Below, piece by piece: positions 1 to 64,000 of a stretch of DNA of 64,000 bases. A model generated the notes under the pieces. That model made no database searches. It was given only the letters and a program-made list of their open reading frames with translations, and was not told where the DNA came from. Within the stretch, counting starts at the first letter, position 1; every line of letters begins with the position of its first letter. Origin of the DNA: Mycolicibacterium parafortuitum (GTDB taxonomy: Bacteria > Actinomycetota > Actinomycetes > Mycobacteriales > Mycobacteriaceae); contig NZ_AP022598.1 of assembly GCF_010725485.1 (NCBI RefSeq), forward strand, positions 1,364,001 through 1,428,000. Direction: 5' to 3'. The position numbers were made by a program, and so were the translations under genes.

Positions 1-112
1 CGCCCTGCCGGGGACCACATTGCCGTCGCCCAGCGAGATCGATCTCAACGGAGTTCGGGTATCCCCTGTTTCACCCGTCGCGTCAACCAGCAGTAACTCA
101 GAGACAAGGTAG
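1..112 (+). CDS. fruK: 1-phosphofructokinase, C-terminal end (partial)
   Basis: Only the last 36 residues are in the window; the frame enters at base 2 and stops with TAG at 110-112. The visible tail contains ALPGTTLPSPSEI, which resembles the C-terminus of PfkB-type 1-phosphofructokinases, where ALPG is typical. The stop is four bases before the fruA start, so the two are surely co-transcribed. FruK phosphorylates the fructose 1-phosphate delivered by FruA to fructose 1,6-bisphosphate. The identity rests on a short tail plus operon position, so it is good but not certain. Confidence 0.7.
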   Translation, partial: ALPGTTLPSPSEIDLNGVRVSPVSPVASTSSNSETR

Positions 113-116
113 CGCC

Positions 117-2129
117 ATGACCAGCTCCACCCCACCGCCGATCATCACCGGCGATCTGGTCCTGCTCGACACGGCGGTCGACGGCGGTAAGCAGGCGGTG
201 ATCCGCAGGCTTGCCGAGGCGCTGGCCGGGGCCGGGCGCACCAACGACGCCGAGGGTCTGATCGGTGCGGCGATGGCCCGTGAGGAGCAGTCCGCGACCG
301 GCCTGCCCGGCGGGATCGCGATCCCGCACTGCCGTTCCCCGTACGTCGACACCCCCACCATCGGCTTCGCCCGGCTCAAACCGGGGGTGGACTTCGGCGC
401 CCCCGACGGCCCCGCCGATCTCGCGTTCCTGATCGCGGCGCCGGATTCCGGTGGTCAGGAGCACATGAAGCTGCTGTCGAGTCTGGCGAGGGCTTTGGTC
501 CGCAAGGACTTCGTCGAGGCGCTGCGCGCGGCCACCACCGCCGACCAGATCGTCGAACTGGTCGACGGGGTCGTCAACCCCGCCCCGGCCGCAGCACCCG
601 CTGCCCCGGCCACCGCACCCGCGGCGCCTCCGGCGGAGACGCCCGCCGCGCCGAAGGCGCAGAAGACCATCGTCGCGATCACCGCGTGCCCGACCGGCAT
701 CGCGCACACCTACATGGCCGCCGACTCGCTGGCCCAGGCCGCGAAGGAGGCCGGGGTCAACCTGCTCGTCGAGACCCAGGGATCTTCGGGCAGCACGCCG
801 TTGCCGGCCGCGACGATCGCCGAAGCGGACGCGGTCATCTTTGCCACCGACGTCGGGGTCAAGGACAGGGGCCGGCTCGCGGGGAAGCCGGTCATCGCGT
901 CGGGGGTGAAGCGGGCCATCAACGAACCGGCCAAGATGATCGCCGAAGCCGTTGCCGCAGCGGATAACCCGAACGCGGCCCGGGTGGAGGGGTCGGGTGC
1001 GGCGGCGCCGGACGCACCGTCGGGCGATGTCGGCTGGGGTACCAGGACCCGGCAGATCCTGTTGACCGGTGTGAGCTACATGATCCCGTTCGTCGCCGCC
1101 GGTGGCCTGCTGATCGCCCTGGGATTCCTGTTCGGCGGCTACGAGATCTCCGAGATCGCCAACGACATCGCGCTGAACAACTCCCTGACCAACCTGCCCG
1201 ACGGCGGGTTCACGCAGTACCTCGGGGCGATACTGTTCGCCCTCGGCAACCTGGCGTTCGGCTTCCTGGTCCCGGCGCTGGCCGGCTACATCGCCTTCGC
1301 GATCGCCGACCGGCCCGGCATTGCACCGGGTTTCACCGCCGGAGCGCTGGCGGTGTTCGTCGGCGGCGGCTTCATCGGCGGCATCCTCGGCGGTGTGATC
1401 GCCGGGTTCACCGCACTGTGGATCAGCAGGTTCGACGCCCCGCGGTGGTTGCGCGGCCTGATGCCGGTGGTGATCATCCCGCTGGTCGCGTCACTGACCG
1501 TCGGGCTGATCATGTTCTTCCTGATCGGCCGCCCGCTGGCGTGGATCAACACCGGCCTGACCGACTGGCTGAACAGCCTCACCGGCACCTCCGCGGTGCT
1601 GCTGGGCGTGATCCTGGGTCTGATGATGTGCTTCGACCTCGGCGGCCCGGTCAACAAGGCGGCGTACGCGTTCGCCACCGCCGGCCTCGCCGCCTCCACC
1701 ACCGCTTCGTTCCAGGTGATGGCCGCGGTGATGGCCGCAGGCATGGTGCCGCCGCTGGCGATGGCCCTGGCCACCACCATCCGGCCGGGTCTGTTCAGCG
1801 AACCGGAAAAGGAAAACGGCCGCGCCGCATGGCTTCTCGGAGCCTCGTTCATCTCCGAGGGTGCCATCCCGTTCGCCGCGGCGGATCCGCTGCGGGTGAT
1901 CCCGTCGATGATGTTCGGCGGCGCCATCACCGGTGCACTGTGCATGGCGTTCGGCGTGACACTGCGCGCGCCGCACGGCGGCATCTTCGTGTTCTTCGCG
2001 ATCGGCAACCTGCTGTGGTTCGTGGTCGCCCTGGCCGCGGGCACCATCGCATCGGCACTCGCCGTCATCGCGGCCAAACAGCTCGTCAAACCCGGCGCCA
2101 AGGCCGACACCGAACTCGTCGCCGCCTGA
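117..2129 (+). CDS. fruA: PTS fructose transporter subunit EIIABC
   Basis: This 670-residue membrane permease of the phosphotransferase system takes up fructose and phosphorylates it to fructose 1-phosphate. Three domains are visible in order. An EIIA domain (about 1-155) carries the phospho-accepting histidine H71 in IAIPHC. An alanine/proline-rich linker (about 155-180) follows. The EIIB domain (about 183-290) has the phospho-cysteine C191 in ACPTGIAHTYMAA. An EIIC domain (about 310-660) has eight or more hydrophobic segments. The length fits one-piece fructose permeases. The start ATG at 117 follows the fruK stop closely and ptsH lies 36 bases downstream, so fruK-fruA-ptsH form one operon. 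Identification as fructose-specific is strong from the EIIB motif and neighbours. Confidence 0.95.
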   Translation: MTSSTPPPIITGDLVLLDTAVDGGKQAVIRRLAEALAGAGRTNDAEGLIGAAMAREEQSATGLPGGIAIPHCRSPYVDTPTIGFARLKPGVDFGAPDGPADLAFLIAAPDSGGQEHMKLLSSLARALVRKDFVEALRAATTADQIVELVDGVVNPAPAAAPAAPATAPAAPPAETPAAPKAQKTIVAITACPTGIAHTYMAADSLAQAAKEAGVNLLVETQGSSGSTPLPAATIAEADAVIFATDVGVKDRGRLAGKPVIASGVKRAINEPAKMIAEAVAAADNPNAARVEGSGAAAPDAPSGDVGWGTRTRQILLTGVSYMIPFVAAGGLLIALGFLFGGYEISEIANDIALNNSLTNLPDGGFTQYLGAILFALGNLAFGFLVPALAGYIAFAIADRPGIAPGFTAGALAVFVGGGFIGGILGGVIAGFTALWISRFDAPRWLRGLMPVVIIPLVASLTVGLIMFFLIGRPLAWINTGLTDWLNSLTGTSAVLLGVILGLMMCFDLGGPVNKAAYAFATAGLAASTTASFQVMAAVMAAGMVPPLAMALATTIRPGLFSEPEKENGRAAWLLGASFISEGAIPFAAADPLRVIPSMMFGGAITGALCMAFGVTLRAPHGGIFVFFAIGNLLWFVVALAAGTIASALAVIAAKQLVKPGAKADTELVAA

Positions 2130-2165
2130 ACATCCGAAACGTCAACCCCCGATAAAGGAGAATCC

Positions 2166-2423
2166 ATGCCCAGCAAGACCGTCATCGTCGGATCGGCCAT
2201 CGGCCTGCACGCCCGTCCCGCCGCGATCATCGCCGAGGCCGTGGTCGAGGCCGGGGTGCCCGTCACGCTGTCGATGGACGGCGGCGAACCCGTCGACGCC
2301 GGTTCGGCCTTGATGATCATGACGCTCGGGGCAGGCAATGGTGCACAGGTCACCGTGTCCTCCGATGACGAGAACGCGATGGACACCATCGCCGAGCTGG
2401 TGCAGAAGGATCTCGACGCCTGA
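2166..2423 (+). CDS. ptsH: Phosphocarrier protein HPr
   Basis: This 85-residue cytoplasmic carrier moves phosphate from enzyme I to the EIIA domain of sugar permeases. The active histidine is H15 in IGLHARPAA, exactly where HPr proteins carry it, and S47 sits where Ser46 of Gram-positive HPr is found, although the surrounding residues differ from the HPr kinase consensus. A clear ribosome site (AAAGGAG, 2154-2160) precedes the ATG. It is the last gene of the fructose operon here. Length and motif are fully normal for the family. Confidence 0.96.
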   Translation: MPSKTVIVGSAIGLHARPAAIIAEAVVEAGVPVTLSMDGGEPVDAGSALMIMTLGAGNGAQVTVSSDDENAMDTIAELVQKDLDA

Positions 2424-2658
2424 CGCGCGGATACCCGTGATCGGGGTGTTCTCGTCGCCGCCGGACGGCACCTCCACAGGAGCCCGGCGGGAAAAGAAAG
2501 TGGAATGACCCCTCCCTGAGCGCCCCTAACATGGCCGATGTGTCTGCGATTCGTGCGCCCAGGGGGAGGTCCTACACCCCGGCTGCCGCGTCGCCGAGGT
2601 TGCTGACGAGGCTCCTGAGCGGCGTGCTCGCGACCTCCGTTTCGGGGGGTGAGCGCGC
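2424..2658 (+). promoter_or_regulatory. Spacer between ptsH and mycP1, likely holds the mycP1 promoter
   Basis: This 235-bp gap separates the PTS operon from the ESX-1 arm. A TAACAT hexamer at 2527-2532 fits the mycobacterial TANNNT -10 form, but no convincing -35 was seen. A G-rich ribosome site lies at 2644-2653, just before the mycP1 GTG. The promoter is an inference. Confidence 0.3.
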
Positions 2659-4005
2659 GTGCGGCGCACCGGAGCGCTGATCGTCGCGGCGTTGCTGGTG
2701 CTGCTCGCCGCCCCGCCCGCGGGAGCCATCGAGCAACCGATCATCGACCCCGCTGCCGTTCCCCCCGACGAGACCGGACCCGATCAGCCGATGGAACAGC
2801 GCCGCATCTGTGCCACGCCGGCGGTGTTCCCGGACTCGAATTTCGCCGACCGCCCGTGGGCCGGCGACTACCTGCAGATCACCGAAGCGCAGAAGTTCGC
2901 AACCGGCGCCGGTGTCACCATCGCCGTTATCGACACTGGCGTCAACGGATCTCCGCGCGTCCCCGCCGAACCCGGCGGCGATTTCGTCGACGCCGCAGGC
3001 AACGGCATGTCGGACTGCGACGCGCACGGCACGCTGACGGCCGCGGTGATCGGCGGGCGTGGCGCCCCCACCGACGCGTTCGTCGGCATGGCCCCCGACG
3101 CCCGCATCCTGTCGCTGCGCCAGACCTCGGACAGCTTCTCCCCCGTCGGCGCCCGCAGCGACCCGAACGACCCGAACGCGACGCAAACAGCGGGATCCCT
3201 GCGCAGCCTGGCCCGCGCGATCGTGCACGCGGCCAACATGGGCGCCCAGATCATCAACATCAGTGAGGCCGCCTGCTACAAGGTGACCCGCCGGATCGAC
3301 GAAGCGGTGGTCGGTGCTGCCGTCAACTACGCCGTCAACGACAAGGGCGTGGTGATCGTGGCCGCGGCCGGCAACACCGGCGAGAACTGCACCCAGAATC
3401 CACCGCCGGACCCCGCACTGCCCGCGGATCCCCGCGGTTGGAATGAGGTGCAGACGATCGTGTCGCCGGCCTGGTACTCGCCGTTGGTACTCACCGTCGG
3501 CAGCATCGCCCCCAATGGGCAGCCCAGCGGCTTCTCGGTGCAGGGACCTTGGGTGGGCGCCGCCGCCCCCGGAGAGAACCTGGTCGCTCTCGGCTACGAC
3601 GGCAACCCGGTCAACGCCCTCCAGGGTGAGGACGGGCTGATCCCGATCAGCGGCACCTCGTTCTCGGCGGCCTATGTTTCGGGTTTGGCGGCCCTGGTCA
3701 AGCAACGCTTCCCCGAACTGACGCCGGGCCAGATCATCAACCGCATCACCGCGACCGCCCGTCATCCCGGCGGCGGCGTGAACAACATCGTCGGCGCCGG
3801 CGTCATCGACCCGGTAGCGGCACTGACCTGGGATGTACCTGCCGGCCCGTCCGAAATCCCCTACAACGTCAAGGCCATTCCGCCTCCGGTGTACAACCCA
3901 CCGCCGGATCGCAGCCCGATCACCTGGGTCGTGGTGACCGGCATCGGAGTGGCGGTGCTGCTCGGCGTCGGGGCGTTGGCCCGTCGGGCCTTGGGGCGCC
4001 GATGA
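2659..4005 (+). CDS. mycP1: Mycosin-1, ESX-1 subtilisin-like membrane protease MycP1
   Basis: MycP1 is the serine protease that caps the ESX-1 secretion pore and trims EspB. The 448-residue protein has an N-terminal signal segment (about 5-22), a subtilase domain with the full triad D92 (VIDTG), H123 (CDAHGT) and S334 (GTSFSAA), and a C-terminal transmembrane helix (about 422-440) followed by a basic tail. Length and the PNDPNAT loop match mycobacterial MycP1. The GTG start at 2659 is chosen because it gives a complete signal peptide and has a G-rich ribosome site six bases upstream. Its stop overlaps the eccE1 start by ATGA, so the two are coupled. It is the first gene of the plus arm of ESX-1. 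Confidence 0.97.
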   Translation: MRRTGALIVAALLVLLAAPPAGAIEQPIIDPAAVPPDETGPDQPMEQRRICATPAVFPDSNFADRPWAGDYLQITEAQKFATGAGVTIAVIDTGVNGSPRVPAEPGGDFVDAAGNGMSDCDAHGTLTAAVIGGRGAPTDAFVGMAPDARILSLRQTSDSFSPVGARSDPNDPNATQTAGSLRSLARAIVHAANMGAQIINISEAACYKVTRRIDEAVVGAAVNYAVNDKGVVIVAAAGNTGENCTQNPPPDPALPADPRGWNEVQTIVSPAWYSPLVLTVGSIAPNGQPSGFSVQGPWVGAAAPGENLVALGYDGNPVNALQGEDGLIPISGTSFSAAYVSGLAALVKQRFPELTPGQIINRITATARHPGGGVNNIVGAGVIDPVAALTWDVPAGPSEIPYNVKAIPPPVYNPPPDRSPITWVVVTGIGVAVLLGVGALARRALGRR

Positions 4006-5399
4006 GCAGGATCGCCTCGATCTTCGGACTGAAGGTCACCACCGGCCATGCCCTGTGGGCGGCGGTGCTCATCCCCGCTTGCATACTCATCTTCGCGCCG
4101 CTGGACCTGATGTGGCTGGGTGTGACACTGGCAGTACTGATCGCGTTGTCGGCGTTCGTCACGATTCGCGGCCGACGGGTCAGCGGATGGGTGGCCGCGT
4201 TGTTCGCGTGGCGGCACCGCCACAAGCAGCCTCCGCCAACGCCTTCCGAGTCCGCGGTCGGTGCGACCGTGCTGCCCGGCGATCACGTCGCACTGCGGTG
4301 GCAGCACGGCTACCTGGTGTCGGCGATCGAGCTGATCCCCCGCCCGTTCACCCCGACCGTCATCGTCAACGGCAGCGCGGCCACCGATGACGTGATCGAC
4401 ACCAGACTTCTCGAAAACTTGCTGACCGCATACTGTCCCGACTTGGAGGCCGATGTCGTCTCGGCCGGCTACCGGGTGGGCCGCACCGCCCCTGCCGCGC
4501 TGGTGGGGCTCTACGAACAGGTCGTCGGGCCCTATCCGGCGCCGGCGAACCGCCGCACGTGGATCGTGTTGCGCGCCGATCCGGACAAGACGCGTAAATC
4601 GGCACTGCGCCGTGACACCGGGGTATCCGGCCTGGCCCAGTACCTGGTGTCGTCGACGACGCGGATCGCCGACCAGCTCGCCGGCAGCGGTGTCGATGCC
4701 CGCCCGGCCCGCAGCTTCACCGATTTCGACCACGCCACCGACATCAGCTTCGAGCGCGAGACCTGGTCGATGGTCAAGGGCCGCAGCACCTTTACCACCG
4801 CCTACCACGCCCCGGGTGGGCCCGACGTGTGGTGGTCCGCTCGAGCGGATCACACCCTTACTCGTGTCCGGATCACGCCCGGCGCTGCGCCGACCACCAC
4901 CGTGCTGCTGACGACGCTGGCGAATCCGTCGACACCGCGCGGATTCTCGTGCCTGTACGGCGGACAGCGGGCGGCGCTGCTGGGTGAGAGCCCGGTGAGC
5001 GACCGTCACCACGAGTTGCCCCTCGGATCGGCGGGGGTGCTCGTCGGCGAGACCGCGGACCGTTACCCGGTGTACATGCCGTTCGACGACATCGACGTCA
5101 GCATCAACCTCGGCAACGCACGGCTGTTCACACAGTTCGTGGTGCGTGCCGCCGCGGCAGGGGCGAACGTGACCCTGCAGCCGCAGTTCCGCGAGTTCGC
5201 CGGATTCGTCAACGCCGACATCGGCCCCGTGCCGAAGGTGTCCTGGCCACAGGCGACGACATACCTTCGCCCGCACCCGGGCGTCGGCCGAGTGATGTTG
5301 CGGGACAGCTACATCGCCACACCGCGTCACAAGCAACTGCCGATCCGGCTGATCAACCCCCGCGAGGAGAGTCGCTACCAGATGGCGCTCGAATCATGA
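4002..5399 (+). CDS. eccE1: ESX-1 membrane complex component EccE1
   Basis: EccE1 is the peripheral subunit of the EccBCDE inner-membrane channel. The 465-residue protein begins with two closely spaced hydrophobic helices (about 16-35 and 38-54) and continues as a long cytosolic domain, as is usual for the family. Length agrees with M. tuberculosis EccE1 (462). It overlaps mycP1 by four bases and is followed 22 bases later by espB with a GGAAGGAGG ribosome site. Recognition rests on the mycP-eccE pairing and on overall sequence character, because the family has no catalytic motif. Confidence 0.94.
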   Translation: MSRIASIFGLKVTTGHALWAAVLIPACILIFAPLDLMWLGVTLAVLIALSAFVTIRGRRVSGWVAALFAWRHRHKQPPPTPSESAVGATVLPGDHVALRWQHGYLVSAIELIPRPFTPTVIVNGSAATDDVIDTRLLENLLTAYCPDLEADVVSAGYRVGRTAPAALVGLYEQVVGPYPAPANRRTWIVLRADPDKTRKSALRRDTGVSGLAQYLVSSTTRIADQLAGSGVDARPARSFTDFDHATDISFERETWSMVKGRSTFTTAYHAPGGPDVWWSARADHTLTRVRITPGAAPTTTVLLTTLANPSTPRGFSCLYGGQRAALLGESPVSDRHHELPLGSAGVLVGETADRYPVYMPFDDIDVSINLGNARLFTQFVVRAAAAGANVTLQPQFREFAGFVNADIGPVPKVSWPQATTYLRPHPGVGRVMLRDSYIATPRHKQLPIRLINPREESRYQMALES

Positions 5400-5421
5400 T
5401 CTGCAGGAAGGAGGCCCGGTA

Positions 5422-7020
5422 ATGCCCGGCGGCGAACTCAAGGTCGACCCCAGCGATCTGTACAGCAAGGCGACCATGATCGAGGGCATCCCGTGGGGTG
5501 ACGACCCGACTGCCGCCACCGTCGGCGATCCCGACGCACTCTCCGCCACGACGGCTTCGGTCCGCAACCTGGTGAAGAACGCCCAAGCACTGGGCGCAGA
5601 GCAGAAATGGGGAATCGCGGAGAGTCGGCGGCTGGCCGAGACGCTGCGACTGGTCGGGAAAGCCTACGAGGACGTCGACGAGGCGTCGCGCCATAACATC
5701 GAGGCCTCCATGCCAGGCGGAACCGCAAGTCCCGCACCCACACCCGTGCCTGTCGGGATCAACACCGCCCCGGTTCCGCCGGTGCCCCCGCCGATGCCGT
5801 CGTTCGAGGACGTCCCGACCGACGGCGACATCCTCGACCCGATCGAGACAGACGAGAAGCTCCATGGCGGCGACCAGGCGTCGACGCTGCGGTCGGCGGC
5901 GGCGGAGTGGACGGCCGCCGCGGGCCGGCTCACCCAGGCGGCACTTCCGTTTGAGATCCGGATGCAGAACTGGGAGGGGGTCGCCGCCGAGGCGGCGTAC
6001 ACGAAGTTCAAGGCGTTCGGGGGGTGGCTTCAGGCGTTGGCCGGCAAATGGACGCAGTTGGCCGCCGAAGCCGAGAAGTTGGCGACTGCCCACGATCAGG
6101 CCAAGTCGGCGAACGCGCCGGTGCGCGCGGAGTACGAAGCACTGCGGACTCAACTGCTGTCCGGGCAGACCGACGGCGGTGCCGCGCGCGCCATCCAGTT
6201 GAAGATGGAAGCGCTGTATCAGGAGTCGGAGTCGATCCGCGAGGCGTACGCCAACGGGGGACGCCCGACTCCGGTGCAGCCGCCGCAGCCGCGTCCGACG
6301 TCGAATGCGCCGTCCTCGCCCGTAACCGGGAATGGCGACCCCAATGCGCGCGGTGTTCCGGCCCGGTCCGAAGACGAAGAGCGCCGGGGCCCTTCGGCTT
6401 CCGGCGGAGGCGCTCCGGGCGAACGATCCGGCGGAGGCGGCCAGCCGCAGACACCGCAGCAGGCGCCTGTTTCGGCGGCGTCGGCGACCGATCCCGCAGC
6501 GCAGGCAGCCCAGCAGGCCGGCCCGCAAGGCGGACAGCAGGGCAGTCAGCAGGGGGGCGGGTCGCCCGGCGGTGGGTCTCCCGGGGGCGCCCCTGGCGGT
6601 GGGGCTCCAGGATTCGGCAAGGGCACCGACCCGAAGCTGCCGACCGGACCAGCGCTCAAACCTGCTGCGGCGGGCGGCGGTTCGGCCGGCGGCGGAGGGG
6701 GTGGTGGCGGGGCGCCGTCGTCGCCGCTGCAGCCGGCAGTGGGCGCAGAGACAGTGGCGCCGTCGCCGGCAAGGGTGGGTGCTCCGGTTCCGGTGGCCTC
6801 CGCGGGTGCCGGCGGCGCCATGATGGGCGGCGGCATGGGCGGCATGGCGCCGATGCATGGCGCACAGGCAGGTGGCGCGGGAGAGAAGAAGCGCAATCCG
6901 CAGCTGTCCACGGACGAGCCGCTTTACGTGGAGGATCGCCCGCACACCGAACAGGTGATCGGGGTCAGGCCGCGGCGCCGGGGAAATCCCGACGACACCA
7001 GGAGGGGAGACGCCCAATGA
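5422..7020 (+). CDS. espB: ESX-1 secreted protein EspB
   Basis: EspB is an abundant secreted ESX-1 substrate that forms ring-like oligomers and is cleaved by MycP1. The N-terminal 280 residues are the PE/PPE-like helical fold and show the bipartite export signal: a WxG turn (NWEGVA, about 190) and a YxxxD motif (YEDVD, about 82). Residues from about 285 on are proline, glycine and glutamine rich and disordered, ending in a more acidic and basic tail. At 532 residues it is longer than M. tuberculosis EspB (460), the excess lying in the low-complexity region. It ends in an ATGA overlap with espL. The family assignment is firm from order and motifs. Confidence 0.95.
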   Translation: MPGGELKVDPSDLYSKATMIEGIPWGDDPTAATVGDPDALSATTASVRNLVKNAQALGAEQKWGIAESRRLAETLRLVGKAYEDVDEASRHNIEASMPGGTASPAPTPVPVGINTAPVPPVPPPMPSFEDVPTDGDILDPIETDEKLHGGDQASTLRSAAAEWTAAAGRLTQAALPFEIRMQNWEGVAAEAAYTKFKAFGGWLQALAGKWTQLAAEAEKLATAHDQAKSANAPVRAEYEALRTQLLSGQTDGGAARAIQLKMEALYQESESIREAYANGGRPTPVQPPQPRPTSNAPSSPVTGNGDPNARGVPARSEDEERRGPSASGGGAPGERSGGGGQPQTPQQAPVSAASATDPAAQAAQQAGPQGGQQGSQQGGGSPGGGSPGGAPGGGAPGFGKGTDPKLPTGPALKPAAAGGGSAGGGGGGGGAPSSPLQPAVGAETVAPSPARVGAPVPVASAGAGGAMMGGGMGGMAPMHGAQAGGAGEKKRNPQLSTDEPLYVEDRPHTEQVIGVRPRRRGNPDDTRRGDAQ

Positions 7021-7373
7021 CCGATGACGATTTGCATCCGGAAGTGGCTGCGGTGCTGCGGCAGGCGAAGCGTCTGCAATCGTTGATGGACGAGCAGTTG
7101 CACAAGATGGAGACCGGGTCGTTCACCGCGGCGGATGACAGCGACACCGTCGAGGTGACGTTGAACGGGCATCACTGGCTCAAGGATGTCTACATCCAGG
7201 ACGGGCTGCTGCGACTGGGCGCCGAGACCGTGGAGGACCGGGTCAACGAGGCGTTGCAGAAGGCCAACGCGGAGGCGACGGAGGCTATCAACGCTGACCG
7301 TGAGCTGCTCGATGCGGTGGTCGCGGAGATCGCGGCGGAGATCACCGACGAGCCGAGGCGCGCGCCGGAATGA
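7017..7373 (+). CDS. espL: ESX-1 secretion-associated protein EspL (YbaB-like)
   Basis: EspL is a small cytosolic ESX-1 protein needed in other mycobacteria for stability of Esp substrates and known to act with EspE/EspF. The 118-residue product has the YbaB/EbfC-type layout: an N-terminal helix (VLRQAKRLQSLMDEQ), a central beta segment (VEVTLNGHHWLKDVYI) and a long C-terminal helix. The start is fixed by the four-base overlap with espB (ATG at 7017). M. tuberculosis EspL is 115 residues. Its stop overlaps a further ATG at 7370 that opens only a very short frame. Confidence 0.93.
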   Translation: MTDDDLHPEVAAVLRQAKRLQSLMDEQLHKMETGSFTAADDSDTVEVTLNGHHWLKDVYIQDGLLRLGAETVEDRVNEALQKANAEATEAINADRELLDAVVAEIAAEITDEPRRAPE

Positions 7374-7477
7374 CCCTCAAAGACAATTCGGTTGCGGGGC
7401 CGTCAAATACGGCGCCGGGGTCCGGCGCACCCGTTGGTGCTCTCGGACTCTTACGCTGGTTCAGTCGGGGTCGCTGA
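7370..7477 (+). CDS. Short open frame coupled to espL, possible gene remnant
   Basis: An ATG overlaps the espL stop in the same ATGA way used throughout this arm, but the frame lasts only 35 codons (MTLKDNSVAGPSNTAPG at the start, RWFSRGR at the end). No family is recognised. The coupling suggests that a normal gene once followed espL and was cut short where the lower-GC block begins, just downstream. It could equally be a non-coding coincidence. Confidence 0.25.
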   Translation: MTLKDNSVAGPSNTAPGSGAPVGALGLLRWFSRGR

Positions 7478-7537
7478 CGCGATTGGCCTGCCGATGACTA
7501 TGGAGGATGGGATGACGCGAGTTCGGGAGTGGTGCAA

Positions 7538-8614
7538 GTGAGTTCACCTCCTGGGCAAGTGCCCCCTCCGCCTGCCGGTCCTCCGTGGGGTCCGCTACCA
7601 GCGAGCTCACCGCGCACTTCTCGCGCTACCAAATGGGTTCTCGGCGGTTTGGCGCTGTTGGTTGTTGTAGTGGTGACGGTCGTTGCGACACTGCTAGTCG
7701 CCAGGAACCAAACTGGATCCCCCCAAACAGCTTCGGAAACGACGGTCCCCTCCGTTGACATCTCGGCGGTCGCCAGTGCGAATGACAAGGGCCCGGCATC
7801 TTTGATCCTTGACGATCCGACCTGCATCTCGTGGGCGCCCATCGCCGATGCACTCGCAGAGCAACAGGCGGACGGCTGGATTGACCGGGATCCGACGATC
7901 GATTCCAAGAGGTGGACCACAGAGCAACGCAGGCAGTACGAGGATGTCGCAGATGCGATGCGATTGGCGGCTGATCGAAGTTTGATGCTCGCAGAGATGA
8001 CGCCTCATAGGGTGATGCGCGAACTCTACGAACAATCCGCCGCCTACTGGCGTGCGTACGCTGACAGGGTTCCGAACTACGAACCAGCTGACGACCACCT
8101 TGCGAACGCAGTGTCGGGAACTTCGAACGCTCTCGTCTGGATTTGTTCGGCCATGGAGTCCAAGGCCGCCGAAGCGCAAGCTCCTTTCCTTATCGACGCC
8201 GCACCCCCGCTTAAATTCTCCCCTGTCGATGCCATTGCGAATCCGCAGCCATTCCTGGAGATGCGCACGCGTGCCTGCGAGGATTGGCGCGCAACCGTCG
8301 CTGACTTCCAAGCGCAAATTGGAGATTGGCTCGCGATAGACCCCAGCATTAGCGCCGATCAATGGACACCTGCTCAGCAAGAGATTTACGTTAGAACCGC
8401 GACCATCATGGAAATAAACGCTGGGCAGCTACAGAACATCGGCGTCCAAAGTGGGAATCCCGTCTTTCAGGATTTCGCTACGTTAGCTGCCCAGTACCGG
8501 AGGGCCTACATTTCGGCTATCCCGTCCTATCGACCTTCCGATAATTACCTGGCAAGCGCTGCGTCCCAGTTGGTTGCAGCGATTGATGAAGCGTGCACGG
8601 CGGCAGGGCCCTAA
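7538..8614 (+). CDS. Membrane-anchored ESX-1-locus protein with two Cys-bounded repeats (paralogue A)
   Basis: No named family is recognised. The 358-residue protein has a proline-rich cytosolic start, one transmembrane helix (about 33-55) and a large outer part made of two copies of a ~107-residue unit. Unit 1 runs C96-C203 and unit 2 C247-C353; each opens with Cys-x-x-Trp, has a (D/R)P...W.....Q motif near residue 25-35 of the unit and closes with Cys, suggesting one disulfide per unit. It is paralogous to the product of 10780-11820, sharing [10 protein letters not shown] exactly and a 44-residue gap between units. The GTG at 7538 is chosen for its GGAG site eight bases upstream. GC and codon use (TTA at 8483, ATA, AGG) are lower than its neighbours, suggesting recent acquisition. 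A surface or mating-identity role is only inferred from position. Confidence 0.8.
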
Positions 8615-8619
8615 CCGTC

Positions 8620-10764
8620 GTGGGAATCGCTAAAAGCCCCGGGGAGTTCTCCGAACAAATGACCGTGCCGAATGGCTGGCCATCGATTGACGAGACAGAT
8701 TTAACAAGGCGCGCGAACGACTTCCTTCTGCTTCGCAACGCTGTACACCACGTTATCGATTCTTGGCATAGCCAACAGGTACAGGTGTTCGACCGCGGAA
8801 TATGGCGGGGGTCCAGTGCAGACGCCGCCGAGGGTGCTGTGCAGCGCCATACAGCAGCGATGCGCGACATTGCAAACCACCTTGGGAAGGCCCACGCCTA
8901 CTACAACATGCTCGCCAGGCTCGTCGAGCAGACGAAGATTTCGATCAATCAGGCTTTAGCAAATGCGCACGCGGTCATTGAGTCATTTCGGAGCGATCCT
9001 GCACTAACTCCCGCCGAAAAGGAGGCGGCGGTTCAGGCGTGGGTGACCGCTGAGAACGGGAAAAACACTGTAACAGTGCTGGTTTCGAGTGCAGATGTAC
9101 CGGCATTCGAATCGTGGCTACCCCTATCGGCTGAGATCCCACCGGTGTTCCCACCTGTAGGTACCGCTCCGCCGAACATTAAGGGCGACGATCGAATCGT
9201 TTCGCACGGAGGTACCAATCCTGTGTCCCACGCCGTCCGTGGGAACGCACGAAAGTCCGGAGACAGTATCGGTCCAGGGGGAGGGACGCCGCCATATCAC
9301 CCAGAGAACGCTGGCTCGAACCCCTTGGGCCGAGTGCCGGATACGAATCCCACCCCATCCCCCACCACCCCCAGCACAATGGGCGCCCCCAGCACCCCTT
9401 CCGGGACTTCCTCCCCCACAAGCCCACTCAGCACATCCGGCCCTTCATCCTCGGGTGGTCCGAGCGCATCCGGGTCACCCAGCGGCCCGTCGTCGGGAAC
9501 AGGCTCTCCATCGGCAGCGTCACCGTCCACCGGCGCCTCGACCGCACAACCGTCGAACGCCTCTGCCGCAGGCGCCGGAAAAGCTCAGCCCACCCCGCTG
9601 CAGCAGGTGATCAATCAGGCGCCCCCCCTGGCATCCTCTGCTCCGGCGCAACAGCCGACGTCCGCGCCCCCACCGAGCCAGCCAGCAGCCGCAGCTCCGC
9701 CCGCCGCGACGACCCCCAGCGGCGCGGTGCCCGGCGTCGCCGGCTCCGGCGGTCCCGCACCAGGTGGCGCCCCATCGCCTCCTGGCGGCCCGCCGCCAGC
9801 TCCCCCGGTGCCGCTCGGTCCTCCCACGTCGCCCGCGCCACCAGCCCCTCCGCCACCGGGAGTTCCCGGCTCTGCCGCCGGCTCCGTCGGCCCCGGCGTC
9901 GCTCCCATGTCGACGCCCGGCGGCGGCGCGGCTGCGGCACCCATTCCGGTGTCGGCGGCCCGCGCGGAGCGCGACGCGATCCTGTCCGCCTCGACCGCCA
10001 ATGCGCTGCGGCGCAGGAACAACGGCGGCGACCCGTTGCAGCGCGCCCGGCACATCGCCGCTGCACTGAATGTCGGCGTGATGGACTTCGGATTCTTCTG
10101 GGTCACCGCCGTGACCACCGACGGCACCATCGTCGTGGCCAACAGCTACGGCATCGCCTACATCCCGGAAGGCGTCCGCCTACCCGAACACATCCGCATG
10201 GCCTCGGCCGACGAATCCGTCCCCGCAGCTGAACGCGCCCGGTGGGCCACCTACCCCATCCTGGCGGTACAAGCCTGGGCGCAGCACCACGACCAACGAT
10301 TGCGCGCGGTGGTCGCGACCGAGGAGCAGTTCGCCAGCTTCGATCCCGGTGTCCCCAAGATCGTCCTCACCTCGGAGGACATCCCCGACGACGGCACCAT
10401 GCGGGGCCGCGACCGCCTTGAGGTCATCTCCCCAAGTGCGGCTCAGCTACTCAAGGACACAGGCGATTTCGGATTGAATGACCTGTTGCCTCCGCCGCCG
10501 GCCGACCTCGAGTCACCGGCCGACCGGAGCGCCAAGCTGTGGTTCGACGTGACCAAACCCCTGATGAGCACCAATCCCAAGCGCTCGATGGCGCATCTGA
10601 AGGCGTTCATCGCTTACGCCGACCACGCCCAGGAGCTCGCCGTCCACCGAGCGCACACCGCGGCAGACCCTGCTGACCAGCGCCGAGCCATCGCCGACTG
10701 GGTCTACTGGCAGCACCTCGCCGTCCTGATGAACGAGGCCGTCGCCGCCGATACGCCCGCGTAG
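8620..10764 (+). CDS. espK: ESX-1 secreted/associated protein EspK, mosaic
   Basis: EspK is an ESX-1 substrate that in M. marinum escorts EspB. The 714-residue protein has an N-terminal WxG-type helical domain (about 1-165; WRG turn near 66), a long Pro/Ser/Ala-rich linker (about 230-440) and a conserved C-terminal domain (about 440-710) with [14 protein letters not shown] and [10 protein letters not shown], closely like M. tuberculosis EspK. The GTG start at 8620 aligns with the start of that protein (GEFSEQM in place of GSYARQM); an ATG at 8593 would overlap the previous gene. The N-terminal half to about 9330 has lower GC with TTA codons at 8701 and 8956, while the rest is normal, so the gene looks recombinant with the joint in the linker. 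Confidence 0.92.
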
Positions 10765-10779
10765 GTACCGTCGGTATCG

Positions 10780-11820
10780 ATGACGTTGCCACCTCGCCGA
10801 CCTACGTTCGGGTCCAGTGATCGCAAGGACCGCATCGTCGGCTCCGGCGCGTTGCTCCTGGCGATACTGATCACGGTCACCACCTTGTGGATCAGCCGCG
10901 ACGACGAACACTCTTCCCCGGCGACTGACGCGCCCCCACCGTCGCCGACCGCCACTGTCGAGACCTCGGAGTTCGCCAGCGCGCACGACGACGACCCGGT
11001 CACCCTCCTCACCCACGAACCCACCTGCGCGGACTGGGAACCCATCAACGAGCGCCTCAAGACCGAGCTGGCCAACGGCTGGCTGGAGCGCGACCCGGCG
11101 GTCCCTGCCAGCGCATGGACGGCCGCGCAGCGCGAACAGCACCTCGAAGTCGCCAAGGCGCTGCGCGCCGCAGCCGACGACACCGCCCCGCTGGCCAAGG
11201 CAACCCCGCACCGAGTCATGCGCGAGCTCTACGGACAGTTGATCGCCTACTGGCGGAGCTACGCCGACGCGGTCGACCGATACCGTCCGCCCGCCGACCA
11301 CCTGGCGCTGGCCGCCACCCACGCCGCCGAATCGATCAACGGGGTCTGTGCCGCAATCGATTTCGGCGCCGGGCGGGATCGCAGCCCGCTTGTCGTCCCC
11401 GGCCCACCCCCGGTACCCGACATGCCGATCGGTGATCCCGACACCCCGACGCGATACATCACCAAGCCCTCGCCGTTCTGCTCCGAGTGGATCACCATGG
11501 TGGCCGACTACGCCACGGCCACCACCGAGTGGCGCGAACGGCACGATCCGAACATCCCCGCCCGCTACTGGTCGCCCGAACAACGCAAACTGGCCGACGA
11601 CGTCGCCGGCGTGATGGAACAGAACGCCGATCGCGCCCAGCTGCTCGGGCTACTCAGCGGCAATCTGATCGCCGCGGACTTCGCCGCCCTGTCCGCGCAG
11701 TATCGTCGGGCCTACGCCGCCGCGCTACCGGATTTCGCCCTGCCGGACATCCATCTCGACAACACCGCGCTGAGGCTTCAGGCGCTGACAAACCAAGCCT
11801 GCCATGCGGTTCAGCGGTGA
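10780..11820 (+). CDS. Membrane-anchored ESX-1-locus protein with two Cys-bounded repeats (paralogue B)
   Basis: This 346-residue protein repeats the design of the product of 7538-8614: a short basic N-terminus, one transmembrane helix (about 21-39), a Pro/Ser linker, then two units C83-C190 and C234-C341, each spaced 107 residues and 44 apart. The CADWEPINE opening, the TPHRVMREL and AYWRSYAD stretches and the closing cysteines are shared. Unlike its paralogue it has the high GC of the surrounding genome, so it is probably the resident copy. It starts 15 bases after espK and its TGA abuts the stop of the opposite-strand gene with no spacer. Function is unknown; an extracytoplasmic partner of ESX-1 is the reasonable guess. 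Confidence 0.85.
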   Translation: MTLPPRRPTFGSSDRKDRIVGSGALLLAILITVTTLWISRDDEHSSPATDAPPPSPTATVETSEFASAHDDDPVTLLTHEPTCADWEPINERLKTELANGWLERDPAVPASAWTAAQREQHLEVAKALRAAADDTAPLAKATPHRVMRELYGQLIAYWRSYADAVDRYRPPADHLALAATHAAESINGVCAAIDFGAGRDRSPLVVPGPPPVPDMPIGDPDTPTRYITKPSPFCSEWITMVADYATATTEWRERHDPNIPARYWSPEQRKLADDVAGVMEQNADRAQLLGLLSGNLIAADFAALSAQYRRAYAAALPDFALPDIHLDNTALRLQALTNQACHAVQR

Positions 11821-11827
11821 TCACCGC
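11814..11827. terminator. 14-bp palindrome holding both stop codons of convergent genes
   Basis: GCGGTGATCACCGC is a perfect palindrome. The plus gene stops with TGA at 11818-11820 and the minus gene with TGA at 11823-11821, so the two ESX-1 arms meet inside it. It could act as a weak bidirectional end; there is no T-run, so termination is inferred. Confidence 0.4.
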
Positions 11828-12132
11828 GGCGCGGGAATCTCGACACCGTCGATGTTGCGTGCCGAATCCTCGTCGGTGGCGTCGTACTCGTTCGCCGAAC
11901 TGACCAGGTCCGCTCCGAACTTGCGAGCGGCGACCACGATACCTGCGACTTCCGTAGCCACCGTGGTCTTTGCCGCGATGCAGGCCACGGCGGTCTTGAG
12001 CTGCGGCACCGCCGCAGCCGCCTCGCCCAGCGGAGCGTCGGCCTGCAGACTGGCGAACTGTTCGGCGGCTGAGACGAACACCTCACCGGCCCTGCGGAGT
12101 TCGCTGGTGTCGACCTCAAGCTTGTCGGTCAT
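11821..12132 (-). CDS. EspC-like ESX-1 substrate (T7SS EspC/DUF2580 family)
   Basis: A 103-residue, all-helical small protein that fits the EspC/EspF size class (both 103 residues in M. tuberculosis). It begins DKLEVDTSELRRAG, typical of the family, and ends with a YxxxD-type export signal (YDATD, near residue 84) after the second helix. It overlaps espJ by ATGA, so the two are coupled and could be secreted as a pair, as EspC pairs with EspA and EspF with EspE. Since espE and espF are missing upstream of espG1, this gene may fill that place. The family call is likely; the function is inferred. Confidence 0.72.
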   Translation of the reverse strand: MTDKLEVDTSELRRAGEVFVSAAEQFASLQADAPLGEAAAAVPQLKTAVACIAAKTTVATEVAGIVVAARKFGADLVSSANEYDATDEDSARNIDGVEIPAPR

Positions 12133-12794
12133 AGGTCGATCCTGCTGTCAGATTCGGGAGCGCGATGTCGTCCGGGCCGTTGCGGCTCGCTCTCACGTTC
12201 GTTGGCTTCACGTTCCGGCGCGCGCTCGGCCTCCGGTTCGCCACCGGCCGCACCGTCATCCTGCTGCGCATCTGGACCGAACTGGCCCACCAGCTGTTGA
12301 ATTTGTTGTCCACCCTGCTGGACGCCTTGCATGAGTGGTTGGCCTGCCTGTGAGACGGCCTGCGGCGCTGCGGCTGCGGCCCCCATCATCTGCATCGGGA
12401 TGCCCATCATCTGGCCCATGACGTCGCCACCAGTCCCACCGCCCGCAGCGGGGTTCGTCGATCCGCCGCCCGGCGGTGTCCGGCCCGCGCTCTGCAGTTC
12501 TTCGTGGACCGCGGCCGCAATACGCTGATCTGCCTCCGCATAGGCCCGCGCCGAATCCACGACGTTCTCCGCGGTCGTCGTCGCCTCCGTCTTGATCAGC
12601 GGCAGCTGGGTCGTGACCGGGGTCTCGACCGCGGGTATCTGTCTGATGATCTCCACCGACAACGGATCGGTGCCGACGGGCATGAATGGGGCTGGTGCGG
12701 CGGGCAATTGACCGGCCGCAGCCGACATTGCGCCGCCTGCGGCAGCCAGCTGCTCAGGATCGACCGACAGCGGCGGTGTTCCGCCTGTGACCAT
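12129..12794 (-). CDS. espJ: ESX-1 secreted protein EspJ
   Basis: EspJ is an ESX-1 substrate with a PE-like N-terminal helical hairpin. The 221-residue product opens with LSVDPEQLAAAGGAMSAAA, similar to LAVDPTGLSAAAAKLA of M. tuberculosis EspJ, and carries a YxxxD export signal (YAEAD, near 88). Residues 105 onward are Gly/Met/Gln-rich and then strongly charged (Glu/Arg/Pro), a disordered tail shorter than in M. tuberculosis (280 residues). The ATG at 12794 has a GGAGG-type ribosome site. It directly follows eccD1, as in other mycobacteria. Confidence 0.88.
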   Translation of the reverse strand: MVTGGTPPLSVDPEQLAAAGGAMSAAAGQLPAAPAPFMPVGTDPLSVEIIRQIPAVETPVTTQLPLIKTEATTTAENVVDSARAYAEADQRIAAAVHEELQSAGRTPPGGGSTNPAAGGGTGGDVMGQMMGIPMQMMGAAAAAPQAVSQAGQPLMQGVQQGGQQIQQLVGQFGPDAQQDDGAAGGEPEAERAPEREANERESEPQRPGRHRAPESDSRIDL

Positions 12795-12803
12795 CTCCGC
12801 CTC

Positions 12804-14330
12804 CTAGAATCTGAGGTTCCGCAGAACGTCGTAGACGCCCGCGATCCACAACAACAACGGGATGACCGCAGCGATCGTTGCTCCGTCGAGAAGTTCGAGG
12901 ATGCGCTTGCTCACCGGCGAGATCCGCCGCACCCCGTTGGTCGCACCAACGATGACGACGGCCACCAAGGCCACCGCCGTGTAGATCGCCAGGAACAACC
13001 AGGCCCGCTCCGGGTACCACAGGCACAGCCGCACCATGACCCCCGACGGGATCACCACGGCCGCCGCCAGCAGCGCCCACGCACACCAGCGATCGGCGTA
13101 CAGCCGGGAGCGGAACCCGCACAGCACGGTCACCAGCCCGGCGACGATCATGCTGTGCACGAAGAAGTGTCCCTGCACCACGATCGCGATCGCGCCGGCA
13201 GCCAAGACCAGTGCTCCGGCGGTCAGGAAGCCGATCAGCAGCCGCTTGGCCAGTCGGCTGCGCTCGGTCAACCGCGCCGCGGAGTCGGGCACCGACGCGA
13301 TGATCGCCTGCCACGTCTCGGACTCCTCCGAGGGGTCGGTGGTGGCGACCGGGTCGAGCAATTCGTCGTTGGTGACCGTCTCACCTGGGGCGGGTATCGG
13401 CGGCAGCGCGATCCGCGCGACCGCCACGGTCATCTTCGCCGCGTTGGTGACCACGATCAGCCCGAACGCGATCGCCCCTGCCGGGACCCAGGCGTGCCAT
13501 CCGTAACCGAACGCGACCGCTGCCATCGTCAGCGCGAGGGCCGACACGGCAAGGAACGCCGCGACCTCCGCTCTTCGCCTGGGTCCACCGCGGGTGGCGA
13601 GGACCATCAGCAACACCAGTGCTCCGGCGCCGGCGATCTGTGGGGACCCGAGGAAGGCCACCCCTTCCGGCAGCGGCACCGCCAACACGATGGCGCCCAC
13701 GAGCGCGACCGCAGAAGCCCCCAGCAGACTTTCGGCGATGTCGAGGTTGCCGAACCTCCTCTGCGCCAGCACGCTGCCACCCAGGAGTCCGACTCCCAGC
13801 ACGCCCAGCCCCGCGGACCACCACCAGTCGTGCCCGGTCGACGCCCACGACAGGATCGACACGATGGTCAGCAGCAGAGCCGCCAACGGGAAGACGAGCC
13901 CGATGAAGCGGTACAGGGCACCGCGGTCGAACTCGGGCGTCTCGTCGAGCACGGCGATCGCGTCGATCACGTCCTCGACGAGCGGGCGGTACCTCTCGGT
14001 GCGACTGACCGATACGACGGTGAGCAGCGAGCCGTCCACCACGCCCGCATCGTCGAGCGAGTCCGTCAGCTTGATCGGCGGAGCACCAGGACGAGCGAAC
14101 GACCACACCCCCTGCGCCCTGAAGTCGAAGCCGCCCAGCACATCTGCCGGGGTATCGGTCAGAATCTCGCCCAGCACGGCGACGGTCTCGTCGACGTAGC
14201 TCTCGATCGGTGCGGCCGAGGGCAACACCAGGTCCGTCATCCGCCGACCGGTCAGCACCGTGACCCGGGTGGTCGACGGCCGGCCCGGCGCGGTGCCGGA
14301 CGTGGTCGGGGCGGTGGCCGTCGCGGTCAA
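12804..14330 (-). CDS. eccD1: ESX-1 inner-membrane channel protein EccD1
   Basis: EccD1 is the main membrane subunit of the ESX-1 channel. The 508-residue protein has an N-terminal ubiquitin-like domain (about 20-110, containing TGRRMTDLVLP and FDFRAQGVWSF) and about eleven hydrophobic helices from residue 130 to the end, closing with GVYDVLRNLRF as M. tuberculosis EccD1 closes with a near-identical tail. The start is TTG at 14330, overlapping the espI stop as TTGA; no ATG or GTG lies before the conserved domain, and the resulting length matches the family (511). espJ follows nine bases after its stop. Confidence 0.96.
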   Translation of the reverse strand: MTATATAPTTSGTAPGRPSTTRVTVLTGRRMTDLVLPSAAPIESYVDETVAVLGEILTDTPADVLGGFDFRAQGVWSFARPGAPPIKLTDSLDDAGVVDGSLLTVVSVSRTERYRPLVEDVIDAIAVLDETPEFDRGALYRFIGLVFPLAALLLTIVSILSWASTGHDWWWSAGLGVLGVGLLGGSVLAQRRFGNLDIAESLLGASAVALVGAIVLAVPLPEGVAFLGSPQIAGAGALVLLMVLATRGGPRRRAEVAAFLAVSALALTMAAVAFGYGWHAWVPAGAIAFGLIVVTNAAKMTVAVARIALPPIPAPGETVTNDELLDPVATTDPSEESETWQAIIASVPDSAARLTERSRLAKRLLIGFLTAGALVLAAGAIAIVVQGHFFVHSMIVAGLVTVLCGFRSRLYADRWCAWALLAAAVVIPSGVMVRLCLWYPERAWLFLAIYTAVALVAVVIVGATNGVRRISPVSKRILELLDGATIAAVIPLLLWIAGVYDVLRNLRF

Positions 14331-15706
14331 CGGCGTTCGAGCCTGTCGAAATCATCCGACAGAGCGGCGGCCAGTTCGACCACCTTGCGGCGGAACGCTT
14401 TTCCGAGCAGATCGAGTTGGATCTCAGTGCCCGCTGCGATGTGTTTGTCCCACGGCAGCACGATCACCCTACCCGCGGGGACGTGCCGCTCGAACTGCTG
14501 CACGAGGTCTTCGACGTCGATGTTCGGCTTACCCGGCGTCACATGGTTGACCACCACGCACGATCGCCCGAGCAGATCCTGGTAGCCGTTCTGGCGCAGC
14601 CAGTCCATCGTGATCGCGGCCTGACGCGCACCGTCGATCGATGCGCTCGCGACGATCACCAGACCTGACACCGTGGACAGGACACCTCGCGCCCCCGGCT
14701 GGAACAGCCCGGCACCGCAGTCCGCCAACACCAGGTTGTAGTAGCGCGAGACGATGTCGGTCGCGGAGCGCCAGTCGTCGTCGTTGAACTCCCGCCGCGC
14801 GGCGCTGTACTCCTCGGAGGAGAGCACTTCGAGGTTCGACCCGTTCATGCTGGTGTAGGCGCGAATGTCGTTGTAGCGATGGAGTTCTTGGTCGGACAAC
14901 AGATCAGCGATGGTGGCCGCCGACTGCCTGCCGGCACGGTCAGCGAGATTACCGCCGTCCGGATCGGCGTCGATGGCCAGGATGCGGTCGCCGCGGATAC
15001 TGGACAGCGCCGAGCCCAATGCGACCGTCACCGCAGTCTTGCCGACTCCGCCCTTGAGTCCGAAAACCCCGATCTGATAAGAGTCGCGCGCGTTGCGCCG
15101 GATTCGGGTGAACAGATCGAGTTCGTAGATCTCATCGGGCGACAGGCCGAGGTTGATCCGGGTCATCACGTACACCCAGTGGCGCCAGCCGCGTTGCGAC
15201 GGCATCTTGACCGCCGACCGGACGCCGACGTGGGCCAGCGCATCGATGGCGCGGTGGTTGCCCATCGATGCTGCGGACGTGGTCTGGGTTTGTGCCGGCA
15301 CCCGCTGATCGGCGCCGTCCCCGTAGTAATGCGACGGCGGCGGCGCCGGCGCGGTCCTGGGCGCGGGAGGCGGTGGCTGCCGCTGCTCGTGCCGCGCCCC
15401 ATTCGGCGCCTGCGGTGTGCGCATCATGCCGTTGTTCGGAACGTGCTGGGCCGCACGCGCCGGCACCGGTTGAAGCTGACCGGTCACCTGGCTGGGGTTC
15501 TCGGTCTGCCAGGACTGGTGTGACACCGACGCCGTCTGCGTGCGCGCGTGCGCGGCGGGCGTCGGCGCAGACGTATCAGCGGATGGTGCTGTGCCCTGGG
15601 GTAGCACGCCGTCGCGACCGGCTGGTGGCAGTTCGCGGTTCGGCTCCTCGTCGACCGTCTGGACGGCGTCCGGGGAGTGGAAGAGCCGGTCATAGTCGGC
15701 CGACAT
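14327..15706 (-). CDS. espI: ESX-1 ATPase-like protein EspI
   Basis: EspI is a cytosolic MinD/ParA-like protein that in M. tuberculosis damps ESX-1 activity at low ATP. The 459-residue product has a Pro/Gln/Thr-rich disordered N-terminus (about 1-145) and a MinD-type ATPase domain with a deviant Walker A GLKGGVGKTA near residue 220 and IDADPDG after it. It is about 200 residues shorter than M. tuberculosis EspI (666), the loss being in the disordered part. ATG at 15706 has a GAGAGG ribosome site. It lies between esxA and eccD1 as expected. Confidence 0.92.
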   Translation of the reverse strand: MSADYDRLFHSPDAVQTVDEEPNRELPPAGRDGVLPQGTAPSADTSAPTPAAHARTQTASVSHQSWQTENPSQVTGQLQPVPARAAQHVPNNGMMRTPQAPNGARHEQRQPPPPAPRTAPAPPPSHYYGDGADQRVPAQTQTTSAASMGNHRAIDALAHVGVRSAVKMPSQRGWRHWVYVMTRINLGLSPDEIYELDLFTRIRRNARDSYQIGVFGLKGGVGKTAVTVALGSALSSIRGDRILAIDADPDGGNLADRAGRQSAATIADLLSDQELHRYNDIRAYTSMNGSNLEVLSSEEYSAARREFNDDDWRSATDIVSRYYNLVLADCGAGLFQPGARGVLSTVSGLVIVASASIDGARQAAITMDWLRQNGYQDLLGRSCVVVNHVTPGKPNIDVEDLVQQFERHVPAGRVIVLPWDKHIAAGTEIQLDLLGKAFRRKVVELAAALSDDFDRLERR

Positions 15707-15798
15707 GGTTACCTCTCAATGTTCTCGGTGATGGAGCGGGCGGGCACGCCGTGGGCGATGCGGATGGGTGGATCGATCGCCCACGGCGCGCTCGGTGG

Positions 15799-16083
15799 TC
15801 AGACGAACTTTCCCCGGTTGCCCTCGTTGGTCATGAACATGTCCTCGCCGCCCGTGCGGATGGCGTTCGACAGGCTCTTCAGTGCCATGTTCAGCTCTTG
15901 GGAGCTGTTGTCCCACCTGTTCTGAACGGTCTGGTAGGCCTCGGAGGCGGTGCCGCCCCAGACCGCGGCCAGCCGCGTCACCGCTGCCTTGCCGTCCTGC
16001 AACAGTCCCTCGGTGCGGGCCACTGCTCCCATGATGTCGTCGGCGTCGGTGGCGATACCGGCGAAGTTGTATTCGATTGACAT
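15799..16083 (-). CDS. esxA: ESX-1 secreted protein EsxA (ESAT-6)
   Basis: EsxA is the 6-kDa secreted antigen that leaves the cell with EsxB. The 94-residue product shows the helix-turn-helix hairpin with WGG at the turn (AVWGGTASEAYQ) and YNFAGI near the N-terminus, both like M. tuberculosis EsxA. It lacks the YxxxD signal, which is carried by EsxB. The ATG at 16083 has a GGAGAG site. It sits 30 bases after esxB, the usual pairing. Confidence 0.97.
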   Translation of the reverse strand: MSIEYNFAGIATDADDIMGAVARTEGLLQDGKAAVTRLAAVWGGTASEAYQTVQNRWDNSSQELNMALKSLSNAIRTGGEDMFMTNEGNRGKFV

Positions 16084-16113
16084 ATCAGCTCTCCAAATCT
16101 GTTCGGTCGTGGA

Positions 16114-16428
16114 TCAGAGGTCGCGGGACATCTGTGCGGCCAGGCCCTGCGCGATGTCGTCGTCGCGGACGTCGTAGTCGATGCCGCTGCTGTGGACGTT
16201 CTCCGAGATCTGCGTGAGCAGGTCGATCTGCTGACGGGCGGCCTCGGAGAACCGCAGCAGCGCGGCCTGCACCGCCGGTCCCGACGCCCCGCCCCTCATG
16301 TTGGCCGAGAGCGCCGTCGCGGTTCCCTCGACATTGCCCAGGATCCCCGTCAACTCGCCGGAGATCCGGTCAAAGTTGCCGGCCTCGACGACCAGTTGCG
16401 CGGTATCCGCCTGCATACCCGATGACAT
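16114..16428 (-). CDS. esxB: ESX-1 secreted protein EsxB (CFP-10)
   Basis: EsxB forms the 1:1 dimer with EsxA and brings the C-terminal export signal read by EccCb1. The 104-residue product keeps QEAGNF-like (VEAGNFDRISGEL) and the YxxxD signal (YDVRD, near 85). The turn that is WxG in most family members reads MRG here (SANMRGGASG), so the tryptophan is replaced by methionine; EsxA keeps its own. ATG at 16428 has an AAAGG site. Identity is firm from position and from the conserved N-terminal half. Confidence 0.96.
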   Translation of the reverse strand: MSSGMQADTAQLVVEAGNFDRISGELTGILGNVEGTATALSANMRGGASGPAVQAALLRFSEAARQQIDLLTQISENVHSSGIDYDVRDDDIAQGLAAQMSRDL

Positions 16429-16526
16429 GTGCTGACCTTTCTGTTGAACCTGTGCTTCGGTTACCTGCGTGCTCGCCTACGGCGAGCCCTCCCGACCCAG
16501 GTGGCCGGCAAGTCTGTTGGCGACGT

Positions 16527-17834
16527 TCACCATTCGTCGTCCTCGTCTTCGCTGAGATCATGATCGAGCGGAGCGGGTACGTTCAGCCCGGGCTTGCTGC
16601 CACCGCCACTCTTTCCGCGCTGCCCCAACATGCCCATCGGCCCGCCGCCGCCCATCGCGCCGCCCCCGACCGGGGCGACACCGGCGCCGGCGCCCGAACC
16701 CGCCCCGGCACCCACCGCCACCGAGGCGGTGGGCTGCTGTCCGGAGCCGACCAGGCCGGCCATCAACGGCGTCTGCGGCGCAGAGCCCCCGGCACCGGGC
16801 AGCGACGCCGCACGGATCAGGCCCGCCCCGGTCGCGGGTCCGCTGCCTCCGATCGCGGGATGGTTGGAGAACGGCGTGGCACCGAGCATTCCGACCTGAG
16901 CGCCCTTGTCGCCGTTCATCATTCCGCCGAACAGCGACGACATCTGCTGCAGCGGTTGGCTGAGCTGCTGAAACGGTTGGGTGACCCCTTGCATCATCTG
17001 CTGGGGCAGCTGCCCGAGGCTCGATCCGAGCTGGGACACCATCTGCATCCCGTTCTGCATCCCCTGCTGCGGCGCGTCCTGCAGCAGTCGCCCCTCATCG
17101 GACTGCGTCTGCATCCTTCCGGCGTTGTGCGCCGTCGCCTCCATCCGTCCGGCCACCTGGTTGGCGGTGTCCAGCTTGGCGGTCGAGCTGACCTTGGCGA
17201 TGGTCGCGTTGCGCATCACCGCTTCGCCCGCACCGGGTGCGGCGCCGGACATCGCCGTCGCCAGGGCTCCTTCCGAGCCCGTCGGAACGGTGATCGGTTT
17301 CGGCGGCGCCACCGGTTCGAACGTTGTGTTGAGTACGGTCTCGGTTTCGTAGGCCGTCATCACTGCGGCGGCCTGATTCCACATCCTGACATAGTCCGCC
17401 TCGTTCACCGCGATCGGGATGCCGTTGACACCAAGGAAATTGGTCGCATGCAGGGTCGCGTTGGTGACGTGGTTCAGCTCGATCTCTGGGAGCTGCGGGG
17501 TGCCGGTGGCCGCAACAGTCCACGAGCTCGCCTGCGCAGAAGCCTGCAACGCACGCTTGTGGGCCTGCAGCGAGAGCATGCGCAACCACAGCACCATCGG
17601 CATCGCGGCCATGATCGCCTGCTCGGCGGCTACACCCTGCCAGTTCTGTGCCAGGGACGCCAGGCTGGAGGCCAGTTCGTCAGCTTGGGTTTCCAGCGAT
17701 ATCGCGAACGCTTCCCAGCCGGCCGCGGCCTGAAGCATCGGCACCGCACCCGCACCCGCCTGCAGGCGCGAGGTGTTGATCTCGGGTGGAAACGCCACCC
17801 AAGACGGTGGGACGGGGATACCGATGTTGGCCAT
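16527..17834 (-). CDS. PPE68: PPE family protein PPE68
   Basis: PPE68 is the ESX-1-linked PPE protein that pairs with PE35 and is bound by EspG1. The 435-residue product has the PPE domain (about 1-175) with AFPPEIN near residue 15 and the WxG motif (NWQGVAAEQA, near 65). The remainder is Gly/Gln/Met-rich without a PGRS or MPTR repeat, and the protein ends in an acidic DLSEDEDDEW tail. It starts 30 bases after the PE35 stop with no clear ribosome site, consistent with read-through or coupling in the PE35-PPE68-esxB-esxA unit. Confidence 0.95.
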   Translation of the reverse strand: MANIGIPVPPSWVAFPPEINTSRLQAGAGAVPMLQAAAGWEAFAISLETQADELASSLASLAQNWQGVAAEQAIMAAMPMVLWLRMLSLQAHKRALQASAQASSWTVAATGTPQLPEIELNHVTNATLHATNFLGVNGIPIAVNEADYVRMWNQAAAVMTAYETETVLNTTFEPVAPPKPITVPTGSEGALATAMSGAAPGAGEAVMRNATIAKVSSTAKLDTANQVAGRMEATAHNAGRMQTQSDEGRLLQDAPQQGMQNGMQMVSQLGSSLGQLPQQMMQGVTQPFQQLSQPLQQMSSLFGGMMNGDKGAQVGMLGATPFSNHPAIGGSGPATGAGLIRAASLPGAGGSAPQTPLMAGLVGSGQQPTASVAVGAGAGSGAGAGVAPVGGGAMGGGGPMGMLGQRGKSGGGSKPGLNVPAPLDHDLSEDEDDEW

Positions 17835-17864
17835 GGCTGAAGCAGACTCGAATGAGACGTTTGC

Positions 17865-18161
17865 CTAGATGAGCGTCGTGCCGATCGCCACGTCGGTCGC
17901 CTCGTAGGCCACCGACGATTCGATGACGGCGGCGCCTGCGCGGGCGATCTCCTGCTGGGCCAGCGCGTTGATCCCGAGGGTCTGCACACCCTCGGACGCG
18001 AAGCTCAACGCCGCGGTGGCCGAGATCTCGTCGACGCCGGCCGGGGCCAGCGCGCTGACCTCGACGGTCGCCGCCGTGCCGACGCCGAGGCCACGCGCCC
18101 CGTTGGCGGTGACCTGTCCGCCGATTCCTGCGGCCGCGGGATTGTGCGCAAGTGGCTGCAT
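17865..18161 (-). CDS. PE35: PE family protein PE35
   Basis: PE35 is the small partner of PPE68. The 98-residue product is a PE-type helical hairpin (MQPLAHNPAAAGIGGQV at the start) with YxxxD (YEATD, near residue 91) at the C-terminus. Like M. tuberculosis PE35 it lacks the literal Pro-Glu pair. The ATG at 18161 is chosen because AGGAG lies eight bases upstream; an ATG at 18177 sits on top of that site. It begins the substrate operon, after an AT-rich spacer. Confidence 0.94.
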   Translation of the reverse strand: MQPLAHNPAAAGIGGQVTANGARGLGVGTAATVEVSALAPAGVDEISATAALSFASEGVQTLGINALAQQEIARAGAAVIESSVAYEATDVAIGTTLI

Positions 18162-18337
18162 TTGCTGTCTCCTCATAGTGTGAAACACATTGATGTATTT
18201 AACTTTGGCAAAGATGCTGGCGCAGAATCGCTCACAATTTTTACTGCCCGGACAATAACTATTTGCGAGGGCGCTATTTGATTTGCTGGAGTACCGCTTC
18301 ACCCATATTAACCGCAATCCGTGGGGGGTCGGGACAC
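18162..18337 (-). promoter_or_regulatory. AT-rich spacer upstream of PE35, likely promoter region
   Basis: This 176-bp gap between eccCb1 and PE35 is clearly richer in A+T (about 45% GC by eye) than the flanking genes. On the minus strand it has TANNNT-type hexamers such as TATTGT at 18257-18252, but no confident -35 partner. It probably gives PE35-PPE68-esxB-esxA a promoter of its own and may bind a nucleoid-type regulator. Confidence 0.45.
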
Positions 18338-20089
18338 TTATTCTTCGGGTGGATCCACATAGGCTGCCTGGATCACTTCCTTGACGTCGGGAGTCACCCA
18401 GAACGCCTGCCCGGGGGGCCGCTTCTTGACGACGATCTCCCGCGACGGGAAATCCTGTCGCTCCCCGGACAGGAACATCGTCGGTGTTCCCGACCCGTAC
18501 GCCGCGCCGACGAACTTGTCCATCGTCGCCCGGCTGGCATGGCTGATCTGACAGGTGACCACCAGGTGCAGTCCGATGTCGGCCGCCGCGGGCAGCAATG
18601 GTCCCAGCGGAGCCATCGGCGGCATCATGGCTCCCGCGGCCGTGATCATGTGCCAGTCGTCGACCAGCAGCACGATGTCGGGTCCTTCCCACCACGAGCG
18701 CGCCCGCAGCTGCGACGGTGTCAGGTCCGCCGGCGGCAGCCGCTTGGACAAGATCACCGCCAGCGCCTTGATCGACTCCTCGAGAGCACCCTGGTTGCGA
18801 TTGATCGCTCCGGCCGGGAGCAGGTGGCTCTCCGGGACGGCCTCCAACAGGCCCGACCGATAGTCGGCGATCATGAACCGCACCTGCTTGGGGCTGTTGC
18901 GCGCGCAGATCGCCTGGGCGACCGCGTGCGCGATTGTGGTCTTACCCGATTTGGGCGCCCCGAAGATCAACTGATGCGGCGTGCTGAACATGTGGTTGTA
19001 CGCCACCGTGAGATCCGCTTCCCGCAGGCCCACCGGGATCGTCCAGCGCGTGCGGTAATCGGAGTCGGGCCCGGGCGGGTTCTGATCCATGTCGCGCAGA
19101 TGAATCCGGCTGGGCAGCACCCGAACCGGCGGTGCCTCGTCGGTGTGACGTGCCGAGATCTCCTTCACCGCGGCGGTCATCGCCGGCACCAGACCCTCGG
19201 CGCTGTGCACGCCATCGAGCCGGGGCACCCCGATCATCAAATGGTGCTTCTCCGTCGACACCGCGCGCCCTGGCCGGTTCACCGGAATCTCGCGGGTGAC
19301 GCGGTCGATCTGAGTCTCGTTGACATCACCGAGCCGGAACTCGATCTTGGTGCCGAGGTAGTCGCGGATCCGCGCCCGCAGCTCCGTCCACCGCGGCGTC
19401 GAGATCATCGTGTGCACGCCATAGGCCAGACCCTGCCCTGCGATGTCCTGCACCGTCGGTTCCAGCGCGTCGAACTCCGCCGCGAACGCCGGCCACCCGT
19501 CGATCACCAGGAACACGTCGCCGAACGGGTCCGCCGACGCCGGATGGCTCGGGTCCTCGCGCATCGCGCGGTAGTCGGCAACCGAGCCCACCCGGTGTTG
19601 CTTGAACATCTGCTCACGTTGTCGTAGAACGGTTTTCACCTCGGCGACGACGCGGTTGACCCGGTCGGGCTCCGCACGGGTCGCCACGCCTCCGACGTGT
19701 GGCAGGTCCTCGACGTACATCAGGCCGCCACCTCCCATGTCCACGCAGTAGAACTGGATCTGCCGCGGGGTGTGCGAGGCGGCGGCCGACAGGATGAATG
19801 TCTGCAGCAGCGTCGACTTGCCGGTCTGCGGAGCGCCGCCGATCGCGATGTTGCCTGCCGCCGTGGTCAGGTCGATCCCCCACACCTCCTGGCGGTGTCT
19901 GCGGGGCTCGTCCATGACGCCGAGACCGACCCGCAACGGGCGCCGCTGATAGTCACGGGCGACCAGTTCGTTGACCGGCGTCGGCTGGGCCAACGGCGGC
20001 AGCCACATCCGGTAGGCGTGGTTCTCCCCGGTGGTCAGCTGCTCGAGCACCACCTCGCGCAGCACCTTCTGCCCGGTGTCGATGCTCAT
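18338..20089 (-). CDS. eccCb1: ESX-1 FtsK/SpoIIIE ATPase EccCb1
   Basis: EccCb1 is the soluble half of the split ESX-1 motor and binds the EsxB export signal. The 583-residue protein contains two FtsK/SpoIIIE-type ATPase domains, with Walker A motifs [12 protein letters not shown] (about residue 86) and [14 protein letters not shown] (about 378). M. tuberculosis EccCb1 is 591 residues. Its ATG overlaps the eccCa1 stop by ATGA, so the two halves are made together. ESX-1 is the system whose EccC is split in this way, which supports the ESX-1 identity of the locus. Confidence 0.96.
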
Positions 20090-22317
20090 CCGAGCACGCT
20101 CGCGTCCAGGATCGGCGCCGTGGTGAACCGATGGATACGAATGCTGTTGTCTGCGTGCGCGCGCGGAGCGCCGTCGTCGTCACCGGGCCCGACCACCGTC
20201 GGCGCGTACGGGTTGCCGGTGTACACGCTCTGGAATTTCACGGGATCCTCCATCCCCACCCGCAGGAAGCCGACACCGCTCTCCTTGTTGGTGATGTACT
20301 GCGCCTCCGGCGTGCCGATCACCGCCTTGGATTCCGCGGAGCTGGTGGTACGCAGCGCGATTCGGTAGGTCAGGTTGGGTTCGAGTTTGTCGATCCGAGT
20401 GCCGCCGGTATTGAGGGACTGGGTGGCCAGCAACAGATGTACCCGCAGGGATCGGCCCACTCGGCAGATCCGATCGAACAACTGGATGAAGTCGGGGTGG
20501 TTCTGCAGCAGCTCGGCGAACTCGTCGACGACGACGAACAGCGTCGGCAGCGGTGGAAGATCCGCGCCACGCTCCCGGTGCTTCTCGTACTCGGCGACAC
20601 CCGAGAGCGCACCGGCCGCACCGACCTCGATACCGGCCTGGCGCAGGATCGACTGCCTGCGGTCGAGCTCACCGGTGAGCACCTCACCCATGCGGCTGAC
20701 GAGTTCGGCCTCCTCCTCCATGTTGGTCACCACCGCCGCGGTGTGCGGAAGCTTCTCCATCCCGAGGAATGTCGACCCACCTTTGAAATCGGTCAGCAAC
20801 AGGTTCACCTGGTCGGGATGGTGGGTTGCGGCCAGCGACAGGATCAAGGTGCGCAGAAACTCCGATTTGCCGGAACCTGTGGTGCCGATCAGCATTCCGT
20901 GCGGGCCCGCACCGAACTCGGCGCCTTCCTTGATGTCGAGGTACATCACGTCGCCGGTCTTGAGCTCATGCCCGAACGGGATCCGCAGCCGGTCCCGGTC
21001 GCTGTCGGCGAACATCCGCCACCGCGCCGGGGTCACCTCCTCGACCGATTTCGCGCCCACGATCTCGTGCCACTCGGTGGCAACCTTCTTCTGGACCCGG
21101 GTGCCCTTGTCGATGATGGTTCCGGTGATCGACCATCCGGCGAGCTTGCGCGCCACACGCTCGGCCTGCCCCGGGGTCATCTGGTCGACATCACCGGCGA
21201 CCAGCCGGAACGATGCGCCGGGCAGCTTGTCGTCGGCGGTGCCGTCGGCGGCGTTCACCCGGATCCGGTAGGTGGACTTGTGGTTGCCGAGCGTGATGAC
21301 CGTGACGCCGGAACGTCCGTCCATCGGGAATCCCGCTCTGCCGCCGGTCAAGTCGATCACGATGACGTACGGTCCGCTGGGTGTCGCATCGGCGGTGTGG
21401 GGTCCGCGCGCGGTCAGGTCACCGAGCGCGTCCGGACGAGTGAACACCATCCGGGTGTGGCCCGCGGCGTCGGTGTCCGAATCGTGCTGCAGGTGCGGAA
21501 GCCACTTGAGCCACGCCCACATCGGGTCCTCCGGGTCATCGGTCAAGACCCGCATCTGCAGCATGTCCGGCGGATGGAACACCGCCAGGTGGCAGATCAT
21601 CGCGGTGAGGAGCTGCGCCGCGCCGCCGGGGTCGCCGCCGACGGCGATGGTGGGGAAGGTCTTCAGCTGCACCAGCTTCGGGCAATCGTGGATCAGGCCG
21701 TGGGTGCGAAGGAACTTCGTGACCCACATGTGGCTGACCGGCTCGAGGTGCGGTTGCGGCGCCCCGGCCGGACCGGCGAGTTCGGCGCCGACGGACGGCT
21801 TGAGCAACCGGTCGACGGCGGGTTCTGAGCCCAGACCGATCCGGGCGGCCGCGTAGAAGTCGTTGTTCGATGCCCGCGACCACTGCCGGTGCGTCCCGAT
21901 CAGGGACAGCAGGTCATCGGGATGCGGTGCGTGGTAATTGAAGAACGCGACTTGTGCGGCCGCCGAGGACGTGACCCGGGTGCGCAACCCCGCCAGGTAC
22001 CTCAGATACTCCTTGCGGTCGGCGTTGATCTCGGGCATCTTCTTGCCACCGCCTCCACCGCCGGCCATCATGCCGACGGCGCCCATCACCACCATCATCG
22101 GCATCATCAGCATGTACGGCGAAAAGCTGCGCAAGCCACCGAAGATCAGGATGGCGATCATGCCGAGCATGCAGCCGCCCATCACCCACGGCAGCGCCTT
22201 CTGCATGCCTGATGGCGGGATGTCGACCCCGAGATCCTCGGGCGGGGTGACGTTGATCTCGCCCGGGGTCAGCCGCGGCCCGCGCTTGATGATCGGCGTG
22301 AACTTCCGGGTCGTCAT
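20086..22317 (-). CDS. eccCa1: ESX-1 FtsK/SpoIIIE ATPase EccCa1
   Basis: EccCa1 is the membrane half of the ESX-1 motor. The 743-residue protein has two transmembrane helices (about 40-58 and 63-85), a stalk region, and one FtsK/SpoIIIE ATPase domain with Walker [13 protein letters not shown] near residue 478 and [10 protein letters not shown] as Walker B. Length matches M. tuberculosis (747). It overlaps eccB1 upstream and eccCb1 downstream by four bases each. Confidence 0.97.
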
Positions 22318-23795
22318 CGCCCACCTCCGTCACCGGCCGCGGTCGCGGACTCACCACCGGCCCTGCGCGGATTCGGGTTCGGCGGCAGCGTGTCATGTTC
22401 GACGAGTGCGCCCTGCTGCGAGAGCACGGGGCCGTCCACCAACAGGCCCACCACCTGCCACGGTGCTGTGGCCGGTGCCGTCAGCCCCAGCTTGGCAGCG
22501 GTCTCCTGATCCGGCAGGCCGTAGCGGACGCCCTGCGGGTCGATGTAGTACAGGTTCTCGCCGTATCGCGGGTCCGGCGACTGAAGTTGGATGTACTGGC
22601 CGCCGCCGATGTAGACCGTCGCATCGCCGGTGATCTGGTCGATGCCCGTGGTCAGCGCGGCAGGCGGCAACGGGAGGCGGCGCCCGGCGATCACGGAGAT
22701 CTCGGGAGCCTGGTCACCGGCGACGCGCTGCCACGACCAGCACAGCGTCGGAAGCTGTTCACGCGACAGCACATCCATCGGCACATCCGGCAGCGGGGAG
22801 CCGTACACCTGCTCGGGCACCCGGGCCACGGCGCTCGATTCCATCCCTGGCGGCTCGACCAGTCCGTAGGAGTTCGTCGCGCGCAGCGCGGCGGCGGTGG
22901 TGTCGTTCACCTTCGCGACGCCGGTGGGCAGCACCACATGGTGCTGGGCGTCGGCGCGGTCGTCCGGACCGGTCATCGTCGCGAACACCGAACCGATCAC
23001 CAGCTGCGGCGGCAGCCCGAGCGTGTTCGGGGCACCGGCTCCCGGGATCGCGGGCAGCCGCCAAGGACCCGCGTCGGGCAGCGCGTTGAACAGCCCCTCC
23101 GAGATCGGAGTGGGCCGTGCGGTCACCGGGATCCCGACCGCCGAGGTCACCGCACGGTCGGCGAGGTCGATCAGGTGCCTGCCCGCGGCGGTGACGAGCC
23201 AGTTCTGGTTCTCGTAGGTGACGAGCATGCCCTGCTCGGGCCGCATCTCGCCGACGGTCGCGTCCAGCGCCAGCGGGGTGACCAGGACCGAGGACTCCAC
23301 GGCGGGCGCCACGCTGTCGGGCTTGATCACGGTGTCGCACAGGCTCCACTGCGAATCGGCGGACGACGACACCGGCGTCGCGTACGGTGCGCCGGGGATT
23401 CCGACCGGCTGCCCCTTCGGCATCGTGTTCAGCTCTTCGGATTTCACCGCAACGGGCTCCTTGCCGTCACCGAGGATCAGCCGTGCCGAGGTCAGGTTGT
23501 ACACGGGCCGCAGCTGGGCGCTGTTCGGCAGCACGAGGTAGAGCTGGTTGGTCGAGCGATCGACGAGCAGGGTGTCCTCGCCGCGCTTGCCCAGCGGTTT
23601 GAAATAGGCCAGCAGGACCGCACCGACGCATATCAGCACCGACAGGACGATGCCCGCGGTGACCGCGCGGCTGTAGAACTGCAACGGATCGTCGAACATC
23701 CGGGTGTCGCGCCGCACGATCGCGTGCTCGACGCGGCGGAGCAGAAACCGCCAGCCGCTGACCTGAACCTTGGTGGTGAGCCTGAATCCCGCCAC
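22314..23795 (-). CDS. eccB1: ESX-1 membrane complex component EccB1
   Basis: EccB1 is a channel subunit with a large periplasmic domain. The 493-residue protein has the conserved N-terminal [20 protein letters not shown] segment, one transmembrane helix (about 45-65) and a long periplasmic part ending in a Pro/Asn/Arg-rich tail. The start is GTG at 23795, three bases after the eccA1 stop. M. tuberculosis EccB1 is 480 residues. Confidence 0.96.
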
Positions 23796-23798
23796 GCG

Positions 23799-25517
23799 TC
23801 ACCCGAGATTCAATCGGGCGTGCACGGAGGTGATCGCGGCGTCGATGTCGTCGCCGGTGATCTCGCTGAGCGTGTCCACGTCGAGGTTGTCGAAGTCCAG
23901 CGAGCGGGCCAACCGCATGTCGCGATTCTGTTCCCCGGCCTCCACCAACTGCCGGGCATATCGGCCGTTACCTGCGATGTCGAGTGCCGGTTTGCCGTTC
24001 GTGGTGCTCTGCGTCAGCAGGGTAGCGGCGTCCAGCACGTGCTTGGCCGCGTCGTCACTGAGGCTCGAATCGTTGCCGGCCGCAATGACCTTTGCGATGT
24101 CGACGATCTCCTCGGGGGAATAGGAGTCGAACTCGATGCGGGTCGCGAACCGCGACCGCAGACCGTCGTTGCTCTCCAGCAGCCGGTCGATGTCGTTGCT
24201 GTAGCCGGCGATGATGACGACCAGCCGGTCACGGTCGTTCTCCATCCGCGCGAGCAGAGTGTCCAGCGCCTCGGTGCCGAACGGGTCGGCACGTCCGTCG
24301 CGCTCCTGCACCAGGGTGTAGGCCTCGTCGATGAACAGCACCCCATCCATCGCACGGTCGATGGTGCGCGCGGTCTTGGCCGACGACTGTCCCTCGTACT
24401 CGGCGACGAAGTCCTTGCGGGAGGTCTCGACCAGTTTCGGTTCGGCGATGACCCCGAGCCCGGCCAGGATCTGCGCGACGACCCGCGCAATGGTCGTCTT
24501 CCCCGTTCCGGGAGGGCCGGTGAAGATCATGTGCTTGGACGCCTGGGCGACCTTCATCCCGCGCGCGGCACGCACTTTCGCCATCTGAGTGGCCGCGCGG
24601 TAGCGCTCGATCTGCTCTTTGACCCTGGTCAGGCCGATCTGGCGGTCCAGCTCGGCCTGCGCTTCGGTCAGCATGCTCTCCCGGCCGGAGTTGTCAGCCT
24701 GTGCGCTGGCGGGATCCCACAGGTCGCGGCGCGACGCGATCTTGTCGGCTGTGGTGGTCTGCAGCCGGTACGACGTATCCCGCAGTGCCGCAGCCACGTC
24801 GGGCGACGGGTGGGAGGCCTGCAGCCATTCGAGCAGGCGCACCGCGGCGTCTTCGTTACCCAACCCGCGATAGGCCATCGCCGAGTACCACGCAATCGCG
24901 CGGTTACAGGCCTGGGCGGCGGGCCCCGAGTTGGCTTCCACCAGACGCCGCTCGGCCTCGGTGAACAGACCGAGGTTGGCTGCGGCGACGCCGTGGGCCA
25001 CCAGCGCCGCACCGGTCAGGAACTTATCCGGCCAGGACGATGCGGTGCGCACCTGATCGATGACATCGCTCCAGCGTTCGGCGGCCGCGTAGATGACCGC
25101 CTTGACCCACGACACCAGATGCTCGCCACCCGCGGCCGGAGCGGTGTCGAGCGCCTCCATCGCGTCGGCGTAGTTGCCCGCCGCCGCCTCGCTGACCGCG
25201 AAGCTCAACGTGATCGACAACGGCGAGTTCACCGGATAGGTAATGTCGCCGAACATTCCGCCGATCGGCACCCGGGCGCCCAGGCTGTTCATCGACACCT
25301 CGGCGGCGCCGGCAAGTTGGCCGAAGTTGTTGCGCGAGTACCACGCCCGGAACATCGTGACCCGGTCGGTGTCACCGCAGCGGATCCGGCCCACCCACGC
25401 ATCGCAGGCGGCTTCGTCGAACGTCGTGATCTCGGTGAACAGTTCGAGCGATCGGGCCTGCGCGGTGGGCAGCAGCCCCACCGCGGTGCCGAAAACACCG
25501 GCGAGTTGGTCAGTCAT
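23799..25517 (-). CDS. eccA1: ESX-1 AAA+ ATPase EccA1
   Basis: EccA1 is a cytosolic AAA+ ATPase that works with EspG and substrate proteins. The 572-residue product has an N-terminal TPR-like helical part (about 1-270) and a C-terminal CbxX/CfqX-type ATPase with Walker A GPPGTGKTTIAR near 334 and Walker B VLFIDEAYT. Length equals M. tuberculosis EccA1 (573). ATG at 25517 is preferred; an in-frame GTG at 25523 would add two residues. Either start overlaps the end of espH, showing coupling. Confidence 0.96.
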   Translation of the reverse strand: MTDQLAGVFGTAVGLLPTAQARSLELFTEITTFDEAACDAWVGRIRCGDTDRVTMFRAWYSRNNFGQLAGAAEVSMNSLGARVPIGGMFGDITYPVNSPLSITLSFAVSEAAAGNYADAMEALDTAPAAGGEHLVSWVKAVIYAAAERWSDVIDQVRTASSWPDKFLTGAALVAHGVAAANLGLFTEAERRLVEANSGPAAQACNRAIAWYSAMAYRGLGNEDAAVRLLEWLQASHPSPDVAAALRDTSYRLQTTTADKIASRRDLWDPASAQADNSGRESMLTEAQAELDRQIGLTRVKEQIERYRAATQMAKVRAARGMKVAQASKHMIFTGPPGTGKTTIARVVAQILAGLGVIAEPKLVETSRKDFVAEYEGQSSAKTARTIDRAMDGVLFIDEAYTLVQERDGRADPFGTEALDTLLARMENDRDRLVVIIAGYSNDIDRLLESNDGLRSRFATRIEFDSYSPEEIVDIAKVIAAGNDSSLSDDAAKHVLDAATLLTQSTTNGKPALDIAGNGRYARQLVEAGEQNRDMRLARSLDFDNLDVDTLSEITGDDIDAAITSVHARLNLG

Positions 25518-26025
25518 GGTCACCTATGTAACGGTTCATGAACAGCTCGGCGCGGGCTGTGCGAGCCTGTTCCGGAGTGGGCAGATTCAGATCCCGGGCA
25601 AGGAAGTCCCGGGTCGCCACGCTGTCGTGGCCCTGCTCGCGCATCCCGTCGAGCATCATCGTGTATTGGGCCGATCTGGCATCCTGGGTTGCCAGGCCGG
25701 CGATCACGACGATCTCGTCGGCGAGCATGACCTCGCTGAGCGTTGCCGCGCCGGCCGACAGCTCCACGTCGTGGACACTGCCGTCGATGTAGGTCGTGAC
25801 GGTCACGGTGCCGGGCGGATTCGTGACGGTGAACATCGGCATACTTGCCTCGGAGTCCGCGGAGTCCGGATAGGCATCCGAAGACGGGTAGTCACCGAGG
25901 ATTTCGCTGAGCTCGCTGTCGGCGTGGCTCATGTCGGCGGCAGGCAGGTCGAGCGCCGCCAGGTCGTAGAAGTCCCCGTCCTCGGTGAAATCCGAAGAGT
26001 GGGAACCGGGCGGGGGTTTGGGCAC
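25510..26025 (-). CDS. espH: ESX-1 secretion-associated protein EspH
   Basis: EspH is a small cytosolic ESX-1 protein that helps handle Esp substrates. The 171-residue product is acidic at the start (EDGDFYDLAALDL) and has the conserved FTVTNPPGTVTV and LADEIVVIA..A segments of the M. tuberculosis protein, ending RAELFMNRY. The GTG at 26025 follows an AAAGG site and gives the family length (183 in M. tuberculosis); a long open frame extends further upstream but runs through espG1. It lies between espG1 and eccA1. Confidence 0.9.
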   Translation of the reverse strand: MPKPPPGSHSSDFTEDGDFYDLAALDLPAADMSHADSELSEILGDYPSSDAYPDSADSEASMPMFTVTNPPGTVTVTTYIDGSVHDVELSAGAATLSEVMLADEIVVIAGLATQDARSAQYTMMLDGMREQGHDSVATRDFLARDLNLPTPEQARTARAELFMNRYIGDHD

Positions 26026-26041
26026 CGTGTCTTCGCCTTTC

Positions 26042-26908
26042 CTAGTACGCGAAGGAGTGGTGGCGCTCCGGTGCGCCGACGTCCTTGTGCTCGAACCATG
26101 ATGCGGAGGGCAGGAATTCGACGAGGCCGTCGAGCGCACGTTGCAGGTTCTCCTGCGTGCCCGGCAGGAAGCTTCCGTACAGTTCGCCGTTGACGCGCCG
26201 CGGAATCGACACGATGCGGCCGTGTGAGCAGTCCAGCACACCGGCGCCGACGCCCGCCTCGGAGTGCGTCCCACCCGGATGCCGTTCGCCGGCGGTGATC
26301 TCCACCCAGCTGTGCGGTGCGGCGATCGCTTCGGCGTAGATCTTCGCCGAGTGAGGCGGCTGGCCGTAGCCGCTGAGCTGCTCCGCAGTGCGGGTCTCGG
26401 CCAGGGCGCTGACGATGCCGGTGAGCGGCTCGACATCGGCCGGCGTCCCGGCGCCGATGACGACCGTCAGCATCGCCGCAAGCCCGATCTGCGGCGCGAC
26501 CCGTTGCAGGACCAGCATCTGGTCGTCGCGAGCGGCGACGACGTGCCGATCACCCTTGCGGCACACCACGAATCGCACCATCTTCTCGCCGTCATCGCGG
26601 CGCCACCATCGGCAATCCAGGGTCCGGTCGGCACGGCTGAGCGTGTCCACCATCGCCGCCACCTCGGGGTGTGGGCCTCCGTGGGCATCCAGGATTCCCT
26701 GTGCCGTCAGGTCGCGCGTCACCTGATCCCAGACGAGCGTGCGTTGGTCCTCATAGGGGATGTTCGGTCGGATTCCCAGCGCCGGCGGAAAGTCGACGAG
26801 TTGCAGGCGGTCGGCGATGACAAGCATCCCGTCGATCGTGACCTCGACCCCCACCACATCGTCGTAGTGGGTGGGTTCGAGGTTCCGAAACAGCGGTCCG
26901 GTCACCAC
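26042..26908 (-). CDS. espG1: ESX-1 chaperone EspG1
   Basis: EspG1 is the cytosolic chaperone that binds the tip of the PE35-PPE68 pair and keeps it export-competent. The 288-residue product contains VGVEVTIDGMLVIADRL near the N-terminus and a C-terminal LPSASWFEHKD region, in keeping with EspG1 (283 residues in M. tuberculosis). Two GTG codons at 26908 and 26905 could each be the start. It is the first gene of the minus arm here: upstream is a divergent spacer and not espE-espF. Confidence 0.92.
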   Translation of the reverse strand: MVTGPLFRNLEPTHYDDVVGVEVTIDGMLVIADRLQLVDFPPALGIRPNIPYEDQRTLVWDQVTRDLTAQGILDAHGGPHPEVAAMVDTLSRADRTLDCRWWRRDDGEKMVRFVVCRKGDRHVVAARDDQMLVLQRVAPQIGLAAMLTVVIGAGTPADVEPLTGIVSALAETRTAEQLSGYGQPPHSAKIYAEAIAAPHSWVEITAGERHPGGTHSEAGVGAGVLDCSHGRIVSIPRRVNGELYGSFLPGTQENLQRALDGLVEFLPSASWFEHKDVGAPERHHSFAY

Positions 26909-27273
26909 AGAGCGCCTCCCCCGGGATCAGGCATTGCTTTGCCACACCCCCTTGGAACATCGATCTGGACCATCTGGCACATCCCTTCCTCGGGGGACTG
27001 TACCAGCGGTATTGGAGGGTCAAGCACACTATTTTTCCCGATCGCGGCCCGCTGCATGCACTGCGTGGAGAAACTGCGTGACCGGCGAGTTTCGCTCTGC
27101 ACCAGGGTGTTTGACGTTAGCGAAAATTTTAGGCCGACGTTCACCGCTTTCGGACGCCCGGCCCGATGCCTGCGCACAACGGTTGCGACAAAGCATCCGT
27201 CGGGTTCCCCGCCGACCCTTCGCAGCCTGGATGGACTTGTTTGCTGGGGTAGGAGTACGGCTAGGCTTGAGGA
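26909..27273. promoter_or_regulatory. Divergent spacer between espG1 and the Rv3860-like gene
   Basis: This 365-bp region carries no credible gene. At its right end TAGGCT (27262-27267) lies six bases before the GTG at 27274, the layout of a mycobacterial leaderless promoter. An AT-rich patch (27108-27140) near the middle may serve the espG1 direction. No remnant of espE or espF is recognisable in it. Confidence 0.6.
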
Positions 27274-28401
27274 GTGACAGACCGCGACGAGACCCTGCGG
27301 ACCGAGCAGATGCCCACCACCGCCCCGCCGGACTGGACACCGCCCACCCGCCCGGTTCCACCGGTCAGTCAACCTGGCCATCCCCCGCTGCAGCCGTGGC
27401 CGCCACAGCCGGGCCCGACCACGCCTGCGCAACCGACGATGCCACCGCTACCGGCGAGCTACGCCGACGGCATCCGCTCCCAGCAGTTGGTTCCGACGCC
27501 GAAGGTCCTGCCCGGTCACGGTTGGCGGCTGGCGGTCTACAAGGCCACGTTCGGCCTCGTCAATCTCGGTCCGTCCCCGCAGGAGCGGCGGCTGGCCGCT
27601 CTGGAGGCGGCCGTGCGCGGTCCGCTGCGCGGGCATTTCAAGGTCGGGGTGATGGGCAAGGGCGGTGTCGGCAAGACCACCGTGTCGGCCTGTATCGGCT
27701 CGATCTTCGCCGAGCTGCGCCAGGAGGACCGGGTGATCGCCGTCGACGCGGATACCGCGTTCGGCAAACTGGGCAGCCGCGTGGACCCGAAGGCGCAGGG
27801 ATCGTTCTGGGAGCTGACCTCCGATCAGCATCTTGAGACGTTCGCCGACCTGCGTAACCGTCTGGGCCACAACGCTTCCGGCCTTTACGTGCTCGCCGGC
27901 GAAGCCAGCCCCGCGCGCAGGCGGGTGCTCGACGCCGCGATCTACCGCGAGGCGATGGCCCGGCTGGATCGGCATTTCTCCATCGCGATCGTGGATTGCA
28001 GCTCGACGATGGATTCACCCGTCACCCAGGAGGTGCTGCGCGATCTCGACGCGCTCGTGGTGGTGTCGTCGCCGTGGGTCGACGGTGCCGCCGCCGCGGG
28101 CCAGGCATTGGACTGGCTCACCGCCCGTGGGATGACCTCGCTGCTTCAGAACACCGTCGTGGTGCTCAACGACAGCGACGGGCACGCCGACAAGCGCACC
28201 AGAAGCATTCTTGCCGAGCAGTTTTCCGGCCACGGCCAGCTGGTCGTCGAGGTGCCGTTCGACGGGCGGCTGCGCCCGGGCGGCGTGATCGGCGGCAGCG
28301 CGCAGATGTCTCGCGCCGCCCGCCGCAAGCTTGTCGAGGTGTGCGCGGCGCTGGCCAGCTTCTACCCGACCCAGGACGATCACCACCGCGACCGGCGCTG
28401 A
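27274..28401 (+). CDS. MinD/ParA-like ATPase, Rv3860/EspI-related
   Basis: A 375-residue soluble protein with a Pro-rich N-terminus (about 1-70) and a MinD-type ATPase domain: Walker A MGKGGVGKTTVSA near 127-138 and AVDADTAFGKLG after it. It has the same plan as EspI and resembles M. tuberculosis Rv3860, which also lies beside whiB6 and the ESX-1 locus. The GTG start follows a TAGGCT -10 by six bases, so the message is probably leaderless; the AGGA next to the GTG is too close to act as a ribosome site. Its role in ESX-1 is unproven; regulation or placement of the secretion complex is possible. Confidence 0.85.
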   Translation: MTDRDETLRTEQMPTTAPPDWTPPTRPVPPVSQPGHPPLQPWPPQPGPTTPAQPTMPPLPASYADGIRSQQLVPTPKVLPGHGWRLAVYKATFGLVNLGPSPQERRLAALEAAVRGPLRGHFKVGVMGKGGVGKTTVSACIGSIFAELRQEDRVIAVDADTAFGKLGSRVDPKAQGSFWELTSDQHLETFADLRNRLGHNASGLYVLAGEASPARRRVLDAAIYREAMARLDRHFSIAIVDCSSTMDSPVTQEVLRDLDALVVVSSPWVDGAAAAGQALDWLTARGMTSLLQNTVVVLNDSDGHADKRTRSILAEQFSGHGQLVVEVPFDGRLRPGGVIGGSAQMSRAARRKLVEVCAALASFYPTQDDHHRDRR

Positions 28402-28405
28402 CGCA

Positions 28406-29143
28406 TCAGATCTGGCTGATGAGGGCCTCGATCGCGGCGGCCTCGGCTTGCGAGATCGGCTCTCCCGCTTCGCTGTGCTCGATGGCCTGCTCGGAAACAC
28501 CTGCCGCCTGGGCGGTTTCGAGCACAGTCAGGTTGGCGCGGCGGCGCGCGGCGTAGAGCCGATGCCCGAGCGTCGCGCGCGGCGCGCGGGCGGCGCGCAT
28601 CATCAGGTCGTCGTACAGGCCACGCACCGTGCTCAATGCCTTGATCAGGGTCGGCGTCACCCGGCCGATGCGGGCGGCGCGGGACGCCACCGCCTCGAGC
28701 TGGCGCAGATCGGTCAGGATCGCGGTGACCCGCGGGATGAACGTGTCGTCGTCGGGGCCAGGCAGCGCGGCGACGGTCGCGTCGAACGCGTGCACCGCGG
28801 TGATGACCGCCTGCGCGATCAGGGACACCTCGTCACCGCTGGGCTGTAATGTCTGCGCCGGCTGCGCCGAGGTGGTCCGCACCGGTTCGCCGCGGCGCAG
28901 TGCGGCGATGGCGCCGGAGGGCCACTGCAGGATCTCTTCGAGCCGCGCGCGGGTGCGCTCCCGCGGCCAACTGCGGCCCTTCTCGAAGGCGATCAATGCG
29001 CCGGCGTTGATGATTCCCTGAGCCGCCAGGCTCCGCTGGCTGATGTTCAGTTCACGCCGTCGCGCCGCGGCCGCCGATCCCGCGCGAACCATGCCGGGAT
29101 CCGGCGCACCGATCGCTCCGTCGATCGGTTCGGCGTTGGTCAT
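28406..29143 (-). CDS. Double helix-turn-helix (XRE-type) regulator
   Basis: This 245-residue protein has an XRE/Cro-type helix-turn-helix near the N-terminus (about 26-70: LNISQRSLAAQGIINAGALI) and a second one at the C-terminus (about 192-240: LGHRLYAARRRANLTVLETA...GVSEQAIEHSE), with a helical middle part. No named member is recognised. It faces the Rv3860-like gene (their stops are four bases apart) and is divergent from whiB6, so it is a candidate regulator of whiB6 or of ESX-1. That role is inferred from position only. Confidence 0.75.
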   Translation of the reverse strand: MTNAEPIDGAIGAPDPGMVRAGSAAAARRRELNISQRSLAAQGIINAGALIAFEKGRSWPRERTRARLEEILQWPSGAIAALRRGEPVRTTSAQPAQTLQPSGDEVSLIAQAVITAVHAFDATVAALPGPDDDTFIPRVTAILTDLRQLEAVASRAARIGRVTPTLIKALSTVRGLYDDLMMRAARAPRATLGHRLYAARRRANLTVLETAQAAGVSEQAIEHSEAGEPISQAEAAAIEALISQI

Positions 29144-29489
29144 CTACCCGGGGTCCCTCGTGCGGTCTGGCGCGGCGCGGTCATCGTACCGAGCTATGTA
29201 TCACGGCCGGCGATGCGGTTACCGAAGCAGCGCCGCACCAAAACTACATCATCTCGGCGGTCTATACCGTAACAATGCGACGGAATTGTGGCAGACTTCG
29301 CTCCGGCGCCCAAAACCGTAGCGCTGTCATTTAGCGACGTCAGGCGTATTGGCGTTGCGCGCACCGTAGTAAGGCGCGGGACTCTGATCCGCAATACCGC
29401 AGCACTAACTGTTGCAGCGCTACGGTTTGGCGGTTACGTTGTTCGACATCGCGGCGGAGACCGCCGGACCGGACGAGAAGGAGCGACCG
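29144..29489. promoter_or_regulatory. whiB6 upstream region with 14-bp inverted repeat
   Basis: This 346-bp divergent spacer contains AAACCGTAGCGCTG at 29313-29326 and its exact reverse complement at 29415-29428, 88 bp apart. More partial copies of ACCGTA occur near 29265 and 29363. The right copy overlaps the region just upstream of whiB6 (start 29490), which has a GGAG site. The arrangement suggests operator sites that could loop. GCTGTCA at 29323-29329 resembles half of a PhoP box, but its N4-spaced partner is poor. Confidence 0.55.
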
Positions 29490-29783
29490 ATGAACGCCAA
29501 GTCGTGGGATGAGACGCCGATCGGCGAGTGCACGCGGGATCCCGAGCGGTGGACCACAACGGCTGATGACGACGCCAAGAAGATCTGCCGGTCCTGCCCC
29601 CGGCGGTGGCTGTGCGCCCGCGAGGCCTACGAGTCGCCGCGCGCGGAAGGCCTCTGGGCGGGGATCTACGTCCCGGAGTCCGGCCGCGGCCGGACTTTCG
29701 CGCTACGTCAGCTCAAGTCGCTGGCCGAGCAGAACGGCTACCCCGTCGGCACCCGCCGGGTGTACTACGCCGATATCGCGTGA
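29490..29783 (+). CDS. whiB6: Iron-sulfur transcriptional regulator WhiB6
   Basis: WhiB6 is the Fe-S cluster regulator that tunes ESX-1 expression in response to redox state. The 97-residue protein has the four cluster cysteines C14, C33, C36 and C42 (C-x18-C-x2-C-x5-C) and the GLWAGI turn of WhiB proteins, and CPRRWLCARE and ALRQLKSLAEQNGYPV resemble M. tuberculosis WhiB6. The ATG at 29490 is preferred for its AAGGAG site; a start at 29412 would add 26 unrelated residues. In M. tuberculosis whiB6 also borders ESX-1 next to Rv3860-Rv3861. Confidence 0.93.
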   Translation: MNAKSWDETPIGECTRDPERWTTTADDDAKKICRSCPRRWLCAREAYESPRAEGLWAGIYVPESGRGRTFALRQLKSLAEQNGYPVGTRRVYYADIA

Positions 29784-29874
29784 CGCGAACCGAGCTATCC
29801 CGAGCAGGAATACATCCCCGCACCCGTCGGTTACATGATGCGACGGTGCCGAGCATGCCCCGGGCCCCATCCAC

Positions 29875-29893
29875 AAAAGTCGCTTCGAGCGAC
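29875..29893 (-). terminator. Short hairpin terminator for the carboxyltransferase gene
   Basis: GTCGCT-TCG-AGCGAC forms a 6-bp stem with a three-base loop; read on the minus strand it is followed by TTTT. It lies 40 bases past the stop of the minus-strand gene at 29933, as expected for an intrinsic terminator. Confidence 0.5.
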
Positions 29894-29932
29894 CACTCGC
29901 CGAGAGGCGCAGGCGGCACCGTCTCACCACAC

Positions 29933-31483
29933 TCACCACGTGTCGACGAACCGGCTCCCCTCGGGGGCCGGTTTTTTCGTCCCCGCCGCCGCCAGCGTCG
30001 ACGCGATCACCGCGCGGGTATCCGCCGGGTCGATCACGTCGTCGATCTCGAAAAGCATCGCCGCGTTGAGCGCCTTGGCGTTCTCCTGCGCCGCGGCGGT
30101 CGCCGCCGCCACGCGGGCTTCGCGCTCGGCCTCGTCGGGAATCGCCTCAAGCTCCTTGCGCAGCCCCAGCCGCACCGCGCCCTCCAGGCCCATCGGCCCG
30201 AGGTGCGCACCCGGCCAGGCCACCGTCAGCACCGGTTCGTGCAGGCTGCCGCCGGCCATCGCCTGCGCGCCCAATCCGTACCCGCGGCGCAGGATCACCG
30301 CGATCATCGGCACCCGAAGTGCGGCTCCGGCCACCAGCATTCGCGAGGCGCGGCGCACCAGGGACTCGGCTTCGGCGGCCGGCCCGACCATGTAGCCCGG
30401 GCAGTCGATCAGGGACACGACCGGCAACCCGAACGCATCGCAGAGCTGCAGGAAGCGGGCCGCCTTGTCCGATGCGGCCGCGGTGATCGCGCCCGCGGTG
30501 AACCGGGTGTCGTTGGCGATGATCCCGACGGGTCGTCCCTCGATCCGCGCCAGCGCCGTCACCATCTCCCGCGCGAACCGCGGCCGCAGGAAGGTCACCG
30601 AATCCTCGTCGGCGAGGGTCTCGATGATCGGCGCGACATCGTAGGCGCGGCGGGCGCGTTCGGGCACCGCGGTGCGCAGCGCCGACTGATCAGCGGCGCT
30701 CCAGGTGCCGACCGCTCCGTGGAAGTACCCGATCAGCCGTTTCGCGACAGCGACCGTCTCGGCTTCGTCGTCGACCAGCACGTCGACGTTGCCGTTGGGC
30801 TCCTGCACCGCCATCGGGCCGACGGCGTCGGGCGCGACATCGCCGAGCCCGCCCCCGGCGATCATCGCCGGACCTCCCATGCCCAGCGACGCATCCCGGG
30901 TCGCGACGATCAGATCGGACGCGCCGGCGATCACCGCGTTGCCGGCGAAGCAGCGGCCCTTGACCACCGCGATGCGCGGCACCAGCCCGGACAGCTTGGC
31001 CCACAACGCGAATGCCCTGGTGTCCAGTGACGACACCGCCGGGTAGTCGGTGTCGCCGGGGCGACCTCCCCCGCCCTCGGCGAAGAACACGGTCGGCAGC
31101 CGCATCCGCTCGATCAGCTCGAACAACCGGTCCTTCTTGCGGTGGCCCAACCCGCCCTGCGTCCCGGCCAGCACGGTGTAGTCGTAGGACAACACCGCGC
31201 ACGGGTGTCCGTCGATCCGCGCGGTCCCGGCGACCAGCCCGTCGGCCGGGGTGCGCGCGATCAGGTCCTCGACCTCGCGGCGCATCCGTTGCGGGGCGAT
31301 CGCGAACCGGCCGTACTCGACGAACGAGCCGTCGTCGACCAGATCGGCGACGTTCTCGCGGGCGGTGCGCCCACCGGCGGCGTGCCTGCGGGCCACCGCA
31401 TCGGGGCGCGCGGCGTCCTGGGTCAGCGCGCGCCGGCGCGCCAGCTCGGCCAGGTCGTCGCGGATCGGCTCCTGCTCAGGCAT
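29933..31483 (-). CDS. Acyl-CoA carboxylase carboxyltransferase subunit (AccD-like)
   Basis: This 516-residue protein belongs to the biotin-dependent carboxyltransferase (AccD/PccB) family, which moves CO2 from carboxybiotin to an acyl-CoA. Both crotonase-fold halves are present, with oxyanion segments GGGRPGDTDY and AGNAVIAGASDLIVA in the N-half and CPGYMVGPAAE and GYGLGAQAMAGGS in the C-half. The substrate cannot be told from the sequence. The ATG at 31483 overlaps the upstream small gene by eight bases, so they are coupled. No biotin-carrier or carboxylase subunit is adjacent. Confidence 0.88.
   Translation of the reverse strand: MPEQEPIRDDLAELARRRALTQDAARPDAVARRHAAGGRTARENVADLVDDGSFVEYGRFAIAPQRMRREVEDLIARTPADGLVAGTARIDGHPCAVLSYDYTVLAGTQGGLGHRKKDRLFELIERMRLPTVFFAEGGGGRPGDTDYPAVSSLDTRAFALWAKLSGLVPRIAVVKGRCFAGNAVIAGASDLIVATRDASLGMGGPAMIAGGGLGDVAPDAVGPMAVQEPNGNVDVLVDDEAETVAVAKRLIGYFHGAVGTWSAADQSALRTAVPERARRAYDVAPIIETLADEDSVTFLRPRFAREMVTALARIEGRPVGIIANDTRFTAGAITAAASDKAARFLQLCDAFGLPVVSLIDCPGYMVGPAAEAESLVRRASRMLVAGAALRVPMIAVILRRGYGLGAQAMAGGSLHEPVLTVAWPGAHLGPMGLEGAVRLGLRKELEAIPDEAEREARVAAATAAAQENAKALNAAMLFEIDDVIDPADTRAVIASTLAAAGTKKPAPEGSRFVDTW
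29951..29977 (+). terminator. Intrinsic terminator of whiB6, inside the convergent gene
   Basis: CCGGC...GCCGG with an inner CCC/GGG pairing is followed on the plus strand by six T (29972-29977), a classical intrinsic terminator. It lies within the last 15 codons of the minus-strand carboxyltransferase gene, so those codons also encode the end of the whiB6 transcript. Confidence 0.65.
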
Positions 31484-31745
31484 CGAGTTTCGCGATGGCC
31501 GTGGCGATTTCGTCGAGCAGCGCATCGACCTGGCTCGCGTCGAAACCGCGCTTGCCGAACGGCGGCTTGTTGAACCGGACGTTGCGCACGTCCTGGGCGC
31601 TCAGGTGTCCGCGGCCCTCCAGGCGTCGCGCGCACAGCGCGAGGAAATCGGTGACCGCCTTCTCGTTGTACCCGCGCTTATTCCAGGGCGGCTTCTCGAA
31701 GGTGATGGTGCGCAGGTACTCGGCCGTGACGGTGCCGTCGCTCAT
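31476..31745 (-). CDS. Small DivIVA-domain repeat protein
   Basis: An 89-residue protein built of two copies of the DivIVA/Wag31 N-terminal motif: ITFEKPPWNKRGYNEKAVTD at about 14-33 and VRFNKPPFGKRGFDASQVDA at about 55-74. In DivIVA this segment touches the membrane and seeds pole assembly; here the coiled coil is missing, so it may only modulate DivIVA-type proteins or bind membranes. TACTCT lies six bases upstream of the ATG, so the message is probably leaderless. It heads a two-gene unit with the carboxyltransferase. Confidence 0.75.
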   Translation of the reverse strand: MSDGTVTAEYLRTITFEKPPWNKRGYNEKAVTDFLALCARRLEGRGHLSAQDVRNVRFNKPPFGKRGFDASQVDALLDEIATAIAKLDA

Positions 31746-31775
31746 GGCGCCAGAGTAGACGGACCGTGCAGTCGC

Positions 31776-32042
31776 TCAGATGGCGATCTGTTCGTCGCCG
31801 TCGCCGCGCCACACCTCGACGGCCTGCTGCAGCGGCAGATCCAGCGCGTCACACAGACTCACCACGGTGCCGAAGCTGGGGCTGGGCATCCTGCCGACCT
31901 CGATCTTGCGCAGCGTCTCCGGGGAGATCCCGGCCGCCCGGGCCACGTCGTCGGGTGCTCGGCCGGCCCTCGCCGTCCGGATCAGCGCACCGAGACGCTG
32001 TCCGGCGCGGATCTGTTCGGGACTCAACGGGACGCGCACCAT
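31776..32042 (-). CDS. XRE-family transcriptional regulator next to map
   Basis: An 88-residue single-domain regulator with a Cro/C1-type helix-turn-helix (AGQRLGALIRTARAGRAPDD...AGISPETLRKIEVGR, about 13-51). It is divergent from the methionine aminopeptidase gene and shares an 87-bp spacer carrying two near-identical 16-bp palindromes, its probable operators. The ATG at 32042 lies seven bases after TAGGGT (32055-32050), so it is probably leaderless. Function as a repressor of itself and map is inferred. Confidence 0.8.
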   Translation of the reverse strand: MVRVPLSPEQIRAGQRLGALIRTARAGRAPDDVARAAGISPETLRKIEVGRMPSPSFGTVVSLCDALDLPLQQAVEVWRGDGDEQIAI

Positions 32043-32062
32043 GAAAGCCACCCTAGCCCAAG

Positions 32063-32078
32063 CGGTATTCAAATACCG
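32063..32078. promoter_or_regulatory. Operator-like palindrome 1
   Basis: CGGTATTCAAATACCG pairs CGGTAT with ATACCG. It covers the expected -35 zone of both the XRE gene and map, whose likely -10 is TACTGT at 32085-32090. Confidence 0.6.
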
Positions 32079-32096
32079 ATCCTGGTACTGTCGTTT

Positions 32097-32112
32097 CGGT
32101 ATAAAAATACCG
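32097..32112. promoter_or_regulatory. Operator-like palindrome 2
   Basis: CGGTATAAAAATACCG has the same CGGTAT/ATACCG arms as the palindrome at 32063-32078, with centres 34 bp apart. It lies at the expected transcription start of map, 17 bases upstream of the coding start. Confidence 0.6.
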
Positions 32113-32129
32113 AGCACATGGAGCGATGC

Positions 32130-32900
32130 ATGATCGAACTCAAGACGCCCGCCGAGATCGACAAGATGGCCGTCACCGGCGAATTCGTGGCGCAGACGCT
32201 GGCCACCCTGGCAGGCGTCGCCGAACCCGGGGTCAACGTGCTGGACCTCGAGCGGCGGGCCCGCACGCTCGTCGCCGACCGCGGCGCGGTGTCCTGCTAC
32301 TGGGACTACGCCCCGTCGTTCGGCAGCGGTCCATTCCGCAACGTCATCTGCCTGTCGGTCAACGACGCTGTGCTGCACGGACTTCCGCGCGACCACGTGC
32401 TGCGCGACGGCGACCTGCTGTCGATGGACTTCGCGGTGTCGATCGACGGCTGGGTCGCCGACGCAGCCGTCACGATCGTCGTCGGCGACGGCCGCGACGA
32501 CGCCGACCGGGCCCTGGTCGACTCCACCCGGCGGGCACTGGCCGCCGCCGTCGCCGCGGCGGTTCCGGGTGGGCACCTCGGTGACATCTCCGCGGCAATC
32601 GGTGCCGTCGCGCACAGTGGCGGTTACGCGGTCAACACCGATTTCGGCGGCCACGGAGTCGGCCGGACCATGCACGAGGATCCGCATGTCCCCAACCGCG
32701 GCAAGCCCGGCCGCGGCCTGGTGCTGCGGCCGGGCATGGTGCTGGCGCTGGAACCGTGGTGGGGCCGGGGGACGGCGCGGCTGACCGTCGACGACGACGG
32801 CTGGACGCTGCGCTCGGCGGACGGTTCGAACACCGCGCACTCCGAGCACACCGTCGCGATCACCGAGGACGGGCCGCGCGTGCTCACCACCCTCAACTAG
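32130..32900 (+). CDS. map: Type I methionine aminopeptidase
   Basis: This 256-residue enzyme removes the N-terminal methionine from new proteins. All active-site residues of type I enzymes are present with the standard spacing: H83, metal ligands D100, D111, H175, E208 and E239. It lacks the N-terminal SH3-binding extension of MetAP1c. The ATG at 32130 has GGAG seven bases upstream; an in-frame ATG at 32118 is possible. The gene is paired with a divergent XRE regulator and twin operators, unusual for a housekeeping peptidase, so it may be a conditional extra copy. Confidence 0.94.
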   Translation: MIELKTPAEIDKMAVTGEFVAQTLATLAGVAEPGVNVLDLERRARTLVADRGAVSCYWDYAPSFGSGPFRNVICLSVNDAVLHGLPRDHVLRDGDLLSMDFAVSIDGWVADAAVTIVVGDGRDDADRALVDSTRRALAAAVAAAVPGGHLGDISAAIGAVAHSGGYAVNTDFGGHGVGRTMHEDPHVPNRGKPGRGLVLRPGMVLALEPWWGRGTARLTVDDDGWTLRSADGSNTAHSEHTVAITEDGPRVLTTLN

Positions 32901-32961
32901 TTATCCACAGGGCCGGGCTCGGCCCCTGTGGAGTGTCGGTGTGGCGGCATAGCGTTCGGAC

Positions 32962-33396
32962 ATGACGAACTGGATCAACACCGTGAGCCGCGATCACGTC
33001 GAGCGCGCGGTCCGCGGCCGCTTCACCCAGGCCAACCACGGCAAGCCGCACATGCTGCGCAAGATGGCGCGCGGCGACTGGCTGGTCTTCTACTCACCGA
33101 GAACGGTGTATCCGGACGGCCCACCGCTGCAGGCGTTCACCGCGATCGGCCGGGTCGCCGACGACGACGCCTACCAAGCCGACATCAGCCCCGAGCTCCA
33201 GCCGTGGCGACGCAACGTCGACTTCCTGGACTGCGTCGAGACACCCATCCGTCCGCTCCTCGATCACCTCGGCTTCATCGAGGACAAGACGCGCTGGGGC
33301 TACAAGTTCCGGTTCGGCGTCTTCACGATCAGCGATGCCGACCTCGACGTGATCCGCTCGGCGATGCTGGTGTCGGCGCCTACGCTGACGCAATGA
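32962..33396 (+). CDS. EVE domain-containing protein
   Basis: A 144-residue protein of the EVE family (PUA-like fold; reported to bind modified nucleobases). The family features are the N-terminal NWI(N) start, GDWLVFYSPR and a final RFGVFTISDADLDVI segment. Its molecular role in actinobacteria is unknown. TAGCGT (32950-32955) lies six bases before the ATG, so the message is likely leaderless. The stop overlaps the pirin start by ATGA. Confidence 0.85.
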   Translation: MTNWINTVSRDHVERAVRGRFTQANHGKPHMLRKMARGDWLVFYSPRTVYPDGPPLQAFTAIGRVADDDAYQADISPELQPWRRNVDFLDCVETPIRPLLDHLGFIEDKTRWGYKFRFGVFTISDADLDVIRSAMLVSAPTLTQ

Positions 33397-34358
33397 GCAA
33401 CACCGACCCGGCGCCCCCCGAAGTCGATTGCACGGCCACGGGATTCGCCGGTGTCCTGCATCCCCGGGAGGTGCCGCTCGGCGGCCCCCGCGCGATCCGG
33501 GTGCGACGCACGCTGCCGCAACGGGAGCGCTCGCTGATCGGGGCGTGGTGTTTCGCCGACCATTACGGTCCGCACGACGTGCGCGGCGGTACCGGGATGG
33601 ACGTGCCCCCGCACCCGCACACCGGGCTGCAGACGGTCAGCTGGCTGTTCAGCGGCGAGGTCGAGCACCGCGACAGCGCCGGGGTGCACGCGATGGTGCG
33701 CCCCGGGGAGCTGAACCTGATGACCGCGGGCGCGGGCATCTGTCACTCCGAGGTGTCGACGTCGGCGACGACGACCCTGCACGGCGCGCAGCTGTGGGTC
33801 GCGCTGCCCGACTCCGCCCGCGACACCGACCGCGACTTCGCGCACTACGCACCCAGGCCGCGCAGCTCCGGTGGGGTCACCTCCCGGGTGTTCCTCGGCG
33901 AGCTCGACGGTGACCGCTCTCCGGTGCACACCTTCACCCCGCTGCTCGGCGCACAGCTCGACCTCGACCCCGGCACCGAGGTCGCCCTCGACATCGACGA
34001 GTCCTTCGAGCACGGGGTGCTGGTGGATCAGGGTGACGTGGTCGCGTGCGGATCGGCGCTGGCCGTCGCCGACCTCGCCTACCAGGGCACCGGCCACAGC
34101 CGCCTGCACCTGGCCAACCGCGGGGACGGCCCGGCGCGGGTGCTGGTGCTCGGCGGCACGCCGTTCGGCGAGGAACTGGTGATGTGGTGGAACTTCGTCG
34201 GCCGCAGCCACGCCGACATCGCCGCATACCGCGAGCAGTGGGAGCAGCACGACACGCGATTCGGTGCCGTCGCCGGCTACGAAGGACGCGTCGCACGCCT
34301 GCCCGCCCCGCCGCTTCCGAACGCCACCCTGCGTCCGCGCCCCAACCCCCGGGTATAG
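33393..34358 (+). CDS. Pirin family protein
   Basis: A 321-residue bicupin protein of the pirin family. The N-terminal cupin has the metal-binding pattern with PPHPHTGLQTVSWL (His-x-His) and CHSE later, as in pirins with quercetinase activity; the C-terminal cupin is degenerate. Pirins are metal-binding oxidoreductase-like proteins, and the true substrate cannot be told. It is coupled to the EVE gene by a four-base overlap. Confidence 0.9.
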   Translation: MSNTDPAPPEVDCTATGFAGVLHPREVPLGGPRAIRVRRTLPQRERSLIGAWCFADHYGPHDVRGGTGMDVPPHPHTGLQTVSWLFSGEVEHRDSAGVHAMVRPGELNLMTAGAGICHSEVSTSATTTLHGAQLWVALPDSARDTDRDFAHYAPRPRSSGGVTSRVFLGELDGDRSPVHTFTPLLGAQLDLDPGTEVALDIDESFEHGVLVDQGDVVACGSALAVADLAYQGTGHSRLHLANRGDGPARVLVLGGTPFGEELVMWWNFVGRSHADIAAYREQWEQHDTRFGAVAGYEGRVARLPAPPLPNATLRPRPNPRV

Positions 34359-34366
34359 AGGAGGGC

Positions 34367-34699
34367 ATGAGCACAGACAAGACAGGCGCGCCCACCGAGG
34401 TGACGGCCGAGTCGGACCGTTTCGCGATCTCCGTCGACGGCACCAAGGCCGGCTTCACCGAGTTCGTCGACCACGGGCAGCAGCGGATCTTCCCGCACAC
34501 CGAGATCGACGACGCGTTCGGCGGGCGCGGGCTGGCGACGATCCTGGTCCGCGAAGCGCTCGAAGCGACCCGCGCCGAGGGCAAGCGGATCGTCCCGGTC
34601 TGCTCGATGGTCGCGAACTTCATCGACAAGAACCCCGAGTTCAAGGACGTCACCGATCCGGTGACCGATGAGGTCAAGGGCGTCCTGTCCGGACGGTGA
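34367..34699 (+). CDS. Small GNAT-like N-acetyltransferase (YjdJ type)
   Basis: A 110-residue protein of the short GNAT group (COG2388-like). It has the acyl-CoA binding signature FGGRGLATILVREALEATR and VPVCSMVANFIDKNPEF, a typical end for these proteins. Their substrates are unknown. The start follows GAGGAGG (34358-34364) and lies eight bases after the pirin stop. Confidence 0.85.
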   Translation: MSTDKTGAPTEVTAESDRFAISVDGTKAGFTEFVDHGQQRIFPHTEIDDAFGGRGLATILVREALEATRAEGKRIVPVCSMVANFIDKNPEFKDVTDPVTDEVKGVLSGR

Positions 34700-34727
34700 G
34701 CACACCGGCTGCGCTAATGTCCGGGCG

Positions 34728-35531
34728 GTGAGCAGCCACGCGATCTACGAGCCCGACGGTGACTCATTCGTCCCGACCAGTTGGGCGCGCGGCCCGTGGG
34801 GGCAGACGATCAGTGGCCACTACGTCGGCGGCCTGCTCGGCCACGTCATCGAGCGCGACGCCGCCGACCCCGACCTGCAGCCCGCGCGGTTCACCGTCGA
34901 CCTGATGCGGCCCGCCTTGCTCGCCCATCCCGTGCGCGTGACCACGGAGGTCGTCCGGGAAGGCCGCAGGCTCAAGCTCGTCGACGCGACGATGGTGCAG
35001 GACGGTACGGTCGTCGGCCGCGCGTCCGCGCTGTTCCTGCGCCGCGGCGACCAGCCGCAGGCTGACCGGTTCACCACCGCGATCGCGATGCCGGACATCC
35101 CGTCGGACCCGCCGACCGTCGAGGTCCAGACGCTCGTGTGGTCCTTCGGCAAGGACGGCGACACACCCAGCCTGGGGCTGAACGCCTGGGCCCACGACGG
35201 GCCCAAGTACGTCTGGGCGAACGAGCTCGGCCAGATCGTCGCGGGCGCCGAGATGACCCCGTTCGTGCGCACCGCGCAGGCCGGGGACTTCGCGAGCTCG
35301 CTGACCCACTTCGGCGAGGACGGGCTGCCGTTCATCAACGCCGACTACACGTTGGCGCTCAGCCGCCTGCCCGTGGGTCCGTGGATCGGCCTGGCCGCGC
35401 TGACCCACGACAGCGACGCCGGGGTGGCCACCGGCACGGCCGTCGTCGTCGACGAGAAGGGCCCGATCGGCACCGCCACCGCGACCGCGCTGGCCAACCC
35501 CGGCTTCAAGCCGCCGCGGGAATTCAGCTGA
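34728..35531 (+). CDS. Thioesterase-superfamily (acyl-CoA thioesterase-like) protein
   Basis: A 267-residue double hot-dog protein of the TesB-like/thioesterase superfamily, with an N-terminal WARGPWGQTISGHYVGGLL hot-dog helix and a second half ending FINADYTLALSRLPVGPWIG. Such proteins hydrolyse acyl-CoA thioesters; this one is of unknown specificity. The GTG at 34728 lies seven bases after TAATGT (34715-34720) and has no ribosome site, pointing to a leaderless message. Confidence 0.8.
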   Translation: MSSHAIYEPDGDSFVPTSWARGPWGQTISGHYVGGLLGHVIERDAADPDLQPARFTVDLMRPALLAHPVRVTTEVVREGRRLKLVDATMVQDGTVVGRASALFLRRGDQPQADRFTTAIAMPDIPSDPPTVEVQTLVWSFGKDGDTPSLGLNAWAHDGPKYVWANELGQIVAGAEMTPFVRTAQAGDFASSLTHFGEDGLPFINADYTLALSRLPVGPWIGLAALTHDSDAGVATGTAVVVDEKGPIGTATATALANPGFKPPREFS

Positions 35532-35534
35532 GGC

Positions 35535-36032
35535 TCAGAGATACTGCGCGGTGCTGCCCGAGATCGGCATGCCCTGCATGCCGAGCTTGCGGTGATCCCA
35601 GCTGCGCGTGCGGCCCGGGACCACCCGCACGCTGATCCGGTTGTTCATCATCTGCTCGACGAACGGGCGCATCTCCTCGGTGTAGGGACCGGTGTAGCGC
35701 TCCCACACGCTGATGCCGACGCGCAGATTGGTCTCCGGGTCGTCGTAGATCTCGGCCGTCCCGTCGATCGACACGCCGCGCAGGGTGTCGTAGGTCAGAC
35801 CGTCCTCGATCATCACCGTGATCGTCGGATCCCGGCGCAGGTTGACGGCCTTCTGCGACTTGCCCTTGGTCTCGAACCAGATCTCGCCGTCGATCACGGC
35901 GTACCACATGGCGACCAGGTGCGGCCGCCCGTTCGACAGCACGGTGGCCATCGTGGCGGTGCGGCTGCGGTCGATGAACTCGGCGATCTCGCCGTCGGAC
36001 ATCACGATCTTTGCGCGCTCATTCTTACCCAC
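35535..36032 (-). CDS. PPOX/F420-binding split beta-barrel protein (FDOR, Rv2991-like)
   Basis: A 165-residue flavin/deazaflavin oxidoreductase-type protein. The stretch PHLVAMWYAVIDGEIWFETK, the segment KSQKAVNLRRDP and the end RTRSWDHRKLG resemble M. tuberculosis Rv2991 of the F420-dependent FDOR-B group. The reaction is unknown. GTG at 36032 (GKNERAKIVMSD) fits that family's start; an ATG at 36053 would add seven residues. It converges on the thioesterase gene, leaving three bases between the stops. Confidence 0.82.
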   Translation of the reverse strand: MGKNERAKIVMSDGEIAEFIDRSRTATMATVLSNGRPHLVAMWYAVIDGEIWFETKGKSQKAVNLRRDPTITVMIEDGLTYDTLRGVSIDGTAEIYDDPETNLRVGISVWERYTGPYTEEMRPFVEQMMNNRISVRVVPGRTRSWDHRKLGMQGMPISGSTAQYL

Positions 36033-36115
36033 GCGTCGATACTCGCAGGTCATCGTCGCCGACCGGGCACGACCCGCAGGTTTCGAACATGCGTGCGATG
36101 GGCAATCGGGAAGGC

Positions 36116-36352
36116 ATGAGCGACACCAACACCTCCGCAACAACCCCCGCAAGCACCCCCGCGCCCCGCGAGAACGCCGAGAAGGACACCTCGCAGTGGG
36201 TCACCGGGGACGAACCGATGACCGGACCGCAGCGCAGCTATCTGCAGACCCTGGCCCAGGAAGCCGGCGCCGAGGTCCCCGAGGACGCCACCAAGGCCCA
36301 GGCGTCGGAGTTGATCGACGAACTCCAGCAGCGCACCGGCCGCGGCGCCTGA
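36116..36352 (+). CDS. DUF3072 domain protein
   Basis: A 78-residue protein with a Thr/Pro-rich start and the DUF3072 segment MTGPQRSYLQTLAQEAG followed by an acidic helix-rich end. These small actinobacterial proteins have no known role. The ATG at 36116 is preferred because the frame upstream is not conserved in character and GGGAAGG precedes it. Confidence 0.78.
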   Translation: MSDTNTSATTPASTPAPRENAEKDTSQWVTGDEPMTGPQRSYLQTLAQEAGAEVPEDATKAQASELIDELQQRTGRGA

Positions 36353-36375
36353 GGCCCTGCTCCGGCCCGTCGAGA

Positions 36376-37062
36376 TCAGACCGAACTGCTGAAGCCGGCG
36401 ATGCCGTTGCGGGCCGCCGCCTGCACCGCGGGCAGCGCACGCACATCCGACATCACCGCCCGCAGTGACGTTCTCGCCGCGGCGTCAGCGACCCCGTGGA
36501 GCTCGCCGCGATTCTGACCGCTCGCGTGGAACCGGTACTGGCTGCCCTCGGTCAGGCACAGCGCCGTCGTCGCGAACTCGGCCGGTGCCACGTCGATGAA
36601 CTCCCCGGATGCGACGCCTTCGGCGATGATGTCGGCCAGCCGGGCCGACAACTCGTCGTAATCGTCCTGGAAGTCGCTGAAGACCTCCGGCTGTTTCTTG
36701 GCGGCCTGCTCCAGGTCGTAGAAGTTCAACGGCGCCGTGCACATCTGCACGACGTCCTGGTACAGAACGATGTAGAGCCGGACCGCGGCGGGCTCGTCCC
36801 GCTCGGACAGTGCCCTCGCCGCCTCCAGCGACACCCGATTCTGATTCATGATCCCGCGCAGGATCTCGTCCTTGGACCGGAACCAGTAGTAGAGCGAAGA
36901 CTGGCCCAACCCGGCCCGCTCGGCGATCGCGTCCATCCGGGTGGAGCCAAAGCCCTTCGCCGCGAACAGTTCTGCCGCCGCTTTCAGGATGTCCCCGCGG
37001 GGGTCCTCGGCGACAACCCCGCTGCGGCGGGGCCTGCCCCCCTGCGACGGCGCCTTGGTCAT
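36376..37062 (-). CDS. TetR/AcrR-family regulator
   Basis: A 228-residue repressor-type protein with an N-terminal TetR DNA-binding domain (AAELFAAKGFGSTRMDAIAE and GLGQSSLYYWFRSKDE, about 27-67) and a helical ligand domain. ATG at 37062 lies six bases after TACCAT (37074-37069), a leaderless arrangement; the next ATG upstream falls inside that -10. It lies beyond the end of the ABC transporter operon on the same strand, separated from it by a strong hairpin, and may control it. The ligand is unknown. Confidence 0.88.
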   Translation of the reverse strand: MTKAPSQGGRPRRSGVVAEDPRGDILKAAAELFAAKGFGSTRMDAIAERAGLGQSSLYYWFRSKDEILRGIMNQNRVSLEAARALSERDEPAAVRLYIVLYQDVVQMCTAPLNFYDLEQAAKKQPEVFSDFQDDYDELSARLADIIAEGVASGEFIDVAPAEFATTALCLTEGSQYRFHASGQNRGELHGVADAAARTSLRAVMSDVRALPAVQAAARNGIAGFSSSV

Positions 37063-37117
37063 ACGGTCATGGTAAGTCACGTGCTCCCTCGGGATCGGCT
37101 ATCGCTGTGCGGCATTC

Positions 37118-37158
37118 GACACGCGGTGGGCCCTCTGAGTCGGGGCCCACCGCGTGTC
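37118..37158 (-). terminator. Strong hairpin after the ABC transporter operon
   Basis: GACACGCGGTGGGCCC and its exact reverse complement form a 16-bp stem with a nine-base loop, starting six bases after the stop of the solute-binding protein gene. There is no T-run, which is common for mycobacterial terminators. Confidence 0.65.
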
Positions 37159-37164
37159 GTCCGG

Positions 37165-38154
37165 TCAGTCCTTGACGGCGAACAGCGCGTCGTAGTCCGC
37201 GGGCTCCTCGTCGATGATCCCGTACTGGACCACCGCCGCGCCGTAGTCGCGCAGTGCCTGCCCGTCGTCCTCGGTCGGGAACTTCGGGAAGTTCACCTGG
37301 TCGATGATCGCGGCGTCGATCCCCATCTCGGCGACGGCCACCTCACCGACGCGCGCCGGGTTCGCCTCGGCGAACGTGTTGACCTCGATCATCGCGTCCC
37401 GGAACGACTTCACCACGTCGGGGTTGGATTCGGCGTAGCTCTGCGACGTCGAGTAGTAGCCGCTCACCTGTTCCGGGAAAGACTCGGCACCGGGGCCGAT
37501 TATCTGCTTCCACCCCTTGTTGAGGCCGGGCGTGCGGTGCGGCTCGGACACCCAGATCGCATCGACGTCGCCCCGCGCGAGGGCCTCACCCATGTCCGAG
37601 AACGGAAGCTGCGTCCATGTCAGTGTCTCGTGGTTGAGCCCCTGCTTGTCGAACACACGGCGGATTTCGACCTCACCGATGTTCTGCAGCGTATTGACTG
37701 CGATATTCGCGCCCTCCAGATCCTTCGGCTCATTGATTCCACTGTCCGGGAGCACCAGCACGCCGTGATCGTCCTCGTCGGGTTCGGAGTGCGGCGCCCA
37801 CGCGGGCTGCACCAGCCGCAATGGCAATCCCTGATCGATCGCCGCGAGCTGGCTCACGATGTTCGAGTAGCCGAACTGGTTCTCACCGCTGAGCACCGAC
37901 GGGATGACCGCCGCGCCGCCGTCGGCGAAGTTCACCGTCACGTCCAGGCCGTGCTTCTCGAAGATCCCCTCCTCGATCCCGACGAACAGCGGCGCGCTCA
38001 GGATCGCCGGGATCGTCCCGACGTTGACCTTGACCAGGCCGCCTTCGGTGGTCGCGGATTCGCTGCTCCCGCCGCCACCACCGCACGCGGTCAGCAGCGC
38101 GGCGGCCGAGGCAACCGCACCCCACCGCGCAATTTTCGAAAGTTGTTTCAACAC
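37165..38154 (-). CDS. NitT/TauT-type ABC transporter solute-binding lipoprotein
   Basis: A 329-residue binding protein of the NMT1/SsuA type. It has a lipoprotein signal peptide (lipobox LTAC, C24), then KVNVGTIPAILSAPLFVGIEEGIFEKHGL, here split as the usual opening of the fold, and DVDAIWVSEPH in the hinge. It captures the substrate for the ATPase and two permeases encoded upstream. The start is GTG at 38154 with GGAGA before it. The family covers sulfonates, nitrate, pyrimidine precursors and aromatics, so the substrate is open. Confidence 0.9.
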   Translation of the reverse strand: MLKQLSKIARWGAVASAAALLTACGGGGGSSESATTEGGLVKVNVGTIPAILSAPLFVGIEEGIFEKHGLDVTVNFADGGAAVIPSVLSGENQFGYSNIVSQLAAIDQGLPLRLVQPAWAPHSEPDEDDHGVLVLPDSGINEPKDLEGANIAVNTLQNIGEVEIRRVFDKQGLNHETLTWTQLPFSDMGEALARGDVDAIWVSEPHRTPGLNKGWKQIIGPGAESFPEQVSGYYSTSQSYAESNPDVVKSFRDAMIEVNTFAEANPARVGEVAVAEMGIDAAIIDQVNFPKFPTEDDGQALRDYGAAVVQYGIIDEEPADYDALFAVKD

Positions 38155-38178
38155 AGATGTTCTCCGATCTCTTTGGCG

Positions 38179-38967
38179 TCAGGTGGTGGCGAGGGCCGCG
38201 TCGTTGCGGACCATCTCGCGGATACGGCTGAACACATGGGCGCGCAGGTGCGCGAACTCGGGCAGGGACTTGGTCTCGATCTGATCCCGGCTATCCGGCA
38301 GATCGATGTCGACGACCTCGGCGACACAGCTCGGCGAGCGCGTCACGATCGCGACCCGGTTGCTCAGATACACCGACTCGTCGACGTCGTGGGTGACGAA
38401 CAGGACGGTGGTTCCGGTCTCGTCGCGCACCCGCAGCAGCAGGTCCTCCAGATCGGCGCGGGTCTGCGCATCGACCGACGCGAACGGCTCGTCCATGATG
38501 AGCACCGCCGGACGGTAGGCGATGGCCCGCGCGATCGCGACGCGCTGCTGCATCCCGCCGGACAGCTGAAACGGTTTCTTGTGCGCCGCGTCGGCCAGCC
38601 CGACCTCGGCCAGTGCCCGCTCGACCCGGGTCCGGCGCTCACCGGTGCTGATGCCCTTCTTCATCAGCGGCAGCTCGACGTTCTTCGCGACGGTGATCCA
38701 CGGGAACAGCGAGCGGGCATAGTCCTGGAACACCACCGCGAAATTGGCGGGCGGTCCGTCCACCCGCTGGCCGTTGAACGTCACCGAGCCGCTGGTCGGC
38801 TGGTCGAGTCCGGCCACACAGCGCAGCAGCGTGGTCTTTCCCGCACCTGACGGGCCGACGATGCTGAACAGCTCGCCCTCCCGCACGGTGAAGGACATGT
38901 CGGCGACGGCGGTGAATCCGCCGCCCTTGCCGGGGTAGGTCTTCTCGAGGCTTGAAACGACGAGCAT
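38179..38967 (-). CDS. NitT/TauT-type ABC transporter ATP-binding protein
   Basis: A 262-residue ABC ATPase with Walker A GPSGAGKTTLL (about 38-48), signature LSGGMQQRVAIARA and Walker B VLIMDEPF. It is closest in type to SsuB/TauB. It powers the two permeases encoded just upstream (39011-40629) and lies 24 bases before the binding-protein gene. Confidence 0.93.
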   Translation of the reverse strand: MLVVSSLEKTYPGKGGGFTAVADMSFTVREGELFSIVGPSGAGKTTLLRCVAGLDQPTSGSVTFNGQRVDGPPANFAVVFQDYARSLFPWITVAKNVELPLMKKGISTGERRTRVERALAEVGLADAAHKKPFQLSGGMQQRVAIARAIAYRPAVLIMDEPFASVDAQTRADLEDLLLRVRDETGTTVLFVTHDVDESVYLSNRVAIVTRSPSCVAEVVDIDLPDSRDQIETKSLPEFAHLRAHVFSRIREMVRNDAALATT

Positions 38968-39010
38968 CGGGCACTGCCTTTCACATGTGGAGCGGACGGG
39001 AGCCTGGGGG

Positions 39011-39802
39011 TCAGCGAGTGTCGGAGCGCCGCGGGTCGCTCCACCGCAGCAACCGGCGTTCGACCATCGAGTAGAGGAAGGTCATGAGGAACCCGAGAAT
39101 GCCCAGCACCAGGATCCCCGACCACATCGTCAGCAGCTGGAACGTCGCCTGCGCCTGGGTGATGACGAAGCCCAATCCCTTTTGGGCGCCGACCATCTCG
39201 CTGGTTACCATCAGGATCAGGCTGAGCGGGATGGCGATCCGCACCCCGACGAGCACCCGGGGCAGCACCGCGGGCAGCACCACGTAGATCTGGCGCTGCA
39301 TCCCGGTGATGTTGAACGCCCGTGCCGAGGCGATCATCGTCGCGTCCAGGCGGCGAGCACCGTCGGCCGTGCTGAGCAGCACCGGCCACACACAGCCCAG
39401 CGCGATCAGGAAGATCTTCATCTCCGGGCTGACGCCGAACAGCATCATCGCGAACGGGATCAGCGCCGTGCTCGGGATCGCGCGGGCGAACTCCAGGGTC
39501 GGCGACACCATGCGCTCGATGATCGGGAGCTGGCCGACCACCAGCCCGACCGCGACCCCGACGACGATCGCGATGGTCAAGCCCGCGCCCAGCGTGGTGA
39601 GGCTGGCCTGGATGTTGGACAGTCCCTCCGGCGTGGTCCAGTACTCGCCGGCCTCGGCGATGATCGCCGACAGCGCGGGGAAGTACGCGGTCCCGCTGTT
39701 GGCCGACAGCACGAACCACGCCGCCAGCGCGCCGAAGGCACCGATCACGCCGAGCACCGCGCGGCCGCGCCCGGTCGTGGAGACCGCCATCAACGTCGTC
39801 AT
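39011..39802 (-). CDS. NitT/TauT-type ABC transporter permease 2
   Basis: A 263-residue inner-membrane permease with about six helices and the BPD_transp_1 coupling loop (EFARAIPSTALIPFAMMLFG and later ASARAFNITG). The ATG overlaps the stop of permease 1 by four bases. The two differ enough to form a heterodimer, less common for this class, where one permease gene is usual. Confidence 0.9.
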   Translation of the reverse strand: MTTLMAVSTTGRGRAVLGVIGAFGALAAWFVLSANSGTAYFPALSAIIAEAGEYWTTPEGLSNIQASLTTLGAGLTIAIVVGVAVGLVVGQLPIIERMVSPTLEFARAIPSTALIPFAMMLFGVSPEMKIFLIALGCVWPVLLSTADGARRLDATMIASARAFNITGMQRQIYVVLPAVLPRVLVGVRIAIPLSLILMVTSEMVGAQKGLGFVITQAQATFQLLTMWSGILVLGILGFLMTFLYSMVERRLLRWSDPRRSDTR

Positions 39803-40629
39803 CGCGTATCCCCCAGTCCCTGTGCCGACAGCACCTTGTTCTCCAACCGGCGCATCAGCGCGTTCAGCGCGATCCCGGCCAGCCCGCTCAGCACGATGAA
39901 GGCGTACATGCGGGCGGGGTTTCCGGCCGATCGCGACATCGTGATCTCGTAGCCGATACCGGGCATCTGGATGATGATCTCGGCGGTCACCACCAGGATC
40001 AGCGTCGTCGAGGTGGCCAGCCGGATCGCGGTCGTCAGGTACGGCAACATGCTGGGCAGCTGGATCCAGCGGATCTTCTGCCAGGTCGTCAGGTGGTAAC
40101 TGCGGGCGGTCTCCAGCCCTACCGGATGCGCGGCCCGCACACCGGCGATCGCCGGCACCAGCACCTGCCAGAACGCGGCGAACACCGCCAGGAACAGCGC
40201 ACTCTGGGACCCGGTGCCGATGGTCAGGACCACCAGCGGGATCAGCGCCACCGACGGCACCGGCCGGAGGAACTCGATGACCGGCCTCAGCAGCGCCTCC
40301 AGCGGAGTGAGGAGACCGAGCATGATCCCCGCCGCGGTGCCCAACACGACCGCGATGCCCAGCGCGAGCAGCCAGGTGCTCATCGTCTGCCACAGCGCCG
40401 AGACCATCGCCGTGCCGGTCAGCTCGGTGACGAACGCCTCCGCGATCTGGCTGGCCGGCGGAAAGTAGCCGGAAGGCAACACGTCTGTGCGGGTGAGGAT
40501 CTCCTGCAGGCCGATCAGGCCGACGATGAACACCACCGTCAGCAGGCGTCCGTCGAGCGCGAACGAGGGGAGGCGGCGGGGCCTTCCTCGGCGGTCAGTT
40601 GGAAGCGTCATCGCGGTGACTGCGGTCAT
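39799..40629 (-). CDS. NitT/TauT-type ABC transporter permease 1
   Basis: A 276-residue permease with a basic N-terminus, about six helices and the family loop EFLRPVPSVALIPLVVL. The ATG at 40629 overlaps the end of the FAD monooxygenase gene (ATGA), so catabolic enzyme and transporter are coupled in translation, which strongly suggests that they handle the same compound. Confidence 0.9.
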   Translation of the reverse strand: MTAVTAMTLPTDRRGRPRRLPSFALDGRLLTVVFIVGLIGLQEILTRTDVLPSGYFPPASQIAEAFVTELTGTAMVSALWQTMSTWLLALGIAVVLGTAAGIMLGLLTPLEALLRPVIEFLRPVPSVALIPLVVLTIGTGSQSALFLAVFAAFWQVLVPAIAGVRAAHPVGLETARSYHLTTWQKIRWIQLPSMLPYLTTAIRLATSTTLILVVTAEIIIQMPGIGYEITMSRSAGNPARMYAFIVLSGLAGIALNALMRRLENKVLSAQGLGDTR

Positions 40630-41720
40630 GATTCGAACTCCAGGTACCGGTTGATCTGCAGGTTGCCCACACCGGATCGGTATTCCTTGCGGGTGCGCTC
40701 GTAGTCGAAGTGCAGTCGGGAGTAGTCCACCATCTTGTTGGCGATCGGAATCCGCTCCTGCTCGAACACCTGCAACGCCGCGCGGACGTCGTCGTGCTCG
40801 TCGAGGCGCTGGGCCAGGACCTGCCCGTCGATCAGCGCCTGGTTGGCGCCCTGGGCCATCCCGGGATACATCGGGTGCGCGGAGTCGCCGATCAGCGTGA
40901 CCCGGCCGTCCACCCAGCGCGGCAGATGGTCGCGGTAGTGCCCGATCTCGCGGCCGATGATGGATTCCGGTTCGGTACAGGCGATGATCCGTGGCACCGG
41001 CGTCTCGGTCCACGTGTCATAGACGGCGCGGAACTCGTCGAACGTGGACAGCCCGCCGATGGAGCCGTACCAGTAGGCGTGGGTCGCGTCGATCGGGATC
41101 CAGCCGAAATGCCCTTCGGCGCCGTACACGTCGGCCTGCACGTTGCCCGGGACGCCGGCCTCGGCGGTCGGGAACACCCCGCGCCAGCGCACGATTCCCT
41201 CGTCGGTGAACTGGGGCGCCGCCCCGAGCATGGCGTTGCGGATCCGCGACCCGATGCCGTCGGCGCCCAGCAGCACATCACCGTCGGCGCTGCGGCCGTC
41301 CTCGAAGTGCACGGTCACTGAATCGTCGGTCTGGCTGTATCCCACCGCCGTGGTGTCGAACGCGATCTCGCCCGGCTCGAGCGCGTCGGCGAGCATCGCA
41401 TTCAGCCGGCGCCTGCGTGCCCCGGTGACCGGCGCGCCCAGTTCCTGCGGCCACGGGCTCACGTCGACATCGGAAGTCATGGTGCCGTCGCTGTCGAGGG
41501 CCCACCACCGGTCCATCGCGGCGGCGAACGACCGGAACTGCCCGCCCAGCCCGAGGCCGTCGATCACCCGCACCCCGTTCGGCCAGATGTTGAGTCCCAC
41601 ACCGGCAGTGCGGAGTTCGCTGTCACTTTCGAAGATCTGGACCTGCCAGCCCTTCTGTTTCAGGTGCAGGGCGGACGAGAGCCCCGCTACTCCGCCGCCA
41701 CAGATCAATGCTGTTGGCAC
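40626..41720 (-). CDS. FAD-dependent monooxygenase (HpxO/NicC type)
   Basis: A 364-residue class A flavoprotein hydroxylase. It has the GxGxxG dinucleotide site (ICGGGVAGLSSAL, about 6-18), the DG motif (LLGADGIGSRIR) and the FAD ribityl GD motif (LIGDSAHPMYPGMAQGANQ). The WPNGVRV stretch resembles urate hydroxylase HpxO and 6-hydroxynicotinate monooxygenase, so a nitrogen heterocycle or aromatic acid is a plausible substrate; this is inference. GTG start at 41720 with a GGAAGGAA site. Confidence 0.88.
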   Translation of the reverse strand: MPTALICGGGVAGLSSALHLKQKGWQVQIFESDSELRTAGVGLNIWPNGVRVIDGLGLGGQFRSFAAAMDRWWALDSDGTMTSDVDVSPWPQELGAPVTGARRRRLNAMLADALEPGEIAFDTTAVGYSQTDDSVTVHFEDGRSADGDVLLGADGIGSRIRNAMLGAAPQFTDEGIVRWRGVFPTAEAGVPGNVQADVYGAEGHFGWIPIDATHAYWYGSIGGLSTFDEFRAVYDTWTETPVPRIIACTEPESIIGREIGHYRDHLPRWVDGRVTLIGDSAHPMYPGMAQGANQALIDGQVLAQRLDEHDDVRAALQVFEQERIPIANKMVDYSRLHFDYERTRKEYRSGVGNLQINRYLEFES

Positions 41721-41776
41721 GACTTCTGTTCCTTCCGATATGTCTTGTGGGCTGGGCGATCCCGCGTCGTCGCGGA

Positions 41777-42664
41777 TCAGCGGTCGTCCGGGGACGCTCC
41801 GCTCAGTCGCTCGAGCGCCTTGATCAGGGCGCTGTGGTCGAGCCCGCCGTCGCCGGCCGAGCGCAGCGCCTGCACCAGCTGGGTGATGACACCGGTCAGC
41901 GGCACCGCGATCTGCGCCCGTTCGGCCGCGGCGAGGGCGATCTTGAGGTCCTTGTGGTGCAGGTCCAGCCGGAAGCCGGGGGTGAAATCGCGAGCCAGCA
42001 TCTTCGGCGCCTTCACCTCCAGCACCTTGCTGGCGGCCAGTCCGCCGCCGAGCACGGCCAGCGCCGCGTCGATGTCGACCCCGGTGCGCTGCAGCAGCGT
42101 CACCGCCTCACCCACCAGAGCGAGGTTGCCCGCCACCAGCATCTGGTTGGCCGCCTTCACGAGCTGCCCCGACCCGGCCGGGCCGACGTGCATCAGCGTG
42201 GCCGCCACCGCCATGAGCACCTCGCCGGCGCGGCGCACCGCGTCCGCGTCGCCGCCCATCATCACCGCGAGCGTCCCGGCTTTGGCGCCGACGTCCCCGC
42301 CGCTGACGGGCGCGTCCACGAACGCGATGTCGTGCTCGGCCAGCCGAGCGGCGATCGCCACCGCGGCCTCGGGAGAGATTGTGCTGCAATCGATCACCAG
42401 CGAACCGGGCCGCAGTGTGGACACCACGCCCGCGTCACCGAACAGCACCTCCTCGACCTCGGGCGAGTCGGGCAGCATCGTGATGACGACGTCCGCCTTC
42501 TCCCCGACATGGCCGGGGCTGGTGCCGCCGACCGCACCCCGGGCCTCGAGCGCCTCGACCTTCGCGCGGGATCGGTTGAAGACCACCACCTCGTGGCCGG
42601 CGTCGACCAGATGGCCGGCCATGGGCTCGCCCATCACGCCGAGTCCGATGAATCCGATGTTCAT
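41777..42664 (-). CDS. 3-hydroxyisobutyrate dehydrogenase-family oxidoreductase
   Basis: A 295-residue beta-hydroxyacid dehydrogenase with the NAD(P) site GFIGLGVMGEPMAGHL, the DAPVSGG substrate loop and the catalytic lysine in VKAANQML. Relatives include tartronate semialdehyde reductase and 3-hydroxyisobutyrate dehydrogenase; substrate not assignable. ATG at 42664 has GAGGAG before it and lies 11 bases after the neighbouring dehydrogenase. Confidence 0.9.
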   Translation of the reverse strand: MNIGFIGLGVMGEPMAGHLVDAGHEVVVFNRSRAKVEALEARGAVGGTSPGHVGEKADVVITMLPDSPEVEEVLFGDAGVVSTLRPGSLVIDCSTISPEAAVAIAARLAEHDIAFVDAPVSGGDVGAKAGTLAVMMGGDADAVRRAGEVLMAVAATLMHVGPAGSGQLVKAANQMLVAGNLALVGEAVTLLQRTGVDIDAALAVLGGGLAASKVLEVKAPKMLARDFTPGFRLDLHHKDLKIALAAAERAQIAVPLTGVITQLVQALRSAGDGGLDHSALIKALERLSGASPDDR

Positions 42665-42675
42665 GGTCACACTCC

Positions 42676-43710
42676 TCAGTACCCGAGGGTCAGGTCGACG
42701 ACATTGCGGAACTCCCGACCCTCGACCAGCCGCTGCAGGTTGTCGACGAACACGTCCACCTGCCGGTCGCCGAGCAACTGCGAGGCGTGCGAGTCGTGCG
42801 GGAACACCATGGCGCCCGGCGCTTTCCACAGCGGATCGTCGGCGGGCAGCGGTTCGTTGACGTGGCAGTCGATCAGCGCGCCGGACAGATGCCCGCGCTC
42901 GAGGGCGTCGGTGAGCGCGTCGGCGTCGTGGATCGCGCCGCGGGCGACGTTGGCGACCCATCCGCCGGGCTTGAGCGCTGCCAAGGCCTTCGCGTCGATC
43001 AGGCCGCGGGTGGCCGGGGTCAGCGGCGCGGCGATCACCAGGTAGTCGGATTGCGCCAGCGCGTCGAGCAATTCGGCGGTGGCGACCGTCTCGTCGAAGC
43101 CGTCGACCGGCTTGCCGCTGCGGTTGACACCGATCGTCCGGATGCCCAGCACCCGCGCGATCGTCGCCGTCCGCGCCCCGATGCTGCCGGTGCCCAGCAC
43201 CGTCATCGTGGAGCCGGCCAGCTCACGGGCCGGCAGTTCCTTCCACTCCCGCGCGGCCTGGTTGTCCCAGCGCTCCCGCAGCATCTTCGCCTGCGCGAGG
43301 ATGCCGGCGATCACGGTCTCGGCGATGGCGTTGGCCGCCACCCCGGACGCGTTGGCCAGCACCACGCCCTCAGGCATGATGCCCACCAGGTGCTCGGCGC
43401 CCGCGCTCATCGACTGCAGCAGTTTGAGATCCGGGTTGAACAGCTGCTCAAGCCCGGGCATCTTCAGGATGCCCTGCTCGATCTCGATCTCCTTCTTCGA
43501 GCCGCTGGTCTCGACCATGATCGCGTGCGGCGGACGCTGCGGCGCCTTGCCGGCGTTGAGCTCCGAGACCGGGATGTGTTCCAGCCACACGTCTTCGGCG
43601 ACCCCGGTGATCCTGTCCTTCTGTTCCTGGGTCAGCCAGATTCCCTCGTCGGGATTCTCGGGGTTCTGGACCGCCTTGGGCAGACCCGCGACTACGACGT
43701 TGAGTGACAC
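42676..43710 (-). CDS. D-2-hydroxyacid dehydrogenase
   Basis: A 344-residue NAD-dependent D-isomer hydroxyacid dehydrogenase. The Rossmann site is VLGTGSIGARTA, with catalytic Arg in NVARGA, Glu in NEPLPADDPLW and His in FPHDSH. The N-terminal part is longer than usual and charged. Substrate unknown; within this operon it may reduce or oxidise an intermediate. GTG start with an AGGAGA site. Confidence 0.9.
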   Translation of the reverse strand: MSLNVVVAGLPKAVQNPENPDEGIWLTQEQKDRITGVAEDVWLEHIPVSELNAGKAPQRPPHAIMVETSGSKKEIEIEQGILKMPGLEQLFNPDLKLLQSMSAGAEHLVGIMPEGVVLANASGVAANAIAETVIAGILAQAKMLRERWDNQAAREWKELPARELAGSTMTVLGTGSIGARTATIARVLGIRTIGVNRSGKPVDGFDETVATAELLDALAQSDYLVIAAPLTPATRGLIDAKALAALKPGGWVANVARGAIHDADALTDALERGHLSGALIDCHVNEPLPADDPLWKAPGAMVFPHDSHASQLLGDRQVDVFVDNLQRLVEGREFRNVVDLTLGY

Positions 43711-43765
43711 TCGCCTGGTTCTCCTGCTCTGATTCGCTGTGTGCTTCGGTGTGAAATGTGTGATG

Positions 43766-44737
43766 TCACGAGGTCTTGAGTAGCTCGCGCAGGCAAGCGT
43801 CGACCTCGTCCTGTTCTTCGGCGCGGATCCCGGGCCGTCCCGCGATATGCCCGAGCGGTGACACCAGAGGCCGCATCTCCCCGTCGGGGAGCCAGGCCAC
43901 CTCGAGGGCGTTCTCGGCGACGGTGAAGTAGGTGTCGGTCACCGAGGGCATCAGCACGGTGCGGGCAGTGATGCGGCCGAGCCGCTGCCCCACCGTGTCC
44001 AGATCGCCGTCGGCGGCTCGCCACATCTTCAGCGCGGCCAACAGATCTCCGGCGTGCATGCCCTGGTGATCCTCGCCCCAGCGCGCGACCACGTCGGCCG
44101 GACTGGAGTACCCCAACTCCCGGTACACCTCGTCGGCGAAGAACTGCTCGCAGTAGGCCCAGCCGGCATAGACCCGGCCGAACGCGTCGAGCTGTTCCCG
44201 CGTGGCATCGCCGCCGGTCAGTGTGGCGCTGACCGAGTCGAGGAACACCTGGTTGATCGGCGAGCAGCGCGCCGCCGAGCAGAGCGCGTACACCGCGGAC
44301 ACCCGGTCGGGGTAGCGGGCCGCGAACTCCAGCGACTGCATGCCGCCCAACGACCATCCCGCGACCAGGCGCAGGTCCTTCACGCCCAGGCTGTCGAGGA
44401 CGAGCTCCGCCGCACGCACGCTGTCGCCCAACCGCAACTCGGGAAACGGGGTGCCCGCCGACGTCGACGGTGACGTCGACACCCCGTTCCCGAAGTGGTC
44501 GACCACGACCACGAAGTGGTCAGCGGGATCGAGTGGGCGTCCCGGCCCGATCCACGGCTGGTAGCTGAGGTCGTCACCGGTGTAGTAGGTGAACAACAGC
44601 ACCGCGTTGTCGCCGCTGGCCGACAGCGACCCGTAGGTGCGGAAGCTGACCTGCGCGTCGGGCAGCTCACCACCCGACGCCAGCGAGAATCCCTGTAGGG
44701 CAAGCTGATTCCTGGTGCCGCAGTCCTGGTCGGTCAT
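43766..44737 (-). CDS. Alpha/beta hydrolase of the MetX-like family
   Basis: A 323-residue alpha/beta-hydrolase related to homoserine O-acetyltransferase. The nucleophile elbow is GWSLGGMQ and the catalytic His lies in PLGHIAGRPG. It is shorter than true MetX (about 370) and the FGNG loop VDHFGNGVSTSPS is present, so a hydrolase or amidase role is likelier than methionine synthesis in this setting. ATG with AGGTGAG. Confidence 0.85.
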   Translation of the reverse strand: MTDQDCGTRNQLALQGFSLASGGELPDAQVSFRTYGSLSASGDNAVLLFTYYTGDDLSYQPWIGPGRPLDPADHFVVVVDHFGNGVSTSPSTSAGTPFPELRLGDSVRAAELVLDSLGVKDLRLVAGWSLGGMQSLEFAARYPDRVSAVYALCSAARCSPINQVFLDSVSATLTGGDATREQLDAFGRVYAGWAYCEQFFADEVYRELGYSSPADVVARWGEDHQGMHAGDLLAALKMWRAADGDLDTVGQRLGRITARTVLMPSVTDTYFTVAENALEVAWLPDGEMRPLVSPLGHIAGRPGIRAEEQDEVDACLRELLKTS

Positions 44738-44782
44738 CTCACCTGCCTTCGTCGTCGGGTTGTCGGGGCCGGGGTGGCCGGC

Positions 44783-46138
44783 TCAGAAGAACTTCAGGTA
44801 GCGATTGCGCTCCCAGTCGGTCACCGCCGTGGTGTAGGAGGTCCATTCGTCGCGCTTGTAATCGATGAACGACTTCCAGAGCTTCTCGCCGCACACCTCC
44901 TTGGTGAACGGGTCGGCCTCGAACGCGTCCACCGCCTCCTCGAGCGTGCGCGGCAGCAGTGCCACGCCGCGCTTCTGGTACTCGACGGGGTCAACCTCGT
45001 AGAGGTTCTCGGTGTGGAAGTGCTCCAGCTCCAGCTTCTCGCGCACGCCTTCCAGTCCCGCGGCCAGCAGCATGGCTGCCGCGAGGTGCGGGTTGGCCGC
45101 CGAATCCACTGCGCGGCACTCGATCCGGCCGCCGCCGAGCGGGATGCGCAGCATGTTGGTGCGGTTGTTGTTGCCGCAGCTGGCGAAGATCGGCGCCCAC
45201 GTCGATCCCGACATGCTGCCTTGGCGAACCAGGCGCTTGTAGCTGTTCACCGTGGGCGCGATGACCGCGCAGATCGCCGCGGCGTGCCGGACGATCCCGG
45301 CCGCGAAGTGATAGCCGATCTCACTGAGGCCGGCGTTGCGCGGGTCGTCGGAGGACTCGAAGGCGTTGAGGCCGCTGTCCAGACCGGCCATCGACATGTT
45401 GAAATGCGCGCCTGATCCGGTGCGGTCGGCGAACGGCTTGGGCATGAAGGAGACGTAGGCGCCGTGCTTGCGGGCGACCTCGTTGGCCATCATGCGGAAG
45501 AACACCACGCGGTCGGCCATCGACAGCCCGTCTGCGTAGGCGAAGTCGATCTCGAACTGGCCCTGAGCGTCCTCGTGGTCGAACGAGTAGACGTCCCAAC
45601 CGAGTTCGTTCATGTACTCGACAAGCTCGTCGAGCCAACCCAGGTTGTCGAGCAGGGAAGGGACCGCGTAGCAGGGCTTCTCCAGCGTGTCGCGCTCGCT
45701 GAGGGTGCTCGGACCCTTGGGCCCGTCCTCCAGGACGAAGAACTCGGTCTCGACGCCGAGGTTGAACTGGTAGCCCATCTCCTCGGCGGCCTTCATCTGA
45801 CGGCCCAGGGTGTTACGCGTGGACGCCTCGAACGGCTCGCCGCCGACGTACAGGTCGGACAGGAACAGTGCGACGTCCTTGCGCCACGGCAGCACGAAGC
45901 CTCGGTCCAGGTCAGGGTGCGCGGAGAGCTCCTCGTCGCTGACGTCCTGCGGCAGTCCGTCCAGGGCCGCGCCGGTGAACAACTCCGAGCCCTGCGACAT
46001 CTGCCGAAAGTGGTCGATCGGCACCATCTTTCCCTTGATGTTGCCGTGCAGATCCGTGTAGGCGGCGATGCTGAACCGCACGCCGTCCTCCTTCAACTGC
46101 TTGCCCAGCACCTCGGCCTCAGCCGCGTCATGCGTCAT
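44783..46138 (-). CDS. Glutamine synthetase-family ligase (GlnT type)
   Basis: A 451-residue protein of the glutamine synthetase fold, of the short GlnT/type III glutamate-ammonia ligase group that includes gamma-glutamylmethylamide synthetase. Visible motifs are FNLGVETEFFVLE and DHEDAQGQFEIDF (metal sites), SGAHFNMS, and NNNRTNMLRIP. The adenylylation-type C-terminus of GlnA1 is lacking. Such enzymes assimilate ammonia or join amines to glutamate in degradation pathways, which fits a first gene of a catabolic operon running to 37165. A GlnR-like box lies just upstream. Confidence 0.9.
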   Translation of the reverse strand: MTHDAAEAEVLGKQLKEDGVRFSIAAYTDLHGNIKGKMVPIDHFRQMSQGSELFTGAALDGLPQDVSDEELSAHPDLDRGFVLPWRKDVALFLSDLYVGGEPFEASTRNTLGRQMKAAEEMGYQFNLGVETEFFVLEDGPKGPSTLSERDTLEKPCYAVPSLLDNLGWLDELVEYMNELGWDVYSFDHEDAQGQFEIDFAYADGLSMADRVVFFRMMANEVARKHGAYVSFMPKPFADRTGSGAHFNMSMAGLDSGLNAFESSDDPRNAGLSEIGYHFAAGIVRHAAAICAVIAPTVNSYKRLVRQGSMSGSTWAPIFASCGNNNRTNMLRIPLGGGRIECRAVDSAANPHLAAAMLLAAGLEGVREKLELEHFHTENLYEVDPVEYQKRGVALLPRTLEEAVDAFEADPFTKEVCGEKLWKSFIDYKRDEWTSYTTAVTDWERNRYLKFF

Positions 46139-46159
46139 CGTCGGGACCCCTCATCGCTA

Positions 46160-46180
46160 GTTTCGATCACGTATCGAAAC
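46160..46180 (-). promoter_or_regulatory. Inverted repeat resembling a GlnR box
   Basis: GTTTCGAT-N5-ATCGAAAC is a perfect 8-bp inverted repeat 22 bases upstream of the ligase start. On the minus strand it contains GATAC-N6-GAAAC, which keeps the AC-n9-AC spacing described for mycobacterial GlnR. A second palindrome GTGTTAACAC lies at 46215-46224. Nitrogen control is inferred. Confidence 0.45.
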
Positions 46181-46330
46181 CGTAGGAAGGCGGTATTTCA
46201 CGTCCATGGCGCTTGTGTTAACACCGGATTTCCATGCGCGATCCGGCCCTGGCGCCTCGGCGCTGGCTCGTCTCGTCGCGGAAACCGCTCGCGCCCAACC
46301 TGATCCGTCACCGGCGAGGGCACCTGGGGT

Positions 46331-47302
46331 CTACGGGCCCGCGAAGGCCCTCCGGTAACTCGACGGCGACATCCCCAGACCGCGGCGCAGATGATGACGC
46401 AGGTTCGCCCCCGAGCCGAGCCCGGACAGGCGGGCCACCTCGTCGACGCTGAGCTCGGATCCGTGCACCTCGAGCAACTCGCGGGCCCGGTCGAGACGCC
46501 GTCGGCGCACCCACTCCCCCGGCGGCTGCCCCGTCTCCTCCTGGAATCGGCGGATGAACGTGCGCGGACTCATCCCGGCATGCTCGGCAAGCCGGCGGAT
46601 CGTCAGTGGTTCCTGCAGATGCGCACCCGCCCAGCTGCGCGTAGCCGCCGTCGACGCACCGTCGTCGGCGGGCAGCGGCGTCTGGATGAACTGCGCCTGC
46701 CCTCCCTCTCGCGACGGCGACACCACGCAGTAGCGGGCCACCGCGTTGGCCACCTGCGCGCCGTGGTCGCGGCGAATCACATGTAGGCACAGGTCGATAC
46801 CGGCGGCCAGTCCCGCCGAGGTCAGCACGTCGCCGTCGTCGACGAACAACACGTTCGGATCGAGGTGCACCCGGGGATAGAGCCCGCTGAACGTCGTGGT
46901 GTGCTGCCAGTGGGTGGTGGCCGGCCGTCCGTCGAGCACGCCCGCGGCGGCCAGCACGAACGCCCCGGTGCAGATGGACATCCTGCGCGCCGAGGCCGGG
47001 ACGCTTGCCAGCGCGGTGGCCACGTCCTCGTCGAGCCGGCCGTGCAGCCGCGCCGGCGGATACCGGGTGCCCGGGATGACCACCGTGTCGGCGGTCGTCA
47101 GCGCTTCGGCACCGGCCGGCGGAACGATTCCGAAACCGGTACTGGCCGAGACGGACCCGGTGGTCAGCCCGCACACGGTGACCTCGTAGAGGGGCGCACC
47201 GGTCGCGTCGACGGCGGCGCCGAACAGCGTCGGGGCGATCGCGGCGTCGAACCCGATGACGGGTTCGAGCAGCAACACCGCGACCCGGTGAGGAGACGCC
47301 AT
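46331..47302 (-). CDS. GlxA-family transcriptional regulator (DJ-1/PfpI + AraC)
   Basis: A 323-residue regulator with an N-terminal DJ-1/PfpI-like amidotransferase fold (about 8-180; CTGAFVLAAAGVLDG) and a C-terminal AraC HTH domain (about 225-320; IRRLAEHAGMSPRTFIRRF). GlxA relatives control nitrogen compound or arginine use. It is divergent from the MFS gene across an 81-bp spacer and probably controls it, or the neighbouring ligase operon, which lies downstream on the same strand. Confidence 0.9.
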   Translation of the reverse strand: MASPHRVAVLLLEPVIGFDAAIAPTLFGAAVDATGAPLYEVTVCGLTTGSVSASTGFGIVPPAGAEALTTADTVVIPGTRYPPARLHGRLDEDVATALASVPASARRMSICTGAFVLAAAGVLDGRPATTHWQHTTTFSGLYPRVHLDPNVLFVDDGDVLTSAGLAAGIDLCLHVIRRDHGAQVANAVARYCVVSPSREGGQAQFIQTPLPADDGASTAATRSWAGAHLQEPLTIRRLAEHAGMSPRTFIRRFQEETGQPPGEWVRRRRLDRARELLEVHGSELSVDEVARLSGLGSGANLRHHLRRGLGMSPSSYRRAFAGP

Positions 47303-47383
47303 GCACCCATCGTGGCATGTTTTTGACGATTATCGGCAGACTTGCCACTGTCCGGTGGCCGCCCGGCACGCCATAGTCGAACG

Positions 47384-48670
47384 GTGACCGTCACCGCACG
47401 TGCTCCGCACCGGGCTGCCCGCCTGCATTGGGCCTGGGTGGTGGCGGCGGTCAGTTTCGTCGCGCTGCTCGGCGCAGCCGGGTTCCGTTCAGTGCCCGGC
47501 GTGATGATGAACCCACTGCACGCCGAATTCGGGTGGTCGCACGGCACGGTGGGCCTGGCCATGTCGGTGAACATGACGCTGTTCGGGCTCACCGCGCCGT
47601 TCGCCGCGGCGCTGATGGACCGCTTCGGGGTCCGTCCGGTCCTGACCGTCGCGCTCGGCATGATCGCGGCCGGAAGCGCGTTGAGCGCGCTGATGACCGC
47701 CAGCTGGCAGCTGGTGCTGCTGTGGGGGGTGCTCGTCGGCACCGGTACCGGGGCCATCTCGATGGGGTTCGTCGCGACCATCACCACGCGGTGGTTCGAG
47801 GCCCGGCGCGGGCTGGTGACCGGTGTACTGACCGCAGCCAGCGCCACCGGTCAGCTGATCTTCCTGCCCGTGGTGGCGGCGGTGACGACACAGTACGGCT
47901 GGCGATGGGCCTCCCTGCTGGTGGCCGGTGCCGCGCTGGCGGTGATCCCGCCGGTGCTGCTGCTGATGCGGAACTGGCCTCAGGACAAGGGACTCGGCCG
48001 GTACGGCATGGAACCCGGAGTCGACACCGGACCGGTTCCGCGGCCGCCGGGCAGCAGCTTCACGGCTGCGTTCTCGGGTCTGCTGCTGGGGGCGCGCGTA
48101 CCCGCCTTCTGGCTGCTGGCGGGCAGCTTCGCGATCTGCGGGATGACCACCAACGGCCTTATCGGCACGCACTTCATCCCCGCGGCCAACGACCACGGCA
48201 TGCCCACCACGGTGGCCGCAGGGCTACTGGCTGTCGTCGGCATCCTCGATGTGGCGGGCACGGTGTTCTCCGGCTGGCTGACCGACCGGGTGGATCCTCG
48301 CGTGCTGCTGGTCATCTACTACACAGGCCGGGGCCTGTCGCTGGTCGCGCTGCCCGCGCTGCTTTCCCCGCAGGCCGAGCCGGGCACCTGGGTGTTCATC
48401 ATCTTCTACGGGCTGGACTGGGTGGCTACGGTGCCGCCGACGATTGCGCTGTGCCGCCACTACTTCGGTGCCCAGGCGCCGATCGTGTTCGGCTGGGTGT
48501 TCGCCTCGCATCAACTCGGCGCGGCGGTGGCCGCCGCGGGTGCGGGCTGGCTGCGGGACATGCACGGCGACTACGACATGGCGTTCTATCTGGCCGCGGG
48601 CCTGTGCGCGATCGCGGCACTGCTGTGCCTGTCGGTGCGCAAGGTCGACCACCCCGCTGCAATGGATTGA
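47384..48670 (+). CDS. Major facilitator superfamily transporter
   Basis: A 428-residue MFS permease with about 12 helices. The loop 2-3 motif appears as ALMDRFGVRPVL, and GWLTDRVDPRVLL is its counterpart in the second half; the family resembles oxalate/formate or monocarboxylate antiporters. The GTG at 47384 lies six bases after a CATAGT -10-like hexamer and has no ribosome site. Substrate unknown; the divergent GlxA regulator is its likely controller. Confidence 0.9.
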   Translation: MTVTARAPHRAARLHWAWVVAAVSFVALLGAAGFRSVPGVMMNPLHAEFGWSHGTVGLAMSVNMTLFGLTAPFAAALMDRFGVRPVLTVALGMIAAGSALSALMTASWQLVLLWGVLVGTGTGAISMGFVATITTRWFEARRGLVTGVLTAASATGQLIFLPVVAAVTTQYGWRWASLLVAGAALAVIPPVLLLMRNWPQDKGLGRYGMEPGVDTGPVPRPPGSSFTAAFSGLLLGARVPAFWLLAGSFAICGMTTNGLIGTHFIPAANDHGMPTTVAAGLLAVVGILDVAGTVFSGWLTDRVDPRVLLVIYYTGRGLSLVALPALLSPQAEPGTWVFIIFYGLDWVATVPPTIALCRHYFGAQAPIVFGWVFASHQLGAAVAAAGAGWLRDMHGDYDMAFYLAAGLCAIAALLCLSVRKVDHPAAMD

Positions 48671-48873
48671 GCACGCGTGCTGAGTAATTCATCCACGTGC
48701 GATGCGACCGGCCCGTCCGCGGGCTGACACTTCGGAGCGGACGTCCCCGTCTGTCGAGAGGCAGTTCGCCGATGCCGGGGCGGATCCTCAACCGAGGCGA
48801 TTGGGCCTGCGGCCAGCACTCGCTTGGCTGAGAATCGCGACATTCGCGTGCTGCAGGGTTGACATCCCGCGCG

Positions 48874-49065
48874 ATGCGCAGCGAAAGCGGCGGACCGAAC
48901 CCGTCCGGTGAGAGCGCCGAGGGCGTCGACGCCAACTCGACGAAGAAGCACCTCGCCGACGTCGCGCGCCGGCTCGAGATCCCCGGCCGGTCGACGATGA
49001 CCAAGGCCGAACTCGTCGACGCGATCGTGAAAGCGAACCGGCGGGAGACCGCGCGCAACCGTTAG
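48874..49065 (+). CDS. Small Rho-N/SAP-like domain protein
   Basis: A 63-residue protein whose C-terminal half (STKKHLADVARRLEIPGRST, then MTKAELVDAIVKANR) has the helix-extended-helix look of the Rho N-terminal/SAP-type nucleic acid binding domain. The ATG at 48874 is chosen; a TTG at 48859 is possible. No ribosome site is evident. The 203 bases before it (48671-48873) hold no gene that I can support. Confidence 0.6.
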   Translation: MRSESGGPNPSGESAEGVDANSTKKHLADVARRLEIPGRSTMTKAELVDAIVKANRRETARNR

Positions 49066-49331
49066 GGCTTGCCCGTGCGCTCGCGGTGCTTGCAACCGGG
49101 CCAGCAGCACGGCCTGCGCATACCCTCTTCGAGTTCCTCCTGGGTGCGCCGGATCCGTCGCTCCCGCGTCTTGTCCTGCTTGGCGTCCTCCACCCAGCAG
49201 ATGAACTCGTTGCGCGCCAGCGGGGTGATGTCCTTCCACGCCGCCAGCGCGGTCGCGTTCCCGACGAGTGCGCTGCGCAGGTCGGCGGGCAGCTTGTGGA
49301 CCACCCCGCCGGGGACCCGTTCGCCGCTCAT
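49062..49331 (-). CDS. YdeI/OmpD-associated (OmdA) family protein
   Basis: An 89-residue protein with the OmdA-type pattern LPADLRSALVGNATALAAW, then ITPLARNEFICWVEDAKQD..R.RRI, ending in a short Cys-containing CCWPGCKHRERTGKP tail that looks like a metal site. Family proteins are poorly understood, linked in name to bacteriocin protection. It overlaps the end of the preceding plus-strand gene by four bases (convergent). Confidence 0.78.
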   Translation of the reverse strand: MSGERVPGGVVHKLPADLRSALVGNATALAAWKDITPLARNEFICWVEDAKQDKTRERRIRRTQEELEEGMRRPCCWPGCKHRERTGKP

Positions 49332-49414
49332 CCGCCCAGGGTAACGCCGGTGCCGCCGTCTGAGGTGCCGCACCGAGTCACCGATGTGCAACGATCGGTT
49401 GCGGAGGAGGGACC

Positions 49415-51292
49415 ATGACCGTGTCGGTGTCGACGGTGCGGGATTCGCAACCGGACCGCCTGGTCGAGGCCGCCGACGCGATGGGCCGCAGGTACGCGAC
49501 GCTGAAGACGATCGCCGCCGGCGAGCGCGAGACGCTGTCCTTTCTGTCGGGCCGCTGGTCCGGTGACGCCGCGCAGGCCGCACTCGATGCGGGACTCAAG
49601 GATGTCGCGCATCAGGACCGGATCGCGATGCGGCTCGGGCACCTGGAGTCCGCACTGCGCAACGGCGGGTTGCAGATGGGCGCGCTGCGCCAGGGTCTGC
49701 TGGATCTGGTGGCCTCGACCGAACGGTTCGGATTCTCGGTCTCCGACGACGGCACCGTCACCGCCCAGCAGTGGCTGATCGGCCCGCTGCTCGACGGCAT
49801 CGCCGAGAACCTGACCCGGTTCCTGCAGAAGATGCTGCAGTTGTTCACCGACCTCGACGAGAACACCGCCGCGGCGATCGACCAGGCGGCCGGGGTCGAC
49901 ATCCCGAATCCGCCCGTGCAGATCGGCGGGCAGCAGATGCGGCTGCCGTCCCCGGACACCGACCCCGGCGAGGTCAAGCAGTGGTGGGATTCGCTGACCG
50001 ACGCGCAGCGCCAGGAACTCATCGTCGAGCATCCGCCGATGCTGGGCAATCTCAACGGGATTCCCGCCGAGGTGCGTGATCAGGTCAACGTCGCGGTGAT
50101 GGACGACGACCTCGACCGGGTCGAGAACGTCGCCGCCCGGCAAGGCGTCGCCCCCGGTCAGGTCACCGCCGACCCGGCCCGCTACGGACTCTCGCCCTCC
50201 GACGTCACGCGCTACCAGAACGCCAGGCGCACCCAGGAGGGCCTGGTGCACCAGATGACCGGCGAGAACGAACTCACGGGCCCCGGCGGCGAGGTCCGCC
50301 GCTACAGCGACATCACCGACCGGGAGCGCGCCGACAAGAACTGGCGCCCGACCATGCTGTGGGCCTACGACCCGCAGGCGTTCGACGGGAAGGGCCGCGC
50401 GGCGGTCACGATCGGCAACCCGGACAGAGCCGTCAACACCGCGGTGATCGTCCCGGGCACCAGCGCCAGCGTCCGCGACGGGTGGCTGTCCGACAACCAC
50501 AACGACGCCATCAACCTCTACACCCAGTCCCTGCTCGCCGATCCCCAAAACCCGACCGCGGTGATGTCCTGGATGGGCTACAACACCCCGGAGAGCTTCA
50601 CCGACCCGAACATCGCCACCGCCGGCCTGGCCCGCACCGGCGGCGATGCGCTGGCCTGGGATGTCAACAGCCTCAAGGTGACTCACGACCCCGGCGTGAG
50701 CCAGCATGTCACCGTCGCCGGACACTCGTACGGGTCGACCACCGTCGCGGACGCGTTCGCCAACAGCGGGATGCGGGCCGACAACGCGATCCTGCTCGGC
50801 AGCCCGGGCACCGACGTCGCGCAGAGCGCAGCGGATTTCGGCGTCGACGGCGGCCAGGTGTACATCGGTGACGCGTCGACCGACCCGGTCGGCTGGCTGG
50901 GCCAGCTGGGAAACACCCTGCCCGGCGAGATCAACGACAGCCTCGGTTCGATGGTCGGTCCGACCGCCGGCCTCGGCGCTGACCCGGCGTTCGAGGATTT
51001 CGGCGCGACGCGCTTCCGCGCCGAGGTGCCCGGCGCCGACATGATCGACCCCGGGGACCACTCGTACTACTACACCCCGGGCAGCGAATCCCTGCGCAGC
51101 ATGGCCGAGATCGTCACCGGCAACGGCGACCGGCTCGGCGACCTGGACCTGCTCGCCCAGCCGCGCACCGAGATGACGGTGTCCACCCCGCGTGAGGTCG
51201 ACCTGCCGGTCCTCGGCGAGGTGCCACTCCCCCACGTCGAGGTCGAGACACCGGTGATCTACGACCCCGAATTCAACAGGCCGGGAAGGTGA
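49415..51292 (+). CDS. WxG-domain alpha/beta hydrolase (DUF1023)
   Basis: A 625-residue protein in two parts. The first ~100 residues are helical with a WxG turn (GRWSGDAAQAAL, near 47), like type VII secretion substrates. From about 300 to 560 is the DUF1023 alpha/beta-hydrolase domain with nucleophile elbow GHSYGSTT and DHSYYY as likely His region. Many actinobacterial DUF1023 proteins have this plan. No signal peptide is seen, so export, if any, would be by an ESX system. A strong GGAGGAGG site precedes ATG 49415. A lipoprotein gene follows after seven bases. Confidence 0.85.
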   Translation: MTVSVSTVRDSQPDRLVEAADAMGRRYATLKTIAAGERETLSFLSGRWSGDAAQAALDAGLKDVAHQDRIAMRLGHLESALRNGGLQMGALRQGLLDLVASTERFGFSVSDDGTVTAQQWLIGPLLDGIAENLTRFLQKMLQLFTDLDENTAAAIDQAAGVDIPNPPVQIGGQQMRLPSPDTDPGEVKQWWDSLTDAQRQELIVEHPPMLGNLNGIPAEVRDQVNVAVMDDDLDRVENVAARQGVAPGQVTADPARYGLSPSDVTRYQNARRTQEGLVHQMTGENELTGPGGEVRRYSDITDRERADKNWRPTMLWAYDPQAFDGKGRAAVTIGNPDRAVNTAVIVPGTSASVRDGWLSDNHNDAINLYTQSLLADPQNPTAVMSWMGYNTPESFTDPNIATAGLARTGGDALAWDVNSLKVTHDPGVSQHVTVAGHSYGSTTVADAFANSGMRADNAILLGSPGTDVAQSAADFGVDGGQVYIGDASTDPVGWLGQLGNTLPGEINDSLGSMVGPTAGLGADPAFEDFGATRFRAEVPGADMIDPGDHSYYYTPGSESLRSMAEIVTGNGDRLGDLDLLAQPRTEMTVSTPREVDLPVLGEVPLPHVEVETPVIYDPEFNRPGR

Positions 51293-51299
51293 TTCGACA

Positions 51300-51854
51300 G
51301 TGACCGTACCCCTGACCCTGTCCCTGACCCTCGCGGCCTGCCGTCGCGCCGCGGCCGTGCTCGCCGCACTGACCGCACTGGCGGCCCCGATAGGAGGATG
51401 CTCGCAGATGTCCGCTCAGAACGATCCGAAGGTGAGCCCGCTGTCCGACGAGGAGTCGCGCGCACAGGTGGTCGACGCCGCCAGGGAGATCGTGCACGCA
51501 GCCGGCCTCGACATCACCTACGCGAATCTGCAGTGGGAATGGTGCAACGACCAGGGCGAACCGCCGTTCCGCACCAAGGTCGAGCTCGCGTTCGTCGTCC
51601 CGCCCGGCGGCACCGGGCAGGCGGCCGGCACCGAGATCGCGACGGCCGTTGCCGCGCAACCGGGTTGGGAACCCGGTCCGCCTCCCGGCCAGCATTCGGC
51701 CGGCGACGTCGTGCACAAGGGCAACGTGTGGGCCACCGTCGGGCCCGGCAACAATCCCGACCGCGGCGCCGTCGTGGTGTTCGGCGAATGCCGCAACATG
51801 AACGACCACCGTGACACCGGCGGCGTGGAGATCACCGACGAGATCCGCGGCTGA
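51300..51854 (+). CDS. Putative lipoprotein paired with the DUF1023 hydrolase
   Basis: A 184-residue protein with a signal peptide and lipobox (APIGGC, C34), then a small soluble domain with two more cysteines (WCNDQG and GECRNM), which may form a disulfide. No named family is recognised. GTG at 51300 is taken as start. An internal ATG at 51408 has a good ribosome-like AGGAGG, but that run is part of the codons for the GGC lipobox. The tight link to the hydrolase suggests a partner, perhaps an immunity or anchoring protein; this is inference. Confidence 0.75.
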   Translation: MTVPLTLSLTLAACRRAAAVLAALTALAAPIGGCSQMSAQNDPKVSPLSDEESRAQVVDAAREIVHAAGLDITYANLQWEWCNDQGEPPFRTKVELAFVVPPGGTGQAAGTEIATAVAAQPGWEPGPPPGQHSAGDVVHKGNVWATVGPGNNPDRGAVVVFGECRNMNDHRDTGGVEITDEIRG

Positions 51855-51855
51855 C

Positions 51856-52719
51856 CTAGCGCGGGACGTCGGGCGGGGTGATCGAGCGCTGCGGCAGCCC
51901 CAGTGTCCGAACGTGTTCGGCGATCTGCTCCAGCGAGGCCACCCACACGTCGTCGTGCTCGAGCACGTACCGCATCAAGGCCCCCAGCTCGGCGGCGCGG
52001 GACGCCCGGCCGGTCAGGAACGGATGATTGGTCAGCACCCAGCAGCCGCCGACACCGCGAAGCGCGTCGAACTCCAGCTGCCACAGTTCCCGTGCCTTGC
52101 GGGGGCTTTCGATCAGCCCGCTCCCGGAGATGTCGGGTAGGTAGCAGTACTGCTCCCAGTCGTCGAGCGCCCACTGGATCGGGATCTCGACCAGCGACTG
52201 GTCCGCACCGGGTCTGATCGACAGCTCGTAGGGGTGGTCGGCGTCCATCAGGCTGGAGTCGTACAGAAAACCCCGCTCGGCCAGCAGCGCCGGGGTACGC
52301 CACGACAGGTCCCACATCGGGGCGCGGTATCCGACCGGCCGCACTCCGGCGACGTCGGCCAGCGCCGCAAGCCCGCGGTCGAGCGCGTCGATCTCCTCCT
52401 CGAGCGTCAGCGCGGTCGGCTGCTCGTGCAGATACCCGTGGTGGGCGATCTCGTGACCGGCCGCGACGATGCTGCGCACCGCAACCGGGTAGCGGTCGGC
52501 GGTATGCCCCGGAACGAAGAACGTCGACCGGATCTGGTGCTGCTCAAGGAGATCCAGAATGCGCGGGATTCCGACCAGCGGGCCGTAGGCCTGGTGGCTC
52601 ATCACACTCATCCGGGCACCGACGGCCTCGTTGCCCCACAGCACCGCCGACTCGGCGTCCACGTCGAACGTGAACGCCGCGGCGGCGGACTTCCCGTCGG
52701 GCCAGCGCACCTGCTCCAT
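51856..52719 (-). CDS. Polysaccharide deacetylase-family hydrolase (PuuE/PgdA-like)
   Basis: A 287-residue NodB-fold hydrolase without signal peptide. The metal/catalytic segments are TFDVDAES, GHEIAHHGYLHE and GYRAPMWDLS. Cytosolic members of this type act on small amides (allantoinase PuuE) or on odd substrates, not on cell-wall sugars. Its ATG shares one base with the stop of the ureohydrolase gene, so the two act together. Confidence 0.85.
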   Translation of the reverse strand: MEQVRWPDGKSAAAAFTFDVDAESAVLWGNEAVGARMSVMSHQAYGPLVGIPRILDLLEQHQIRSTFFVPGHTADRYPVAVRSIVAAGHEIAHHGYLHEQPTALTLEEEIDALDRGLAALADVAGVRPVGYRAPMWDLSWRTPALLAERGFLYDSSLMDADHPYELSIRPGADQSLVEIPIQWALDDWEQYCYLPDISGSGLIESPRKARELWQLEFDALRGVGGCWVLTNHPFLTGRASRAAELGALMRYVLEHDDVWVASLEQIAEHVRTLGLPQRSITPPDVPR

Positions 52720-53702
52720 CAGATGACCATAAGGCTGATCAGCTCGTAGACCAGGTTCGCCGCGGCCACCGCGGTCACCTCGGCGTGGTCGTAGGACGGC
52801 GCCACCTCGACGACGTCGGCGCCGACGATGTTCAGCGCGCGCATCGCGCGCAGCACCGCGACCAGCTCCCGGCTCGTCATACCACCGATCTCGGGGGTTC
52901 CGGTGCCCGGCGCGAACGCCGGGTCCAGCACATCGATGTCGATCGACACGTAGACCGGATGGTCGCCGACACGCTCGAGCACCCGCTCGATCACACCGTC
53001 GACGCCGATGCGGTCGATGTCGCGGCAGTGCACCGCGGTGAAGCCGAGTTCGGCGTCGTCGAGCAGGTCGGCCGCGTCGTACAGCGACCCCCGGATCCCG
53101 ACGTGCGCCGAATGTCCCTTCACGATCAGACCCTGTTCCGACGCGCGGCGGAACGGGGTGCCGTGGGTGCATGGCGCCCCGAAGTAGGTGTCCCAGGTGT
53201 CGAGGTGAGCGTCGAAGTGCACCAACGCCACCGGGCCGTGCAGCTCATTGGCCGCCTGCAGCGCGGGCAGCGCGATGGTGTGGTCGCCGCCGAGCAGCAC
53301 GAACCGCTGACCCGGGGTGCCGACGTGGTCGAGGATGCCGGCCTTGATCTGCTTCACGGCGGCGTCGATGTCGAACGGGTTGGCCGCGATGTCGCCGGCG
53401 TCGACGACCTGCGCGGAGGCGAACGGTGTCACCTCCAGCGCCGGGTTGTACGGCTTGAGAAGGCGCGACGCCTGCCGGATCGCGGCGGGCCCGAACCGCG
53501 CACCGGGACGGTAGGTGACGCCGCTGTCGAACGGCACGCCGATCACCGCGATGTCGTGGCCGTCCACCTCGTGGAGCTGTGGCAGCCGTGCGAACGTGCC
53601 GAACCCGGCGTAGCGCGGCACCTGCTGGGCGTCGATCTGGCCGAGCACGCCGGACTCCGAACGGATCCGCGGGTCGATCTGCACTGGATACTCCTTGCTC
53701 AT
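52719..53702 (-). CDS. Ureohydrolase (agmatinase family)
   Basis: A 327-residue manganese enzyme of the arginase/agmatinase family, which splits urea from guanidino compounds. Metal ligands are in GGDHTIALPA, HFDAHLDTWD and SIDIDVLDPAFAPGTGTPE. It is annotated broadly because agmatinases, guanidinobutyrases and guanidine hydrolases share these motifs. It overlaps both neighbours by 1-4 bases. Confidence 0.9.
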   Translation of the reverse strand: MSKEYPVQIDPRIRSESGVLGQIDAQQVPRYAGFGTFARLPQLHEVDGHDIAVIGVPFDSGVTYRPGARFGPAAIRQASRLLKPYNPALEVTPFASAQVVDAGDIAANPFDIDAAVKQIKAGILDHVGTPGQRFVLLGGDHTIALPALQAANELHGPVALVHFDAHLDTWDTYFGAPCTHGTPFRRASEQGLIVKGHSAHVGIRGSLYDAADLLDDAELGFTAVHCRDIDRIGVDGVIERVLERVGDHPVYVSIDIDVLDPAFAPGTGTPEIGGMTSRELVAVLRAMRALNIVGADVVEVAPSYDHAEVTAVAAANLVYELISLMVI

Positions 53703-54463
53703 ACTCGGGTTCGGGTTGATCCGCCGTTACACGAGATCACTTGCCCCACAATTGCTTCCACACTGAAGTCGGCGAGCAGTTCGACCGCGGCGGAGACCTC
53801 GTCGGCGCTGCCGATGCGCGCCAGCGGGATCGCCTCGGCGTACCTGCGGTGGATCTCGTCCAGAGCGACACCGGCCGCGTCGGCGTCCACCTGCAACTGC
53901 GGGGTGTCGATCACGCCGGGGGCGACCGCGTTGACGATGATGTGCTCACGCGCCAGTTCGCGGCCGAGGGTCTTGACCAGCGAGATCAACCCGGCCTTCG
54001 ACGCGGCGTACGCGGTGGCCTCCGGCCAGCCGGTGACGCCCCATTCGCTGGAGATCACCACGATGCGGCCCGCACCGTTTTCGCGCATGTACGGCAGCGC
54101 GCTCTGGATCAGGTGGAAGGTGCCACCGAGGTTGGTGTCCACCACCTTCCACCAGTCGGCGTCGTCGTGCTCCAGCAGCGGCGCCATCGTCATGTACGCG
54201 TGGTTGGCGACCAGCACGTCCAACCGTCCGGCGATGGCCGCGACGTGCGCCGCGATGGTCCGGCACTGGTCGGGGTCGGAAACGTCGCCGGCGGCGGTGA
54301 ATCCGCCGATCTCGGTGGCCAGCGCGGTCAGCGCGTCGCTGGGCTCGCGGTCGTTGACCGCGACCGTCGCTCCGGCGTGAGCGAGCCGGCGTGCGTGGGC
54401 GGCGCCCATGCCCTGTGCCGCACCGGTCACCAGTGCCACGCGGCCGCGCAGATCGGTACTCAA
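53699..54463 (-). CDS. SDR-family oxidoreductase 1
   Basis: A 254-residue short-chain dehydrogenase/reductase with TGAAQGMG cofactor site, NHAY in the NNAG position, Ser in VVISSEWG and catalytic YAASK. Substrate unknown. It overlaps the ureohydrolase gene by ATGA and the next SDR gene by ATGA, so it is part of the five-gene operon 51856-56587. Confidence 0.9.
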   Translation of the reverse strand: MSTDLRGRVALVTGAAQGMGAAHARRLAHAGATVAVNDREPSDALTALATEIGGFTAAGDVSDPDQCRTIAAHVAAIAGRLDVLVANHAYMTMAPLLEHDDADWWKVVDTNLGGTFHLIQSALPYMRENGAGRIVVISSEWGVTGWPEATAYAASKAGLISLVKTLGRELAREHIIVNAVAPGVIDTPQLQVDADAAGVALDEIHRRYAEAIPLARIGSADEVSAAVELLADFSVEAIVGQVISCNGGSTRTRV

Positions 54464-55149
54464 ATCACCGCTCCCGAGTTCACGTTCACGACGTCGCCGG
54501 TGCTGAATGTGGCGTCGCAGACCAGGTATTCGACGCAGCGGGCCACCTCCGCCGGGGTGGTGAGCCGGCGCAGCGGCAGCGTCTGCAGGTATTCGTCTGC
54601 GCGCCAGGGCGAGTCGGGGGCCAGCAGCGGGGTATCGGTGGGTCCGGGGGCGACCGCATTGATCCGAACCCCGCTGCCGGCTGTCTCCGCGGCGAGGCTA
54701 CGCACGAATCCGAGGATCGCGCCCTTCGCCGCCGCATAGTGGGCGTCTTCGTCACCGCCGCCGACGGCAAGCTCGCTGGCCACCGCTACCAGCGATCCGC
54801 GCGTCGCGGTCAGGTCCGGCAGCGTCGCACGCGCGACGTTGACCAGGCCGCCGAGGTGCACCCGCAGCATCCGCCGCCACGCGTGCTCGCTGATGTCGGA
54901 CACCGGCGCCATCTCGTAGTAGCCGGCCGAGGTCACCACGGCGTCGAACGTTCCGAGCTCGGCACGCAGCTTCGCGACCGCGCGGGCCACCGCGTCGGCG
55001 TCGGAAACGTCGGCGGCGGCGCTGTTCTCGGCGGCGCCGGGGTTCAGGTCCAGGCATCCGACCCGGTAGCCACGGGCGGTGAGTGCGTCGACCACCGCGG
55101 CGCCGATACCGCTGGCGCCGCCGGTGACCAACGCGACCTTGTCAGTCAT
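54460..55149 (-). CDS. SDR-family oxidoreductase 2
   Basis: A 229-residue short-chain dehydrogenase with TGGASGIG, Ser in VAVASELA and catalytic YAAAK. It is distinct from its neighbour, so the pathway likely has two oxidation or reduction steps. It overlaps the permease gene by eight bases. Confidence 0.9.
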   Translation of the reverse strand: MTDKVALVTGGASGIGAAVVDALTARGYRVGCLDLNPGAAENSAAADVSDADAVARAVAKLRAELGTFDAVVTSAGYYEMAPVSDISEHAWRRMLRVHLGGLVNVARATLPDLTATRGSLVAVASELAVGGGDEDAHYAAAKGAILGFVRSLAAETAGSGVRINAVAPGPTDTPLLAPDSPWRADEYLQTLPLRRLTTPAEVARCVEYLVCDATFSTGDVVNVNSGAVI

Positions 55150-56587
55150 CGGCCGGTACGGGCTCGTCCTGAGGCGCGGAGATCCGGGATTTCACGCTCG
55201 CGTACAGGGCCGCGCCGATGACGCCCAGCACCGCGACACCGATCCACACCGACCAGTCCAGGTAGCGCTGCTCGAAAGCCACACGCGGCCAGGCGATGTT
55301 GAGGAACTGCAGCACCGCCCACACCACGGCGACGACGGCCACCGGCATCGTCGCGCCGCGTAGCGAGAACGCACCGGGCTTCCACGCCTTGCGCAGCAGC
55401 ACCACCAGGAAGCCCACCAGCGGGAACAGGAAGGCCAGGTAGAAGCCGCCCGCGGTGAAGTTCACCATCAGCGAGTAGATGTCGCCGGCGACGATGCTCA
55501 GCAGGAACAGCGCGGCGCCGATGACGGTGGTGACCAGGATCGCGACCACCGGGATGCGGGCCTTGCCGCGCAACTGGACCAGCGTGGCGGCGGCGGGCAG
55601 CGCACCGTCGCGGGCGTAGGCCCAGATGACGCGCGACGCGGAGGTCTGCAGCGCCAGGAAGCTGGCCAGGAAGCCGATCACGAACATCACCTGGACCGGC
55701 TTGGCGATGCCCGCACCGAGTGCGGTGGTCAGGGTGTCGTACACCGGGTCGGCGACGGCGCCTTCGGCCACCGCGTCCAGGTCGGGGATGGCCAGGATGA
55801 TCGCCAGCGCCGAGTAGCCGACGACGAGTGCGATGAACGCGATCGAGAACAGCACGGCCTTGGGCAGGTCGCGGCGCGGGTTGTGCACTTCCTCGGCGAT
55901 CGAGCCGGCGCTCTCGAAGCCGACGAACGACCAGCCGATGAACGCGACCGCGAGCAGGAACGGGCCGCCGAGGTAGGCGCCGAGGTCGAGGTCGGCGCCG
56001 CCGCCCTCGAACAGCACCGACAGCGAGTTGTGCCGGTGGAACACCAGCAGCCAGGTGCCGAGCACGACGGAGCCGATGATCTCGGCGATGATGCTGCCGA
56101 TCATGAAGATCTTCAGGGCCTGGCGCCCGACCAGGTTGACCGCCGTGCCGCAGAGCAGGATCACCAGCGCGATCAGCGCGAGCGTGCCACCCGAGGGCTC
56201 CTCGATCCCGACGATGTTGGCGACGAAGCCCGCCGCTCCGAGCGCGACGGTCGCCATCGCGATGACCAGGGTCCACATGTAGACCCAGCCGGCGAACCAG
56301 CCGTAGGTGCTACCGAGCAGCCGGCGCGACCACTGGTAGATCGAGCCCTCCAGCGGCCACCGCGACACCAGGGTCGCGAACACCAGCGCCACCAGGAACT
56401 GTCCGGCGAAGACCAGCGCGAAGCCCCACCAGAAGCTGGGGCCGGCCGCCGAGAGGGCGAGGCCGAAGATTCCGTAGAGGGCGACGATGGGCGAGATGAA
56501 CGCGAACGCGAAGGCGAACGCCGATCCCAGCGAGAACTCCCGGCGCAACTGAGGCTGCTGCTCAGCCGGGCTGACCAATGACGACAT
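55142..56587 (-). CDS. APC-superfamily amino acid/amine permease
   Basis: A 481-residue permease with about 12 helices. Family features are FSLGSAFAFAFAFISPIVAL at the first helix, WPLEGSIYQWSRRLLG, and SFVGFESAGSIAEEVHNPRRDLPKA split over helix 6 and the following loop. Members take up amino acids, GABA or polyamines. ATG at 56587 heads the operon, which is divergent from the PucR regulator. Confidence 0.9.
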   Translation of the reverse strand: MSSLVSPAEQQPQLRREFSLGSAFAFAFAFISPIVALYGIFGLALSAAGPSFWWGFALVFAGQFLVALVFATLVSRWPLEGSIYQWSRRLLGSTYGWFAGWVYMWTLVIAMATVALGAAGFVANIVGIEEPSGGTLALIALVILLCGTAVNLVGRQALKIFMIGSIIAEIIGSVVLGTWLLVFHRHNSLSVLFEGGGADLDLGAYLGGPFLLAVAFIGWSFVGFESAGSIAEEVHNPRRDLPKAVLFSIAFIALVVGYSALAIILAIPDLDAVAEGAVADPVYDTLTTALGAGIAKPVQVMFVIGFLASFLALQTSASRVIWAYARDGALPAAATLVQLRGKARIPVVAILVTTVIGAALFLLSIVAGDIYSLMVNFTAGGFYLAFLFPLVGFLVVLLRKAWKPGAFSLRGATMPVAVVAVVWAVLQFLNIAWPRVAFEQRYLDWSVWIGVAVLGVIGAALYASVKSRISAPQDEPVPADD

Positions 56588-56729
56588 GGCTGGAACTATC
56601 GACGCCGGGGTGAGGTGACGCCAGCCGTGACGGTGAAGACGCCAGAATCGCACCGTCGCGGGGGTGCGCAATTGGACGATCGCACAACGGAGGCGCGCCG
56701 GCGTGTGACGCCCGCGTTACGCTCGCGGG

Positions 56730-58106
56730 GTGTCGGAGGAGCGTGCGGAGTCGGTCGCCCCGACACTGCGCGATTTGCTGGAGACCGCCGGGTTGGGGTT
56801 GTCGGTCCCCGGCGGCAGCGGCCAGGATCTGGGCCGGACCATCAGCTGGGTGCACACGACCGAGATGCCGGATCCGTCGCGGTATCTGCGCGGCGGGGAG
56901 TTGGTGTGCACGGTCGGCATCAGCCTGAACAGTGAGCGTGACTGCACGACGTTCGTCGACGCGCTGGTTTCCGCGGGGGCTGCGGGGGTGTGTTTCGGCG
57001 TCGGCGACGGACATGACACCGTGCCTGCCGCGCTGCTGCAGCGGTGCAGGCACAAGGACCTACCGGTGCTGGTGGCGCCGCCGTCGGTGCCGTTCAGTGT
57101 GATCAGCCGGTTCGTCGCGGAGTTCCGGCTCGGCCACGAGATCGCTGTGGCGCGGGCAACGAACGCGCTGGTCCCGGAACTGTTGATGTCGCTGCGCCGG
57201 CACGACTCGCCCCGGCAACTGCTGGACGCGGCGGGTCAGGTGCTGGGGTGCTACTTCCTTCTTGAGCCCGACGACAGCCGTGAGCCCGATGGCAGCGCGG
57301 ACGACACCGGGGTGACGGTCCCGGTGCCGGGGATGGGCACGCTGGTGTGGATGGGCCGGGGTGAGCGGCCGGAGTCGGCGCTGCTGGACCTGATCGCCCG
57401 GTTCGTACGTGCTGCGCAGGGTGAGCGCGACATCGAGGCGGCGCTGACCCGGGAGCGGGTCGGGCAGCTGCTCTCGCTGGTGGAGCGCCGGATGCTGCTG
57501 CCGGACGCGTTGAGCCAGTTGGTGGAGTGGCCCGGGTTCGGTGCGGAGATCGCGTGCTCGGCGTGGCCGGCCGGTGCGGGCGCGCTGTTGTCGATCTCGT
57601 TCCCGGACGCGTTGATCGGGGATGCCCCGGATCTGTGCCTGATGCTGACGGTCGGCGCCGCCGAGGTGACCGACGACCTGGCGCTGCCGACGGGGCATTC
57701 GGCGCCGGTGCCGCTGCCCGACCTCGGGTCGGCGATCGCGCAGGCGCGCATCGCGCTGGGCTTGGCCGAACACCGCGGGGGCCGGGTGGGGCCTGATCAG
57801 CTCAGCACGTTGGAGAGCCTGCTGGAGCAGTTGCCGCTGGCGCAGCTCGCGCCGTTCCGGCAGCTGTTGATCGACCCGCTCGCGGAGCTGGACAGCTCGC
57901 GCGGCACCCAGCACGTCCGGACGCTGCGGACGTTCGTCGCGTGCAACGCCTCGCTGAGCGAAACGGCCAAGGAGCTGTTCCTGCACACCAACACGGTGCG
58001 CCACCGACTGTCCCGCATCCAGGAGATCACCGGCCGAGACCCGTTGCAGCACAACGACTTGACGGCGTTCGTGATCGGGATGTGGGCGGCCGAGCGGGCC
58101 GAGTGA
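56730..58106 (+). CDS. PucR-family transcriptional regulator
   Basis: A 458-residue regulator with an N-terminal PucR domain (about 8-125: DLGRTISWVHTTEMPDPSRY) and a C-terminal helix-turn-helix (about 400-455: LSETAKELFLHTNTVRHRL). PucR proteins control use of purines, allantoin or amino acids. The GTG at 56730 lies six bases after TACGCT (56718-56723), so the message is probably leaderless. It is divergent from and probably controls the permease-ureohydrolase operon. Confidence 0.92.
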   Translation: MSEERAESVAPTLRDLLETAGLGLSVPGGSGQDLGRTISWVHTTEMPDPSRYLRGGELVCTVGISLNSERDCTTFVDALVSAGAAGVCFGVGDGHDTVPAALLQRCRHKDLPVLVAPPSVPFSVISRFVAEFRLGHEIAVARATNALVPELLMSLRRHDSPRQLLDAAGQVLGCYFLLEPDDSREPDGSADDTGVTVPVPGMGTLVWMGRGERPESALLDLIARFVRAAQGERDIEAALTRERVGQLLSLVERRMLLPDALSQLVEWPGFGAEIACSAWPAGAGALLSISFPDALIGDAPDLCLMLTVGAAEVTDDLALPTGHSAPVPLPDLGSAIAQARIALGLAEHRGGRVGPDQLSTLESLLEQLPLAQLAPFRQLLIDPLAELDSSRGTQHVRTLRTFVACNASLSETAKELFLHTNTVRHRLSRIQEITGRDPLQHNDLTAFVIGMWAAERAE

Positions 58107-58130
58107 GCGGGCGCTCGCGCGCCCGCTCAC

Positions 58131-58895
58131 CTAACGGATGGTGTACCCGCCGTCGATCAGCAGATCCGCGCCGTTGACCATGCCGGCCGCACCGGAGGCC
58201 AGATACACCGCCGCCGCGGCGATCTCGTCCGGATAGGCGAACCGCCCGGTCGGGATGAGCTTCTTCATCTCTTCCCCCCGCGGACCGTCCCACGCCTTGC
58301 GGCCGAGCTCGGTGAGCACCACCGTCGGCGAGATGGTGTTGACCCGCACCCCGCGCGGACCCCACTCGGAGGCGAGCACCTTGGTCACCCCCAGCACACC
58401 GAACTTCGACGCGCAGTAGGCGACGTGCTGATCGAGTGCCACGGTGCCGGCCTGGGATGCCAGGTTGACGATGGCCCCGCCCCCGGCCTCCAGCATCGCG
58501 GCCCCGACCGCCTGACACATCAGGAACGTGCCCTTCAGGTTCACGTCGATGGTCGCGTCCCACGCCTTCTCCGACAGTTCCTCCGCCGGGGCCAGCGCCA
58601 CGATGCCCGCGCAGTTGACCAGGATGTCGATCCGGCCGAACGTCTCCAGCACCGCGCCGACGACGGTCCGGACCGAATCGGGATCCGCTACGTCGCAACG
58701 GAATCCGTGACTGTCGCCGGGCAGGGCGCGGGCCGCCTCGACGGCGCCGGCCTCGTCGAGGTCGACGACGGCGACGCGAGCGCCCTTACCGGCGTAGGCC
58801 GCGGCGATGGCCGCCCCGATGCCGGCGGCTGCGCCGGTCACCAGGGCGACCTTGTCGTCGAGGCGGAAGTTGAAATCGACCTCTGTCACCGACAT
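58131..58895 (-). CDS. SDR-family polyol dehydrogenase (threitol dehydrogenase-like)
   Basis: A 254-residue short-chain dehydrogenase with TGAAAGIG, NCAGIVAL, Ser in VNLASQAG and catalytic YCASK. Its place at the end of an operon with a sugar ABC transporter, an RpiB-type isomerase and a DhaKL-type kinase matches D-threitol dehydrogenase in M. smegmatis; sequence alone would say only SDR. ATG at 58895 is used; a TTG at 58913 overlaps the previous stop as TTGA and is a real alternative. Confidence 0.85.
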   Translation of the reverse strand: MSVTEVDFNFRLDDKVALVTGAAAGIGAAIAAAYAGKGARVAVVDLDEAGAVEAARALPGDSHGFRCDVADPDSVRTVVGAVLETFGRIDILVNCAGIVALAPAEELSEKAWDATIDVNLKGTFLMCQAVGAAMLEAGGGAIVNLASQAGTVALDQHVAYCASKFGVLGVTKVLASEWGPRGVRVNTISPTVVLTELGRKAWDGPRGEEMKKLIPTGRFAYPDEIAAAAVYLASGAAGMVNGADLLIDGGYTIR

Positions 58896-58909
58896 GTTCG
58901 ATCGTTCGC

Positions 58910-59959
58910 TCAAGGCTGCTTCTGACCCGGAATGCCCTCGTAGGCGATGTCGCCGGTCTCGAGGTTCTTCGTGATCAGGTCGCTGAGCCCGTCGAGGAAC
59001 TGCTGCCTACCGGTGACCACGTGCTCGATCGCGACGTCGACGTTCTCCGGGGTGATGGCGGGCATGATGTAGACGGGCTTGGTGTCGACCTCTTCGCCCT
59101 TGACCAACGCGTTGGCCACCGCCAGCCCCGTCGCGAGTTCCACGGTGCCGTTCTGCAGCGAGGTGCCGATGAACTCGCCACTCTTGACCGCGTTGAGCCC
59201 GTCCTCGATACCGTCGATGCCGACGATCGGCACGCCCGTCCGGCCGGCCTCCTTGAGTGCCTGCAGCGCGCCCAGACCCATGTCGTCGTTCTGCGCGACC
59301 ACCCCGTCGATCTGCGGACCGAACCCGGAGATCCAGTTCTTCATCTTGTTGACCGCCTCGTCCCGCTTCCAGTTCGCGGTGTCCTTGGCGAGCACCTTGA
59401 TATCGGGATACTTGGCCAGGGTCTGCTCGATGCCCTTGCTGCGGTCGAGTTCACCGGACTGTCCGAGCGGGCCCTGCAAGATGACGATGTTGCCCCTGCC
59501 GCCGAGTCGGTCGGCCATCATCTGCATCTCCTGTGCCCCGGCGGCCACGTCGTCCGGCTGCACGCTGGCAGCGACGTCGGGGCTGTTGAGCGCCGCGTTG
59601 ACCGGGATGAGCGGAATTCCCTTGGCCTTCGCCGCAGCGACCTGCGGCCCGAGGGAATCGGCCTGCACCGGAACCACGATGATCGCGTCCACACCCTGGT
59701 TCATCATCGAGTCCACCTGGCTGGCCTGGGTGGAGACGTCGAGATTGGCGGAGTTCCAGACCAATTCGATGTTGTTGTCCTTCGCGTAGGCCTCCATGCC
59801 CTCTTTGCCCGCGGTGATGAACGAGCTCATGTCGTACACCGTGACGCCGATCCGGGACGCGTCGCTGCCCGCGCCGGGGTCACCGGCGCCGCAGGCGGTC
59901 ATCGTCAGGCCCAGCGCGGTGGCGGATGCGACCGCGAACATCTTTGTGCCCAGTCTCAT
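58910..59959 (-). CDS. Sugar/polyol ABC transporter solute-binding lipoprotein
   Basis: A 349-residue periplasmic binding protein of the ribose/galactitol type (Peripla_BP_4). A lipoprotein signal precedes C23 (MTACG). Typical segments are [35 protein letters not shown] and [10 protein letters not shown]. It delivers substrate to the permease and ATPase encoded upstream in the operon. Confidence 0.92.
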
Positions 59960-60014
59960 ATGTCTTCTCTTTCAGTGGTGGGGATGGGATCAACGCGGAC
60001 GCCGGGTGCGCCCG

Positions 60015-61049
60015 TCACGTTCTTCGGCGGGAGGACCACACGTCGACGGCGACCGCGGCCACGATCAGCACGCCCTTGATGACGTCCTGCCAGTAGGCGG
60101 GCACGACCAGGATGTCCAGTCCGTTGTTCAGCGTCTGGATCATCAACAGGCCCAGTGCGGTTCCCCAGATCGACCCGCGCCCGCCCATCAGGCTCGCGCC
60201 GCCGATCACGACCGCGGCGATCGCGTCGAGTTCGTAACCCTGCCCCAGGTTCGGCGGTCCCGAGATGACGCGCGAGGCCAGCATGACGCCCGACAGCCCG
60301 GCCAGCAGGCCGGAGATCGCGTAGACGCTGAAGAGCACGTTCTTGGCGTTGATGCCGGCGATCTCGGCGGCGACGCGATTGCCGCCGACCGCGTAGACCC
60401 GCATGCCGTAGGTGGTGCGCTTCATGATGACGGCCAGCGCGACGATGGCGACGATCATCAGCAGCACCGGCACCTGCAGTCCGAGGATCTTGGTGTTGGC
60501 GATGGAACCGAACTCGGCGGGCAGCCCGTTGATCGGTGCGCCGCCGCCGATCACATAGGCCAGGCCGGAGCCCGCGGTCAGGGTGCCCAGTGTCGCGATG
60601 AACGGTGGAACGTTGAGGCGCGACACCAGGAACCCGTTCACGCATCCCACCGACAGACCCACCAGCATGGCGACGAGCACGCTCAGCCAGACCTGGCCGG
60701 GGTTGGCCTTGGCCGTGGCCGCGGCGGCCATCGCCGACACCGCGATGACGCTGCCCACCGACAGGTCGATGCCGCCGGTCAGGATGACCAGCGTCTGCCC
60801 GAGGGCGATCAGCGCGAACGGAGCCGCGGCCACCAGGATCGTGACGAGGTTGTCGACCGTGCCGAAACGTGCACTGCGGTAACTGAAATAGGCGATGACA
60901 AGCAGCATCACCAGCACCATCGCGTATCGCAGCGCCATCCCGGCGAACCACTCGCGCGAGAACAGCCGCACCGGTTCGCCGGTGACCGGCGATGCCACAC
61001 TCGGTGCCCGGGAGGACGCGGTGTCCTCCCCGTCAAGCCTGGTGGTCAC
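60015..61049 (-). CDS. Sugar/polyol ABC transporter permease (RbsC-like)
   Basis: A 344-residue inner-membrane permease with about ten helices. The RbsC-type signatures GGIDLSVGSVIAVSAM and AVVIGGASLMGGRGS are both present. The GTG start overlaps the ATPase stop as GTGA. Confidence 0.92.
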   Translation of the reverse strand: MTTRLDGEDTASSRAPSVASPVTGEPVRLFSREWFAGMALRYAMVLVMLLVIAYFSYRSARFGTVDNLVTILVAAAPFALIALGQTLVILTGGIDLSVGSVIAVSAMAAAATAKANPGQVWLSVLVAMLVGLSVGCVNGFLVSRLNVPPFIATLGTLTAGSGLAYVIGGGAPINGLPAEFGSIANTKILGLQVPVLLMIVAIVALAVIMKRTTYGMRVYAVGGNRVAAEIAGINAKNVLFSVYAISGLLAGLSGVMLASRVISGPPNLGQGYELDAIAAVVIGGASLMGGRGSIWGTALGLLMIQTLNNGLDILVVPAYWQDVIKGVLIVAAVAVDVWSSRRRT

Positions 61050-62593
61050 GATACGGCCTCCTGATCTGTGGAAACTGACGAAGTCTGCGGGGTGGGGTCG
61101 AGCGCGGTCGCAAGCCGGAAGACCGACTCCTGCACGGCGGGGTGGTCGAGTGCATCCCGGTCCAACTCACCGACCAGCCGCCCCTCCCTCATGACGAAGG
61201 CCCGGTGTGACAGGCCGACCACCTCGGGCATGTCCGACGACGCCATCAACACGGCCATACCGCGGGCGGCCAGCTCGGTGATGATCCGGTAGATCTCGCT
61301 GCGCGCACCGACGTCGACCCCGCGGGTGGGTTCGTCGAGCAGCAGCACGTTGACGTCCCCGGTCAGCCACCGCGCCAGCACGACCTTCTGCTGATTGCCG
61401 CCCGAGAGCGTGCCGACCTCCTGGCTGAGACCACGGCTGCGCAGCTGCACCGAGCTCGTCGCCTTCTCGACCGCCGTGTTGCGGGCCTTGCCGCGCAGCC
61501 AGCCTGCCACCGAGAACGCCGACATCCGCGGAAGTGTCGCGTTGTCCAGCACACTCATCGACAGCACCGCACCGGAGTGCTTGCGGTCCTCGGGGACCAT
61601 CGCCATCCCCGCCGTGATCGCGGCGGCCGGCTGGTTCCGTCTGAGGCGTTGCCCGCGGACGGTCACGCTGCCACCGGTGCTGTGCCGGGCTCCGAAGATC
61701 GCCTCCAGCAGTTCGGTGCGACCGGCGCCGACGAGCCCGGCCAGCCCGACGATCTCGCCTGCTCTGACCGTGAACGACACCGGCCCGGAGGCACCGTCGA
61801 CGTGCAGGTCGGAGACCTCGAGCACCGGTTCGTCGCCGGGGTCGGACCGGTCGGGGAACAGGGTGTCGAGTTCACGGCCGATCATCGCGGTGACGATCTC
61901 GTCGTCGGAGACATCGTCGATCGCCTTGTCCAGGGTCAGCCCACCGTCGCGCAGTACCACCACCCGGTCTGCGATGGCGCGGATCTCGGCCATCTTGTGC
62001 GTCGTGTAGACCATCGCCACCCCGTGGTCGCGCATCTGACGCACGATCCGGTAGAGGCCTTCGACCTCGCGCTCGGAGATCGCCGAGGTGGGTTCGTCGA
62101 GCATCACCACCTGAGCGCCGGTGCGGGCCGCCTTGACGATCTCGACGATCTGTCGCAGACCGACCGGAAGGCTACCCATCCTCGCGGTCGGGGAGATCGC
62201 GACGTCGAACACGGCCAGCGTCTCCCTGGCCTCGGCGATCATCGCGCGCCGGTTCAGGAACGGACCGCGCGTCAACTCCCGCCCCACGAAAAGGTTTTCG
62301 TAGACCGTCATGTCCTCGATCGACGCCAGCTCCTGCGGGACGATCGCCACGCCGTGCCGGACTGCGTCGCGGGTGTTCCCGGAGGCCAGCGTCTTCCCGT
62401 GCACCGACACGGTGCCCGAATCGGCGGCGTACTGGCCGGAGACGATCTTCATCAATGTGGACTTACCCGCACCGTTCTCGCCCGCCAGCGCGGTCACCGT
62501 TCCCGGTTCCAGGTGCAGGGTGACCCCCTGCAGTACCGGCACACCGCCGAAACTCTTTCTGATGCCCGAACATTCGAGCAGTGCCTCGGCCAT
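61046..62593 (-). CDS. Sugar/polyol ABC transporter ATP-binding protein (RbsA-like)
   Basis: A 515-residue double-ATPase protein. The N-terminal cassette has Walker A GENGAGKSTLMK; the C-terminal cassette has a degenerate GLVGAGRTELLE and a strong signature LSGGNQQKVVLARW. This two-cassette form is typical of ribose/xylose-type importers. Two bases separate it from the isomerase gene. Confidence 0.93.
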   Translation of the reverse strand: MAEALLECSGIRKSFGGVPVLQGVTLHLEPGTVTALAGENGAGKSTLMKIVSGQYAADSGTVSVHGKTLASGNTRDAVRHGVAIVPQELASIEDMTVYENLFVGRELTRGPFLNRRAMIAEARETLAVFDVAISPTARMGSLPVGLRQIVEIVKAARTGAQVVMLDEPTSAISEREVEGLYRIVRQMRDHGVAMVYTTHKMAEIRAIADRVVVLRDGGLTLDKAIDDVSDDEIVTAMIGRELDTLFPDRSDPGDEPVLEVSDLHVDGASGPVSFTVRAGEIVGLAGLVGAGRTELLEAIFGARHSTGGSVTVRGQRLRRNQPAAAITAGMAMVPEDRKHSGAVLSMSVLDNATLPRMSAFSVAGWLRGKARNTAVEKATSSVQLRSRGLSQEVGTLSGGNQQKVVLARWLTGDVNVLLLDEPTRGVDVGARSEIYRIITELAARGMAVLMASSDMPEVVGLSHRAFVMREGRLVGELDRDALDHPAVQESVFRLATALDPTPQTSSVSTDQEAVS

Positions 62594-62595
62594 CG

Positions 62596-63063
62596 CTAGT
62601 TCGCGACCGGATGTTCGTAGTTCTCGATCGCCTCAACCTTGGCAGCGGACGCACTCTGCGGGTCGAACTGGTAGCCCAACCATTCGCGAGCGAGCCGGCG
62701 GGCCAGCTCCAACCCGATCACGCGCTGACCGAAGCACAGCACCTGCGCGTTGTTGGACAACACCGAGCGTTCCACCGAGAAGCCGTCGTGCGCGGTGACC
62801 GCGCGGATGCCGGGCACCTTGTTGGCGCTGATCGCCACGCCGAGTCCGGTTCCACAGACCAGCAGAGCCCGGTCGGCCTTGCCGTCGGCGACCATCCGCG
62901 CCGCCTCGACCGCGACGTGCGGGTAGGCGGTGTCCTCGTCGGCCCCCACCCCGACGTCGGTGACCACCTCCACCCTCGGGTCGGAATCCAGGTCGCGCTT
63001 GAGCGCTTCCTTGTACTCGTAACCGGCGTCGTCAGCGCCGACGACGATCCGCAGTTTGTCCAT
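62596..63063 (-). CDS. RpiB/LacAB-family sugar-phosphate isomerase
   Basis: A 155-residue isomerase with the family start [15 protein letters not shown] and the catalytic-cysteine segment [13 protein letters not shown]. In the M. smegmatis tetritol pathways an RpiB homologue (DerI) converts D-erythrulose 4-phosphate to D-erythrose 4-phosphate, and that role fits here. Ribose 5-phosphate isomerase is the alternative. ATG shares one base with the kinase stop. Confidence 0.88.
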
Positions 63064-64000
63064 CAGTCTTCTCCTTGCGCAACAGATGTGAGGCACTCGG
63101 CGACCGCGTGCGCACACATCGCCAGTGAGGTGGCGCCGGCATCGGGCGTGCCGACGCTGCGTTCGGCCAGCGGACGGGCCCGCCCGACCTTCGGGCGCAG
63201 TTCCGCCGTCGCCCGGGCCGCGGCGGTGGCCACCTCGGCGGCGTGCCGCCAGGCCTGACCGAGCGGGACGCCGTCAGACACTCGCCGGTCCAGCTCGTCG
63301 ACCAGCGGCAGCAGCGCGTCGAGCATCGTCTTGTCGCCCGGCGCCGCCCCGCCGAGGTCGACGAGTGCCTGGTAGCCGTCCCGCACGGCGGCCGCAACAG
63401 CCGCGGAGTCAGGGGTGCCGGTGTCGCCGAGACGGGTCCCCGCCGTCGTGAGCAGCGCGCCCCACAGCACACCGGACGTGCCGCCGGCCTTGGCCGCCCA
63501 CGCCTTGCCCGCGGCGCTGAGCACCGACCCGTGTCCCGCACCGGCGTCGGCGGCCTCGCTTGCGGCGTCCCGCGCTGCCGAGGAGCCCTTCACCATGCCG
63601 CGGCCGTGATCCCCGTCGCCGGCGACGGCGTCGATCCGGCCCAGCTCGGCCTCGGCGTCGGCGAGCATTGCGGCCACGGCTGCCAGGGCGCGGGCGACCA
63701 GCCGGCCGGCGGCGCGGCCCTCGTCGTCCGCGATGTCAGCGGGTTGTGTTGCCGCCGTTATCGTTTCGTCATCCGGGCTGCGGAGTTCACCGGCCGCAGC
63801 CGGCACGGCTGAGCCCTTGCGGTAGGCCGGGGTGTCAGCGGGTGCGGTCCAGTACCGCTCCAGTTCATCGTCGAGCCACATCACGGTGAGCGAACAACCC
63901 GCCATGTCCAGGCTGGTGACGAGTTCACCGACCTCCGGTTCGACGACGACGTATCCACGCTCGCGCAGCAGTCGCGAGACCTCGCCCCACACCACGAACA
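63063..64000 (-). CDS. DhaK-DhaL fused kinase (dihydroxyacetone/erythrulose kinase), partial
   Basis: The window holds the C-terminal 311 or so residues. The end of the DhaK domain is visible ([20 protein letters not shown]), followed by an acidic linker and the full DhaL domain with the ADP-magnesium site [13 protein letters not shown] and [12 protein letters not shown]. The single-chain form uses ATP. The GTG near 63995 is just an internal valine; the frame stays open to the window edge. With the isomerase next to it, D-erythrulose kinase (DerK-like) is likely. Confidence 0.9.

Follow-up and report, generated by a model that had tools for sequence, protein, structure and literature searches.

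Some bacteria compare polymorphic surface proteins on contact, examples being TraA in Myxococcus and Ids in Proteus. In M. smegmatis, Msmeg0070 keeps identical strains from exchanging DNA by distributive conjugal transfer (Clark et al. 2022, PMC9040860). In the sections of that article on which we draw, the protein has 388 residues, 41 of them proline, with a membrane segment at residues 67-89, and its gene starts 32 nt past Msmeg0069. Disruption and complementation established that Msmeg0070 sets self-identity, and a swap showed the role of the mid region in it (PMC9040860). According to the same sections, self-identity persists without ESX-1 secretion, EsxAB is still secreted after insertions in Msmeg0070 of MKD8, and compatibility is not changed by an insertion in Msmeg0071 (EspK) (PMC9040860).

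Judged by sequence, two genes of the window, by which we mean the whole stretch of 64,000 nucleotides that was analysed, are homologs of this M. smegmatis self-identity gene. We call them A and B; the features of their locus are the following.

2659..5399, + strand: mycP1 and eccE1, the reference genes for the ESX-1 core
5422..7020, + strand: espB, with PE and PPE domains
7017..7373, + strand: espL, adjoining the module upstream
7538..8614, + strand: gene A, 358 aa, Msmeg0070/PF27060 family; Pro-rich tail, membrane helix at about residues 32-55, two units
7823..8146, + strand: gene A unit 1, C96 to C203
8276..8596, + strand: gene A unit 2, C247 to C353
7681..9358, + strand: block that has no close counterpart in sister genome G027, covering the outer part of A and the EspK N-terminal domain; low GC3 (0.62, 0.61)
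8620..10764, + strand: espK (Msmeg0071 homolog), alternative GTG start at 8593
10780..11820, + strand: gene B, 346 aa, second family member, 3' of espK, in a clade of downstream paralogs
11026..11349, + strand: gene B unit 1, C83 to C190
11479..11802, + strand: gene B unit 2, C234 to C341
11821..12132, - strand: small protein resembling EspC (PF10824 at E 1.3e-4, narrowly missing the cut-off)
12129..12794, - strand: EspJ/Msmeg0069 homolog, 36% identity over part of its length
12804..15706, - strand: eccD1 and espI, which belong to ESX-1 and lie on the far side

A first-pass annotation had described A and B as flanking espK and their products as having one membrane helix and two outer units each, and the translations agree, the outer side being the predicted part. 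The cysteines are exactly where it had placed them (96/203/247/353 in A, 83/190/234/341 in B), the C-x-x-W start is seen in all four units, and [10 protein letters not shown] is indeed common to both proteins. Since A and B are paralogs (39% identity, E 1.2e-69), their likeness is beyond chance. The same annotation had recognised no family; in fact the family is known, consists of Msmeg0070 homologs and bears the label PF27060. We found PF27060.1 on P0123, a protein 100% identical to A, and PF27060 on P0003, a 93% relative of B; as a precomputed label it is carried by at least 120 relatives of A, at least 120 of B and 23 from a one-unit query. Among the matches listed, the nearest relative is 60% identical for A (self excluded) and 93% for B. 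No paper in the literature searched names PF27060.

Genome G077, whose MycP1 is 99% identical to PDB 4kb5, which we take to be an M. smegmatis protein, contains a gene that matches the description of Msmeg0070. From its second in-frame start it encodes 388 residues with 41 prolines (390 residues from the first), residues 67-89 form one hydrophobic stretch, and its first base lies 32 positions from the 0069 stop. A aligns with this copy at 36% identity over 339 of its 358 residues (E 1e-61) and B at 36% over 281 residues (E 6e-50); the neighbours match up as well, the window espK with Msmeg0071 and 12129-12794 with Msmeg0069 (EspJ). Msmeg0070 and A are homologous over almost their full length, share a Pro-rich tail, an anchor and two Cys-bounded units, lie directly 5' of EspK in the ESX-1 locus, and diverge strongly between close relatives against a conserved ESX-1, which for A was seen between species. 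Unlike the Msmeg0070 locus, however, the window has a second, conserved copy (B) 3' of EspK, its EspJ gene lies beyond B on the opposite strand and not upstream of A, and A compared with G027 keeps its anchor while the outer part is replaced. We consider it probable that A is the counterpart of Msmeg0070, an identity protein that bars kin, and that its outer part and the EspK N-terminal domain (EspK-N) were replaced jointly in the window lineage, with B as a constant paralog.

The two units are homologous to each other (hhalign probability 99.8%, E 7.2e-29, 27% identity). All 95 unit-2 sequences matched the unit-1 profile at E<0.01, against 0 of 92 scored shuffles, and all 96 unit-1 sequences matched the unit-2 profile, against 0 of 95. 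In the loci collected, all four Cys columns are filled in 148 of 151 distinct family ORFs; truncated matches leave gaps at one or two columns in the remaining three. C-x-x-W is no family rule, as the Msmeg0070 copy has C-x-x-L at the start of its second unit. The idea that the units are of a four-helix type is borne out by the AlphaFold2 model of A, with ten-residue pLDDT means of 92-98 across both units; the membrane helix was placed from the sequence and a low-confidence model helix. Vinculin/talin/FAT-type and McpS-type helical bundles, with which the units were compared, may share more of the fold than the four-helix layout. The further proposal of one disulfide per unit gains indirect support from one-unit relatives, which have exactly two cysteines in 22 of 22 aligned cases, and each unit is probably braced by its own disulfide. 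From charge and homology, we infer that the Pro-rich tail is inside and the units outside. In both units, variability among the helices is highest in H1 and H4 (mean entropy 2.0-2.2) and lowest in H3 (1.25-1.41); helices 1 and 4 are the predicted variable face of each unit.

The window and G027 share 92% DNA identity apart from about 7681-9358. In this comparison, the ESX-1 core is 96-97% identical, gene B 93-95% and the EspK linker plus C-terminal part 94%, whereas gene A falls to 48-49% and EspK-N to 33-36%. The replacement is seen between species and against one sister genome, and the right edge of the block is uncertain because the G027 contig ends there. B lies in a clade of downstream paralogs (support 0.999). 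As a candidate orthologue of Msmeg0070 it was rejected on its position 3' of EspK, its 93-95% identity to G027 and this clade of its own; B is, by these criteria, a family member but not the Msmeg0070 orthologue. A behaves as the polymorphic copy and B as the conserved clade paralog. The suggestion that the pair may be a self/non-self set hence stands for the role, which homology to Msmeg0070 favours, but not for an equal pair. B would have been inherited vertically and have changed more slowly, its role being most likely that of a constant partner or co-receptor.

Over 38 ESX-1 loci, with the core controlled for, divergence of the A-type ectodomain correlates with that of EspK-N (partial r 0.66) and less with that of the EspK C-terminal part (EspK-C; partial r 0.21). 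Against our main reading stand the unchanged compatibility after the Msmeg0071 insertion in M. smegmatis and the presence of EspK without a family gene in the M. tuberculosis complex; the co-replacement may be mere linkage. A recombination hot spot, with hitch-hiking via flanking repeats or IS, no selection for identity and no functional tie between A and EspK-N, would suit the right edges, which fall in the low-complexity EspK linker region where they can be placed (window/G027 and five chosen pairs), and the IS elements described in M. smegmatis mid regions in the part of PMC9040860 used here. We regard such a hot spot as quite improbable: alleles are not shared in the sample, the ectodomains of any two of the 38 loci (703 pairs) differing by at least 28% while the smallest core difference is 2%, and plasmids repeatedly carry a family gene close to an EspK-like one. 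A replaced block this neat is one of several patterns, since in 26 locus pairs with a core identity of at least 94%, EspK-C is often not kept (at least 91% in 5, 50-75% in 21). Across the seven two-copy genomes, variation also extends to EspB, with a mean identity of 60%, and to the EspC-like gene, with 61%.

In the one-unit relatives, a predicted MerR-like head is joined to a membrane helix and a single unit that has the Cys pair seen in A and B; these proteins differ from A and B in having a DNA-binding-like head in place of the Pro-rich tail and one unit, not two. Their heads are alike and their units vary, so that like A they are variable outside and constant inside. Some are on plasmids, e.g. 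pGD21-2, and 4 of the 13 distinct loci inspected have an EspK-like gene close by. EspK itself has an N-terminal WXG100_2-like domain (below the Pfam cut-off), a Pro-rich linker and a conserved C-terminal domain; in M. marinum, ESX-1 secretes it as a substrate. We tentatively raise the possibility that the unit is a polymorphic recognition head mounted in two ways: in pairs, on the identity protein of the EspJ-0070-EspK module, and singly, on a MerR-like regulator tethered to the membrane and in several cases plasmid-borne, which would convert contact with other cells, like or unlike, into transcription; EspK-N would be the matching ligand, co-inherited with the unit as a pair, and B the constant partner. 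It is also conceivable, though unlikely, that A is an exposed surface protein of the same family diverging under phage or competitor pressure and that kin recognition is a speciality of M. smegmatis. The high variability of H1 and H4 and the low variability of H3 are what any exposed target could show, but EspK-N, which is made in the cytosol, diverges together with A, and the one-unit relatives vary likewise on a regulator-like protein.

We infer for A a self-identity function in the window's organism. Held by one membrane helix, with the Pro-rich tail inside, A would display its two four-helix units outside; cells would compare these units on contact, and where like meets like, kin would be marked and DNA exchange barred. 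In the window lineage, a new identity would have come about through joint replacement of the outer part of A and the EspK N-terminal domain, with the membrane anchor, the remainder of EspK and the core of ESX-1 retained. TraA and Ids resemble A in working in this way as polymorphic surface proteins, but identity there permits exchange or tolerance, whereas here it would bar exchange. The present data give the Msmeg0070 family a domain plan, a predicted variable face, approximate block edges (in one lineage), a co-changing partner region, a paralog that stays constant (in one clade) and relatives in which a single unit goes with a regulator-like head, features which make the comparison of self and non-self before mycobacterial DNA exchange directly testable.

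One family gene lies directly 5' of EspK in 37 of 37 stretches that contain a family gene with MycP1, EccE1 and EccD1, and in stretches without one (L146, L160, L166, L183-L186) EspK is absent too. Both observations could be expected if A and B were accessory parts of ESX-1 secretion, for instance a docking protein for EspK/EspB, with no role in recognition, as could the statement, in the sections of PMC9040860 drawn on, that mid mutants mate like other esx1 mutants. Against this account, which we find very hard to credit, of 59 loci whose examined stretch has no ESX-1 core genes, 30 have the pair of family gene and EspK, and the M. smegmatis findings of intact EsxAB secretion in the MKD8 insertions and of self-identity without ESX-1 secretion weigh in the same direction (PMC9040860, same sections). 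The earlier proposal that A and B work with ESX-1 or EspK is borne out as genetic linkage to both; as self-identity survives the loss of ESX-1 secretion in M. smegmatis, working with ESX-1 fits in part only. In the M. tuberculosis complex, EspK is present without the family gene, according both to the portions of the literature used and to our own comparison.

Genes A and B encode paralogous membrane proteins on either side of espK (8620-10764), within the following arrangement:

mycP1, eccE1, espB, espL, gene A, espK, gene B: + strand, in window order
7538-8614, + strand: gene A, 358 aa
10780-11820, + strand: gene B, 346 aa
11821-12132, - strand: EspC-like gene
12129-12794, - strand: EspJ-like gene, matching Msmeg0069
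EspC-like gene, EspJ-like gene, eccD1, espI: - strand, after gene B

When gene A was used as a query against its own 6.04 Mb genome, only genes A and B were found, 39% identical to each other. A gene B relative is present in 97 of 198 genomes sampling the genus. The family was unnamed in Pfam-A and NCBIfam searches, but the precomputed label PF27060.1 is carried by all 120 relatives listed for each gene (from about 8000 candidates), among them a protein identical to the gene A product.

The functional identity of the family comes from the literature on Msmeg0070. According to sections of PMC9040860, the M. smegmatis mid locus lies within esx1 and Msmeg0070 determines self-identity: its disruption permits mating with an otherwise excluded strain sharing the mid locus, MKD8 with Msmeg0070 disrupted mates with itself, and a plasmid-borne copy brings back the mating block. 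The same sections describe a protein of 388 residues with 41 prolines and a membrane segment at 67-89, starting 32 nt downstream of Msmeg0069, for which the authors report no similarity to other proteins and homologs in environmental species; its neighbour Msmeg0071 is variable at the N-terminus and conserved at the C-terminus. Msmeg0071 is given as EspK and Msmeg0069 as EspJ (parts of PMC8262963 and PMC12502791). We searched for this locus with the MycP1 sequence of PDB 4kb5 against 396 genomes and obtained matches of 99% in G077 and 98% in G344. The family gene in the G077 ESX-1 locus encodes 388 aa with 41 prolines if translation begins at its second in-frame start codon, and 390 aa if it begins at the first; its residues 67-89 form one hydrophobic stretch, and its first base lies 32 positions from the 0069 stop. 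Gene A is 36% identical to this Msmeg0070 copy over 339 residues (E 1e-61) and gene B 36% (E 6e-50); the window espK matches Msmeg0071. A second protein labelled M. smegmatis (P0055) is just 39% identical to the G077 copy. The family's role in M. smegmatis and its polymorphism, the variable 0071 N-terminus and the environmental homologs are already known; the two-unit plan with its duplication, the ectodomain covariation with EspK-N, the conserved downstream paralog and the one-unit MerR-like relatives were not met in the open-licence literature searched.

The first-pass annotation had placed four cysteines in each product (96, 203, 247 and 353 for gene A; 83, 190, 234 and 341 for gene B), and the translations agree. 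All four are present in 148 of 151 distinct family ORFs, the other three being truncated at one or two of these columns. Units 1 and 2 align with an hhalign probability of 99.8% (E 7.2e-29, 27% identity), their profiles detect each other at E<0.01 in 95/95 and 96/96 sequences, and none of the 92 and 95 scored shuffles matched the other unit's profile; these sequence comparisons mark the units as an internal duplication. An AlphaFold2 model of the gene A protein, built from 96 sequences, predicts four helices in each unit (ten-residue confidence means 92-98), with no confidence in the Pro-rich tail. In this model the first Cys of a unit opens helix 1 and the second is in the final turns of helix 4, which would bring both to the same end if the bundle is up-down. 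Better evidence for pairing within the unit than this position comes from the one-unit relatives (MerR-like head, membrane helix, single unit), since exactly two cysteines are present in 22/22 aligned (23 found, one short sequence excluded). Across 38 sequences, variability is greatest in helices 1 and 4 and lowest in helix 3, alike in both units.

We tabulated 43 ESX-1 stretches (L115, L117, L121-L161), 39 of them with MycP1, EccE1 and EccD1. In 37 of these 39 the family gene is directly upstream of EspK, with exactly one such pair each, many stretches having been chosen for a nearby family gene; in the other two (L146, L160) neither gene was seen. Among stretches chosen by MycP1 alone (L145-L161), the pair is present in 15 of 17. 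Across 38 loci (the 37 stretches and the window), mean differences are 0.21 for the ESX-1 core proteins (minimum 0.02), 0.57 for the ectodomain (minimum 0.28), 0.74 for EspK-N and 0.41 for EspK-C (minimum 0.02). The ectodomain correlates with EspK-N at 0.74 (0.66 with the core removed) and with EspK-C at 0.44 (0.21 with the core removed); EspK-N correlates with its own EspK-C at 0.58, less than with the neighbouring family protein. In all 26 pairs with core identity of at least 94%, ectodomain identity is at most 68%. EspK-C reaches at least 91% in just five of them, four with an anchor of at least 89%, and is 50-75% in the other 21. The clearest pair, L155/L138, has identities of 98% in the core, 91% in the anchor, 40% in the ectodomain, 24% in EspK-N and 96% in EspK-C. 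In the five EspK-C-conserved pairs, DNA similarity returns in the linker region (EspK frame residues 329-480) and the left edge is variable, in some pairs falling inside unit 1 or upstream of the family gene. Since edges and EspK-C differ among pairs, replacement confined to the ectodomain and EspK-N is one pattern among several.

The window and its sister genome G027 share 92% DNA identity at 2001-7680 and 9359-16500; in between, G027 matches are scraps only, of 66-76%. The replaced block begins in the gene A membrane helix and ends in the EspK linker, this right edge being approximate because the G027 contig ends there. Against G027 proteins, mycP1 and eccE1 are 97% identical, espI and eccD1 96%, the EspK linker and C-part 94% and gene B 93%, versus 49% for gene A and 36% for EspK-N. 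The block is AT-richer than its surroundings: GC3 is 0.62 in gene A and 0.61 in EspK-N, versus 0.84 in gene B, 0.71 in both the EspK linker and EspJ, and 0.80-0.89 in nine other genes or parts. A 100-residue family-gene fragment lies in G027 between the gene A counterpart and EspK (L119 8590-8889), perhaps a scar of past exchange.

In seven genomes picked for having both copies (21 pairs), mean identity is 0.91 for MycP1, 0.88 for EccE1, 0.87 for EccD1, 0.86 for EspI, 0.81 for EspL, 0.78 for EspK-C, 0.72 for the first 100 residues of EspJ, 0.67 for gene B, 0.61 for the EspC-like gene, 0.60 for EspB, 0.49 for gene A and 0.37 for EspK-N. Variability is thus also seen here in EspB and the EspC-like gene, which against G027 are 0.93 and 0.87. 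The variability of EspB (window 5422-7020) was seen over residues 1-320 (mean 60%, minimum 35%; 93% against G027). In a tree, the seven downstream copies and 12 database proteins form one clade (support 0.999) containing no upstream copies; three further downstream copies, of which L135 has two and L157 one, lie outside it. Among the matches listed, the nearest to gene A besides itself is 60% identical and the nearest to gene B 93%.

An outward orientation of the units is suggested by the positive charges that precede the membrane helix. Self-identity in M. smegmatis is described as independent of ESX-1 secretion (in part of PMC9040860), which fits a protein inserted via its own anchor. We propose that the gene A product would be the identity protein, compared on contact via its H1/H4 faces, and the gene B product a constant partner. 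EspK-N would change with gene A because both touch at some stage, the weakest step of the proposal. EspK, EspJ and EspB of M. marinum are classed as secreted Group II ESX-1 substrates (part of PMC11237470), and EspB is chaperoned by the C-terminal domain of EspK (part of PMC9811218), so EspK-N could meet the units outside. Against such a meeting counts the unaltered compatibility after Msmeg0071 insertion, as described in PMC9040860, and EspK-N may possibly change alongside gene A by simple linkage.

Among 79 named loci retained from 122 relatives, the family gene is directly upstream of EspK in 47. These comprise 17 of the 20 loci near ESX-1 genes and 30 of the 59 that have no ESX-1 genes in the stretch examined. 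Since the pair is present in both settings, the module is found within ESX-1 as well as beyond it; 0069-0070 tandems elsewhere were already noted by Clark et al. (part of PMC9040860). The M. tuberculosis complex has EspK without the family gene (parts of PMC9040860 and PMC8262963). In seven stretches (L146, L160, L166, L183-L186) neither was seen, and in six of them espL adjoins eccD1 or an EspC-like gene.

Several loci hold more copies. Contig G049:C3 (L164, L165) has five consecutive family genes at a distance of about 6 kb from an EspJ-0070-EspK set, and in G182:C1 (L162, L163, L127) six lie near ESX-1 in a span of about 40 kb, three of them being followed by EspK; these arrays are possibly an allele reservoir. 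The ESX-1 locus L117 of G344, probably M. goodii, has three: one is upstream of EspK, and the other two lie between eccD1 and a 0069-like gene. On plasmid pTY66_01 (L187 9307-14022), two two-unit genes stand in tandem; genes beside them are annotated as a type VII secretion target and as an alpha/beta hydrolase, the latter containing a stretch that resembles EspK-N (E 5.8e-7). Directly upstream of plasmid one-unit genes is a gene of 77-94 codons (L189 9252-9536, L191 9390-9623), matching no Pfam family. In eight further loci (L224-L231), one-unit genes without EspK share a common neighbourhood of other genes.
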